From positions 8,434,001 through 8,498,000 of the forward strand of contig NC_088316.1 in assembly GCF_910592395.1 (NCBI RefSeq): DNA of 64,000 bases. Reading direction: 5' to 3'. The DNA comes from Lineus longissimus (lineage: Eukaryota; Nemertea; Pilidiophora; Heteronemertea; Lineidae). The notes below the pieces were generated by a model, which saw only the letters and a program-made list of their open reading frames with translations, did not search any database and was not told the DNA's origin. Shown in pieces: positions 1 through 64,000 of the stretch. The position numbers and the translations under genes were made by a program. Numbering within the stretch: position 1 is the stretch's first letter; each line of letters starts with the position of its first letter.

Positions 1-149
1 GTTTTATTGAAAGAAAATTGAAAATACAAGCTAAAAATCGTTTTTCTAAAGGCATCCCCATTTGCTTTGTTTCGACTCAGTGCACAATCATCAAGTTCAA
101 TTCTCATTGGCTGATACAATGTTCATCTATGATGTCATCAGTATCACAA

Positions 150-3100
150 CCAGAACTATTTCCTTCCAATTTCATAGATATGCTCTACTAATCAATACCC
201 AGCTCTCCTGTGAAAATCAAAGAAATCGATCTAACCGTTACTTGCCTAGAGGACGTGACAGAACAATTCTGAGGTAAAAAGGAAGACCCCATCAGGTAAA
301 AAAGGAAGACCCTTGGAAAAAATCATAGAAGGCATTGAAATATTTCCTTCAAATTTCATAGGCATATTCTACTAATCAATATCCAACTCTCCTGAGAAAA
401 TCAAAGAAATCGATCCAACCATTACTTGCCTACAGGGCGTGACGGAAAAATTCTGAGGTAAAAAAGGAAGACCCCCATCAGGTAAAAAAGGAAGACACCA
501 TCAGGTAAAAAAGGAAGACACTTGGAAAAAATCATAGAAGGCATTGAAATATTTCCTTCAAATTTCATAGGCATGTTTTACTAATCGTTATCCAACTCTC
601 CTGAGAAAATCAAAGAAATCGATCCAACCATTACTTGCCTACAGGGCGTGACGGAAAAATTCTGAGGTAAAAAAGTAAGACCCCATCAGGTAAAAAAGGA
701 AGACCCTGGCAAAAAATCATAGAGGGCATTGAAATATTTCCTTCAAATTTCATAGGCATGTTGTACTAATCAATATCCAACTCTCCTGTGAAAATCAAAT
801 AAATCGACCCAACCGTTACTTGCCTCCAGGGCTTGATGGAAAGATTCAGAGGTAACAAGAAATGATTTTTAAAAAAACATAGGGCCTTTGTTTTTGATAT
901 GTAAGAAATTTATTGGTGAATGGAAAAATAAGTTTTTAGTAGGAATTTGGTCGGAAGGCAATGGAAATTACTAGTACTTGTACGGTACTTTTAATGTTTA
1001 TTGTATATCCGAGTGATGAAAATTATGTAACTTTTAAGTTGGAATCGTGTAATGTAATTCAATTAGAAATTGGAATATTGCTTGGTTTCTTTCTGTTGCA
1101 TAGGTTGCAGGGATCCCAGGGTAAAGTTTTTGATTAAACAGTGGAAATGACATGCAGGTTTCAGAAGACTTTGGGTTGCACTCCTGGCTGTAAATGTACA
1201 TGACCCATGTACACCAAAACACGTGATGTGAGTGAGGACAGTACCACTGCATGCTGGCCTGTCATCGTTGGCAGGTCCCTGTTCAAAATTGTGTGACTAG
1301 CCTACATCTTTACATGTTCTTTTTGTCATGCCGAAGTCGTGGTAGAGCTAACACTTTCTTGTGCAGTTTGTGACATAGTCTACTTTAGTACACACCACCA
1401 TGACATGCATTACAAAAACATAGGACTTTTATACATAGAATGCACTGCTGGCTGTAAATGTACATGACCCATTGAAAAGTTCTCGTTCCTTTTCCGCAAC
1501 TCGATTACTTCTGCCTTCTTCCAGGCTATGTGGGGTTACCACGATTTGATTACAAGGACGGAGTCAAAGCCGACACATTTCCAAAATCTTTCTCAAAACT
1601 GTTTATTCAAGCAAAGGCATCCGTATTAAATACAAATTTTCTAACTGCATGCAATTACAAAATTATAAATCTATTCGCATGCTATGAATTAGCAATTTGC
1701 CATGATCGGACAATTTGGACAGCAAATATCTTCCCTAACCCCATTAAAATTATAGTAAACTACGGAACAAACAAAACGTTAAAATCGACTGCTTCTCAAT
1801 AGACAGTCTTTAGGCACGAAATTGCGCATCCCGACAGAGATATTTCTGCTGAATGATACTAAATCATTCGATACACCACGTTAACAATATAATAACTAAT
1901 TCAGTTATTATCCAATTACAAAGATTGCTGTCAAATAGTCCGATATCGCAGCATGCAGAAATAAGATTAAACTCGACGAAATTAAAGGGCCGATATTTTC
2001 TATATCCGGGGGTATACTTTACACCATGTACACCAAAACACGTGATGTGAGGACAGTGCCGGTGCATGCTGGCCTGTCATCGTTGGCAGGTCCCTGTTCA
2101 AAGTTGTGTGACTAACATTGATTTCCAGGTACTGAGATTGCTGTACTATGTCCTTATGGATAGAATGCCACAATTATGCAAACTTACTCGTGTGCTTATT
2201 GAATGAAAATTGACCGAATTGAAATTAAAAATTTTGTTAACCGAATGTTTCGGATGAAATGCGATTTGGTAAATCTCGCAAATATCGCAGAAGAACAGCT
2301 TAACAATATGCTCAACAAACATCAATTTGTTTACGATATAGTGAAAATAATTACCTTATGGTGTGTGGCTACATCCCCTATCAATTGGGCTTTATGGTGG
2401 AAAATTATCATATTATGAGTTATCGAATAATTCAGAGACAAGTGTTCTTCCCCAAGGCAGAATTATATGATTGGCGTCGCTAATCACTTGGCCTTTTTGG
2501 CTCTGATTGCTGAGATGGTCCCGGTTTCAGAAGAATAAAGCGGACATTTTGATGACACAAGCTCATGTATTGATGACGTTTTATGTATTTTGTGTTCGAA
2601 AGTTGAAACATGGCAATTACAGAAGGGCGTCTAGGTATTTGAATTGTTGTAACTTTGATGGTACAAACTTTGGACGCCCTAAAAAAGGAAAACCAAATGA
2701 AATTAGGAGATCATTTACATTTTTTATCTTATGAAGTCACTCGACCAAAACTTCCATCGATTGATTTGATAGTTCATCATAGTTTACCTTGCAACAACAA
2801 ACTGGAGTGCAGAGGCATCCCTCATTGCACGTAAAAATCTATCAAGTTGAACAAAACCACTTGAGAACCAATCCATAATAACTGAACTGGATAAAGATTA
2901 TTGTTGAACCAAATTCAAGACATAGTTTCATTGCAACCCAAGTCGACTCCATGTTGACAGGCTATAAATCGGTGCCATCCAATCTGCTGAAAGGTTCCCT
3001 GTACTGGATATGAAGCCTATGGTGGAGTAGGCCATATGAGGCGATTCAAGAGTTAGTGAGATAGCAAACAAACTTGTTAAATAAACCGGTTGTATGCAGC

Positions 3101-3640
3101 AGGATCCTCGAACTCATTATGCATCGACTTCGAACCCTTCCTGAGGAAAGAAGGTATTGAATACAATGATCATGTGCCCCTGGATAGTATTATCACTGCC
3201 TGATTTGATTAAACAAGAAGCGTGTGACCATCAATAACAAAGTCTGCTGGTAATCAGCACTATCCAACAATCATTAGAGTTCAGTGCCCTCTATAATTTT
3301 TTCCAAGGGTCTTGCTTTTTTACCTGATGGGGTCTTCCTTTTTTACCTCAGAATTTTCAGTCACGCCCTGTAGGCAAGTAACGGTTGGATCGATTTCTTT
3401 GATTTTCTCAGGAGAGTTGGATATTGATTAGTACAACATGCCTATGAAATTTGAAGGAAATATTTCAATGCCTTCTACGATTTTTTGCCAGGGTCTTCCT
3501 TTTTTACCTGATGGGGTCTTACTTTTTTACCTCTCAATTTTTCCGTCACGCCCTGTAGGCAAGTAACGGTTGGATTGATTTGTTTGATTTTCTCAGGAGA
3601 GTTGGGTATTGATTAGTAGAACAGTAGGTCTTTGTTTTTT
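150..3640. mobile_element. Foldback element with repeat-unit arms
   Basis: The left side (about 160-870) has four tandem units of roughly 180-208 bp. Each contains a CTTCAAATTTCATAG block, a CAACTCTCCTGAGAAAATC block and a CTTGCCTACAGGGCGTGACG block, followed by two or three copies of a ~22-bp AGGTAAAAAAGGAAGACCCC sub-repeat. The right side (about 3300-3630) has nearly two such units in inverted orientation. This is the layout of a foldback or complex-TIR DNA transposon with about 2.4 kb between the arms. No transposase is visible inside. Exact outer ends and target duplication were not resolved. Confidence 0.6.
1197..2115 (+). repeat. Direct repeat pair inside foldback element
   Basis: A ~100-bp block beginning ATGTACACCAAAACACGTGA and running through GTTGGCAGGTCCCTGTTCAA occurs at about 1205-1302 and again at about 2027-2115 in the same orientation. 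The second copy lacks a few bases. It may be a small inserted repeat or an internal duplication. The rest of 880-3290 is AT-rich with no recognisable coding domain. Confidence 0.6.
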
Positions 3641-3735
3641 ATACTCCCATCTTAACGTCCCTCTAAACCTGGAGGTCGTATGAAGATGCAATACTTTTAA
3701 TTGAAGAGAATGACAAGGCTGGGCCTCTTCACGGT

Positions 3736-4075
3736 TTGATCGTTAAGTTAATTGGTAATGATATGTCGAAGAAAGCTCAGATTGCAATAGCTAGCTGGAA
3801 GAAGGCCTTGAAAAAGGCAGATAATGCGAAACCAAAAGAGGGGAGGAAAGGGGAAGAACCTGGTATTTCTGCTTACGGCTGGGGCTCGTCTCCGAGTTTG
3901 TCTGAAAACTTCTATTTATCAGGGTTTTGGCCAGTCCTGGAGGGGCAGGGGGAGGCAGCAGAGAGGTGGGCATGGGGGGGTCTAGAACCTGTTTTCGATG
4001 CAAGTCGCCGGACCATTGGGTCTCTACCTGCCCTTATAACAAGTTTGCGGGGCCGGTAAAGGAGCCGCCCACGAA
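3736..4075 (+). pseudogene. Gag fragment with zinc knuckle
   Basis: The reading frame from ATGTCGAAGAAAGC gives a lysine-rich stretch (ASWKKALKKAD) and a glycine-rich linker. After a run of seven G at about 3975 the continuation must shift frame to give CFRCKSPDHWVSTC, a C-x2-C-x4-H-x4-C zinc knuckle typical of Gag nucleocapsids. The frame shift indicates decay. The next recognisable coding sequence on the same strand is a tyrosine recombinase about 1 kb downstream, so the two probably belong to one YR-type element. Confidence 0.6.
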
Positions 4076-5055
4076 GCAAGAGTCATGTTATTGAGTTGTA
4101 GTTAAATGGAGAAGGTTAGGGCTTATCGTTTGAGTTTTGGAATAGGGTAAAGCGTACAGTCTGATCCTGTCATGGTTGTTCGTACTTAGCGGGCGATATT
4201 GGTTTTGTTTTCTCTTTGAGGCATCTTGAGCAGCCAGTGTTTTATGTTATGCATTTTTAGTATAATAGGAGTAGTTCGTATGGGCGTTTCCCCATTTTAC
4301 GCTAGCGTTGACGCGTTCCGGTCTGGTGTGGTTTAATTAGTGGCCGTTTTTTACGATAGGACTTTAGTAATGTTCGGTTTTTCCGGTTAAATACGAAGTG
4401 TGGTCTTTTCATTTCTGTTTTTTTCCCGGGGACACTGAAGCCCTGTGGTTTTTCCACTTTAGGGAGAACGGAGGTGGGAGGGTTACCCTTTAGGTCGGCT
4501 AGGTTGTGGTTGCTGGGCTTACCAGGACCATTTTCCTGTATTTGGGTTTTTTGCAGGACGTGAAAAATTCAAGCCATTCAGCAGTGGGAATTGCAAACAG
4601 CCTTCGACCCTGAGAAGGCGGTTTCTGAGAGAAGAACGGTATCAGACCTAGTTGACTTCAGAGGTAACCCTTTTACACCCTTCGTCCTCGAGCCCGGGTG
4701 AGGGACACAGTAATGTGTTGGAAGCAGATTGGGACGACAATACTTTTGGAGGTTTAGATTGGCGGTCATGTCTGAGTAATCTGAGATTAAGGGACCACTC
4801 TACGTTTGTTGGAGGGCAACTTCATGAGGAGGTAGTTAATTGGTGTTTGTTGCTTGAGCAGGTGGACAATTCTTTTTCACCGGAAATGGATTGAAAACAA
4901 GGTTGACGTGGGGGGAATTCTTTAGGCCCTTTAAGGGCCGGTTTAATTGGGTATTTTATGACGTGATATCTTCCACGCCGACAGACTTTCAGTTTGTTTT
5001 TTTTACATCGGGTTTTCTACGGTTTGTTGTACTTTGCTCTGTTTGTGTTCTGCAG
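4076..5055. other. Spacer between gag and YR
   Basis: No recognisable domain. A short open frame at 4652-4894 is serine/acid-rich and could be an exon of the YR element, but nothing identifies it. The stretch ends in a pyrimidine-rich tract and CAG that look like a splice acceptor for the recombinase. Confidence 0.3.
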
Positions 5056-6243
5056 GGAAATCGGAAAGAGGCAGGCGGACCTGACGTGTTTGGGCTTAAG
5101 TGGAGGGTAGATGCTTTATTCAACGAGCATTTTCCAAAAACTACCAGGTTAGAAAATCGAAGTTGCAAATAGAACTTGAGGAGTTTTTGATTTCGCTGGG
5201 TCAGAGCATGGTATCTTGTACACCCTACGAAATCTGTTTGTTTTTGGCATGGTGTGATAGGAAAGGAAAAACTGTGTTGCATGATAGAGATTGCAAGGCG
5301 ATAGGGGATCGAAAACCAGGTTGTACATCTCAAAGGAGGCTAGCTTATGGGACAGTTGTGACGAAAATATCAGTGTTAAAATCCGTATTCGAGTCCGTGG
5401 GTGCTGTTAAGGAGTGGGGCCTGGAGGGGGGTAACCCGGTCAAGTCAAGGGAAGTTCGAATTTATCTGGTTCAGATAAATGAGGAACAGAGTAGAGCTCG
5501 GGTTTCGCCAGTTCAAGCAAAACATTTTGGATAAGCTCAGGCTCATGTCTCTCTACATGGAGAGGCACCTCAGCCAAAATAGGATGGGTTCGATGGACAG
5601 GTTCCTCTTGGCCAGAGACCAGGCATTGTTTAAATTAATGTTTTTGGGGGGGACCGGGCTCATGACCTGGGCATAATGCTTACGCAGGAGATCAGGAAAC
5701 TGCAGCAAGATGCCGGTTTTATTGTAAAACATACTTGGGGTAAAACACATAGATTGAACAAGCCCAATATTTTCTCGATTGTTAGAAGCGAGGATTCTGT
5801 GGTTTGCCCGGTGGCGGTACTTGAACTTTACATGAATGTTGCTCAGTCCCTTGGAATTAGTCTGAGGGTGGGGTATTTATTTAGGCAGATAAAACAAGGA
5901 GTGGTCAGGGATGCCCCTCTTGGTTATGAGGTAACTTATCAGAGACTGAAACTTTGTATTCGTACTCTGGGGTTAGATGAGGGTGAGACCCCCCCCCCCA
6001 CAGCTTTAGGGGGGGATGTGCGAAAACCCTGGGTTCCTCGGGAAGTCGGGGTGTTCCGGATTTGATGGAGCACGTCGGTTAGGCTACGGAATCCTCTGCT
6101 AAACATTATGCTAGGACTGAGAAACTGGAGCAGGCGACGAGGGTCGCGAGTTGTTTGTCTAAGGGTTTGCAGGGGTCTGTGAAATGGAAAAGCTTGGAGT
6201 TGGGTTATTTGGATGAGTCCCAGCTGCCAAAAATTTGTCTATA
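5056..6243 (+). pseudogene. Tyrosine recombinase (Crypton/Ngaro-like), decayed
   Basis: A CAG acceptor at about 5055 opens a frame that gives a SAM-like N-terminal region (CTPYEICLFLAWCDRKGKT, then GTVVTKISVLKSVFESVG). The catalytic parts then follow in shifted frames. DRAHDLG carries the first catalytic Arg after a G7 run near 5650. ETPHSFRGGC carries the H-x-x-R pair after a C11 run near 5990. A final block around 6090-6130 contains AKHYARTEK with the nucleophilic Tyr. An in-frame TAG at about 6081 stands where this family usually has HVGW. At least two homopolymer frameshifts and one stop make it a pseudogene. No reverse transcriptase is visible between the zinc knuckle and this gene, so it is either a Crypton or a Ngaro/DIRS-order element that lost RT. 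Confidence 0.65.
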
Positions 6244-6774
6244 ATTAGTTGAGTGCCAGAGGGTCAGGGGTGTTGGCCCGTATTTTCCCCCTATATAGTT
6301 ACATTTGCTGAGATACGTGTCGGGATATTTGTTTTTGACGTGTTAGAGTCTGCATGGAGTGGAAAATTTAGGAGGGCTGTGTGGGGAAAGAGATAGTGCA
6401 TGGAGTAGGCAGAGCATTTATATTGGAGCGTACATGTGTATCAGACAATTTATGAGGCAGTCGTTGCAAGACCCATGTTGCTTGGCTACATTTGTATAGT
6501 GGTGTTAACTTGTGTTAAATATAACTTGAGTTAAATAACTTGTGGAGGTGATGGAGAGAGGAGGCGACTAGGAGAGTCTCAGCGCCCATGTGGGAACAGG
6601 GTGCCTCCTTTTGCCATCAAGTGTTTTTTTTCCAGCCCATCCCAGCCCCTTGGGATAGTGGCTGTGCCATCCTGTGTAGGCATCTGTTGGTTCACTAGTG
6701 ATTCATCCCCATCTCTTAATATCGACAGAGCGTGCACTTGATGTCATACCACTTAGGATACTTTGTTATCCAGA
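6244..6774. other. Intergenic, no gene seen
   Basis: This is the 3' flank of the YR element. I see no open frame with recognisable content and no repeat structure. Confidence 0.4.
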
Positions 6775-7425
6775 TGTGAGGAAGAGTCTCTTGGTGTTGC
6801 TATGGTACTTCAGGGTGAAGGGGTGGCTCTCATTCACAGGGATGCTCATCTTATTTCCCTGAAATGAAAAGGAACAATCAATCAGTATCATGAGATTGAA
6901 GTCAAATGCACCTACATCATGACATTAGAGTGTCTCACATTACATTAATGTTCATACTCTATCAATTAAAGCCTACTAGCATGATCTTTACTACACCAAC
7001 TGGCCATCCTGGGAATGTAGGGAGTTATTCGTGCATTCCAACCCTTGTCACCTTTATTCACACATCGGGATAAATTTTAGTCAGGAGGAGCCTGGGATGC
7101 AATTTACCTGTCAGTTCGTCTTCCACAGCAGGCTCTTCCTTTCTCAACCCTCCTCCCTGCCCCAGAAGTTAAAAAGGATCACCACCTTCTCTGTGCTGGT
7201 GATGGTTAGTGTCAAGGTGGCTCTTGTCTCTCCAACTGTGGTCCAGAATGAGTTTGTCGTCATCAGGCCCCCGGATCTGGTCGAAGACGCAACTTGGTAC
7301 ATCTCTGTAATGAAACAAGAATTGCAATACATACAGCTATCATTCTAAATGGTGGTGTCCAGGGAAACAGCTACCATATTGGTTCGGGGCGGACAAAAGA
7401 CACCATTTTTCCTGTTGCCTGCCCC
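6775..7425 (-). pseudogene. Fragment of the 187-aa accessory gene (exons 3-4)
   Basis: Read on the minus strand, 7425 to 6775 aligns by eye with 33893-35925 on the plus strand. It contains exon 3 (about 7304-7108) and exon 4 (about 6858-6775) of the small gene described at 32856-35960, with splice sites kept. Exon 3 here has an 18-nt in-frame insertion, an extra G that shifts the frame and a TGA near its end, so this copy is not intact. Its intron lacks the Kolobok insertion and so gives the empty target site for that element. The sequence on both sides is unrelated to the large element, so this is a truncated, inverted relative. Confidence 0.75.
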
Positions 7426-7799
7426 CCCCCCCAAGAAAACTAGAGGCCTGGCGGCCTGAATAGCTACGCTGGCGGAATTTAATAGCAAGGAATGAGATGA
7501 ATGACAAGAAAATGTAGCAAGTAGTATATGCGAGTACCAGAATGTAGGTTTATGGTAGATAGGGAGATGTGGACAGACTAGATGGAATCAAGCCTAGACA
7601 AATGGGGGCCAAATTCATGAAGGGCGTTCAGCTTAAATCAGCGTTTAACTACTGAATAGACAGATTCAGGTCCTTCATGTTAATCTTCACAGAATATGAA
7701 TAGGCCCTATAACTAATCAGGGAGAAGTTACACACGTCTAATGAATTTGGCCCCTAGGGTGGATGACAGTTGTGAAGGTTTTATTTGATCTGCAGTGAA

Positions 7800-8220
7800 T
7801 GAAGTAGTTGAGGGGTTCTTCTGTCACATCCACTCTTCAATACCTTCAGTGCCTTTGCTCAAACTGTGTTTAAGCAGGCCAGCGCAAAACTGCTCTTTCA
7901 ATACCTTTAGTTTGATACCATTAACGCAACTGCCTTCCTCTAACGGTGTTCAAGTTGTTTAGTGAGTCATAAAAGTATATCAGGGTAAACCTACTTTTAA
8001 ACACTTTTAGTTTGATATCAAACACGGAGACACCTTTCGCTGTAACTGTCTCCAAGTAGGTCAGTTGGTAATGAAAATGGGTAAGCACAAACCTACTGTT
8101 CATTATCTTAAGTTCGATACCAAATACGACTACTTTAGCTGTAACAGTCTTAAAGTAGGGCAGAAGGTCATAAAAGCACGTCAGTGCAAATCTCACCCTT
8201 CATTACCTTGAGTTTAGATT
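7800..8220. repeat. Tandem repeat, ~101-bp period
   Basis: Degenerate units recur at about 7905, 8009 and 8110, marked by AGTTTGATACCA / AGTTTGATATCA / AGTTCGATACCA and followed by a TGTAACAGTCT-like block. There are about three to four copies. The preceding 7430-7800 holds no recognisable gene. Confidence 0.65.
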
Positions 8221-8249
8221 AGTTCTTGTGACACTGCCCTATTCCCTCC

Positions 8250-8632
8250 CATAAGGCTACAATGCAGTCTCTAGATTGTGACATGAGGCATGATGCCATC
8301 TCTAACATCACCCTCTCTACTCTCATATCAATCAGGCTACAATGCGGTCTCCTATTTGATTGTGACATGAGGCATGATGCCGTCTCTTTCATCACCCGCT
8401 TCTCTTATATCAATCAGGCTACAACGAAGTCTTACTTCGACTGTGAAATCAGGCATGATAACGTCTCATACATCACGCTTTCTCATATATCGATCAGGCT
8501 ACAATGTGGTCACTTACTTGATTGTGACATCACCCTCTTGTCTCATATCATTCAGGCGACAATGCGGTCTCTTACTTGATTGTGACATGAGGCATGATGA
8601 TGTCTCTTACATCACCATACCCCTTGCCTGAC
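8250..8632. repeat. Tandem repeat, ~80-bp period
   Basis: Five copies of a unit starting CAGGCTACAATGCGGTCTC begin near 8253, 8332, 8417, 8495 and 8554. They contain GATTGTGACATGAGGCATGA and a TCATATCAAT block. One unit is short (~59 bp). The open frames crossing it are repeat artefacts. Confidence 0.75.
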
Positions 8633-9199
8633 CTTTTCTGAAAAGGCGCTTGACTTTCAGTTGCAAGTTGCAGGAAATTTTCATGTAGAAACAATTTGGT
8701 TTCCTGGTATCAAATGATCAGACGCAGTGCTGTCTTTACACTGGCAGATAAACTAAACATAAAGGACTCCAATTGCGCCGTGGATAATTTATTTTCTGAG
8801 GCACTACTCTCTCTCTCAACCCAGGGTCGAGCGCGACAGTAAAGGGGTAGGAATTTTAACTCGACCTAAGGTCGAGCATGACACTAGTATAAGGGTGAAA
8901 GGTTGCATGTTCAAGAGTTTAGGTTTAATAGGCAAGCTTTATTTTTTTTAATATTTAATAGATAAAAATTCAGAGATGCCTATTCAATTTCAAGGTTTTT
9001 TTATTCAATCAACTTGTATAATACAGTAAAACAAGACCAACACGTGAAGGACAAATCAGCTAAGATACAGCGTCTTCTTTCATCTTATCCCAATCGAGTC
9101 CCATCCCATACACATACCCGTGTGCCTATGAGGAGGAGGGGAGGGGCTTAGCATGACTGAAGTAGATATCTATTTTGAGTTCAAAGCTCGGGTTCCTGA

Positions 9200-9990
9200 A
9201 TCTACTCAGCGATACTGGACCGATAAGTAAGTAGATCGCTCCTCGGGACCCTAAGAGTGTCTCCACTCAAATACCAGTAATTCATGCCGTTAATCAATCA
9301 ATATATACTTGACCGATAAGTGAGTTGATCGCTCCTGAGGACCTTCAGAGTGTCTCTATTTAAATACCAGTGATTCATGCCGTTTATCAATCAATACTTG
9401 TCTGATAAGTAAGTTGATTGCTCCTGAGGAGCTTCACAGTGTCTCCATTAAATGCAAGTGATTGATGCGAAAAATCTTCTCGAATATGTCAGTGATTATT
9501 GTCATTTATCAATCAATACTTTTGATATATCCAAGTTGATCACTGCTGGGGACCTTCAAGGCTTCACCTTTAGAATATCAGTAATTATTGCCATCAATCC
9601 ATCAATACTATTGATATAACCAAGTTGATCACTGGTGGGTGTCACCTACAGAATATCAATATTTATTGCCATTTAACGATCAATACTATTGAGATAACCA
9701 AGTTGGTCAGCGTGTATCCTATAAAATGTCAGTGATTTATGCCATTAATCAATCAATACTGGTCAAATAACCTTGTTGATCACTGCTGGGGACCTTCAAC
9801 AAGTCTCGTCGAATAGGTCAGTGATTAATTCCATTAATCAATCAATAATGGTCAGAAAATCAATTTGATCACTGCTGCATGGGGACAGGACCTTCAGCTT
9901 GTCTCCTCAAAAATATCACAGATAAATGCCATTATTCAATCAACTCTGGTCAGATAAACTTGTTGATCGCTGCTGGGGATTTTCACAATG
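9200..9990. repeat. Degenerate tandem repeat, ~90-bp period
   Basis: About nine units are marked by ATAAGTAAGTTGATCGCTCC / ATAACCAAGTTGATCACTGC followed by GGGGACCTTCA and then CATTAATCAATCAATAC. Starts fall near 9222, 9315, 9402, 9527, 9617, 9696, 9767, 9855 and 9953. The units differ at many sites, indicating an old array. The 8640-9200 interval before it is AT-rich and shows no gene. Confidence 0.7.
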
Positions 9991-11394
9991 GCTCCCCTCC
10001 TTTGCAGAACATCTTTTGTCTCAGAAGGGGCCAAATCTGTGTTAAAAACAGTTATAAGTTCTAGGGGCAGTGCACCCGCACCCCGCTATGTGTGATTCAG
10101 AATATTGATGAAAGGACTGGGCAGTTGATCAAAGCTGTATTGTCTTTTTTATGCTCTTCTATTAATTCATCATCAATTCACAATTGCTTGAATCTATATA
10201 AAACACAGTTAAGATTGTCCAGTTTCGTCTAGATGTCGATGAATTCCAATATTAATCGGAATTCCTCCTGTAAAATCGTCAATAAATATCACAAGTTTAA
10301 TTAATCGAAAGGTAATCAAAATTTGTTATTCTATCATTCAGAGACTACTAGCACACGTACACAGGGAGTTTACAACTCCCTTCCAAACATAAACAATAAA
10401 ATACCAAAGAATAATGAAGCACGACAAACAGAGGTAAAAAATCGTGATAGGTCTAGTTGCGGCATCGACATTACTAGTTTGACACGACATACCAGTAGTT
10501 TCTAATGACCCCCCCCCCCCGGCCAATCAGAAAGGGTTAATTCCGAGGGAACGGGTTACAACATATTCATCAATTCCTAAATACGTTCACTTTATGATGT
10601 AAATTACTCAAATTCACAAGCTAAATAAAGCACAGGGCCTTGACGCGCTGCACCCCAGGAAAAGAGCTGGATGAAATATGACTGAACTAATCATCCATGG
10701 TATGTAAATGGTAGGCAACGGAAGATGTCCCTAGTTCAGTATGTTGTATCGGTAGCTGTACAGGCAAGAAGTGTCAGAGGATGTGACTTCTCCATGGACA
10801 ACTGTAGTATTCAACTCCAGGCTGGGTTGTACAGCACAACCAAGGATACAAAATGCTGTCTGTAATCGAGAGGTGTCTAGATAACAGTGGTCAAAATAAA
10901 TAGAAACGACCAGTTTGGGACTAGCACCACTGTCTTTTTTTTAAGAAGGTAGAGATTACAGGAGTCAACAAAATTAACTTTATTGAGAGAAATTGACCTG
11001 TCCTGCAGGTGATTGGAATTACAAAGGGTCGCTTTTCATGACATTGTGCTCTACTGCTTATCCCTAGTGAGTCGATCGGGAACCAATCTATTTTTTATTT
11101 AGACCAGCAATGATGTCATTTCTGGTGATTCCCTACGTTGTCCGCTTTTTAAAGTGTGCCACAGAATCATGCCGACTCACTGAACATAGGCCTACTGTGG
11201 GAATTCTCCACTTCAAAATACACCGCGAACAGAGCGTGCACTTCTAATATCGTTTTCAAAGAATTGCGGCCAAATTTTCAAAAACTAAATTCTGAAAGTA
11301 GTCCCTAAAGACCTTATGACTACCCACTGAAAGGAACTAGTGATAATATCGCCTACTTGACTTCTTTTTAGCAGAAAATTGGTTAATTACCGTA
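9991..11394. other. Intergenic, no gene seen
   Basis: AT-rich sequence with a C10 run at about 10508-10519. No open frame has recognisable content and there is no obvious repeat structure. Confidence 0.4.
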
Positions 11395-11785
11395 TTGCAA
11401 AATCAATCTTCCATCTTTAGACTGGTCACAGTGAATCTAGGTAATAAAGGTACAGGAAAAAAAGGTACAGGAAAAAGGTACGGAAATAAAGGTACAGGAA
11501 AAAAAGGTACAGGAAATAAAAGTACCGGAAATAAAGGTACCGGAAAAAAAGGTACTGGAAAAATAGGTACACAAAATGGCATAAATAGGTAAATAGTACA
11601 CAATTTTTTTTCAAATATTATTTGAATTCTCTCTTTTTCTATTCATAACTTTAACTTTATTTGTTGCGTAGGTATTACATAGCCCTTAGAAATAGGTATA
11701 TCAAATTTCCAGTATACCATTATGGTTTTCAGTAGTAAAAACACGACTATCAAGATCATGATGATTGTAAAGATACTAGGACAAT
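11395..11785 (+). repeat. GGTACAGGAAATAAA minisatellite element, copy 1
   Basis: A variable minisatellite (about 11437-11575) of 13-16-bp units GGTACAGGAAATAAA / GGTACAGGAAAAAAA is followed by ~200 bp of unique sequence (CTCTCTTTTTCTATTCATAA through ATACTAGGACAATTC). The same unit-plus-tail occurs at 24660-26670, where it is split by an insertion, and an inverted partial array lies at 27145-27250. It is therefore a dispersed repeat with a hypervariable head. Confidence 0.75.
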
Positions 11786-12372
11786 TCAGGCAGGCATGGG
11801 AGAGGGGGGAGGGGGCGAGTCTGTGAAACCGACCCGTCCTCAACCCCAGTATGACCAGACGGGACAGGGTGGGGGCGTACCGGCGAAACGGTCGGCCTAA
11901 CCACACCCAAGGCGCGGGGGGACACGTTGATCTTGCCCGCACAAAATGCGCCCTCGCCAAGCCCCTGCCTAAACCAGGCAGGACACCTCCCGGCAAGGAA
12001 AAGGGCCGCAGGGACGGGGCGGTAAACTGCAGCCCTGCACCACCAGGGGACGCCAAAGGAGGAACCGTCGTCCCTAGGGAGGGACGAGGAGTCGGGCTTG
12101 CCGCCCGTCCAATGGCGAAGGGATGTTGGTCCCCCGGGACAACCGCAGACGACGAGAGGGGACTGACAGTGCCAGTTACGCCCAAGGATGTGAGCGGTCG
12201 CAACCCCATCGAAAGCCCCGAGGGGGACGGAGAGCACATCTGTAAGAACTGACGGCTTAATACCCGGGGAGGCGCTGCTCACCGACCTGAAAAGGCCAGG
12301 AGCGGATCCAGGGGTCTCAACGTTGGAGAGCTGGAGGAACTGGTCGAACTTTTCATTTCCTGTGGAAATGTC
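11786..12372 (-). mobile_element. GC-rich block, probable remainder of second DIRS copy
   Basis: Composition jumps from AT-rich to strongly GC-rich at about 11786, at the end of the minisatellite element, and the block runs into the DIRS inverted terminal repeat at about 12373. Open frames exist on both strands, but none has an identifiable domain. Its position opposite the extra DIRS 5' end at 17703-18717 suggests that one DIRS copy was inserted into another, leaving this as the other half. That is inference from layout and composition. Confidence 0.35.
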
Positions 12373-12608
12373 ATTTTATTCGTTCATACCTACCCAGGTC
12401 AGACTTTTGCATGTGTACTCCATTCGGACACACCCGAGGAAGAAATTATCTATTTATAATAGAAATCTCTTAGCTAGTTCGCTTAGCTACACCTAGGCGG
12501 CGCCCCTATACAGCCTCTGCCTCGTGAGAGCCGCCATTAACTCGTACTTATTACTCGAGCGCACCGAGTAAGTCCCGTTGCTGTGGGGACAGGCAGGGCG
12601 GGTAGTCT

Positions 12609-12700
12609 GACCTGGGTAGGTATGAACTAATAAAATGACATTTCCACAGGAAATGGAAATTTTATGTCGTTCATACTCTACCCAGGTCAGACTTTTGCAT
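12609..12700. repeat. DIRS internal complementary region
   Basis: An inverted pair of the terminal motif: GTCTGACCTGGGTAGGTATG on the left, and its complement ending in ACCCAGGTCAGAC on the right, around ATTTCCACAGGAAAT. In DIRS elements such a region templates completion of the circular DNA intermediate. The remaining 12700-13208 is a 3' non-coding part of the element. Confidence 0.6.
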
Positions 12701-13208
12701 CGAATACCAACAACCAAAGGAAGGAGGGTAAACGGTGACTTACCATGTAGTGAAGTGAACTGTCTCCCAGCTGCGCAGCAGAACCCAACGGGTGAGACCA
12801 GGGGACCCAGAGAAAGAATGCTTGGGGGAGACCCGGGCTAGAGGTCAACAGGCCCTTTGACAACAAAGGGAAGCATAACTGGGAAAACCCATCCCCTCCT
12901 AGACGGGGACAAATCCACCTCAACACGGTATAAGCTCAGCACATATCGTCAAGAGACACAATTGTGGAAAAAATTTATTTTTTTTTTACAAGAAGGAGAG
13001 CACGTCCCAGAATAACCTGGAGTGGCCTCACTGATTAACTCTCAAGAGTCCTAGGCGGCTGAACCCTAGGACAGCTGGACGGGGCGAACGCGCAGGCCCG
13101 AAGACCCGGCGATAGTCTATAGAACAACCCCCCCCCCGCTTAAAAAGGAGGGAGGACAAGACAGCCAGCAGGAGAGAAAATCGACGAGTGGTCTAGGCAG
13201 GGAAACAC

Positions 13209-14690
13209 CTAGACCACGTGCTGAGCGGCAACAATTGGACCAAGAGACAGCATACCGTCTGTTAACCTGGAACAATCGCGCATGTTATACTGGGAGAATG
13301 TAGAGTGAGAACTCCACGTAGCTGCATCTAAAACCACGTTCAGCGCCACTCCCTTATACTCGGCCCACGAAGTAGAAATGGCCTGAATCTCGTGGGCCGT
13401 AATGGCGCCAAGGCGACGAAGCTCTGGAGAAACGAGTGTCATAGAATAGGCCATCCGGATGGTGGCCACCAACCATCTGCAGACCGTGGCCGCAGCTATC
13501 TCCCTAGTAAACCCCTCTCTATAAGACAAAAAGAGGCGCTTCCTGCTTAGGCGAACAGCAGGCTCCTTAGTCTTATTAGAAAAGAACTTCAATGCCCTAA
13601 CAGGACAGAGAGTTCTGTCCGGGAGGTCTCTAGAGACCGTAGCGGATAAAGAGGGGATAAAAACCGGGCGCCTGGAGGTGTGCGGCGCCTGGTTTTTAGC
13701 CAGAAAGCCTGGGACGAATTCTTGGACCGCGCCCATCTCAGTGAAAGCCAATTTATTAAACGCTAAAGCATGGAGCTCAGACCGCCGCTGTGCCGTGGCC
13801 AAAGCCACCAGGAAAACGGTCTTAAAGGTCAGATCTTTAAAATCTGCCTGATGCATGGGTTCAAATGGAAATTTCATGAGAGCCCTTAAGACCACCGAGA
13901 GGTCCCACTTGGGAGAGAGCTGAATCGAGCGAGGACGCTCCAAAGACATATTGCGAAGCAACGATGAAACAGCGTCATCCCAAGACGGTTGCCACGATTC
14001 AGTCAGCTTTAAGGTGACTGAAACGGCGGAGCGATAACCTTTCACTCCCTGAACCGAAAACTTCCAGACCGAGAATAGAAAATTCAAGAAGTCGAGGAAG
14101 TTGGGAAGAGAGGGAGCGACCGGAGAAACTCCGTGCTCCCGACACCAGTCTCGAAAGACAGCCCACTTGCTATCGTATGAATCAAGGGTAGACTGTCTCT
14201 GAGGTTGGGCGACTTTACGGATAACGTCTTCCGAAAAGCCTCTCTCTCGGAGGAAATACCCGACAGCCTCCAGGCGTGAAGCCTGTAAAAAGAAGGGTCT
14301 TGATGAGACCCGGCCGATCGGGTGATAAAGCAGACGGTCCCACGCCGGCAGGCGGCGGGGGTGATCCGTAAGCAGCTCTAGCAGAACCGGGAACCAGGCC
14401 TGGTTCAGCCAGCAAGGTGCTATTAGACAAAGTCTGACCCGTGAACTGGCCACCTTGTTGAGTACTGGTAGCAACAGAGGGGTTGGCGGGTATGCATAAG
14501 CATTGAGGCCGTCCCAGGAGGCCGACAGGCTGTCCACTCCCAAGGCCTCCTCGTCCGGGAGGGGTGAATAGTACAGGGGGAATCTCTTGTTCAACCGAGT
14601 CGCAAACAAGTCCACGACCGGAGCATCCCACAGGGCCCCCAGGCGAGAGACCACCTCACGATGGAGGGTCCACTCTGTCTGGACCAGACG
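13209..14690 (-). pseudogene. DIRS tyrosine recombinase
   Basis: This is the C-terminal region of a long minus-strand frame. After the RNase H connection (VDLFATRLNKRFPLYYSP) comes a linker and then the recombinase core. The core includes RKVAQPQRQSTLDSYDSKW (SAM-like start), ATAQRRSELHAL (first catalytic Arg), ITAHEIQAIS (His of the H-x-x-R box, but Gln where Arg is expected) and AATWSSHSTFSQYN (conserved W/H and candidate catalytic Tyr). In the family the box reads H-x-I-R. Here the codon is CAG, one CpG-type transition from CGG, so catalysis is probably lost. The frame ends at 13209, just inside the 3' non-coding region. Confidence 0.8.
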
Positions 14691-16089
14691 GTCCGGTCCG
14701 ACCTGGAAAGGGCGTCGGACAAGATATTTCTCTTGCCGGGATGTGACGGGGGAGGAGCTGGATATCCAAGCGGCGACAAAGCTGCAGGAGCTCCCAAGTG
14801 AGACGGCACAATGTGTCGGATCTCGTCCCCCCCCTGTCTCCGAATATAACCGACCACCGTCGAATTGTCGGAGAAAAGAGAAACCCTGTGACCCCTCAGA
14901 TGAGAGGTGAAGGCCCTCACAGCCAGGATGACAGCCTGCATCTCGAGGATATTGATCGAGAGACGCGCATCCCCCTCTGACCACGTGCCCTTGGTGGTGA
15001 GGTCCCCTTCGTTCAAATGGGCGCCCCAACCATAAAGGGAGGCGTCCGTGAACAGGGACATCTGGGGCGACGGAGGGCTGAGCTGCACTCCGCGGAGGAG
15101 CTCCGTCTCCGAGCCCCAAAAACTCCACACCTCCCTCAGGAGAGACCTCGGGATAAATATCCGCTGGTCGAGGGAGTCCGTGAATGGACGCCAACTCGAC
15201 AGCAGGAGGAGCTGGAGTGGGCGCATATACAGGCGGCCGAAAGGAACCTGGTCCGCTGCCGAATTAAGCAGCCCCAGCAGCGACAGAAACTGTCGGGCTG
15301 TGGCGCTGTCCTGACGGCGAAAAATCCCGACCAAGGACCGAATCTTGCGAATTCGGTCCGGAGGGGGGACATCAGGCCCTCTCGTGTGCGAAATCGCACC
15401 CCCACGAAGACATAATCCTGAGCTGCGTCCAGCTCGGATTTGTCCCAATTTAACAACCACCCTGCCTGTCCGGTTGTGACGAGCAGAAACTTTGCCTGCT
15501 TTCGCAGACGGCGATGAGCCTGGTGCCGTAGCAGCCAGTCGTCGAGATAGCAATGGAGCTTTAAGCCCATGGCGTGAAAAGGCGCGGCAAACGCCTTGAC
15601 GACTGTTGTGAAAATCAGCGGAGCAGAAGCCAGGCCGAAAGGAAGGGCCTGAAACTGATAAACCTTTCCTTCGAAGAAAAAACGAAGGAAGGCCTGAAAC
15701 TCTGGATGGACCGGGACGTGTAAATACGCGTCCTGAAGGTCCAGAGAGAACGCTACTGACCTGGTTGTCTCCATCTTGAAGCTGGGGACCCGAAGGAACC
15801 GATTCAAGGTGGACAGGTCGATGACCAGTCTCCACTTCCCCGACTTCTTGGGGACCAAGAAGACGTGGCTGTAAAAGCCCGGGGATGAATGGTTGTTCAC
15901 CAGCCTCACTGCCTGCTTCTTGAGAAGAGACAGGACCTCTGATCGAAGGGCAAGCGCCCTGACGGGGTCTACTGGCGGGGACACCGGGGTGGGGGTCAAC
16001 GTCATAGGGGGGGACGGGAAAAGTCCAATCGGACACCATGTCGGAGCATATCCGGCACGGGGGAGTCTTTTTGACACCACCGGTCCCAA
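14690..16089 (-). pseudogene. DIRS reverse transcriptase and RNase H
   Basis: The RT part (16089 down to about 15365) shows SHVFLVPKKSGKWRLVIDLS, FSLDLQDAYLHVPV, LPFGLASAP and the catalytic box CYLDDWL. The frame then shifts at a C6 run near 15361-15366. It continues as connection/RNase H with LFTDASLYGWGAH, NILEMQAV and LFSDNSTVVGYI, which supply the D-E-D residues, and DALSR near the end. Further shifts are needed at a C9 run near 14829 and near 14700 to reach the recombinase frame. At least three homopolymer shifts make it non-functional. Confidence 0.85.
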
Positions 16090-16262
16090 AAGTCTGCGAA
16101 GTGTTGCAGTCTGCCACCCACGACGCCAACTGTGGGGGCGCCACCTGGAGGCGCAGGAGGAAGGACTAAAAAGTCACTTGCGCTTCCCCCCCGCGACCTT
16201 TCTCTTGGAAGGGACGCTTGGGCTGCCCGGCGCCCCCGCCCCTGCCTGAGGAGCGGTGGCGC

Positions 16263-17199
16263 TTATTGGAGCGGCGAGAGGGAGCCGCAGCTTCTGTCTG
16301 CCCTTGGGGACTGCTGGAGGGACATCGCGAGAATACGCTGTTCCTCCGAGGCATCCGCGGCTAGAGACCTGGTAAGGGCACACAGAGTCAGGTCGGCGTA
16401 GGATAACACCGCCTGGGTCTCCTTAGCCAAGGCCTCGTCATTCTTCGCATCCTTTAAGGCCGAAGAAGAGAGGACTTTAGGGGGTACCAAACCCGAAAGT
16501 TGGATGTCGTCCTTGAGGGGCGACAGTGAAACCGGGTCGGTTCCCGACGGTGAGACCCGATAATAATCGGATCTATTGGACAGGCTTGGAGGGGAAGCGG
16601 TCGTGAATCGCTTCCCAGCCCGAGTCCAGGCACCCGGTCCCGTAGACCGGAGCGTCGAGACCAGGGCGCGCGGGTGACCCCCGCAAGAAGGTGCTGTATC
16701 CCTGAGAGCCGTATCCAACCATGTGGAGGCTCTAATCAGGGCCGGAGACGCGGGCAATTCCTGGAAAGCCCGGTCAGGGACCGCATCCGACTCCTGCTCA
16801 GAGGCGTCGCCGAACAAGTCGAAGAGACGACCGAAGAGACGACCGACTCACAGAGTGAGGGTCGGACGGACGAGCCCGCCCCAAAGCGAAAAGGTGGCTG
16901 ATCCCCGGAGTGGCCGTGGACTCAACCGTGGCGCTGGCAGAGCCAGCTGCCGCCGGGTTAGCCCTGCCCCCTGGAAAGGGGGCAGGGCTAACCCTGGGGA
17001 GTGTCCCTGAATCAGGGTCACCAACACTCAAACCCAAGACCTCCCCAGGGGGCACACCCTCAAACAAAAGGGTCCGGCCCAATGGGGCGGAACTACCCGC
17101 ACCCCGACACGGGGAAGAACCGGGCCGGGGACTATGAATCCCCAATACACCCGTAAACGGACCTGAAGGGCAGGAGGTCCAAAACAAAGGGTGGAACAC
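16263..17199 (-). pseudogene. DIRS gag-like region
   Basis: Two overlapping minus-strand frames lie upstream of RT, where DIRS gag is expected. One (17199-16798) is proline/glycine/serine-rich. The other (16817-16263) contains an alpha-helical stretch (LKDAKNDEALAKETQAVLSY and following ADLTLCALTRSLAADASEEQ). No zinc knuckle is seen. Identity rests mainly on position and order. Confidence 0.5.
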
Positions 17200-17702
17200 C
17201 CAAAGAAGAAAGAAAGGACGGCAATAACGATGTCATTACGCCGAAATTTCTAACAGAAAAACCACAAAAGTATAAAAACGAACGGTCACGTGACCAACAG
17301 CCCGGGAAAACGGAGAAAAAATTTCTTGGGAGACGACAGAAAAAACACGCTCCAAAAGCAGAAATCGAGGGAGGATGGTAAAAGAACGATCTCACCCGAC
17401 TCCTAGAGATAATAAGCTTCCCGAAGGTGTCCCGGGGTGTCCTTCTCGAACGTAGGATCGACCAAAATTTGGCGAAAACAACGTAGAAAAACTCGGAACA
17501 GTGTGCAACAGTGTGCCGAGGAATAAGTACTGGTGAATGGCGGCTCTCACGAGGCAGAGGCTGTATAGGGGCGCCGCCTTGGTGTAGCTAAGCGAACTAG
17601 CTAAGAGATTTCTATTATAAATAGATTATTTCTTCCTCGGGTGTGTCCGAATGGAGTACACATGCAAAAGTCTGACCTGGGTAGAGTATGAACGACATAA
17701 AA

Positions 17703-18717
17703 TCCAAACCCTGATCCGCGCCGCCCGAGGGATCAGACGTAAAACGTCCGGAGTCCCCATGGGAGTCCTACCCGCTGAAGAAGGGGGGGGCGGACGAAGT
17801 CTCGCGGAGCATCCCTAAAACAGGGCACGAAGGGGGGTGCCCAGCCTGGGGGACGGGGTCGGGTGAGGGCAAAACCTCTCCAGAGCCCCGGGGACCTCGC
17901 CGCTGAAGAGCGGGGCTCTTGGCGGAGGAAACGGAGGGGGGGACGAAGTCTTCCCCCGACCAGGCTTTCTAGGCCCTCTCTGCACAGACTTCTTCAACAT
18001 CTTCCTGGAAGTACCGGGAGAAGGAGAAGTCACCCCCGGGCGGAACTGCCCGACCAAACAGGGACTGACTTGTCAGTACCCTGACCCGGGGAAGAAACGG
18101 GGTGGGGACTATGAATCCCTGACACACCGGACACCCGGCCATCACCAATCCGGAAGGGAAGGAGGGCCAGGAGGCACAGCGGAAACCCCAGAGAAAAGAG
18201 TAAAGAAGATAAGAAGGATTGGAATAGAACCATCCTAATATAATCTGATAATGTAAAATATATATACAGCTACGCAGCAGTGAACTTATTTTTCTCTTTT
18301 GGGTCATGTGACCAGAAGCCTGGGAAGATACTGGAACTTGATATAATTTTGAGTGGATGAAAACCACTCACAAAGGCAAAAAACCGGGAGAAAAAGAAAA
18401 AGGAAAGATCTCACCGGCGTCCAGATAATATCTTCAAGCAAGAGGTGTCCTCGGGAGGTCCTTCTTTAACCTGAAGAGCTCTAATTTAGCAGAATTTCAG
18501 GGAGAAACTCGGCGAGTTGTGTTTAACAAAGCGCCGAGGAAAAAGTACTGAGTAATGGCGGCTTTCACGAGGCAGAGGCTGTATTGGGGCGCCTCCTAGG
18601 TGTAGCTACGTGAACTAGCTAATCATTTTTCTATTATAAATAGATTAAATAGGTGTTTCCGATAAGAGTACAAATGCAAAAGTCTGACCTGGGTAGAGTA
18701 TGAACGACATAAAATTG
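17703..18717 (-). mobile_element. 5' end of a second DIRS copy
   Basis: This block repeats the order of 17100-17702 in diverged form. It has GGGGACTATGAATCCC, GTCATGTGACCAGAAGCCTG (against CACGTGACCAACAGCCCG in the first copy), a GGTGTCC block, and a second terminal repeat at about 18537-18717 with CACGAGGCAGAGGCTGTAT and TCTGACCTGGGTAGAGTATG. The two terminal repeats lie in the same orientation, so this is a separate, older element end abutting the first. Together with 11786-12372 it suggests DIRS-into-DIRS nesting. Confidence 0.65.
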
Positions 18718-19080
18718 GAGAAAAAAGCTGGATTGAAATAAATCAAGAGTGAACTGAGAGTGGTTATTTTTTTTTTTTGTGGTTAAATTGGTAGACTTAT
18801 ATCATATATGTCAGGGTTCCATCCAAGGGAGTACTGATGTTTAGCATTCTAGAATGGCTTTCAAGCTTCACATTTCAAAGCTCTCCTCTCGCGAATGCTG
18901 AAGTTGTAAAGACAAAAAAGAATAAAGAACACTTACGACTTCAGGCAAAGGAGCAGGGGGTAGTATCTGAAGAAATAGGAGAAAGAAGCTGGATTAAAAT
19001 AAAACAAGAGTGAACTGAGAGTGGTTAAATTGGTAGACTTATATGTCAGGGTTCCATTCAAGGGAGTACTGATGTTGTGT
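18718..19080 (+). repeat. Direct duplication flanking DIRS end
   Basis: A ~100-bp block containing AAGCTGGATT, AGAGTGAACTGAGAGTGGTT and CAAGGGAGTACTGATGTT occurs at about 18728-18843 and again at about 18970-19075 in the same orientation. The first copy has an extra T-run and a short internal addition. I do not recognise it. Confidence 0.6.
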
Positions 19081-19320
19081 TACAGCCCCGAATATTGCAT
19101 TCGATCCGATAGAGATACTCCGCCACCCACCCTGCAATGCAAATGACACAGAAATATGAAGTAAATTAGGCAACTAATTCCACGGTCACACTCACAGTTC
19201 TGAATACGAAATCAAGGACGCCCGCCTGGCATTGATAGGACAACTCTCGTAGATAACCCACCCCACCAATGACAGATTTACTAATATGAGGAACGCTGAG
19301 CAAAAAAAACATGACATTAC

Positions 19321-20213
19321 CTCATCATCAATCCAACACACATTGAGTACTTCACTCTGAGTGATCCCAAAATATGCCAATGTCTTTCCGGCATTTTCCT
19401 CGCAGCAAAAAATCTTTTTGTGAATGCAGGCAACATAAAACTGACTGGTAGCCGCATCCTCGCACCCAATAAAATCCATCAGATGCTGCAGAGAAGGAAT
19501 AAAAAACACGATAGGAGTCAACTGATTGAAAGAGTTTTAAAATATTTTGCAAAAAGGATAATGTGAGCCAAATAGTTGTGACTGGCCCTTCCGCTAATTA
19601 TGAGATAATTAGTAAAGGTGATCTAGAATGAGAAGACCAAAGAAAGAGAGGCTGAACAATATAATTGAAGGGATATTATGGTATGGCCAAGGTGTAACTT
19701 TGCAGACAAAATATACAAGAACTTACGGACAATCTATCTGATTTCCGGAACCGTCTGGTACGACAGCCAGTGTCCATCCTAATCCTTAGGCTGAAACCCT
19801 CTTGTATTGTTGGCTCGACAAACACACTCGACCGACTTATTCTCTCGGAATGTATCTGTTGGAGAAAAAATAAAAACAAAATACATTCATCGAGACTAGC
19901 AGTAACAGGTAGACCCACTAGTCCTAGTTTAAGTATATTTCCCTATTTTGATGAAGGCGGACATGTTCGTTAAGCTTTACATCCAAAAAAACCACAAAAG
20001 TTATTTCCTTCCCGAGTTGCTTGTACATGATTGAGATTGACATATAATTCAGCATACAATTACACAAAAATTTGTACACAAAATGTAGGCAAAATTGACT
20101 TCAGGAGTAGTGCTGGTTTCTAAAAGCGATCCAAAAATAAACAAAGCACTCACTTGGTCTTGCCGATTTGATAACTCCCTGAACTGTTCATCTTCTTGGC
20201 TAGCCTTTTGCTC
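19321..20213 (-). CDS. Three exons of a UBX-like (beta-grasp) domain protein
   Basis: Three minus-strand exons join in phase 0: 20213-20154 (20 codons, acidic/Gln-rich, EQKASQEDEQFREL), 19855-19727 (43 codons, EGFSLRIRMDTGCRTRRFRK) and 19485-19321 (55 codons, HLMDFIGCEDAATSQFYVAC and ITQSEVLNVCWIDDE). All have good AG acceptors and GT donors. A charged helix followed by strands with an RRFR turn and a [HL]-x-DFIG stretch is what UBX or other ubiquitin-like beta-grasp domains look like. Similar exons occur in large invertebrate gene families with a HECT-like end, but I cannot name the gene. The 3' end is unclear: the next candidate exon (about 19297-19190) is ambiguous. It could be a host gene or a transposon-borne one. 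Confidence 0.55.
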
Positions 20214-21639
20214 CTTCAATGAAGAAATAATAGGAAGAAATAAATGGAAACCAGATACTTAAATTAAAGTAAATATCACCCACAATCATTCCTAAGTCTG
20301 TTTCTCATAAGCTGGTTGCACAACCATTTGGGGATAAATTCCGATTTTTAAAAATGTGACATACATGTAATATGAGGTCTAAACAAATTTTGGCAAGGAG
20401 TTAATTACCCAGAAAATAAGTCAGCCTGCATCATGCACTGCTGGTAGAACTAAATTTAAAATGTGATAAGTATATTAACACCCTTATTGTGACCCTTATC
20501 AGGAGGTTTTCGAGGATTCATTTGCTGACAACAGAGTGCAACCAGCAGGCTCCTAGTTGCTGCTGGGTGACATGGTTAACGCGTGGCCAATCTTCAGAAG
20601 GACTGAGACAAAAAATCAATGTCCACTCCTTGTATTATACATGTAGTAGACGATGAAATGTTCCTACCCTGGCACAGTCCATCCCAAGAGACTGCTCATA
20701 AGCTTGCTGTGACAAGCAGAATTGGCAGCCTCATGCTGTCACGTCTGTCCGATGGCATATAGGGCAAATGGTTAGGGGGTTCTGAAAAGAGAGGTTTTCA
20801 GTTTATGCATCAACACTAGTCTTGTTCATAAACTGTAGGCTGATTTTAATTTTGTACACACCTTAGATAACAACAATCTATCAGTGGTGACATTTTGAAT
20901 TTGCTACTTATTCATGTGCTGTGGCATAGCTAAGATATTTGCTGAGATCGTCTGCAACTGACACTGCATAATGTTGATTTCATGTTGATCAAATGTGGAG
21001 GTGAGTGTAATGTCAGTACCTATCTATTGTATATTATTACAGTCAGGGAGACATCCCAGCAACATCATTAACAATTATCAAGCTGTATAAACTGCAATAT
21101 ATGTGCTGTGTCAACTCAAATATAGCAAAAAACAAACAAGTGAAGATCTACCAGCAAAAGATCATCTTGAACCCCTACTTGAGGCTCCGGGTGTGCCTGG
21201 GCCTGGGGTTCTGGTTGAGGCTGCAAATAGTGAGTAAGAACTATAGGCTTATGTTACAGTTGAATATGAATACAAAACCTGTGTAGAACCAGTAAAATCC
21301 ACTACATTGAGGCTGTTCTGATAACTAGATACACCTGTACATTGTGTTGTAATAAAAAAGATACAGAGTTCTAAATTTAGTGTCAGAGGTCATCAGACCA
21401 AGGGGTTTGACTTCGTTTACCACAAAGTTGGAAGTTTTGAATAGACCTGGTGGTTAAGAAACATGCTCTGTTTGCAAGTTGTCCACAACCACAACAACAG
21501 AGGTTGAGGGACACTGCATTATACAAGTGTAGGCCCAGACTCAATGTAGGCCTATTGGTGACACGATAAAAACTACACTTACAGTAACAACAACTGCTTT
21601 TACAGGGATGGCGCTAGTGCGACGATTGTTACGTTACAA
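20214..21639. other. Probable intron sequence
   Basis: AT-rich sequence between coding-looking exons of the minus-strand gene. No recognisable domain or repeat was seen. Confidence 0.35.
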
Positions 21640-22960
21640 TAACGAATCCTGGAAAAATTTAAAATAAGCGCATAGCCCAATAGCGAATAGAAGCTGGTCA
21701 TGTCGTCTGAGAGCATGTCTGAGAGTCCGAGGGGGGGGGCAAATGTCATTTCCATCTCCATCCACGAAAGACACAGTTGGAGTCCCAGGCCCAGAGGAGT
21801 CCATTTCGTCATCCTGATATCCTTTCCTCATGGGGGAGGGACAAGGCGGTGGCCGTTGCGTCCGGAGTGTAACCCCAGGTACAGAAAAGAGCCGCAGTTG
21901 GTGTATGGTGACTAGCACTAGCAGTCAAGAGGTCCCTAGTATCATCCCCAATTTTCGGCATGAGGTGTGCCTTCTTTACCCATAAATTGGTGCCGGTCAG
22001 TTTATGCTCTCTTATCTCTCCGATCCTCTGGAATAAAAAAAGGATAACCTTCGCACAACACCGATAGATCAGCATGATAAAGTCATCCATCCGAAGAGTA
22101 AGAAGACAAACGTTCTGCAATGAAAATTCAATATTCAAAAACTTACCGGAATTGAGGTGATCTTCCTCTCTGGGACAAGGCAGATGCTCTTGGACGATCG
22201 ATTGGAAAATCTAACTTTAATTCTCCTGGAGTTCTCCCAGTCAGTGGAATCAATCGCTTTGAGACACCAGCCCGACAAATCTGGTAATTAATGCCATTGA
22301 GGTTGATGGCAGGGAAAAGGGCAAGCAAAGCAGAGTGGAACTCTACTCCAGTCAGATTGAGAGGGAATTTAGTCCCTTAGCGTCCCAAATTCGTCACTTC
22401 TGTTGCAACAAAAAATAAAAATTTTAAAATGTATCACCTGTTCTCTCTTCATGTCACAAATGCAATTGTATCACCTTACCCTACTAGTAGTACATGTATG
22501 TGAACAGAAGACATGTAATTGAACCATTCAGTCTATTATTATAGAATAAAAAAGAAGGCAGCAATGTATTCGTTCGCGAGGCTACAGAGACGATAACCAA
22601 CACCTGGAATTTGGCATAGCTACAGTGTGAGACTACAAATGAATGAATAAAATGTAGTAAATGAGACTTACCAAGACCATTTTCAATTAGCATGGGAAAA
22701 TCTACATTGTTGGTCATCACTGCTCCTGGGCCATCATAGCAGGTGACAAGAAATGTCACAGTTGAAGTTGGTCATCCAGGGCGTTCATAGATTTTCTTTT
22801 TGTTTCCGGTCTTCCGTTTTTTCCTTGGTTTAAATTTGTTCAACAACCTCCCTAATGAATCGCTGACCCATTTCGGTGGCCATGGAGGGGATCTCAGTCC
22901 TCGGGATGACTGTAGAATAGTTATGAGGCCTGGCAGCTTCGGCCTGGCCCAATAATCCAT
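21640..22960 (-). CDS. Candidate upstream exons of the UBX-like gene
   Basis: Several minus-strand stretches look coding. One ends at a GTAAG donor near 22671 and reads VTFLVTCYDGPGAVMTNN onward. With phase 1 it joins a stretch from about 22371 that starts VEFHSALLALFPAINLNG and ends at a GTAAGT donor at 22147. Another, from about 22029, reads GTNLWVKKAHLMPKIG and runs into a proline/serine-rich region around 21700-21850 (SSGPGTPTVSFVDGDGND), where a frame change or extra intron is needed. A basic stretch at 22772-22960 may be a further exon. Exon borders are tentative. Same strand and order as the exons at 19.3-20.2 kb suggest one gene. Confidence 0.4.
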
Positions 22961-23224
22961 TCAGCAGTGCTTAATAATCCATTCAGCAGGTGCCCGTGGA
23001 CAGCCCATTTACCAAGGCACAGAGTCTACTGTATTGGACTACAATAGGAAAAAAAAGGATTTCATAAACAAAACAATAAAAAATATTTTAAACATAAAAA
23101 TTGTCATATTTGTTGGTGGTCAGGTGCGCTTGTGTATGCATGAAGGAGTTGTTGAGGCAAAATATTGCAGTCTGTGAAACAATCCAACCTTGACAAACCT
23201 CATCTGCAGACTGCGATATTGTTG

Positions 23225-23480
23225 TATAGGCCTAGACCCTTTGCAATGACGTCACCGTGTCGGCCATGTTGGGGGCCAGATATAACGTGATGACGTCGGC
23301 TTTCTTCTTTTCAGGACTTCGCTCAGGACTTGCGCAAAGCGTCACAACATACTATAGCATTGCGCTCGTGACCGCACTGTTCGCGGCCATCTTGGGGGGC
23401 ATTGTGACGCATATTGCAAAGCGTCCTATAGTTTTTCCTCATTTGGGAAGGTACCTCCAAGCCAGAGGGTGAGGTTGACC
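23225..23480. promoter_or_regulatory. CpG-rich block with YY1-like sites
   Basis: A locally CpG-rich stretch contains GCCATGTTGGGGG, TGACGTCA-like words (ATGACGTCACC, GATGACGTCGG) and GCCATCTTGGGGGG. GCCATCTT is the established core of the animal YY1 site, and TGACGTCA is a CRE/ATF site. The two halves also resemble each other (about 23240-23300 and 23360-23415), so it could be a decayed repeat instead of a promoter. Confidence 0.3.
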
Positions 23481-24055
23481 CATTTCTCTTTATGTTTTAA
23501 AATTTCTTGGGTTTGTATTCTGAGCCAGGCATAGGCTAGGCTAGGGGAAAACAAACATTTTCGCAGGCAATCGGTATTGGAATGTTTTGAATTTTTACCA
23601 TTATTTCGATAAAAGCCTCTTCATAACACATATAAAATTTGGTGGGAATTAAAGCACCCTTGGTGTACTTTTTTCACCAACCTATGTTCATTTAAAAAAA
23701 TGTGCACAGAATGTACACGCTGGCTAATAGAGGTCTCTGACACATAGTCAGTAAATGGTAAATACATGACTGTGATGGGTGAAAGTGGATTTGTTCTTCA
23801 ATTTTTGGTGGATTCTTAATCTACAGAGCCAGGCCATAATGGGGATATACTTTTTGATAATTAATTTAAGGAAATATTGTCTCACTGGCCAGTTTAGAAC
23901 TTGTATTCTAATAGGCCCATATCAGTCCGCAAGTGACGATTTGATGGCAATGCTGTACCCAAATCAATTTTTCTCAGGCAATCGATATTGGAATGTTTTG
24001 AATTTTTACTATTATTTCGATAAAAGCCTCTTCAAAACACATATATTCGCTAGCA
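23481..24055. repeat. Short direct duplication in AT-rich DNA
   Basis: A block with CAGGCAATCGGTATTGGAAT and TTATTTCGATAAAAGCCTCT occurs at about 23561-23635 and, nearly identical, at about 23976-24040, in the same orientation. It is otherwise AT-rich with no gene. Confidence 0.5.
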
Positions 24056-24545
24056 GGCTTCTATGTTCTAGGTTCTATGTTCCTCAGGTTCTTTGTTCAT
24101 CAGTCTGGTGTTCCTCAAGAGTCAAGTGTCTTCCAGTCTCTCGGCCTGCAAAAACCCTTTCCAACCAATTTTTGATGCATTTACCATTCAGCAACATGTT
24201 GGTGGGGGAAAAATCTGACCCCTGACCCCTTGAATTGGTTGCCCAGGTACAACAACATGCAATTGTCTCAAGGAAGCCACCAGTGTCTACCACTTCTTGG
24301 CAGTCTTGCCAATGTCATGCCAGTGAAAAGGAAGAGTAATGATGTTTGAGGGTTGGGGTTAGGGTACCATCAAAGGGTTACCCCTTCCTCGCCCTGGGTT
24401 AAACATGTCCAAGGACTGTACTATCATGAAGGTTCGGGGGTGTCACTCGAACGCCCCCGGGTAAGCAGCTCGGAAGGAATTATTAAGAGGCTGGGGGTGC
24501 CTTCTCCCCAATGCACTGTCTAAATCAAGTCAGAAGGAAGGGGTG
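24056..24545 (+). repeat. Dispersed repeat, inverse match to 60.57-61.03 kb
   Basis: Shared landmarks are TTCCTCAAGAGTCAAGTGTC, CCACCAACATGTTG (as complement), CAAGGAAGCCACCAG, TACCATCAAAGG and the end CCCCAATGCACTG. The copy at 60565-61030 is in the opposite orientation. A shorter third copy of the CCCCAATGCACTG end lies at about 52545-52710. It is likely a transposon 3' end or SINE-like family. Confidence 0.6.
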
Positions 24546-24715
24546 GGGGGCACCCTATGTCGACACTTGCATGAGTTCACTATCTAGAGCTTGCACTTTA
24601 CATATGAATCTGCCAGAGTGCCAGAGTGCCAGAGTGCCAGACCACCAGCTGGCAATTGTGATGACAGTTGAGTGAATCTAGGTAATAAAGGTACAGGAAA
24701 AAAGGTACAGGAAAT

Positions 24716-26372
24716 GAAATGGCCAGGGCCATTGTGCTCACCTGTCGATATGAAAGGGAGAGTATGAGGAAGAACTTGTCATTGTTAGGGGTTAATCATG
24801 CAATAGTTGTGGGATGGTGTGGTTTGTCTTGAAAAAGTGGAGTTAGTCGTATTGTTTTCCGCGTGCACATGTTACTGACGTTGGAATAAGTGAATCATTA
24901 TTTTTGGGAGAAGCTGAGAGATGTTTTCTGGCCAATTAAGACGGGTGTACATGTGTCTTAGCTATTCAGTGACTATTGAAAATAAACAGCGCATTTACAT
25001 TTTGTAAAACCTGCTGTCATTGGCCGAAATTTCAAATGAACGTACCTGTGGAATTGCGTGTGATTACGCTATCTTGAAAGGAGTATTTATCCTCGGCTTG
25101 CGATTAGAGAGAAATGTTGAAAAATATGATACAAGAACAATTGAAGCAAGGAATGCACAGTATAGAATATGATGTACTGAGTAACTAGGTAGCAGTTTGT
25201 ATTCATTTTTGAGACAACAACACAGTTACAAGACAGCCCTATAGTCGGATTCATAATTAAATGTCACTGCTGCGCAAAAACTACTGGGCCGATTTCTTCA
25301 AAGTTTGGTTTTTCTTGAATCTAATTTCGGGACCCAAGAGGATTTTCATATTTCAGTAACCATGGTTACGAAATAATTTTTTTTGTATGTATTGGTGTAC
25401 ATTGACGTAGTGTATTGATTTTGACATTTTCTCCTCTGTACTGCTTATTTCTGGATGCATTTTGCTGAAATGTTCAGGTTAATTTTTTTTCGTGTGTCTC
25501 TTTAAAGCTGCCAAGTTTCATTTAGAACTATCCATCAAAAAAAATCGGGCCCTCCAGATTCCCCAAAAATGGCCAAAGGGCTCCAAAGTTGACAATTTTT
25601 TTCTTTATAATTTGCAAATCTCTAACCTGGAAATTGTGTTGTCCCGAAATTAGATTCAAGAAAAACCAAACTTTGAAGAAATCAGCCCAATAGTTTTTGC
25701 ACAGCGACCCAAAAGGGGAGTCAGTGACATTTACTTATGAATCCGACTATACTACTTAGGCCTAACTATAAAAGCACTGATGACTCTATATCAGGCTGAC
25801 CTCTAAAACTTCATTTCAAACTTCAATCTGCTGGAATAAAGAAAATGGGCTTTTTTAACCTTGACCTACTTATACCTGAATAGTAGGTCACACTGACCTA
25901 AATCTGTGTCAACATGTAGAAATGCCCAATAGGTGTCTACATATCAAATTTAGAGAGTCTATGACCAACAGCAAAAAAACGTGCCATGATCAAAGATATT
26001 TTAGAGTTCGACCTCTGTGACCTTGAAATGAAGGTCAAATCAAAAACCCGTGTGATATGTGATGTACCTTTATTAGATACACCCACTATAAAATTTTCAT
26101 CGCTCTAGCTTTAACCATAAGCTTCAAAATGACAAAAATAGGTTTTCAAAGAGCACCCCCTATATGGCAGACCAGCAGTCAAATTGCGCTGATTTTCATT
26201 CTGAAGGAAGGTCTTGCCTAGGGGTACCCACACACCAAGTATGAACTTTCTGGGTCAAGCGGTTAAGAAACGTGCCACGATTTTGTCAAAAGTTAACGAC
26301 GGACGACGACGACGACGACGACGACAGACGCCAGACGCCGCGGTATCGTATTAGCTCACCTGACAGGTGAGC
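24716..26372 (+). mobile_element. Insert with AGCTCACCTG ends and a (GAC)n tail
   Basis: The insert begins near GGCCATTGTGCTCACCTGTC and ends in TTAGCTCACCTGACAGGTGA followed by GCTAAAA, after a (GAC)n run at about 26287-26325 and CAGACGCCAGACGCC. The GTGAGCTAA terminal hairpin with a GAC-rich run is a recurrent end of dispersed elements in marine invertebrate genomes, and I judge it to be that type. Related internal sequence (AGGTCAAATCAAAAACCCGT) recurs at about 37265-37390. It has no coding capacity. Confidence 0.6.
25242..25749. mobile_element. TA-flanked foldback MITE
   Basis: ~95-bp inverted arms start TAGTCGGATTCATAA and extend through TTTCTTCAAAGTTTGGTTTT to TCTAATTTCGGGAC. TA is duplicated on both sides (25240-25241 and 25750-25751), as for Tc1/mariner elements. 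It is nested inside the AGCTCACCTG-ended insert. Confidence 0.75.
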
Positions 26373-26670
26373 TAAAAAGGTACGGAAATAAAGGTACAGG
26401 AAATAAAAGTACCGGAAAAAAAGGTACTGGAAATATAGGTACACAAAATGGCATAAATAGGTAAAAAATGGTACACAATTTTTTTTTCAAATATCATTTG
26501 AATTCTCTCTTTTTCTATTCATAACTTTAACTCTATTTGTTGCGTAGGCATTGCATAGGCCTTAGAAATAGGTATATCAAATTTCCAGCATACCATTATG
26601 GTTTTCAATAGTGAAAACACGACTATCAAGATCATGATGATTGTAAAGATACTAGGACAATTCCCTCTGC

Positions 26671-28010
26671 AAAAGGGTTAACTGATAAATGTACCAATGT
26701 TCAAGTTAAATTGCAATTAATCAATTAACATTCATCATAGAGCGGGACCCAATTAACAATGTGCCTGGCCAATTAGGTCTTTACAGACAAATTACTAGAT
26801 TTAAGACCAAACACAAACCAGGTATAGGATACCAGGTGCGCCCCCCTTTCCCAAGATCCTGGATCTGCCCCTAATAAGAATACCACTGGAGTTTTTTAAA
26901 ATTTAAAAGAACATGAATGTAGTTATTAACAAAAAAAACCTGTCAGCTCCCCTGTTGGGCAACTTCTTCCATGAATTTTCCTCAAATTCATTCCGAAACA
27001 AAATTGTCCGCAATGTATTAAACTATTTAAAGGCACCACCTTAGTCACAAAAGAAGAAAATGGGCAATAAAAGATTAGGACAGAGGCCGAGTCTGAACCA
27101 GTTGGAAGAGAATAATATTCTAAAATAATTGTGTACCTTTTTTACCTATTTATGCCATTTTGTGTACCTTTTTCTACCGGTACCTTTTTTTCCGGTACCT
27201 TTATTTCCAGTACTTTTATTTCCTGTACCTTTTTTACCGTAAACCGGTCACAGTGGGTATGCTGAAATATAGCCTGGTTCCTTGGCCAATTCCATGCGCA
27301 GAATACAACTGCGCAACTATACGTCACAGCCCGGACTTTTGAATCGTCAAAAATTCAGTTAAATTTGCCTGTAGCGCCAACTGGCGGAGAAAGCTAAACT
27401 AATTCCATTACAAGTAAAAATGAAAAATTATCAAAAAATATTCGGCCAGATGTGAAAACAATATTTCCTCCATGGACCAAGGTATAAAGGAATGAAATTT
27501 AAACTTCCCGATGACCTCACTCGCTTAATGTAGGTCGGATCGCGCTGATTTTTGGTTTCTGAGTTCATCTTGGGTTACGCCTAATTTAGCAGTGTCAACG
27601 AGGTGCCTTGCGGTTACAAAATGCCCAAAAGTGACACGGACGGAAAGAAGGATAGACACCATTCCCTTAGCAATATTACCAGCTTCGCTGACAAAAAACC
27701 TATAATAAGCACAAAACATCTAAAGTCCCTGTGAAATAATGGCTATCCATCTTGGTCAACCGCCGCCTGAAACCACGGCTAGAACCTCGCCATTGCCATT
27801 CATTAACGCGAGCGGCGATCATCAAAGCCGTTTCCAGCACGGATCAGAAGGGCCCCAGTCAATGAATGCTTTTCTACTGGTGCCAAGCCCTTGTCTTGCT
27901 TCAGTTACCATGATACTACAGTAAAATTTAATGCAATTTGCCAAGAGAAGCATCTAAATTAATGTCAACAAACGCACGTGGAGTGCATGGCTTAAAGTAG
28001 AACAATCGAC
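26671..28010. other. Intergenic with inverted minisatellite fragment
   Basis: At about 27145-27250 a short array of TACCTTTTTTTCCGG / TACCTTTATTTCC units is the inverse complement of the GGTACAGGAAATAAA minisatellite. The rest of the stretch shows no gene. GGCTATCCATCTTGG near 27740 is another YY1-like match without further support. Confidence 0.45.
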
Positions 28011-28014
28011 TCAT

Positions 28015-28182
28015 GACGTCACATGGAGATTCCTTCATGCTTATTACCAATCCAAGATGGCGGATTTTTTAGATGTGAAAAAAATATTTGCTTTGCCGGC
28101 GCGAACATTTTTTTTTCACATCTAAAAAATCCGCTGTCTTGGATTGGTAATAAGCATGGAGGGGAATCTCCAGATGACGTCA
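28015..28182. repeat. 168-bp hairpin with CCAAT and YY1-like motifs
   Basis: Arms of ~75 bp: the left one starts GACGTCACATGGAGATTCC and contains TTACCAATCCAAGATGGCGG and TTTTTTAGATGTG. The right one is its near-complement, ending ATCTCCAGATGACGTC. The loop is about 18-20 nt around GCTTTGCCGGCGC. It would form a strong hairpin RNA or be a MITE. Confidence 0.8.
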
Positions 28183-29477
28183 TTTCATAAGGAATACCCT
28201 CGGAATTGCCTCCACGGCGTGTGTATGCATTTATGGCGTATTTATGCGTACACTTTCATGATTCTGCCGGTATTTGAGATCCACAAAAACCTTGCATGTA
28301 CCAATTAGACACTAAATACGCCCTTTTCCGGCCATAATACTATCCATTTAATAAAGTGTTGTGTAATGGTTATGTTTACCATACATGTATAAGCATCATG
28401 AACTTTTTGTATGAAGATTATATTAAATGATGTTTAGCAAAAGCATCATCATGATTAATAAAGTGTTGTTTTTAGCAATTAACTGCCTTGGGTTATTCAT
28501 TTATAAGGGATTTGTGATCCAAAAATTTGTGAATGTGAAAGTAGACAATATGTGACGATAAAGGTCAATGTTGGCCTTTTTGCCCTGAAGTTTACATTTG
28601 TCTTATTGTTGGATTGATTCTTATAGAAAACAAACTAATTAAAAGTCAAATTATTGAAATCTTTTATTTACACTATTTCGTGCTTTTTACAAATTTCACT
28701 GGTCCGAAAACAAAACAACAACATCTTGTTCATTTCCTCACTTGCCGGGCTGCTAGTCTTATGAAGCTGATGATTATTTTTATTAACAAACATGCAATTT
28801 CTCTCCTCACAAAGATGAAAACAACATTAACAAGCGAGTGGATAACTTTCTGCATTTGTCAATTTATCTGTAGACTACCCTCAGTGCACTCAAATCATTA
28901 TATTTGTTCTGAGATTGATCGTTTGGTGTTGGTAAATGTTCGGTTATTGTGACTTGTGTACTACAGGGTGTCTCCAAAAAAAGTATACCCACCTCATGTT
29001 AAAATGACTAAAGCGTACTTTCACTTACTTTGCATTCGCTCAACTGGCGCTGTCCTGCTCACGACGTAACGTCATTTCGGTCAACGTTTCTTCTTCTGTT
29101 GTAACGCCATCTAGTTTGTTGTGGCTTGGTTGATCGCTACTGATGCTAGGTGGCAGCACTTAATTTAGTTAGCTTACTCGCTAGGTGATCACTGAGGTTA
29201 GGCATTAGGCATTAGGCCTAAGTATTGCTTTAACATTCCCCTGTTTTTCTTCTCCTCTTCTTCTCTCCTGTAGTAGTCCTTAATCATTTTAAATATCTAC
29301 AGAATTAACTTAACTGTCCTCCTTTTAAACATTAGTCCTTTTTGATTCCAGATTGATCCTTTTAATTCTACATTAAAAGTCCTTCAAATCGGAATTTCCA
29401 TTTTACCAAAATTTTTTAACTTTTTAATAAAAAATTCAACAGATTTACAGTTCAGTACAGTCTCTTTCAATGTGAGA
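28183..29477. other. 3' flank of the Copia element
   Basis: 28183-28970 is AT-rich and has no gene. At about 28971 ACAGGGTGTCTCCAAAAAAA resembles the CAGGGTGTCCC-type end of mariner-like elements, but no partner end was found. 29000-29477 lies directly after the Copia RNase H and should hold the 3' untranslated region or LTR. A purine tract (AGAAGAAGAGGAGAAGAAAA on the minus strand, near 29250) could be a polypurine tract. No LTR pair could be proved. Confidence 0.35.
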
Positions 29478-29934
29478 TTAGAAGTAGCCATCCGTCCTCC
29501 CGTTTTGAAGAACAGACAAAAGCTCTCTTCCTGAGGCTCCTCTTTTGGTCAAAACATAAGCAAGTTGCATTTTTCCACTGCACCATCTTACAGCGATTCC
29601 ATTTTCCTCCATCATTTGCTTTATACACCCCGTACCGATCCTGAGCCTCCTGTCACTTACTTGTTTAGTGGAGTGAAGCGAGTCCACCAAACTCCTGTTA
29701 TCTACTGTGGCTACAATGGGCAAATCAAATCTTCCATCCAAATCTAGCAGAATGGCCTTTAAGTAATGCTAAGTTTTCAGCAGCCAACGTTGACTTCACC
29801 ACTCTTTTAATTTTGTTCGCATTCCAAGAGACTGTGCACACACTATTCCTGTTGACCAGAAACACTATGATTCCCATTGTACTTCCTATTCCATCGTCCA
29901 AGTTAGCCAATGACGCATCTGTGTAGACATACAA
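29478..29934 (-). pseudogene. Copia RNase H
   Basis: VYTDASLANLDDGIGSTMG supplies the first Asp. The residues around TLAAENLALLKG supply the Glu, and ATVDNRSLVDSLHSTKQVSD supplies the next Asp. The C-terminal ELLSVLQNGRTDGYF ends at 29478. Two overlapping frames are needed near 29730, so one frameshift is present. It adjoins RT upstream on the same strand. Confidence 0.75.
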
Positions 29935-29950
29935 CTTCCACTCGTCAGCC

Positions 29951-30920
29951 TCACCTCACCTCAAATAGCAAATGCAAGCTATGTTCCTTCAATCTTCTCA
30001 TCATCTTCTTAACTCTGATAAGATCCTGCTTGGTTGCATTGTTGTTTTTTGTGCTCAGCTCTATCAATTCAAATGCTATGTCAGGTCTCGATCCTCTAAC
30101 AATCCAATTTACTGATCCAAGCAAGGATCTGTAACCAGTAATCTCCTTTCCTGTCAGACTATCTTGCTGATTTTCCTTGTTTATGGTCACTCTCTCGATG
30201 TCCACATTATCAACGTAATCATTCTGATCCAACAATATTTCATCACCATCTTGCTTCAAGCAAAATCCTACATAGGAAAAGTCTTTTTCTTCCAGTTTTC
30301 TCGCCAGAAATCTTTCACGCAATGGAACCATCACCTGTTTGTCGAAACTATCATCACCAGCATGTAGGAAATCATCAATATGGCTCACCATCATACCAAG
30401 TAAATGACCTTCTTTATCCCTCTTGAAGTACATGCACTGATGGCTCTATCTTGCACTGTTGGCGCCCAAGTCGCGTCATCTCTGCAGCCACTGATAGGTA
30501 GAATTGTCTGGAGGCATCACTTAGCTCGTACAAACATCTCTTCAGTTTCCAGATATCCTTCCTGTACAATCGCCTCCTTCGGTGGTATAATGTACACATC
30601 CCTTGTTATATAGCTCTTCACCTTGTAGAAATGCTGGCTTTATATCTGTGGCTGTTACAGTCCACTGTCTCGATGCTGCTATGGTCAAAAAAGCCGTACT
30701 GCACTCTTACCAACCGTTGGAGAATCACACTGGATCACGTCTCTTTCTTCAAAACCACGTGCAACCAAACGCGCCCTGGGAGCTCCATTCTTCATTGTCA
30801 AAACCCATCTTGTTGAGATGCAATTTTGCCCAGTGTATGGTACCACTTCATACGTTTCAAAATGCTCCAATTTTTTTAGTTCTGTTTTCTTTGCCTCCAT
30901 ACATGCTGAACTTCATGCTG
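29951..30920 (-). pseudogene. Copia reverse transcriptase, frameshifted
   Basis: The N-terminal part reads ELKKLEHFETYEVVPYTGQ and RARLVARGFEE. The D-x-K-x-A-F-L-x-G box appears as DIKPAFLQGEEL near 30630, with RCLYELSDASRQFY after it. The catalytic box is HIDDFLHAGD (YVDD equivalent) near 30375. LLGSVNWIVRGSRPDIAFE marks the RT/RNase H connection. The pieces lie in different frames at about 30685, 30600 and 30430, so this copy cannot encode a continuous enzyme. Confidence 0.8.
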
Positions 30921-31140
30921 TTCTTCCTTGGATAAAGTTGAAACATACACATCACATCCATCACAAGTAGAACACATCCTTCTTTGTGCATTTTTCCTAC
31001 TTGACCTTCTTGTACCTTGTACCCCAGTGTCTTGCTCCCTCCTGTCTATGACTTGATCTTCTTCATTCTCCAAATTTTCACCGCCATCCCCATCACCAAT
31101 AATGCCATCTTCCTGCCACGCTTCCTCTTCTCTTGAGTCG

Positions 31141-31655
31141 TCATCTCCCTGCCTCTCCTGATTCATCATCCAAAACTTCTGTCATCACTGGCTCCTGCGC
31201 CTTTTGTTCTCCCATTCTAACTGCATCTTTTCCCATCTCAGTTCTCAGATCGAAATCCTCTTGATCCCCTTCAACTTTTTTCCTATCAGCATGAAGCTTG
31301 ACCAATCTGTTAGGAGAAGCCCTGATGAAAGTTCCGCCATGCCTCACGAAAATAAGCTTTCCGTCTTGACAAAGGACTTTTCCCGGTCCTAACCACCTAT
31401 CATGTCCTTCTCGCTTGTAGAAAACCTCATCTCCTGGTTCAAAAAGTTGTTCTGAGACCCTCACCTTGTGTCGCAAAGCTCTTCTGATTCTCTCATCTGC
31501 TTCAGTTTCAATGAATGCCTTTCTAGCAGGATGTAATGCATTGAGATGTTCAGAAAAAAATTTCACTCTGAGTGACGCCCTCCAATGCTGGCAACTCCTC
31601 GGTCATTACATTTGGCAAATTTGGATTTTGCCCGAAAACCAACTGTTGACTACTG
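31141..31655 (-). pseudogene. Copia integrase C-terminal region, core deleted
   Basis: GYSSQQLVFGQNPNLPNV leads into EHLNALHPARKAF and RRALRHKVRVSEQLFEPGD. This is the region that normally follows the integrase catalytic domain. It is joined directly to the pre-integrase piece (HRQFAHPSQTR) near 31655, so the whole D-D-E core is missing. The join keeps an SQ codon pair in overlap, which suggests a deletion through short homology. An acidic linker (about 31169-30900) connects it to RT. Confidence 0.75.
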
Positions 31656-32069
31656 TATCCTGGTTTGCGATGGATGCGCGAATTGTCTATGAAGCTTTAG
31701 AAATGAACGTTGCCTCTCACCATCAGAAAGTTCATCTAGCTTCACTGCATTCACTTCTTCTATGGTCACATCTTTGCACAAAGGAAGACAGTAATGCCCT
31801 GATGTTGTCAGATTTAGCGAAACATTCTCCCCCATCACCTCTGCTGCATCATTCTCAATGTCAAGTTTCATCCTTGCATTCTTCATCGTGTTCCTTGACA
31901 ACAGTAATGGAATACTTGAATCAACAACATCTGTTCTGATGTGAAATTTCTTTCCTACCATATATCCTGGTATAACGTATTCACCCAATGATTTCAGCCT
32001 GGTACCACCTCCGAAATTGAAAACCTTGCTACTCTCAATCCTAGAAACTTCTTCTTTTTCAGTTTCAGA
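31650..32069 (-). pseudogene. Copia protease C-terminus and pre-integrase
   Basis: The frame starts at the large-element junction with SETEKEEVSRIESSKVFNFG, continues through IPLLLSRNTMKNARMKLDI (protease flap and end) and SGHYCLPLC, and reaches LHRQFAHPSQTR, the His-rich start of the pre-integrase zinc region. It is the direct continuation of the gag/protease piece that ends at 48003, across a 3-bp duplicated TCT codon. Confidence 0.8.
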
Positions 32070-32080
32070 CACAGCGCCTC

Positions 32081-32855
32081 AGGACCAGCTCAAAACGCGG
32101 AATACGCGTGGTTTCCGAGTTCACCACTCTGCGACGTCAGCGCCATTTATGACCACGCTCCACACAACGTCAGATCCACTCTTCGCGCCGTCGCGCAGGC
32201 GCAGTTAACGATAGCGGCATGACGGCGTCACGTCACTCTCCACTCGCAGTGCTTATTCTATTACGCATTCACGGACCGCGCCACTGGAGAGTTCCCCGCG
32301 AGGCAACGTCACGGGAAAGATACAATGTAATACAATGCATTGCGGGTTCCTGTGCTTTTAGATACGACCCGACTTGATACATTTTTGAGTGGTGCACAAT
32401 GCAAATGTACAGTGCGGGTCCCGGGCGTGGTGGAAGTGTCTTGGTGTTGAAGGCGCGCATGATGATGATGGCCCTGCTTGAGATAGCTGCTTATGTCTTA
32501 TAAAGTTTGCGAAAATCTTTATTAGTGTAATAAAAAAGTGTATTAAGAGTATATCAGAAATAAATTAGCCGAATTTCCCAATGTTGAGGTTTTATAACGG
32601 CGTCCTTACCGGAGAGTATATTTCAACAGATCGGGGGGGATGGGTGGCCGATGCCTAACAAAACTGCTCTGATAGAGGGAAACGCTTAACTCATGTATAT
32701 ATAAGAGTACCTATGTGTATCTTTAGGTGTGTGGACTGGTTCTGAAGATAGATGACAAACAAACATTGACCGCCATTCGGGTTTAGGCTCCATCACACCA
32801 CCCTTTTGCTAGACCCCGATAGTGATTTGGCGGGAATTTTGAATTGTTCACAAAA
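32081..32855. promoter_or_regulatory. Terminal region and probable promoter of the accessory gene
   Basis: GC-rich for about 250 bp inside the terminal repeat, with CGTCACGTCAC and several AGCGCC/GCGCCACTGG words that also occur at the other end (about 47930). It then becomes AT-rich up to the ATG at 32856. Transposase-binding subterminal repeats are the likely reading; no TATA box is clear. Confidence 0.35.
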
Positions 32856-35800
32856 ATGGAGAACTTAGACAGCCATATTAAGGGGGCTCTCTCCAACTTT
32901 CGGAGGGGTTTCCGTGGCGAATTGCTGACAGCCGAGGAAAGGGAGATGTTCAGGGCATTCTGCCACGAACTTGATGGTGTTGCAGGGTGCCTGGCTCAAA
33001 AGTACAGCCCTGACGTGTATGGCCGGGCGGAGGCGAGGAAGCACCAACTGGTGCAGGTAATGAACTGACAGTTGTATTTCTAATTTCCAATTTATACAGA
33101 GACGTCAAAAGCATAGTAGGCCTACGTCAATTAGGTTATTTGTGTCATTCCCGAGCCTAGAAAGGGAAATATTAATCCCAAGCCGACAATTCCCGAAGCC
33201 TTTCGAATGGTAATTTACAAGAGGTGGCGAACACTGACGTCAGCTTCTACATTGTGTTTCAAAAATTGAAAATAACATGTTGTCATAAGCCACTTACGCA
33301 TTGTTTTCTAATCAGCTATATAAACAGTTACTAACTTTGATTAGCCGTGCCCTGGCATGGTGCCAAATTGCAATAATGACATCACCACCTATACCGCCTG
33401 AAATTTGATTGATTGACAAAATTGACGTGGCGGGAAGCGGGAAGCGGGAAGCAGCCCGCCAGAGTGCGCAAAAATTGGTTTGATATAACTGCGGGTTTAG
33501 TACTCACAGGGGGCCTAACGTCCAGGGGGTCAAGGTGCGAACGAAATAACTGAGACTGTACCCTAGACCTTTAGATGGCGCAGGCCCTCTGCGCGGCCTA
33601 CTTGGATTAGAAAGAAATGTTACTATAGAAAGTTATTGCCCAAATTGTTAACCCCCTCCCTCTGTGAAGAAATTGGCGGCCTATGTTTTTTTCTTTCCAT
33701 ATTTTCCATATGTTTTTGTCATTCCAGAGTTATCCTATGGTCGTGGATGAGATCAGGCTCATTCACAAGCAGATCCTCCGCATGATGAGGTCCAATGGTC
33801 AACGGAAGAGTCTCTGAATTGCTCGGTAGGTTCATGAGCTTCATGAGTTCTTTATTCTCAACGGAAATAGAGAAAAACGGGTTTTTTGTGGGGGGGGGGG
33901 CAGGCAACAGGAAAAATGGTGTCTTTTGTCCGCCCCGAATCAATATGGTAGCTGTTTCCCTGGACACCACCACTTAGAATGATAGCTGTATGTATTGCAA
34001 TTCTTGTTTCATTACAGAGATGTACCAAGTTGCGTCTTCGACCAGATCCGGGGCCTGATGACGACAAACTTATTCAGGACCACCTCGACACTTACCATCA
34101 CCAGCGCAGAGAAGGTGGTGATCCTTTTTAACTTCTGGGGCAGGGAAGAGGGTTTAGAAAGGAATAGCCTGCTGAGGAAGACGGACCGACAGGTAAATTG
34201 CATCCCAGGCTCCTCCTGACTAAAATTTATCCCGATGTGTGAATAAAGGTGACAAGGGTTGGAATGCACGAATAACTCCCTACATTCCCATGATGGCCAA
34301 TTGGTGTAGTAAAGATCCTGCTAGCAGGCTTTAATTGATAGAGTATGAACTTAAATGTAATGAGAGACACTCTAATGTCATGATGTAAGTGCATTTGACT
34401 TTAAAGGCCATATATCAAGGTTTTTTGCCATTTTCTGCTGTAAGACGATTTCAAAAGTGTACCCAACACTTTATACAATACAGAAAACCAAATGCAATTA
34501 GCTCCATCCATTTTGAAGATATAGCCAATTATGTGTTTGACAACTTGATTACCTAATCAGGCTAGCAACTGGCTTCTTAGAGCCAGGCGGCGGGTTCAGC
34601 AAAAGTTGTGATGTAGATCAGGTTATCTGTACATGTCATGCAATCATAAAAGCAGGAGGGCCTTAATTAATTATGCACACCTGGAAGTAATGTGTTTCAT
34701 TCACTATGGTGTATTGTGTGGCTCCGAATTGTGTCAAGGATAGCACAAAGAACAATCGAATGACGGATGGGACCCATTTTCATGAATTTCCAAAGCCAGT
34801 TGAACAAGAGAGGAGGAAGCTGTGGATTCGGAAGTGCAAACGTTTGGAGTGTTGGAAGCCTGGGCCTTCGGCCAAACTTTGCAGTGATCACTTTATCGAT
34901 ACGGATTATCACATGAAGCCGGATATCTGCATCCAACTGAATATTAAATGCCACTTGTTAAAAACAGCTGTTCCAACCATGTCAATTGCATTTAATGCCC
35001 GAGGCTGCCAAGGTCGGTTGTTATACATAATGTGTAGGCCCTATTGGGGCCTGTGATACCGCATAGTGTCTTCTTGTGTTCCAGCCATAGCAAGGTGACA
35101 GCGACACAGGTCAGTGTCAGTGACAGCCACTGTCAATGACAGATTATTGTCATCTGACATCTAGGCCTATCTAACATTGCACGGCATTATATCGTCACGT
35201 CAAGATGATTGTGCATAATACCGTCACTTTTTAATAGTAGTTCAGCGTCATGACATAACTGGCGATACAACACTGACGAGGCGAAACAATATTGTGCAAC
35301 ATTAGTCTGTTCAAAAATCATACATGTTATGCATCTGCAACCGTCTATCAATGTCTTCTTTGCTATATCGGCAGGTCTGCCATGCAAATTGATTAACCAC
35401 AAATTCTAATCACTTTCGTCCGAATGATCAATCTCATTATGATCTAGTGATATTAATGGCTCGAACATGTACGGCTCAACGTTTAAATATCCTTCTGTAT
35501 CGACCAAAACATCCTCAAATTCACTGCTCTCACTCTCTGAACTGTATGCGGAAGCCATCTTGCTTTGTTCTGACTGACCTGATCTACGTCATCAAAAAAT
35601 CCCTAGCGGCCACATGTGGAACTAATCTAAAGTTGTGTGTGGTGGGAAATTCAAATAGTTTAAAATTGAAAATTGAAATAACTAAATAATGACTTTATTA
35701 TTAGAATTTTTTTAATGTCTGGGATCTTGTTTTTTTAACCCTCAACATATTTCATGAGTATCAAGCATGTTTTCAAACCTTGATATATGGCCTTTAATCT

Positions 35801-35960
35801 CATGATACTGATTGATTGTTCCTTTTCATTTTAGGGAAATAAGATGAGCATCCTCGTGAATGAGAGCCACCCCTTCACCCTGAAGTACCATAGCAACACC
35901 AAGAGACTCTTCCTCACATCTGGATATGAGGTGTTGAATAAATATGGTATTGCCCAGTAA
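32856..35960 (+). CDS. 187-aa accessory protein of the large element, unknown function
   Basis: Four plus-strand exons: 32856-33056, 33728-33789, 34018-34192 and 35835-35960. The phases agree and sum to 188 codons including TAA. The donor after exon 2 (AG/GTCC) is weak. If it is skipped, a shorter ~96-aa protein ends at about 33818. Residues 1-67 are helical (LLTAEEREMFRAFCHELDGV). The C-terminal half is strand-rich (STLTITSAEKVVILFNFWG, SHPFTLKYHSNTKRLFLTSG). No known domain is recognised. It is convergent with the transposase and near the other terminus, as second genes of two-gene transposons often are. Exons 3 and 4 recur in a broken copy at 6.8-7.3 kb. Confidence 0.6.
34706..35056 (+). 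CDS. THAP-domain protein fragment
   Basis: MVYCVAPNCVKDSTK gives the first two zinc ligands (C-x4-C). A Trp (LWIRKCKRLE), then AKLCSDHF, gives the C-x2-H ligands. KTAVPTM matches the AVPT(I/M) end of THAP domains. The frame stops at 35056 without a catalytic region. THAP domains bind DNA in P-element and Kolobok transposases. It may act on element ends or be a remnant. A splice after AVPT is possible. Confidence 0.8.
   Translation: MVYCVAPNCVKDSTKNNRMTDGTHFHEFPKPVEQERRKLWIRKCKRLECWKPGPSAKLCSDHFIDTDYHMKPDICIQLNIKCHLLKTAVPTMSIAFNARGCQGRLLYIMCRPYWGL
35406..35558 (-). CDS. 50-aa acidic ORF in the Kolobok element
   Basis: A short minus-strand frame starts MASAYSSESESSEFED, passes NVEPYMFEPLIS and ends in HSDESD then TAG. 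The pattern of Ser/Glu runs followed by a PYMFEP-like box resembles the N-terminus of a widespread invertebrate family with a P2X7-intracellular-like domain. That match is from memory and weak. It converges with the THAP frame. The start ATG sits in GAAGCCATCTTGC, a YY1-like word. Confidence 0.4.
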   Translation of the reverse strand: MASAYSSESESSEFEDVLVDTEGYLNVEPYMFEPLISLDHNEIDHSDESD

Positions 35961-37405
35961 AAACGTTTTTGTTGCTATTTCCTTTCTTTGAATGAATAGA
36001 TCTCCAGCAAATGTCTTGTTCCTCCAATTTCCTGGATGCTACCAGAAAAGCAAGGATTGACTTAATTAACAAACTGGGTATCAGGACATCCTCCCCCTCC
36101 CCCCTCCTGGACATTCCCCCTGGACATCTGCCCCCCCTCCCAGACATTAGTTGACCCCCTGGGACATCTCCCCCCTTGAAGGACTTCAGATGAGCCAATA
36201 TCAGTCAGTTTTCATCAGGGGAGCAAATGTCCGAGAATCAACAAACTGCGGAAGAATCAGATTCAAGATAAGAATCTGCTACTGTATCTGGAGTAGGCGG
36301 GGAAATGCATCTCCCCCTAGTTCATTTGCCCCCCCCCCCCCCCGCCCTGAAGGATCTATATCAGACACAGTGATATCCTTTGGGGTGTCAGGGGGCAAAC
36401 ATCCAGTGGGCAGATGTTTAGGGGGCAAATGTCCTAGAAATGCAAATTATAGGAGGCATTTCCAAAGTTCCAGCAATGCTGACATGGATGCAGGGTGATC
36501 ATATGGATTGTGCTGATGTCATCTGGAAAGAAATGTCCCTTGAACATGGCAGTCTTGACATCTGTGAAGTTGAAACCTCTCCTGGTGTTCATTGCCACAT
36601 CACACTAGTGTCAGGCATGTACATGTACAAGAAAGACTATTCAAAACAACACCAAATTTTACGGTTAACACTGATTATAATTGAAAAAGTATAAATTCAA
36701 TCACTCAATAACCAGATAAATTATTTATCATTGACATTCATTAATAATTTGTATGAATGACATTAAGAAGTCGTGGACAACAAAATTGAGCATTCAAAAC
36801 TTGACATTTGGACACGTTTTTCAATCAACCAATTTACAACTGAACTCCTTTCCTTTTGATAATCTATGTAAATCTGGCAACTATGAATCCTTGTACAACA
36901 ATACAACAAATATCATTTTCCTGCATTATACACCAGTGGCTATTGACCAAGGCAGTGCCATTAAAACCTGATGCAGGGCTATCAACGCACATTCTATGGA
37001 AATTTGGCCATTACAGGATATTCCAATCCACCTTTAACTGCTCACAGCTTTTTGCCATTACATGTAGTTACACTAATGTAAAACCGTCAGAGTTACAATG
37101 CATCGTGACATGACGACAGCCAACACTATGTAAACGTTGTTCCCAATCAAGTGCATGAATCTTTAGGAGGTACAATTGTACCAAGTTTTAAGTCAAAAGC
37201 TTCATTATTTGCAAAATGTGCCAATATCGGCCAATTTACACTATTTGACTTCTGCAACCTTGAAAAATAGGTCAAATCAAAAACCCGTATGACATGTCAT
37301 GTGGCTTTATTAGATGTACCTATGATTAAAATTTGGCACTGATCCATGCATTAAGGAGATATAGGACTTTTTGTGTTTACGGTTAACAGGAATGCAAAGG
37401 CCTTT
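35961..37405. other. Non-coding part between the convergent genes
   Basis: 36070-36190 and 36320-36440 are C- or G-rich with repeated GACATCTCCCCC / GGGGGCAAATGTCC words in opposite orientations. 37190-37390 matches the AGGTCAAATCAAAAACCCGT part of the element at 24716-26372. No gene was seen. Confidence 0.45.
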
Positions 37406-40400
37406 CTACCAGACAACATCACGCTGTGCCTTCCTCATTTCTGGTGAGATTCGTCTTTTCTCACAGGTTTCTTCAATCAGCTTCATTGTGGGATGATTGC
37501 AGAATAGACATGCACCCTCAGTGGCTAAACCACACTTACACATGTCAGCTTTCACATTTGGATTGATGTGATATCTATCTCTGGACCTACTCTTCACCAA
37601 ATCTTTCACAACAACATCCATAACATGCTCTTTGAGCCAATACAGATCAAGATATTCATGCCGGAATATCATACCCCACTTGTTCTGGGGGGTACTGAAT
37701 CTCGCATACTCCTTCAATTGTTTGTTCTTGGCCTCCCGTCCTTGCATACTATTGATACCTAGACCAACTCCTAAGCGGTAATAAAGAACCTCCCCATAAA
37801 ATGGAACAACATATCCAAGATGCCAAGTTGTCAAGTTTGCTCCAGTCATCAAAAGAACGTGACATGCATAGTACTGTCGACAAACAGTCTGCAATCGTTG
37901 CAGTTCAAACTGACTGAATTTGATCTTTGAAGCAAGACCAATAGCTTCGCGCACAACCGTGCAGGCAAAGTGAAATACCAGGGGCCTTATTCATGAAGCC
38001 TTCTTAGGGCCTAGTAAGCAGTTACGTATTACTAGGTCGTTATTAGCGAATTACGCGGTATTCACGAAGCACCCGTAACTTCAATCTATTTCGTAAGTCG
38101 TTACTAGTGTTACGTGAGGTGTTCGGGCTTCTTAGCGTGTCATCAGTCCATGCTTAGATAGTTGGACACATTTTTACACAAGGAGCATGGCTGCGGCGTT
38201 GATTGTGTTGGAAAATTTGGAAGCAAGGCGGGCTTTACGACGGCAGCGTGTGTTTAGAGATCGTCTACAACCGCTCGACGTCTATGATGACGTAGATTTG
38301 TACAGACGATACCGGATGACTCGGCCGGTCCTTCTCGAAGTTATCGACCTGTTGCAGGATGACATTGCCCGTATACGCTGCGCTCGCACGCCGTTCCAGC
38401 AACTCTCCAAGTTTGCGTTGCGCTTAGATATTTTGCTACTGGCAGTTTGCAGTTGGACAATGGAGACATGTCAAATGGCTTGAGTCAACCTACGATATCA
38501 AGGATTATTACCAGAGTTGCAACTGCTTTGCAGGGTAAAGCAAAACAGTTCATAACATTTCCTCGAACAGCTGCTGAGCAAGAACGTCAGAAGGAAGGAT
38601 TTTCTACAGAACGCCATCGGATTCCGAACGTTATTGGCTGCGTAGATGGATCCCTTATTCCGATCAAATGTCCATCCGTAAACGAGAATGCATACGTTTG
38701 CAGGAAACAGTGGCATGCCATTAATGTGCAGGGGATTTGTACTTATGATTTGAAATTTTCAAATATAGTAGCCCGATGGCCAGGTGCCACTCATGATGCG
38801 TTTATCTGGTCCAACTGCAATTTAAAGGTGAAGATGGAACGCGGCCTGAATGATGGAGGATACTTGCTCGGTGACAGTGCCTACCCACTTAGACCCTGTC
38901 TCATGACCCAAGTCTCCCGCCCAGCAGATGCAGCGGACAGACAATACAACGTTCACCACAGGCGAGTCCGAAGCATCATTGAACGAACCTTTGGAAGATG
39001 GAAAAACCGATGGAGGTGCTTGCACAAAGAACGTAAATTATGTCCTTATTGGTGAATCAGGAGAGATCGCCAGTTTCTAGACACCGACAGCACCTGTCTG
39101 CAAATGGCTATTATAGCCATTCTCAGACAGTGCTGCAGCATTTCACCCCATAACATTGCTGCATAGACTGCTTTGCAGTACAAGTTCCATTTCGATTTCG
39201 ACTGACTTTCCCCATTCTCATTTCTTTAATAAGATGCCTTTTTTGCAGGTGGAACTCTTCGATTAAGCCCCGAGAAGTGTTGCTCGGTGATCATTGCAAC
39301 ATCTGTGCTACATAACATCTGTGAAAACCATGGCCTCCCTGTCCCAAACGACCCACCAGCCAATGTGGATAATCCCGATGATGACGTCAACAATAGACCA
39401 ATCCTCGATGTCGATGTCGAAGAAAGGGCACGCTTGATAGATCAGCATTTCAGGAATATGTAGTATGTATTTAAAACAGAACTTTATTTCCAATTAACCC
39501 AAACATTTTAATTGATGTGTACAACCAAAATGGTGGTACATGTAACAAGAGACGTTTTCAACATCATGTTACAATCAACAACGATAAACAGTAAGGTTGT
39601 AGAGCATTTGATTACTGGCGAGACTGCCAAACTACAATTCCAACGATCTTCTTTCATCAACAAATAAACATCATGTTTGTACAGAACAATGTACTGTGAT
39701 CAAGGTATAAATTCATACCAACAACCAACACGATTTTGATGAAAGCACAATCTTATCAGTTATTCCTTACTTCACTATCTATCTAACAAACAATGTAGCA
39801 GTTATACAGCAACAACATCACTTTAAAATTGCGTGATATATGTAGGTCACTCTCCTTTGGCCATTTTTTCAAGTACAGAGAATACCGATGAACTGTATGA
39901 GGCGCCAAACGTTCCAAAATTATTTAGCTTTTTTAGGTGTCGAAAAACATGTTATATAGCTAAATATTCAAAGATATAGATAAATACATATTTCTGAAAT
40001 GTGCATTTATAAATTGTTACTTTTGATCATAAATCTTGAATTATCAGTTTAACTTTCTATATAGGATTTATGCATTTTGTACACAGAAAACTCAAGATAT
40101 ATCTAAATATGAGAACCTAAATCTAAATACGAGAATGGTGCGACCTATTTTGTATATTTAGGATTTAGAGAAGCAGGTGTTGAAAAAACTCTGTATTTAG
40201 CTATATGCTAAATATGCCTAACGTTCCAAAATTATTTAGCATTTTAAGGTGTCGAAAAACATGTTATATAGCTAAATATTCAACATATCCGATTTCGAAA
40301 CGATGGATATATAAAATCCTTTGCAGTAGTCGTTATATATCTGTCTTTTAAGCTAAAATTCAGCTCATATTTAGCGAAATAACATGTTTTTCGACACCTA

Positions 40401-43400
40401 AAAAAGCTAAATAATTATGGAACGTTTGGCGCGCCTCATAACGCCTGATATACGATTTATGATAAAATATCATAAAAACGACGTATATAGGTACAAAAAC
40501 CAGCATTTAGCTAAATCGGAAATCTAAATCTAAATCTCGTTTCTAAATCAAGGGAATGTTCACAGTTTTCTGTATTTAGGATTTAAAGTTTCGATTTAGA
40601 AAATAAAGCTGAATTTAGCTAAAAAGACAGATATATAAAGACTACTGCAAAGGATTTATAGATCAATCGTTTCGAAATCGGATATGTTGAATATTTAGCT
40701 ATATAACATGTTTTTCGACACCTAAAAAAGCTAAATAATTTTGGAACATTTGGCGCCTCATAGACCTGGACTTGTACTCCTTTGGTTTTGAGCCAGTTTT
40801 CTGGGATTCGCTGGTTTCCGTAACAGCATCCACTAGTACCTCCAATAGCCATACTGCCTTTTTTGCGAGATGAACCTTTGTTTCTTCCAGATGAAGCCGT
40901 TGTTCTTCCACGTCAAGTCGCTTGCTCTCGATTTTGACCCGTTCCTTCTCCACATCAATTAGTTCAACGGCATGTGAAAGCTTCTTATCTGCGGGAGACA
41001 AACCAGTTGAAGACGCCTTGGAAGAGCCAGCAGTGGGACGACAGCTCTTGGGTTGTCGGGCAGGACTTGGCGGCGGTGAAGGGGATCGGGTGTCATCTTC
41101 TGAGCTGCTATCGTTCGGGCGCGTGACGGTTGCTGTAACCTTACGAATTCTCTGGAAAATACATTTGATAGACTTAAATGCAAAAAGCCATTAAACATGA
41201 GTGAGGTCTTAGTATGTCTTTAGTTGTTATTTACTTCCTTCTCATATAGAAGGCCAGTACTGAAACGGGCACGTCAGGAGATACGTTTTCTTTCCTAATA
41301 ACGACACAAGCAAGTGAGAAAAAGCATTGCACAGATCGTTGTGCAGCCACCTGGAAAGTTGCGATCTTCCCTTATCACTGCTTATGCCTCCAGTAATCAA
41401 AAACCTATTTACCTCGGGTGATTTCCGCAATTCAACGGTATGGAATGTATGCAATGACTTCTTTGCTGCGAGAGACAAACCAGTTGAAGACGCCTTGGAA
41501 GAGCCAGCAGTGGGACGACAGCTCTTGGGTTGTCGGACAGGACTTGGCGGCGGAGAAGGTGAATGGATGTAATCTTCTGAGCTGCTATCGTTCGGGCGCG
41601 TGACGGTTGCTGTAACCTTACGAATTCTCTGGAAAATACATTTGATAGAATTAAGTATTGAATGCTATGTAAGGATGAAATATCTCGTCAAGAGCCAAGC
41701 GCCTAAGATGACACTTTTGAATCTGTAGACAAATCGGGCGAAATGTAATGCAGGAAACTGGAGCGCCCGCAGACGACCAACCTACCTTCGATTTCTGAAG
41801 TGAGAGTGACGCATTCTGATCGAAATAAGAAATTTCGTCATCATCGGCTTCTGTGACAGACGGGGAAAATGGGTATTGCTGGTTCATGTCATCTTCAGGT
41901 AGGTCCAGCTCTTCTGTGTCCATACCAGTAGCGATTCCTTGTATCATTTCGACACCGATTAGGCCTACGATCCTTTGCTCGAGTTGCGTCAACTGGGACA
42001 CATCATCGCCAAGGGGTTTGTTCCCGGTCCGCTTGGTCAGTACATTGATTTTTGCAGCCTACTGTTTTGCCTTCGATTTCAGGTCATGCCATTTATGGTG
42101 AACTGCTTCGGTCGTTCTCCGGACGCTTGCCACACTGTTGATCTTAAGGGTTATTTCTTTCCACGTGTCGGACTTCCGCTTCAGCGTAATGACATCCGAA
42201 AACTTGCTGCTGATCACGGACCACTTCGATTCCACGAGATCAACTAACTTTATAATTTCATTTGGGGAAAAATTCACACCCCGTTTCCTCTTTCCTTCCT
42301 CGGGTGGTGGGACAACGGTCTTCTTTCCTTCCTCGGGTGGTGGGACAATGGTCTTCCTCTTCTTATTGGTTTTCTCCATGATGTTGTCAGGGTGGCGAAT
42401 ATCCATAAAATGATGGTAAGCACGTCCAATTACTGTATAAATACTCGATGCCCCTATTACAAACAGTCAATGAGGTGAGCTCAAGTGGATTACGTAACAA
42501 TTCTATACAGATCACCTCAAGTGCGTACCTGATAATATTTCCCTACGAAGGGTTTAATAAGTAATACGGTAATAAATCGATGATAATGCTTTGTGAATAA
42601 GACGTAGTTACTAAAGTCTTACTACGAGCCACGTAAATCGTTATTAGTAACAATTTTACGAAGGCTTCATGAATAAGGCCCCAGGAGTCTGAATTGTCTA
42701 TCAGGAGTCCCATTTTGTCCCACAGCCTTGATCAAGTAGGGGTAACCCTGGCAAAATTTGAAGGAGTCTTCTCCTGTAAACCTAACACCAAGAAGCCTTG
42801 TGCCACAGGAACCTTTTGACAGAGCAGCACAATTCTCTGTAAACCACCTTCTGACCTGTATGAAAATACGACCAGCGTGAACTTTATCCCGAAGACAAAC
42901 CAGGTATCTGCCAAAGGGAGATTCTCTGAAAGCATTATTCTTAAAATCAATGCCACCCCTGATGACCTTATCATCAGTTAGTATTAGGGCTTCAGTCAAA
43001 ATAGCCTGGTGAAGCTGAGCACAGATGTTATTTTTCAGATGAAGAGAATCGATATAACAGTGCTCCGAGTAAATGCCAAGTGTAGGTACGTGTTCTTGCC
43101 TAGAATGCAAGGATGCAATGTATTTAGTCACTACATCACGCCTGCTGGCCTCCTGTTTTTTCAAGGCCACTTTTTTTACCATGGCTAGTCGATCAAGATA
43201 CGACCAAGGTTTCCAGGTGGATTCACTGCCACCTAAACTTCCGTCAAGCTTTGACAGGTCATCTTTTCGCACATTGCCATAACTGGATGGATAGGCAGCT
43301 GCATTGCTGAGCTCGCCACAAGCAGTGGCTATCCACTTGCAGTCACCCGGAACAAGTTCAAGAGTAAACCTGACCACAGTGGATCCAATCATGAACACTT

Positions 43401-46400
43401 TCTTCTCAATGGACTCCATGTTTGAAGCTATTTCGGCAACATAGTTGAGAATAGAAGCATGGTCCTCAGGCACATCAGCCCCGAACAACAAAAACTGGTA
43501 CATGCAGCTATTAACCTTCTCAGGCAAATTCAGAAAAGACAATAGAACAGACGTGTGCGTTTTCAACTTCGAGGCAGGAGCACCATCTGCCCCAACAGAT
43601 ATCGAAAAATGGCCTCTTTCCTTCTTCAGCCAATTCAAAGATTGCCCATTGACCTGTAACTTTTCATCTATCTCTAAATAAACTGATGCTATCTTCAGGA
43701 GGGTGTCTTCGAGATTCCGGTAGCAGCCGGAAACACCTGCAACTTCATGAACCTGAAGCTCTTTACAAATACTTTTCAACTGATGAACAAGTTCCTGATA
43801 TGTCATCAGCTCATCACCACTACATTCGAAACTGAGATCTGCCTGCCGCAATGAAGTGTATTTTCGACTGGATATTGAACCATTACGATACATGTATTTG
43901 ACACACCGGACCACAATTGCTTCCGTTACCCGTTCCTTATGCTTTGTTACTCTGCCTTCCTTGGGTCTCGATAAATTTGAATAGTACTTTTGAATGGCTC
44001 CCTTCCCTGCTTTTTTAACCAACGTCAGCCACAATCCATCCTGCACACTTTTGGAATCAGCTCCATGAATTGGTTCCAATGCCTTGCATGTTTCGTCAAC
44101 TCGTTTAGTCATGGTTGTGTTGCTCAGGTAGCATCTCGCAGAGTCGTTTGGCAGAACACGGGTCGGGTTCGTCACACACCGTAGTTTCGATTTCATCTCT
44201 ACCTGAACATATTGGTCTAGTTTAACAGGGGGTACAAATTCAGCTCTCAGTCTTTCCTTCCATTCGATCTGAAAGTGAAACCAAACAAAATTAGCACATA
44301 CAGATAAATGCATCTTTCAAGAACTGAGTGCCAAAGAACTGAAGGCCTAATGTATTCGATGCGGATTACCGGTTGTTTCCATTTTTCCGCAACAACCCAT
44401 TGGGTGTCCCAAGGGATGAAAAATGTTGCTAAGAGGGCAATATAAACGTTTGTTCAGGATACCAGTTCTTGATTGAGGCTCAAAACTGGTAATGGTTGCC
44501 TGTACGTATCAGAAAGATTGTATAGGCCTACACTGCTCCTCAAGGCTGGCTTTGCAACAAAATTATATGTGACAAGGTAACAAATTTCAGTGTAACATAA
44601 TATCTCAGACTGAGATACCCGTACAGTGCTGCTGTCTTTTGTTGTAGAATTACTGTTAAGATAACATACCTCAGCAGTCAAATCACGAATACACTCTTCC
44701 TTTTCCCTGATGTCATCATCCAGCTTCTCAACCTGGCTTTGCACCACTTTCATGGCACTGGCATGGGCCATGTCAAGTTTTGCCCCTTTCTGTGCACGCC
44801 TATACATTCCGATATCCCAGCCAGTTCCGGTAGCTTTTTTCTGGAACCGAAAGTGATGAAAGGTCAGCATACGGTAATAAATTGTGTTCAGCCGGTGGAT
44901 GAAATGAACAATGTAATGAAATGGACAACTTTAGACAGCCCAGGTTGCTGTGTCATATGACTTTGACATCTGTGAACACATGTGAACCAAAAATGCAGTG
45001 CTCACTTTATCCCTTTAAAATTGAATATATTACAGGTACAATCAAATCAAGCTGAAATGATGACAGGGGAATATTCAGCGTACTGGTACTCTTGCTATAA
45101 GAGGCTAAATAAAAGAAAGAATGGTCAGACTGTGATTTTAAGAAGTGACTTCAGAGGGCATTGAAAGCAGTTTGTGCGACATCAGCTACACAGGTCTGGT
45201 ATAATTAGCCTTGGACAGGAGAAGAATATTTCTTGGGGGAAACAGTACATGTACATCATTTCTATAATACCTTTGCTGGTTTCCTGCTCTTCAGTTTATC
45301 ATACTCCACAGTGTAGAAGCCAAAGACAGTGTCACAGTCAACCCGAATCTGACTTGCTGGATCTCTGTTGTACTTCACACAATTATCTCTGACGAGGAGC
45401 ATGTCTGTATGAAAGTTCTCAATGTCTTTATACTGACCACTCTGAAATGGAAGTGATAGGATTTAGTGATCTGCAAGTGAGAAGTTGTGAGTTTCCAATA
45501 TGATGCAGCCCACCCAGCTTAAAAACACTACTGTTCGAGGCCAACAGAGAATGCCAGAGGACACAACGTCATTACATCATGGAGCAACCAGATTGAAGCT
45601 GTGACGTCATTCAGCAGCAGAACATCGTGAGAGGCAGATGCCAGTCAACCACAGCCACCCTTATGAGGCCTAGAGGAATCAACCACACCACTTGGGGGAG
45701 TGGGCAATGATTTGACTAGCATTTTCGACCAGTCTACAATTTGGTGACTCTGAGGGGGTCTTAGCATTCACTTCTTTATGGGTTGAATTTCCCAAACATT
45801 GTTTGAGCTACCACAGTATTATCCAAATGCTACCCACCTTTATTTTCCCTTTGATGGTTGAAAAATCCATTGGGTGCTGAATCAAATTGAAGTAACCTTG
45901 TGCATCATCTTTATTCACTGAAACAGGATGATAGCAATAAAGAAATAATGGACATTATAAGCTACACTACAGGAGGTGCCAGGGCATCTCACAAAATTGC
46001 AAAGCTGCGTGGTGGTGGAAGTGCAAGATTAACTTGTCGTCTTCAGTGTGTGTATTAGAAGTGAGCTCTGATCATCTCATTCCTTCAAAGCAGTGTGCAG
46101 TATCTATCACAGTGTCAGAAAATACCAGTTGTCTTTTGTGGACATCTGAGTACAGACTGTCAGGTGTTTATCCACAATACATACATGATGTTTCTGGGTA
46201 GCCAATCACATAATATCTTCAAACACCTGTAGGCAACTGAGTCAAAAACCTAAGATTGAATAAGATTCATAATATCATGCCCGATTTCTCCGGCCTGATT
46301 TGTGATATTTACCTGGTAATCTAAACCAAACTGATGGGTCAATGTTAATTCTATTCATTCTTCCTCCTCTGTAGTGGACAACCCTCTGGAGCAATCCCAG

Positions 46401-46418
46401 ACACTCCGACTCCATCAT
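37406..46418 (-). CDS. Bromodomain-coiled coil-transposase, split by Harbinger
   Basis: Predicted exons on the minus strand: 46432-46313 (ATG at 46418), 45917-45838, 45441-45271, 44840-44670, 44268-42682, and after the Harbinger insertion 37978-37406. All splice sites are AG/GT and all phases agree, giving 896 codons with no other break. Residues ~1-118 form a bromodomain: helix Z LLQRVVHY, ZA-loop WFRLPV and HPMDFSTIKGKI, then DNCVKYN with the acetyl-lysine-binding Asn. Residues ~119-175 are a charged coiled coil. The large exon has SVGADGAPASK, ELVPGDCKWIA, GELSNAA and DSLHLKNN. The last has GREAKNKQLKEYAR and a Cys/His cluster (CKCG, CLFCNH). These Asp/Glu boxes suggest an RNase-H-fold DDE transposase, with catalytic residues unproved. 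A 5' non-coding exon may lie at about 46738-46800. Confidence 0.72.
38187..39463 (+). pseudogene. Harbinger DDE transposase
   Basis: Exon 1 is 38187-39032 and exon 2 is 39249-39463; the donor splits a CGT codon. The catalytic triad is visible: NVIGCVDGSLIPIKCP (D1), LLGDSAYPLRPC (D2) and RSIIERTFGRWKNRWRCL (E). SLQLDNGDMSNG precedes it, and VLHNICENHGLPVP marks the C-terminus. A 1-nt shift is needed near 38400, where the frame passes from the N-terminal part to LQVCVALRYFATG, so the copy is inactive. The protein acts with the Myb-like partner encoded on the opposite strand. Confidence 0.85.
39898..40760. mobile_element. TA-flanked foldback element nested in Harbinger
   Basis: TIRs TGAGGCGCCAAACGTTCC / GGAACATTTGGCGCCTCA have TA on each side (39896-39897 and 40761-40762). 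The subterminal block (TTAGCTTTTTTAGGTGTCG, AACATGTTATATAGC) occurs four times, twice in each orientation (about 39920, 40230, 40385 and 40700). This makes it a composite of two head-to-tail foldbacks. It interrupts the end of the Myb-like gene. Confidence 0.8.
40763..42379 (-). pseudogene. Harbinger Myb/SANT-like protein
   Basis: Exon 1 (42379-41786) starts MEKTNKKRKTI, has a repeated VPPPEEGK motif and a Myb/SANT-like domain (FSPNEIIKLVDLVESKW to EAVHHKWHDLKSKAKQ). It then hits TAG at 42061-42059, in frame with the rest (LTQLEQRIVGLIGVEM). Exon 2 (41628-41413) and exon 3 (from 41151) both begin RIRKVTATVTRPNDSSSED, an exon duplication. Exon 3 continues in a coiled coil (KERVKIESKRLDVEEQRLHL) and is cut by a foldback element at 40760. 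Harbinger Myb-like partners bind element ends and bring the transposase. The stop makes this copy defective. Confidence 0.75.
40985..41645 (-). repeat. Exon duplication in the Harbinger element
   Basis: About 165 bp at 40992-41166 and 41471-41643 are nearly identical in the same orientation (GACGCCTTGGAAGAGCCAGC, TCGTTCGGGCGCGTGACGGT). Each carries the same exon start and acceptor. A segmental duplication of ~480 bp is the simplest cause. Confidence 0.75.
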
Positions 46419-46432
46419 GGAGGCTGTTGCCA

Positions 46433-47991
46433 CTGAAATAAACACCAAAGATTGTTAATAAGGCGTGCACAAATATTGACACAGCATAAACTCTTTTCAA
46501 TTGCAGACCTCTACTAAAATTAAAACTAATTTAGAAAAGTGTTTCTTGAACTGAAAGTGGGTGTTTTGAGAAAACAAAATCAAAATGCCATCAAAAATAT
46601 CTATGTCATGGATGTCTGATTAATAGAAATAGTAATTCTGAAACAGGACCATTTGATCCCAACTCTAAAGAGAACAAGTATATGCTGCCTATTGTTTCAT
46701 TTCTTTATACTTACTCAGACTGAAAGCTGTTGAAATCTACAACAGGGAAAACCAACTGTGGACAGCAGTTCCAAAGGGAGAATGACTCCCATTTGGATTT
46801 GTAAGTACTCTGAAATGAAATGAAAATCATGATCCAGTTGTGGTAACGGTACAAGCGTGAATGCCTTTAAAATTCTTGACACAATGGACTTAACTACCGG
46901 AGAAATCATACTCCCTGTTAAACTAGACCAATCTTTTCAGGAGAGAAAAGGCATCATCAAATAGTTATCTTACTCTGGGATCCCCCTTAATTTTGCCCGT
47001 GAATACCCTGGGTAAATCATGCCGATTGTGCCCTCGATTTCTTTGGAAAATGACCCACTCTTCGGCAATCCTGCCTCCTGGCGGCGTCGCCCATGTGGGT
47101 CTACCCCTACCCCTACCCCTCATTCCTGCACCCAGAGTGGCCATCCAGCCTAACCTTGCCCCTACCCCCAATCTTAACCCCCTACCACCTCCCTAACCCT
47201 CCGATATAGACTGCCATAACCCTAGGCTCTAGCCGCAACAGTACAGTAGCCATTGAGATGTACAGAAAATGTACAGGCCCAGTGCACTCAGGCCTCTGTG
47301 CATTTCAAGGTCATGATAATTTCTGTTGTCTATTAAAATAACATGTGCCCACACTAATGATTTGGCCCTTGGTAGACTAGATTTATGATGCAGCCTATGA
47401 GGAACACAAACACAGGGCAGGAAGAGCTGCAATTTTGTACAGACATACATTTTTGTAAATAGCCAAGGTCAACTGGAGCCCAAGGGCCTAAATCCGCCAT
47501 TATGGGCGTTGGGCCCATGCGCCATGACCCACCAAAGCTGAAATTATAGGTATCAAATTTTCTTCCTATTTCTATTTTGAAGATCTCAATGCAGTGCTCA
47601 CCGAAATTCCGCACAGTGTAAATTGAATACACCAAACACAACACCTTTTTTTTACATTTCGGATTGGTGTTAGAATAATCTAACTAGCTGCTCATAAACT
47701 TTGACATTTATCACTTCCGTTGAGCCAAAAATGTTCTCTTACCATGCCTAAAAGTTGATGAAATTCGGGATAAAATTCACAGAAAATCGTTTTTCATTTC
47801 TCTATCCGCCATTCTGATCTTGTTGAGGTCGAAGGCCGCTGGGTGGCAGCAGCTCCCGGTTAGGGCCAGGCAGGAAAAGACTAAAATCAATGGATTTTTA
47901 ACCGGCTTCAAAAATTGACCTCCGTCCAGTGGCGCTCCACGCGGGGCGTGACAGAACTGATGCTAAGCGGTTGCTTGATCTCAACGGTTTC
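46433..47991. other. 5' region of the large element
   Basis: A possible 5' non-coding exon lies at about 46738-46800 (AG acceptor, GTAAGT donor). CCCCTAC is repeated three times near 47105. No other coding exon was found between the transposase start and the terminal repeat. Confidence 0.4.
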
Positions 47992-48002
47992 GAGGCGCTG
48001 TG

Positions 48003-48700
48003 AGACAACAAATCCAAGTAGCTTTCCAACCAGCTCGCACCACATACTGTACTGCTGCATGCACTGTCCAATACAGCACAATTGTTGGCCTCTATTCCCA
48101 GTGCTGAAATGCTTCGCTTGTTAAATCCTGTAAATAATACCGCATGTTCTTCATTTTCCTCAGCTCCTACATCATTAACTACATGTACCTTCTTTAAGTT
48201 CTCCCAACTGTCTGGACAATCCATCAAGAAATGCAGGAAAGAACCACAGGATGTGCAGGTCAATGGTTGGCCATCAGCTCCTGATGGATTGACACGTCTC
48301 TTTCCACCGCTCTCTCCCGACCTGAATCTGGACTGCCCTCTTTGGTCTCTCCATTGATTACCACCACCACCACCAACTGTAGCTGTCCCACCGTTCCTCT
48401 TGTCACCACGATAATTCCCTCTATCACCTGAGTATCTGCTGTCACCAAAAGGCTTTTTAGTGAAATTGGTCACCAATGTTGGTTCTTCAACTTGTTCCAC
48501 CTTGATAGCTCCTCCTGATCCTGTAGCTTTACCACCACTACAGTCACCACCCATGAACTTCTTTAAGGATTTTTGTGCCTGCTCGTAAAGCGAATCTTTT
48601 TTGTCATAGTCCATTCCTGTGAGAACCAACATTTTTTCCTTACTAGATAGACCTGCACGACGTAGCAGCTTGAAAGCTAATATCTCAGAAGGTAACACCA
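48003..48700 (-). pseudogene. Copia gag C-terminus and protease start
   Basis: It begins VLPSEILAFKLLRRAGLSS and continues through a glycine/arginine-rich segment and a zinc knuckle with CTSCGSFLHFLMDCP (C-x2-C-x4-H-x4-C spacing). It ends in protease with the active-site box VLDSACSSTVCGASWLESYL. The coding frame is cut after DLLS by the terminal inverted repeat of the 15.9-kb element. Confidence 0.8.
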
Positions 48701-50015
48701 ATTTTTATGGTTCCTGGTTCTTTCAGAACAGGAACCATATTGTGTTTGGTCATGGTGTCTGTCTGTGTGTGTGTGTGTCTGTGTGTCTGTGTGTCTGTGT
48801 GTCTGTGTGTGTGTGTGTCTGTCCAGTCTTATGACTGTCACAGCTCAGTTAAAATGAGGGTTAGAGGTCTAGAAACAGTTCCTACCCCTAGGTTTGTGGA
48901 CACTAGCAATCTAATGAGCCCATCATTGTCAACTTACGACACGGGGATCATGGTGAAATTGACATTTTGAGATGTGAGATTTTGTCTGTCACACTTTTCA
49001 GATGTGAATATCTCTGTCCCTATTCAAGTTAGAAGTTTGGAAACAAGGTCTACCCTAGGTTATTGATGTGCCTGATTTCAATGAGTGCATCAAATTCAAT
49101 CTCAGTTATCAGGGTCATGGTGATATTGATATCGAATTTGATATTTTGAGATATCTTGACATCTGAGTAAGTTAGCAATGTGCAACCAAGTCTAGGTAAT
49201 GTGTAGTTACCAAAGAGTTAAATGACATGAAAATGTACAGTGTCAGGCATTTGGATCATTAAGATATCATGAGATTTTCATATATCAATTTTGATAATTT
49301 GAACTATCTCGGTCTGTGGGAGGAGTAGAGTCATGGAACCTTCACCTATGCCCAGGTTATTGAGGTTGCCCATTCAGGTTATGCAATGACCTTGAAGGTC
49401 AGAGGTCAAGGTCAAGGTCAAATCACCTGCCAATGAAACCACTGATATTTCAACTGTTTAGTCTATGACACGGGAACAACATGCCAATCTATATCTTCTG
49501 TGATGCTTTGAAGGTCAAACGTCAAGGGCAAGGTCGAAAGTTATGAAGCAGGCATCCTCTCCTATCTCGGTCTGTCGAAGGGGTTGAGTTGTGGAGCCTT
49601 AACCTATGCCTATGATAGGTGGCAGTTTAGATTATGCAGTGACTTTGAAGGTTTGAGGTCAAGATCTGATCACCTTGAAACATAAAACTGTTGCTATTTT
49701 TGAGTGTATATCTTGTGATATTTGAACATGTTTTGGAGGTGCTTTACAAGAAATGTGTATGATGACGTCACAGAATGACGAGAGCATAGCATATTTTCGA
49801 TACTCCATGCTACCAGATCAAAATAAAACGAAATCCTTAGTCTCTGGCTTACAGAGATGCTGAACATGAGATTAACCGGTTCCGCATCGTGCCACACCGT
49901 TTTCAGTGTGAACACTTAATACGAATTAAGGTTTAAATTCAATTCGAATTAAAACTAGTGTCAACAGAACTTTATTTCAACATTCAGCACATCGGGAACC
50001 ATCAGACATTTACAA
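48701..50015. mobile_element. ~1.3-kb insert in Copia gag, type unknown
   Basis: The gag frame stops at about 50015 and resumes at about 48700. ATGGTTCC lies near each end in inverted orientation. Inside are a (GT)n tract (48765-48820) and repeated AAGGTCA words (49390-49670) with ATCTCGGTCTGT occurring twice. Borders are uncertain by a few bases and no clean target duplication was found. No coding sequence. Confidence 0.55.
48763..48822. repeat. (GT)n / GTCT microsatellite
   Basis: About 60 bp of GTGTGTCT repeats. Confidence 0.9.
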
Positions 50016-50358
50016 TGTCATCTTGTTTTACTTTGATCCTCCCATACTTTTGATCAAAATTCGCTATGTATTGATCAATGGACTCCGATGCACTGCGCTT
50101 ATAATCTTCGAAATCTTCAAACTTCTGCAGACTGTCCTCTAATTCATCTTTTCCAAGATGTTTGTCGATGTATGTGATCAATTTTTGCAAACCAGTCTCA
50201 CAATTCAACTCCTCCACTGTAAACTCTTCAAATACTTTCTCTCTTATTTTAATGCCATCAGTTTCTGGCAACCCCAATGCAATCACTACGCCTTGTTATT
50301 GAGCTCTTTGATAAATTGATCGTAGCTCTTTTCTTTTTTGAGTATTGAGGGGGATTAA
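50016..50358 (-). pseudogene. Copia gag N-terminal part
   Basis: It reads SYDQFIKELNN, then in a shifted frame VIALGLPETDGIKIREKV and DYKRSASESIDQYIANFDQK, a typical helical Copia gag. The start codon lies beyond the MITE at 51850-51848 (MSTRI). A shift in an A6 run near 50328 and stop codons near 50287 show decay. The 3' end is broken by the ~1.3-kb insert at about 48.70-50.01 kb. Confidence 0.7.
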
Positions 50359-51834
50359 TGCCGCGTTCACACTAGCGTTTTAATTCGCATTTAAACCGAA
50401 TTTATTGCTTAATCCGGATTAAGTGTTCAGACTAGAGGCCCCTTAATGCGGATTATATGCGAATTAACAAATACGGTTTTAACTCTTTCAGTGCCAAGGA
50501 CGTACATGTACGTCCTAAATATTAAGGTATTTTAGTTCCTCCAGACGACACCAGATGTCCCCAGCTACTCAAATGTGGTTCATATGGTTTCTCTGGCCTG
50601 GGGCGTCCAAATTGAATAATTTTTTCGACTGAGAGGGTGGGGTGGGGTTTGCCACCCCTCATTTTAGGTGAAAAATGGTGAAAATCGGCCAAAAATACCA
50701 CTCCCTCAAACAAATTTAGAACATAATCCTAGTATGCCCCTACTTATTACTGCTGTTTTATTGAAACAGGAGGTAAAGACAAAGGTTTTGAAGAATTTTG
50801 ATGAGTGTATCTCAATTATTTTTGTGAGATTTTGGGTAGTGACAATGCCCAAAAATGCCCAAATCCTGAGCACTGAAAGAGTTAAATGCGTATTAATTAA
50901 TTCGCACTTACTTAATCCGCATCAACATTTGCGGTATGAACGCCGTAGTGTGCATTAACGTGATTTACCGGGTAGTACAGCGTACGGGCATGCGCATTGC
51001 TAACTAGATCACTTCCTTCCGTTTTTTCCACTGGAGATCAGCACGAGGTTTCATCAGTCAATTCCAAAATTTCTGCCCCGATTTACATGATGAGTGATAA
51101 CAGGTGATCATGGACGCAAAAACCATAGCGAACCCTTCATTTTCACGACTATTTGCGTTTAACTAATTCAGCAGAGACAAGACCACAATTGATTTTTTAA
51201 GCCTTTTAGCAGTTAAATTGTCAATGTTTGACCACGACGCATCAAAGAATGCGTCAAGTAGTGAAACTGAACTTCGGATATGATATACGGGTTAGTCTTG
51301 CGAGTAACTGGTGCGATTTAAATTGGTGATTGACCACGGAAATTTTTTTTTAATCGACAAATTAGACAGACTTTGATATTTCCATTCTTTTCAGCCAACT
51401 GGCAGAAAAAACTCAAAACATGCCCCCTATTACCCAATTAGCAAAATTCGAAATTAATTTTTTCATCAAATAATTTCTTTATATCTGTAGACTTGCCACA
51501 GCAAATATTTTTTCAATACCTCTCCAAATATGTACTTGAGAGTAAAAAACATGCACTCGTCTAATTGATAGGCCTCGACCCTCCAACCTATCAATATTCA
51601 TTAGTGGTCTTGTCTCAAGCAGATTATCATTTATGGGCGCAGCCATCTTGGAATGAATGACCTTGACCGCTAACTAGTGCAGTTTGATTCGTCTTTTGTA
51701 GATGGCGCTGTGGTAAATACGGACTAGTGAGATTCGTGTCTGAACACGGCTAGTTCGGAATGAGGGCTTAATCCGCATTCCGAAGTGCGGACTACGGAGT
51801 ACGGTTTAAATCCGCATCTAGTGTGAACGCAGCA
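50359..51834. mobile_element. Harbinger-type MITE in Copia gag
   Basis: TIRs TGCCGCGTTCACACTAG and TGCTGCGTTCACACTAG (complement), followed by subterminal CGCATTTAAACCG-like blocks. TAA is duplicated (50356-50358 and 51835-51837), the TWA target of PIF/Harbinger. The insertion lies five codons after the Copia gag ATG. There is no transposase. Confidence 0.8.
50483..50881. mobile_element. 399-bp TTAA element nested in the MITE
   Basis: TIRs CTCTTTCAGTGCC / complement with TTAA on both sides (50479-50482 and 50882-50885). This is piggyBac/Kolobok-type target use. No coding sequence. Confidence 0.8.
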
Positions 51835-51850
51835 TAATTCTGGTTGACAT

Positions 51851-53670
51851 TTTGCACAGAGTCAGTAAAAGAAAAACAATGATAAAAAAACAGCTCACTT
51901 ACTTCGAATTATCCTCTCCAAAAACCTCAAAGAAGCTCCATAAAAGCTTCCAAACTCCACTAGGCTATTACGTCAGGTTAAATCCAGATAGAATAAGAAA
52001 AGAATCCTTTGAATCCTCACTGAAAACTTCGTCAAAGTTTGACTCAAACAGCCGTCCACTCACCAAAAATCCTCCGCACTCACTGAATTATGCACATCGA
52101 AATGTACATCGCTACACTGTACGCAAAACGCCAACGAAAGATTTCACCACGAGTTGAACTATCCTGCCTATTTAATCCTGCTTATTTAACACCTCATTTA
52201 TTTTCGATGAAAAGAATGGTTAATGGTTGGAGTTAGCACCAGCATCAAAATCAAGGTCATGGTTGTGTTAGCTGTGGCATATGAGAAGGAAAGGTCATGG
52301 TTTGGGTTAGCTATAGCACGAAAAGGCTGGGTAATTGGGGTTAGCAATAGTATCAAAATCAAAGGTCATGGTTAGAGATAGCTCTGCCTCTAGCCAATTT
52401 CCACGCTAAGTCAGCCGGCCCACCTTACTGACTTTGCCTCAAAACACCGTGATAATCTATTCCAGGTATAGGAGATCTATACTACTCGTCATGAAACAAA
52501 ATCGATTCAGTAAAGGGTTATGGTTGGGATTAGCAAAATAGAATGAAAAGGAAGGGTAATGATGGTTGAGGTTAGTGCGCCACTATAAGGTGTCAGAAGG
52601 ACTCAAGATGGTTTGGGGGTTCCACTCCATCGCCTCGAGATAAGGGTCTCAGAAGGACTTACTGGGGGTGGGGGGGGGGGGGTGGGCGTTCCCCCCAATG
52701 CACTGGTTAACTGTCGAACAGTTGTGTGACTTCACTAGAGGACCACAGGTTATACTTGGCAAAGACTGGCGGGCCTTTAGTGGTTTCCGCTGCCACCGAT
52801 GCCCCTAGTATACCACCAGAGGCCCACCGATCGTTCCGATATGGTAATCTTTTGCATATAAAACAGGCAACGAATATAAAGTTCATAATTATTTCAAGAA
52901 GACATTTTCCCAACAAATACAGGAAATTTTCAGTTTTACTGAATTGAGGTTATCACGCCCGTCAGTAAGGTTGGCCGGTTAGCCTAATCCAAGTAGGCCC
53001 CGCGTGATGGCGCTGAGGCGGCTGCTGCCAGGGGCCTAATTCTCAACGATTTTATTTTTGTAATCCTTGACCAGAATTATGGAGTGGCAGGATCTTCGGT
53101 CAGATTTGTTTGGTTTTTTTTATGACCCAAAAATTGGTAATAGTTGATACTTCACAGGAGTTGTCTGTTTCAGTCATAAATAGCATTCCACGATGAGGTC
53201 ACTGCAGTTGCTGCCCTCTATTTCCCCATCGCTGAATTACAGGCAATGTCGGACAAACATTCGGTTTCGTAATGGATTCAGGCTTTCTAACTAGGGCAGT
53301 TAGATTCAATCTGGCACATGTTCGAGTGTTGGAAATACTACATAATTGTTCTGAATATTTCTCTCTCTGACTCTATGGTATCATTCATGCTAAAAACAAT
53401 GCAGGGTCGAAGATAATTGACTTTGAAATAAGCTCAAATGCGTAGAAATAAGTGTCGATGTCCGACTGTCACGTGACTAAAACGTCATCAATATCTTATT
53501 CAAATGACCTTGTGAGCTATGAATAGTAACTTCGCGGAATGCTATTATACAGATTGGATTGTAATGTAAGTGCAGGAATGGACTAGCAGATTTAATTCAA
53601 TAAAATATTCAATGTTTGAAAATCGACGACCAATCTCTGTAATATACGTTGTCTCTACTTATAAGCTCCA
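51851..53670. other. Copia 5' leader and AT-rich intergenic DNA
   Basis: 51851-52160 should be the Copia leader or 5' LTR, but I found no match to the 3' side. 52200-52390 has three diverged ~80-bp units with AAAGGTCATGGTT and GGGTTAGC. 52545-52710 carries a partial copy of the CCCCAATGCACTG-ended repeat. No gene. Confidence 0.4.
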
Positions 53671-53671
53671 G

Positions 53672-54293
53672 CCTGGTGGCCAGTTATGCTGAGGTGTGAA
53701 AGGGTGGATGTCGTCCTGGGTGCCGACAAATGGTACCCAGGTTCGAGATCGACTGGACAATAAGCACCCTGGGTGCCATTACACTAGACAAACAGCACCC
53801 AGCTTCTTCTTCTACACTTTTGCTATACGTACAACCGAGGTTGGCCCCACGCTCACGGAGGTCATGTGTCACGATAACCATCATTTTGCAAGATGGCGAC
53901 CGTCCCTGTTTCCAGCCGCGCTCTAAAAACCTTTCTTTCATCCCGTTTTTCATTCTCTGAATATATCCCTCCTACATACCTTTTCTGAATAAATCATCCG
54001 AAATGTGCTTTCAAAGACCTATAGGCCTAAACACGTTTTTTTCTATTTATCTGTTCTTTTTATTTCGCGCACTGCTTATGCCGCAAGTACCACGGCGCGA
54101 GATAAAACGAGATTGCAAGAAACGTCCTCGTCCCTAAGATCCGTAAGCCAGGCAAAAAGAAGCTGGGTGCTGTTTGTCTAGTGTAATGGCACCCAGGGTG
54201 CTTATTGTCCAGTCGATCTCGAACCTGGGTACCATTTGTCGACACCCAGGACGACATTCACCCTTTCAGCGCCAGTTACGGGCCACTCTCTGC
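53672..54293. mobile_element. Foldback MITE
   Basis: Inverted arms of ~130 bp: GTGAAAGGGTGGATGTCGTC, CAAATGGTACCCAGGTTCGA and GACAAACAGCACCCAGCTT on the left, with the near-exact complement at 54160-54290. The ~350-bp spacer includes CAAGATGGCGACC. Target duplication was not resolved. Confidence 0.7.
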
Positions 54294-54541
54294 AATGTAA
54301 TGAGGAGAGTGTTTGACAGAGTCATTTTACACTGAGGATGTGTGAAGGCAAGTGTCAAATTAACTCACAAAAACTTTTGAAGTCATTGATAAACAGTGTG
54401 GGATTTATGTAAATTAGTGAACCCCTCGCTGAGTGATATGATACAATTTCCCTAAAGTACCAATTTTGTGGTAGAGTGACACAACCACTCTCTTCATTAC
54501 ATTTAATAGAGAGAGTGGTCCGAATAGTAGACCAATACTTC

Positions 54542-55384
54542 GTCCCCAAAAGAGACGACGTGCGAGGTGCCTATTGCGAAAATGATTGGTTAACGAACGA
54601 ATGGCCTTCTGTCCCTTAGCCCATTATATAGCTTCGATCCGCTACGCTGTACATCGAGCCTATGTGCTACCTTGAAAAAAGCCAGGAATTTCAGCCCAAA
54701 CGCATTTAAGCTAAAGCCATGATGAAAAACAGGAAAACCCCTCGGTGTAAAAATAGTTTGACATCACAAGGCTAGCCAAGGGAGCATCCATTAAGTACGT
54801 ACGCACTGAGGGGGGAGGGGGTCTATGAAATCCGTACAATATGCGTACAGGGGGGGAGGGGGGGGGGTTAATGGTCTTGCGTATGTACGCAACCCAAGAA
54901 CCATTTTTTGAACAAATAAAAAATAAATATTATCATAATAATCTTCTTCTCTTTCTTATTCTTATTTGGATAATCATACTTGTTTTTCACAAGATGTGTG
55001 AACTCATACGCTTCTGGGTTCGGATGTTACCCGACTACAATGTTTTAACAATTTCCCGGTAATGCGTGTAGCCGTCGGAGAAAAATTGCGCAGTCGATTT
55101 GCCAATACGATGCCAATCTGATTGTGGCGCCACAATGTAGCAAACTTAGGTACTATGTCTGTTCGTCTGCTAGGAAATTCAAGGTTCTGTATAGGCGTAC
55201 GCTCGTACAGGGGGAGGGGGTATGAGGCAATGTGTACAAGGTGCATACACTGATACAGGGGGGAGGGGGGGGGTCTCAAAATTGGCATTTTCGTGCGTAC
55301 GTACTTAATGGACGCTCCCCAACCAAGCAGGACATTGTTTCCGCAACCAATCATTTTCGCAATAGGCACGTCCCTTTTGGGGAC
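54542..55384. mobile_element. MITE with GTCCCCAAAAG ends
   Basis: Outer inverted repeats GTCCCCAAAAGAGACG and GTGCCTATTGCGAAAATGAT face their complement ending CCCTTTTGGGGAC. It encloses the CAA-flanked element at 54780-55319. Confidence 0.65.
54780..55319. mobile_element. MITE with GGGAGCRTCCATTAAGTACG ends
   Basis: TIRs GGGAGCATCCATTAAGTACG / GGGAGCGTCCATTAAGTACG (complement) with CAA on both sides (54777-54779 and 55320-55322). Subterminal G-runs follow GTACAG. It is nested in the GTCCCC-ended element. Confidence 0.75.
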
Positions 55385-55411
55385 CGCGCCCCCGATAGCG
55401 GCCGCCTAAAG

Positions 55412-56084
55412 CAGGGTGTACACTAGTGAAATATTAGCAACATTTTACCAACAATTTTGCAACAAGCCCTTCAAGGCCCTGTGCAGACTGTGTACACTAG
55501 CAACAAATTAGCAACATTTTTACAACATGTTGGTAAATTGTTGCAAACTTTTAAGCCGGAACAAAGGGAAAATAGGTATTTTGGAGGAAAAATGGATGAT
55601 TTCAAGGAGAGAAGATGTGTTTTGAGTGCTTCTGCAGCAATTTCAGCTGTCATTGTTGAGAGGCAGAAGTGAGAAGAGGCGGGGAAATAAACCAGAGTAT
55701 GGACCAGGCCCTGCAAAATGAGGGTGGATCATGGGGCATATCACTGCCTGTTAAAGGAGTTGCGGCTGATTGACAAGCCATCATAAAAAACTTCCTGCGA
55801 ATGGATGAAATTGCATTCGAAGAACTTCTTGAAAAGGTTTCACCACCCATTACGAAGCAAGACACTCATTTGAGAGTTGCTATACCAGCCGCTTGTTCAA
55901 GTCACATGACCTCAGGTAGATCACATGACGCAAATCCTATTTCTGATTGGCTGAAGAGTTTGCAACAATTTTACAACATGTTGTAAGACGCGTTTTGCTC
56001 TGTACACACTACGCAACATTTTTGCAACATTTGTTGCAACTGGAAATGTTGTAAAAATGTTGCTAATATTTTACTAGTGTACAC
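55412..56084 (+). mobile_element. MITE with Harbinger transposase remnant
   Basis: TIRs GTGTACACTAGTGAAATATT / complement ACTAGTGTACAC, with many CAACATTTTTACAAC-like words. Inside, HGAYHCLLKELRLID and, in a shifted frame, FLRMDEIAFEELLEKV and PPITKQDTHLR match the N-terminal part of Harbinger transposases. The rest is deleted. Confidence 0.7.
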
Positions 56085-56668
56085 AGATCTTCAGCGTCAC
56101 CACCCGGCCCGGGGCCTAATGGTATTAGGCTAATTTTGTGGGAGATTTTTGATACCATGGCCGTTCGTCAGTGCAAATGACGTCACCATAGAATTCCGTT
56201 TATTATCAGATATTCTCACGTGTTGTTGTTTGCCTTTTTGACTGAACTTTTTCGCCGGTGTAGAAGTAGAAAAGGTCCCCCTCGAAAAAGACAGACCATC
56301 CTGAGGAAATCGGGGGTTAATGTTGGATTCTCCGAGCATCCTAGCAGACGTAACCAGTGATTTTCAATAGGCCTATACAAAAGTATAGCAAAAACCTGAT
56401 CGAGGGCCGGGAAGCTAACATTAACCCCTGACTTCCTCGGGATGCATCTTGACCCACAAGTGATTGTTCCGTTACCTCCGAAGGCTCTTTACTTTAAATG
56501 GAGTAGAATACGACGAGGTTTAGAATAAACAAGAATGTTTTGGATAAATATCATATATATACGGATATTTGGAAAATATCAAGGAGTATGAATGAACATG
56601 CCTCCCCCCTTCACAGAACCCAAAAGCCTGTGCCCAGATCCCAGATAATAAGACATTTGAAGTTATTT

Positions 56669-56793
56669 CCCTACTAAAAAAATTACCCTTGGCTAGGGTA
56701 AACGGGGTGGCCCACGTTTACCCGAGAATACCCTAAAAGCCTACCTAACACTGAATTGGCCTACCCCAGCCCAGGGTAATTTTTTTAGTAGGG
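56669..56793. mobile_element. 125-bp hairpin MITE
   Basis: Inverted ends CCCTACTAAAAAAATTACCC and the exact complement, with TT on each side. No other content. Confidence 0.75.
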
Positions 56794-56929
56794 TTGTCTC
56801 GAATGTAGTAATAAAAATATGATAAAAAGGACAGTGGTTGCACCACCCCCCCCAACCCCCCCCCCCCCATCCCCCCACCCCTAGCTCGGGCAACCAGCAG
56901 GCGGGATAATTTTGCTCCGATCTCTTGTT

Positions 56930-59119
56930 CATACGGTGGCCCATTAGGGACATCATGTTTTTTTTTAGATTCAAATACGATTTTTTTTTCTCGAATTTTC
57001 TCCACGGAATTAAGTATTTTCTCCACGGAATTAAGTATTTTCTCCACGGAAATAAATACTTTTCTCCACGGAAATAACATTTATCTCCACGGAAATAACA
57101 TTTATCTCCACGGAAATAAATACTTTTCTCCACGGAAATAAATATTTTTCTCCACGGAAATAACATTTATCTCCACGGAAATAAATACTTTTCTCCACGG
57201 AAATAAATACTTTTCTCCACGGAAATAACATTTATCTCCACGGAAATAACATTTATCTCCACGGAAATAAATACTTTTCTCCACGGAAATAAATATTTTT
57301 CTCCACGGAAATAACATTTATCTCCACGGAAATAAATACTTTTCTCCACGGAAATAAATACTTTTCTCCACGGAAATAACATTTATCTCCACGGAAATAA
57401 ATACTTTTCTCCACGGAAATAAATACTTTTCTCCACGGAAATAACATTTATCTCCACGGAAATAACATTTATCTCCACGGAAATAAATACTTTTCTCCAC
57501 GGAAATAAATACTTTTCTCCACGGAATTAAGTATTTTCTCCGCGGAAATAACATTTATCTCCACGGAAATAAATACTTTTCTCCACGGAAATAAATACTT
57601 TTCTCCACGGAATTAAGTATTTTCTCCGCGGAAATAAATAATTGATTCCGCTGATATGATTGGTCCTGCATTTTAGAGGACGAGGTCAAGGTGAAACTAT
57701 TAACCCTTAAACCCCAACCTTGCGGTAGGCTCGGGAACCAAGCTGTACAGGCGCTGCCCGCTGGAACACGAGGCCGCTTGTCAATCCCGTTTGACATTGT
57801 CAGATCTGACTATACGTGTATAGTGTTGGCATGAAGACTGTGGAAGATGTAAGTAACACGATGATTGTCAGATTTGATACGTTTTGAATCATAAAAATGC
57901 AGTTGGTAGCATCTTTGTAGAGTGGCCTAGTATCAGTGAAGAAAACGGTACGTGGAGACCCACTGCCGATGTTATGTATAGCTAGCTACTGCGCGCGATA
58001 GCTAGCTATACATAACATCGGCAGTGGGTCTCCACGTACCGTTTTCTTCACTGATACTAGGCCACTCTACAAAGATGCTACCAACTGCATTTTTATGATT
58101 CAAAACGTATCAAATCTGACAATCATCGTGTTACTTACATCTTCCACAGTCTTCATGCCAACACTATACACGTATAGTCAGATCTGACAATGTCAAACGG
58201 GATTGACAAGCGGCCTCGTGTTCCAGCGGGCAGCGCCTGTACAGCTTGGTTCCCGAGCCTACCGCAAGGTTGGGGTTTAAGGGTTAATAGTTTCACCTTG
58301 ACCTCGTCCTCTAAAATGCAGGACCAATCATATCAGCGGAATCAATTATTTATTTCCGCGGAGAAAATACTTAATTCCGTGGAGAAAAGTATTTATTTCC
58401 GTGGAGAAAAGTATTTATTTCCGTGGAGATAAATGTTATTTCCGCGGAGAAAATACTTAATTCCGTGGAGAAAAGTATTTATTTCCGTGGAGAAAAGTAT
58501 TTATTTCCGTGGAGATAAATGTTATTTCCGCGGAGAAAATACTTAATTCCGTGGAGAAAAGTATTTATTTCCGTGGAGAAAAGTATTTATTTCCGTGGAG
58601 ATAAATGTTATTTCCGCGGAGAAAATACTTAATTCCGTGGAGAAAAGTATTTATTTCCGTGGAGAAAAGTATTTATTTCCGTGGAGATAAATGTTATTTC
58701 CGTGGAGATAAATGTTATTTCCGTGGAGATAAATGTTATTTCCGTGGAGAAAAGTATTTATTTCCGTGGAGAAAAGTATTTATTTCCGTGGAGATAAATG
58801 TTATTTCCGTGGAGATAAATGTTATTTCCGTGGAGAAAAGTATTTATTTCCGTGGAGATAAATGTTATTTCCGTGGAGATAAATGTTATTTCCGTGGAGA
58901 AAAGTATTTATTTCCGTGGAGAAAAGTATTTATTTCCGTGGAGATAAATGTTATTTCCGTGGAGATAAATGTTATTTCCGTGGAGAAAAGTATTTATTTC
59001 CGTGGAGAAAATACTTAATTCCGTGGAGAAAATACTTAATTCCGTGGAGAAAATTCGAGAAAAAAAAATCGTATTTGAATCTAAAAAAAAACATGATGTC
59101 CCTAATGGGCCACCGTATG
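56930..59119. repeat. 2.19-kb near-perfect palindrome with tandem arms
   Basis: The palindrome is centred on a 10-nt loop at 57989-57998 between GCTAGCTA sequences. The inner ~345 bp of each arm appears identical by eye. The outer arms are arrays of ~22-bp units (GGAAATAAATACTTTTCTCC and GGAAATAACATTTATCTCC with AC) from 57001 to 57640 on the left and 58345 to 59052 on the right. They differ in length and unit order. The outermost ~70 bp (ATACGGTGGCCCATTAGGG) again match. GTTC follows and precedes the ends as a possible 4-bp target duplication. Open frames here are repeat translations. Confidence 0.9.
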
Positions 59120-59568
59120 TTCATGACCATTATTCCCGCCAAAAAACCTTGTGAAATTTATCGCTCAGTAGCCTGGTTTGTCTCATCACCGATAGTGGCG
59201 CTCAACACATCTAGACTTGGATCTAAATATAGATTTTATGAGAAAATACTTTCCCCCACAAAATTGGTGGACACCGGAACTTTAGGGAAATTGCTGATTG
59301 GCCTAGTTAGTATTTCGAAGTGTGTGACCACGCCGAAGCGTAAACTACCAAGCTTGCCGAATTTCTAAAATTCCTCTCAAAAGTCAGGTTTATGCATAGG
59401 CCTAAACTTTGCAAAAAGCACCAAAAATATTCGCAGAATAATGCATAACTTTTTATTTCAGTTGGAACTCAGTGACTGTGTGTGTGTAGTTTGAGAAGTT
59501 CCTCCTGCATGCTCACGCTTGCTTGCGCTAACTCCCCAGATTCGAGTGCAAACCTGTCAACTCAAAAA

Positions 59569-59682
59569 ATGTGGAAGAATTGTGATCCTGATCCTGAGGC
59601 TGAGTTCCGACTCGGTGCACATGAGTTCAAAAACCGACTCTTTTCTAAGCTGAAGGAAAAAGGGCATGTCGATGCTTTGAAG
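59569..59682 (+). CDS. Candidate first coding exon of a LisH-motif protein
   Basis: ATG at 59569 opens 38 codons ending at an AAG/GTAAGG donor. The peptide contains EFKNRLFSKLKEKGHVDALK, which fits the LisH dimerisation motif of centrosomal/ciliary proteins such as OFD1 and the FOP family. Those proteins have the same LF-x-LKEKG-x-LK pattern near the N-terminus. A CAG acceptor at 59460 could join an upstream non-coding exon. No further exon was identified within the window, so this may be a host gene start or a lone resemblance. Confidence 0.45.
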
Positions 59683-60564
59683 GTAAGGTATCATCATCAT
59701 CTAGATCTATTGCATATCGTGTTTACAATCCCCGTTCACTGCCCCAAAAAAGGTCGATTCAGATGACAAAAGAAGCGCCACTGTTCAATGCCTCACATTT
59801 GAATGCGATCAAACTAAGTCATTTCCGATCGGGGATTGTATTGTAAATTTTAACCGAAATCTCTTTGTCAGCTCCACTTTTTTTATGACGGGACATAATT
59901 TTCTTATTCTAGGATTTGGGAAGAAATTTTACTAGGCCCACCCCAAAAATTTATTGGACTACATCTGAAAGAATTTTCACTTTTCAGAAAGGAAGTTCTA
60001 GTAGGCTACTATATAATATTTTCAAATAACGATGTCGGGACTATTTTTCGTTCAGTAAAAACCTTTTTTCATATTAATAATCGGGTGCATGTGACCTTTA
60101 AAGGAGCACGTGACCACAAAACCAATGACGTCACAAAAAGGCACTGCTGTGGTGTAGCATTTTGAGGAAAAATCATGGCTTGAAAACATGACATTCATCT
60201 TTATTGTCAGGATGGCGTCTGTGGGACATAATATTATCAGTGCAGTGCCCTAGTAAGCGCGCAGCGCCTTTAGGTTGGGGGGAAACCCCCCAAACCCCCT
60301 GGTTGGGACCCTGCTATAGTTCCTTCCGCCAATTTTTTGTTTTGATAGACAGTTTTCTCCGTGTATCGCATTAGCAGTAACTCAACTCCATCGTCATAAT
60401 AGCCGGCAAAGAAATGGAAAATGTCCCCCCCCCCCCCGAAAGGTGTCCAGACTATGGTAGTCTGGGACTCTGGCAGATTCTAATGTAAAGTGCAAGCTCT
60501 ATTGAACTCGCGCAACTGTCGCCATGGAGAGCCCCCCCCCCCCCCCCAACCCCCGTCCTTCTGA
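59683..60564. other. Probable intron or intergenic DNA
   Basis: No exon was recognised. C-runs lie near 60425 and 60530. A CCCCCAAACCCCCTGG tail near 60285 resembles the end of the dispersed repeat family. Confidence 0.35.
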
Positions 60565-61030
60565 CATGTTTTAGCCAGTGCATTGGGGGGAAGGCCCCTC
60601 AAACCCCTTATTGGCCTCTCAATAAGTCCTTCCGAGCTGCTTACCCTGGGGCGCTCGAGTGGAACCCCGAAATCTTCATGATGGTGCAGTCCTTTGACAC
60701 GTTTAACCCAGAGCGAGGAAGAGGTACTCCTTTGATGGTACCCTAACTGCAACCCTCAACCATCATTACCCTTCCTTTTCACTGGCATGATATTGGCAAG
60801 ACTCCCAAGAGGTCGTACTGGTGGCTTCCTTGAGACAATTGCTTGTGGTCGTCTGGGCAACCAATTCAAGGGGTCAGGGATCTAGGGATAAGGTTTTTCC
60901 CCCACCAACATGTTGCCGAATTGTTAATGCATAAAAAATTGGTTGGAAAGGGTTTTTGCTGGCCAAGAGACTTGAAGACACTTGACTCTTGAGGAACACC
61001 AGACTGATGAACAAAGAACCTGAGGAACAT
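60565..61030 (-). repeat. Dispersed repeat, inverse of 24.06-24.54 kb
   Basis: It begins near CAGTGCATTGGGGGGAAGGC and runs through CCACCAACATGTTGC to ACTTGACTCTTGAGGAACAC. It matches the complement of 24056-24545 in order and spacing. Confidence 0.65.
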
Positions 61031-64000
61031 AGAACCCTCTTCATACCTGGGAGCATAAAAAGCCTGCTAGCGAATATTGATTATTCTTTAGAAAAAAACA
61101 GAAGATCTGCAAAACCAATGGTACCCCATAAAAACAAACATTCCTCCTTCAGGTGTCTTCGGATCCCACCACGGCCTATGTGGAATTCGTTCAAAAGGTT
61201 TATTGAAATCTCAAAATAAATTTTTTTTTCTCGAAACGCCTGCCCGTCTTTTGGTTCATTATTTCGGGATTATATCCATTTTAAGCATCTTTTGGATATT
61301 ATCACTAAAGTATCAAAAATCAAAACACATATGTCGGGGGGTTAACCCCCTGAAATTGAAGTTTGATTAAAAAACAGTGAGAATAATCGTGTGGTTCTCT
61401 CTCAGAGCTCAGAATAGTCGAGTTACTACTTTCGCGCGTTTATCTCTTCTGGCGGCCATTTTAAGTCAAATTTAAGCCATTTGAAACGAATCCATGGATT
61501 TTACATTGGATACGTCGTATGCACGTTAACCATAGTAGCGCTTCGCAGAAAAGCCTTCGGCTTTTCTGCTGCGCGCTTGTTATAACCTTTTAGCTCCTGC
61601 GGGTGTACATATTTTTTTCCAGCATCTCCCCGACGATTTCCAGGTATTCCTATAGTGTATAGACTCCTGGCAAAAGAGTTGAAAAAGACGTACTACAAGT
61701 GATATTTATTTTGAAGCTAACAATCATACCTACAATATGATGTCATTTATTTTTTCATTTTAACCCCCTGGTATCGACAGCATTAACCCTCTCAGCAATT
61801 TAGTGAAATGTCATAAAAAGGCGCTGTGGTAAATAATAGAATCATAAGAATTAGTTCCTACCTATTCAAAACATCCATAAAACATACATAAAGAAACCTT
61901 AAAGGGAGGTTATTGGAATAATTGCCCAGTCGACCAACAGTTACAACCTTAACATCTACGTAAACTGCATATTCTTAACAATAACTGTGGCTCTTGGTTT
62001 TATTATAAATAAACAAACATTAATGAGTGAATTGATGGTTTTAATCCACTTGTCACTGCTTATTTTTGAATCAAGTATGCCACCATCTTGGTGGATTTAA
62101 CCTGGTCTCTCCTCCCAAACGGAGAGTCAATGACGTCATGGATGCAGCCATGTGACAACAAAACAAAATGGATTCAGTCAAAGCGAATCAAAAGAAGTCA
62201 AATAAAACTAATCTTTTCCCTTGCGATGCCGGACGATAATTATACTGACAGTTCGTCAATCATGTCAAGCGATGTGGAAGGTTCTTTGGACAAATCATTT
62301 CGAGGTTTTGGGCTTGGTTTTGGCTGAGGTTATGCGTTCAAACCGGGATATACAGAAGAAGAATTAGTCACTTGCCAGGAGCGAGTTACATCCGTGACGT
62401 CATTCGCCCGGGAGATTTGAACAGACATGGCTACCCCAAATGCAATTTTCTGCACAATCTAAGAATATTTATCATATCCTTGGTGTAGAGTATTTGTTTG
62501 TCATGTAACTTGGTATGTATTTGTTTAAAAAAAATATTGATTTTGTAGCATGGATTTATTCCAATAGCCTCCCTAGTTTAATGTACGATAATCCAACCTA
62601 ATATCAATCCAAAAACACAACCCGGCAGTTTCCTGTACATGAATACATGAATGGGGTCAGCAGGCTGACTTGCCAACTCGCTATAGCCCTGTCTTACTCA
62701 GTAAAATGTACAGCAACCAACCTAGGAACTAGTTTTATTATAATGAAGACTAGAATATACCCCTGGCGCGGGCTGTTCGAGGTATATAAATCGGATTGTG
62801 TGGGTGCTGGTATGTTGTGGGTTTGGTGAAAATGGGGTGCTGGTTTGTGAGTAAAATCTCTGGGCGTTATCTATATTTACGTCAATGGCGACAGTGGTAT
62901 ATTGATATTGATAGATGATATGTTACTCAGAGTCATAAAATTTCCACTGTTTTTCTGTGTAAAATGTCTCCAGTGTTGTTGTTGTTGCTAACAGTAAACT
63001 ATGATGCGGCCTTACTGGAATCCCCTACTTACTTATACTTCTAACAACAACAACAACACACAACTGCTGCAACTACCAACTGGAAGACATTTTTTCCTGC
63101 ACCTTAGAGGCATAGTCGATTAATATTCATACTAATTTATATTCATGACGTCATTCTCAATTTTCATTGGTTCTTCCAAATAAGGCTCGACGAATGAGCA
63201 TCGATGATAAGTCTTCCGGCAACAAAAACACGTGCTTAGCGCAATGACAGTTCAGAAACATTTAGAACAGGGTAAACCATAATGAATGTAACAAAATGAA
63301 TGTTTTGGATTGTATATTATGGTCCGTATATCATGGTCCATTGGTCCAGGGCCATTATGAGTGGGGGGGGGGGCACACCCCTCTTTTCCCAAATCTGCAT
63401 GGAAAACATGAGGTCTCAGGGAGGAGGGGGGGGGGGGGCAGTTCTCAGCCCACACTATTATTACAGGGCTTTGTACAGCCCTTCGAGTATAATACGCGGG
63501 GTGGGGGGCTGGTGATGCGAGTGGCGATGTGATGATCAATTCTGTTCTGGATGGACAAATAATTGCAAAACTTGCCCTTTCAATTAGTTGAACAGGACGT
63601 CATCATAGGCTACATGTTGCCAGTAGGCATAATGTGGAAGAGAAGTGATATAAAAAAAGTATGTAGCCTAGGCCTGCCCTAGGCCTATCCTAGCTAGTAT
63701 ATAGCCTAAACATGAGATTTTCTCCGCTAGGCCTACATGAAGCCTACCTATCTGGCTGTAACATGCACATCATCATGACAATTGTCATAGCCAGCCTCCC
63801 TACACTGCATGTAAGTAGTCATCATACATACAGATGTCACACAGGACCACAGGCATGTACATCATGTACACGGTCTATACTACATACCTTTCTGACTTGT
63901 ATGTTGGCCGAAATGATGGTCTAGTGCTTCGTGCCACACACTGAACTTGCATGCATTGGCAATTTCATACGACCGTATGACCTCCTTCATTCGATCTTTA
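61031..64000. other. AT-rich intergenic DNA
   Basis: Apart from the possible exon at 62.2 kb I see no gene. Mirrored (TTG)n and (AAC)n tracts lie near 62980 and 63048, G-runs near 63365 and 63428, and TAGGCCTA-rich sequence at 63665-63740. Confidence 0.35.
62226..62400 (+). CDS. Possible short exon, acidic N-terminus
   Basis: MPDDNYTDSSSIMSSDVEG leads to a stop at 62325. A neighbouring frame continues with AFKPGYTEEELVTC. A Ser/Asp-rich start followed by a [YF]-x-P-x-YTEEEL box resembles the same P2X7-intracellular-like N-termini as the small ORF at 35.4 kb. A frameshift would be needed. Weak. Confidence 0.25.

Follow-up and report, generated by a model that had tools for sequence, protein, structure and literature searches.

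In the passages of PMC7204232 on these proteins, RAG2 provides RAG1 with a histone reader and the PHD finger of sea-urchin RAG2L binds methylated H3K4. In the account of PMC4411706, Transib transposases contain no other identifiable domain, and Chapaev transposases contain Chapa plus, in two subgroups, RING. Rehavkus transposases, which are MULE-like, carry a PHD finger (PMC6446971); the words histone and chromatin are absent from the excerpt of that text. In addition, transposons have captured TET/JBP dioxygenases, which are epigenetic proteins (excerpt of PMC12730594). Given the Rehavkus PHD finger and the TET/JBP dioxygenases, the capture of epigenetic domains by transposons has precedents. 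No description of a bromodomain on a transposase was found among the matches listed (titles and abstract starts in the open-licence PMC literature).

The window (i.e., the whole stretch of 64,000 nucleotides of Lineus longissimus DNA that was analysed; NC_088316.1, positions 8,434,001 to 8,498,000) contains the gene and the inserted element listed in Table 1. We lean towards reading this locus as a now-broken copy of a nemertean DNA-transposon gene that combined a bromodomain, probably a chromatin reader, with a RAG1/Transib-type DDE core.

Table 1. Coordinates of the bromodomain gene and of the element inserted in its last coding exon (window positions).
Feature	Position	Strand	Description
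Coding exon 1	46313..46418	-	Met1 to bromodomain start; GT donor; annotated start Met21 inside exon
Coding exon 2	45838..45917	-	Bromodomain, ..HPMDFST..; AG/GT sites
Coding exon 3	45271..45441	-	Remainder of bromodomain; presumed acetyl-lysine Asn87, codon starts 45369
Coding exon 4	44670..44840	-	GWDIGMYRRA motif; long helix, a probable coiled coil
Coding exon 5, first part	42682..44268	-	N-terminal lobe, RNase H-like domain, most of helical insertion
D404 codon	43587-43585	-	In exon 5, first part
D485 codon	43344-43342	-	In exon 5, first part
Coding exon 5, second part	37406..37978	-	Insertion-domain end, E787, C-terminal CxC..CxxC, stop; severed by Harbinger
E787 codon	37735-37733	-	In exon 5, second part
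CxC..CxxC	37540-37499	-	In exon 5, second part
Nested PIF/Harbinger element	37982..42681	.	Inverted ends 37978-38006 / 42657-42685, 93% complementary; restored target site
TSD CAG, left copy	37979..37981	.	
TSD CAG, right copy	42682..42684	.	
Harbinger transposase ORF	38363..39055	+	DDE_Tnp_4, E 1.4e-29
Harbinger accessory ORF	42059..42466	-	Myb_DNA-bind_5, E 1.6e-18

The model rebuilt from the sequence joined six minus-strand coding segments into a single frame of 895 aa followed by a stop, and all four of its introns were of the GT..AG type. In the Lineus longissimus annotation, LOC135493817 (689 aa; P0001 below) was the same as the model at 685 of 689 residues from Met21. Because the two are identical across them, all four splice junctions match an independent annotation, and the in-phase 895-aa exon model of the preliminary description was thus reproduced. 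The final four residues of the annotated protein, which stops within the Harbinger insertion, diverge from the model. At the N-terminus of three relatives (P0034, P0036, and P0052), a brief segment is followed by the basic motif RFxIG and a helix, an arrangement matching exon 4; exon 4 is the counterpart of the native N-terminus in relatives without a bromodomain. Upstream of the gene, a possible further exon with good splice-like ends was seen at 46714-46811 (minus strand). Its open frame does not continue in phase into exon 1, so this exon could only be untranslated. A stretch of 40 nt just upstream of the gene (46902-46941, plus strand) was 85% identical, in inverted orientation, to coding sequence at 44202-44241 (minus strand), near the start of exon 5, and is perhaps a fragment of a related copy.

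Exons 1-3 together scored as a bromodomain (PF00439, 67.8 bits vs. a cut-off of 21.7), covering profile positions 12-82 of 84. The ORF containing exon 3 alone matched the Pfam Bromodomain at 4.7e-6. The Asn at residue 87 (VKYN) aligned with the YN of TAF1 and polybromo, so that the Asn of the acetyl-lysine position is present, as had been proposed. Within a family of 62 proteins including P0001 (37 from a first protein search and 25 new from a second), a bromodomain was found in two: P0001 and P0047 (LOC135503337, on another contig). The Pfam scan behind this count covered 48 of the 62 proteins (two with a bromodomain at E<=1) plus P0060 and P0062 (none); the remaining 12 were judged by precomputed Pfam annotation, which misses P0047 and could therefore overlook a weak bromodomain. 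For one of these 12, P0033, the sequence was also read.

P0001 and P0047 were identical at 280 of 667 aligned positions (42%) and were collinear from bromodomain to helix to core. By part, identity was 33/59 in the bromodomain, 53/105 in the RNase H part, and 22/59 in the coiled-coil part. The bromodomain of P0047 scored 20.3 bits, just under the PF00439 cut-off; its annotated model is partial, beginning mid-bromodomain with a few residues before the Asn missing. At the distance between P0001 and P0047 an unselected stretch would hardly be recognisable, which suggests that the bromodomain has probably been kept by selection.

No Pfam model fitted the big exon. Structure prediction gave it the fold of an RNase H transposase whose large helical insertion is placed as in RAG1/Transib, and the predicted core fold matched RAG1 over 465 residues. 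The catalytic candidates in P0047 were D353 (first long strand), D434 (immediately after the strand at 422-431), and E731 (helix 728-741), corresponding to D404, D485, and E787 in the window. The D, D, and E were conserved in 48/48, 47/47, and 35/35 rows having a residue there, respectively, and lay at the expected strands and helix. The claim of a large DDE transposase-like region was therefore supported, and its joining to the bromodomain is supported by an independent gene model, by the predicted fold, and by another Lineus locus, diverged in sequence, where this order recurs.

Sequence comparisons did not connect the core to RAG1. No RAG1 chains were found by the family profile, and hhalign of the family vs. 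the RAG1 core gave 0.2-0.3%. A RAG1 query reached HzTransib only at E 0.0066, and sequence tests are therefore weak at the distance of RAG1. The zinc site of RAG1 consists of two Cys and two His around the insertion. After the second D of the family, the Cys pair had no conserved counterpart, and one conserved His (710) was found about 20 residues before the Glu. Because there was neither a sequence match nor a conserved zinc-site Cys pair, the claim is limited to fold and probable working: the core is predicted to have the RAG1/Transib fold and probably works like RAG1/Transib enzymes, and superfamily membership is not claimed. The core could instead belong to another superfamily without a solved structure (Chapaev, Kolobok, or Dada) that appears RAG1-like in a fold search, which we regard as somewhat unlikely. 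An invariant His in an [E/D]PLH-type motif (H534, 46/46 rows) speaks for such a superfamily, as does the placement of Chapaev in the Transib superfamily by Kapitonov and Koonin (PMC4411706, in the section on these elements). This assignment would change the name of the core only and is thus compatible with the reading of the locus as a bromodomain transposase gene. No RING domain occurred among 25 of the 26 Pfam families listed for 48 members. In the 10 ORFs scanned, out of 61 window ORFs of at least 105 aa, there was no match to kelch or PHD, of which a RAG2L has the first and usually the second; a neighbouring RAG2L could be hidden by introns.

Species were given for 12 of the 62 relatives: Lineus longissimus (six), Ptychodera flava, Porites lobata, Porites evermanni, Desmophyllum pertusum, Exaiptasia diaphana, and Nematostella vectensis. 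Three clusters at 90% identity contained 142, 192, and 302 member sequences. Clusters of this size fit a mobile multi-copy family and may partly reflect many assemblies. In a tree of 48 rows, five Lineus proteins and P0002 formed one clade (100/100), with P0047 outside the other five members (81/95). P0001 formed a long branch and its placement is less sure. The preliminary description had named copies lacking the bromodomain as a refutation, and the outcome of this check is mixed: most relatives, including Lineus P0003, P0058, and P0061, are without it, but the early-branching Lineus P0047 has it. The bromodomain therefore seems to mark one lineage within the family and not the family at large. 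The simplest reading is one bromodomain gain at the base of the clade, followed by loss or incomplete models in P0003, P0058, and P0061. A single gain is weakened by the P0047 model, which starts mid-domain, falls under the Pfam cut-off, and lacks a few residues before the Asn.

P0062 is an ELP3 gene model (ELP3_N 3.6e-31, Radical_SAM 2.2e-16) containing a stretch 99% identical to P0003, as expected if a family copy recently landed in ELP3 and the annotation ran on into the copy. In P0060, the family reading frame runs into a reverse transcriptase (RVT_1 2.7e-29), which is probably an inserted retroelement.

The gene had been described as lying wholly inside a proved transposon, and the reverse was found: the proved TIR element, which has a restored target site and contains DDE_Tnp_4 and Myb ORFs of its own, lies inside the last coding exon. 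With a DDE_Tnp_4 transposase, a Myb protein, TIRs, and a 3-bp TSD, the nested element is an ordinary member of PIF/Harbinger, which disrupts the bromodomain gene rather than carrying it. Its transposase was ruled out as the DDE region of the bromodomain protein, being encoded on the opposite strand and within the insertion while the big exon encodes a separate protein; hhalign of the big-exon family vs. the Harbinger transposase was below 0.5%. In the Harbinger transposase, the N-terminal part is not in frame with the catalytic part (38136-38483 and 38363-39055, plus strand), so this transposase copy is probably either broken or spliced. Within the Harbinger element, a set of inverted repeats 44-100 nt long (39896-40762) is probably a further nested palindromic element.

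Because the Harbinger element separates E787 from the rest of the active site, the window copy is unable to make a whole enzyme from an uninterrupted exon. Of 25 highly conserved columns in the severed exon piece, the window copy deviates at 3, and at two of these the residue is a His invariant in 31/31 other rows; one other row, P0053, has as many deviations. These deviations hint at decay of the window copy.

No element ends were found around the gene itself in the stretches searched. Among the listed 25 of 62 inverted-repeat pairs at 30-56 kb none stood out as enclosing the gene, and none stood out among the 25 best enclosing TIR pairs with seeds of 11 (28-37.4 kb vs. 46.4-62 kb). The best long-range inverted pair, 33591-33610 / 52984-53003, was rejected as ends for want of a matching TSD. 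A search for 14-mers with a TSD (34000-37400 vs. 46420-50500) gave eight pairs, all of them with two mismatches and with no more than a 2-bp TSD; between 6 and 78 pairs came from each of six control region pairs, and the eight of the candidate region were not above background. RSS-like heptamer ends with a 5-bp TSD were not found between 25-37.4 kb and 46.4-60 kb in this one copy. Thus, in the stretches searched around 37406-46418, no pair above background was found for the TIR element proposed to surround the gene; ends that are short or lie farther away may have escaped these searches. Elsewhere in the window, large tandem arrays of one unit (TTTTCTCCACGGAAATAA..) occur at 56996-57640 and 58347-59054, in opposite orientation and ~700 nt apart, and are possibly the arms of one element. 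Long GC-rich ORFs at 13209-16173 (minus strand), one with a weak RT_RNaseH match (2.6e-4, under cut-off), are probably a retroelement.

The failure to find element ends around the window copy speaks for an improbable alternative, a host gene family in which a RAG1-fold transposase with a bromodomain was domesticated in nemerteans and yields non-mobile chromatin or DNA regulators. The two bromodomain copies are also old and diverged (42% identical), with conserved reading frames. However, the coding exon of the window copy is split by the Harbinger element, so that this copy cannot be an intact gene the host depends on, one of the closest models in the clade has been copied into ELP3 at 99% identity, which is a sign of mobility, and the core retains D, D, and E. 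Still less probable is an annotation artefact in which the bromodomain exons of a neighbouring host gene run on into a transposon exon: P0062 shows host exons (ELP3) joined to family exons in the annotation of the same genome, exon 3 unspliced would meet a stop soon after its donor, and the protein begins with the bromodomain while the possible upstream exon (46811-46714) is out of phase, but the same order occurs at a second, diverged locus on another contig with 33/59 bromodomain residues identical, and it is unlikely that two wrong joins arose independently with one bromodomain type and at one position. The ELP3 join warns that such fusions occur in the annotation; the two bromodomain loci are not readily explained in this way, since they share the junction although their sequences have diverged.

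In the transposon-gene reading, the protein would consist of an N-terminal bromodomain, a long, probably coiled-coil helix, a DDE RNase H domain containing the large helical insertion, and a C-terminal CxC..CxxC. It would cut the ends of its own element like RAG1/Transib enzymes. The bromodomain would have been acquired a single time, close to the root of the nemertean clade, and would bind acetylated histone tails and so hold the transposase on active chromatin. This hold may help the transposase to reach its donor or choose its target, by analogy with the RAG2 PHD that links RAG1 to methylated H3K4; targeting of open chromatin by the bromodomain is an inference. Tentatively, a nemertean lineage of RAG1-fold transposases may have acquired its own histone-acetylation reader, separately from the PHD finger of RAG2.

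If this is true, RAG1-like enzymes came to be steered by histone marks on more than one occasion, through different readers, and such steering may be a recurrent need of RAG1-like transposases. The core would also represent an offshoot of the RAG1/Transib fold that occurs in cnidarians, a hemichordate, and nemerteans and goes unnoticed by sequence profiles. Judging from the fold, a transposase-like family of animals that has no Pfam model may be placed near RAG1, the enzyme of antibody-gene shuffling, and this placement would enlarge the group of proteins in which the origin of V(D)J recombination is sought. In our framing, the locus bears on why RAG needs a histone reader, possibly a relic of target choice by its ancestor; if such a transposase of RAG1 fold has an acetyl-lysine reader of its own, nature would have run the experiment a second time beside RAG.

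Among the known systems, Rehavkus is alike in having a domain of an often chromatin-reading type within a transposase, and differs in superfamily and in the domain. No sequence link was found to Transib, TransibSU, or Chapaev, the last compared by its published description only, and one lineage of the present family has a bromodomain instead. RAG1 and RAG1L are alike in predicted fold, in the order and rough spacing of D-D-E, and in the large helical insertion; they differ in that no sequence similarity is detectable and the present family has no conserved zinc-site Cys pair. The RAG1-RAG2 complex has a histone reader, the RAG2 PHD (PMC7204232, in its passages on RAG), and the Lineus protein has a putative reader too. 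The reader of RAG2 is a PHD finger in a partner protein, whereas the putative reader of the Lineus protein is a bromodomain in the same chain.
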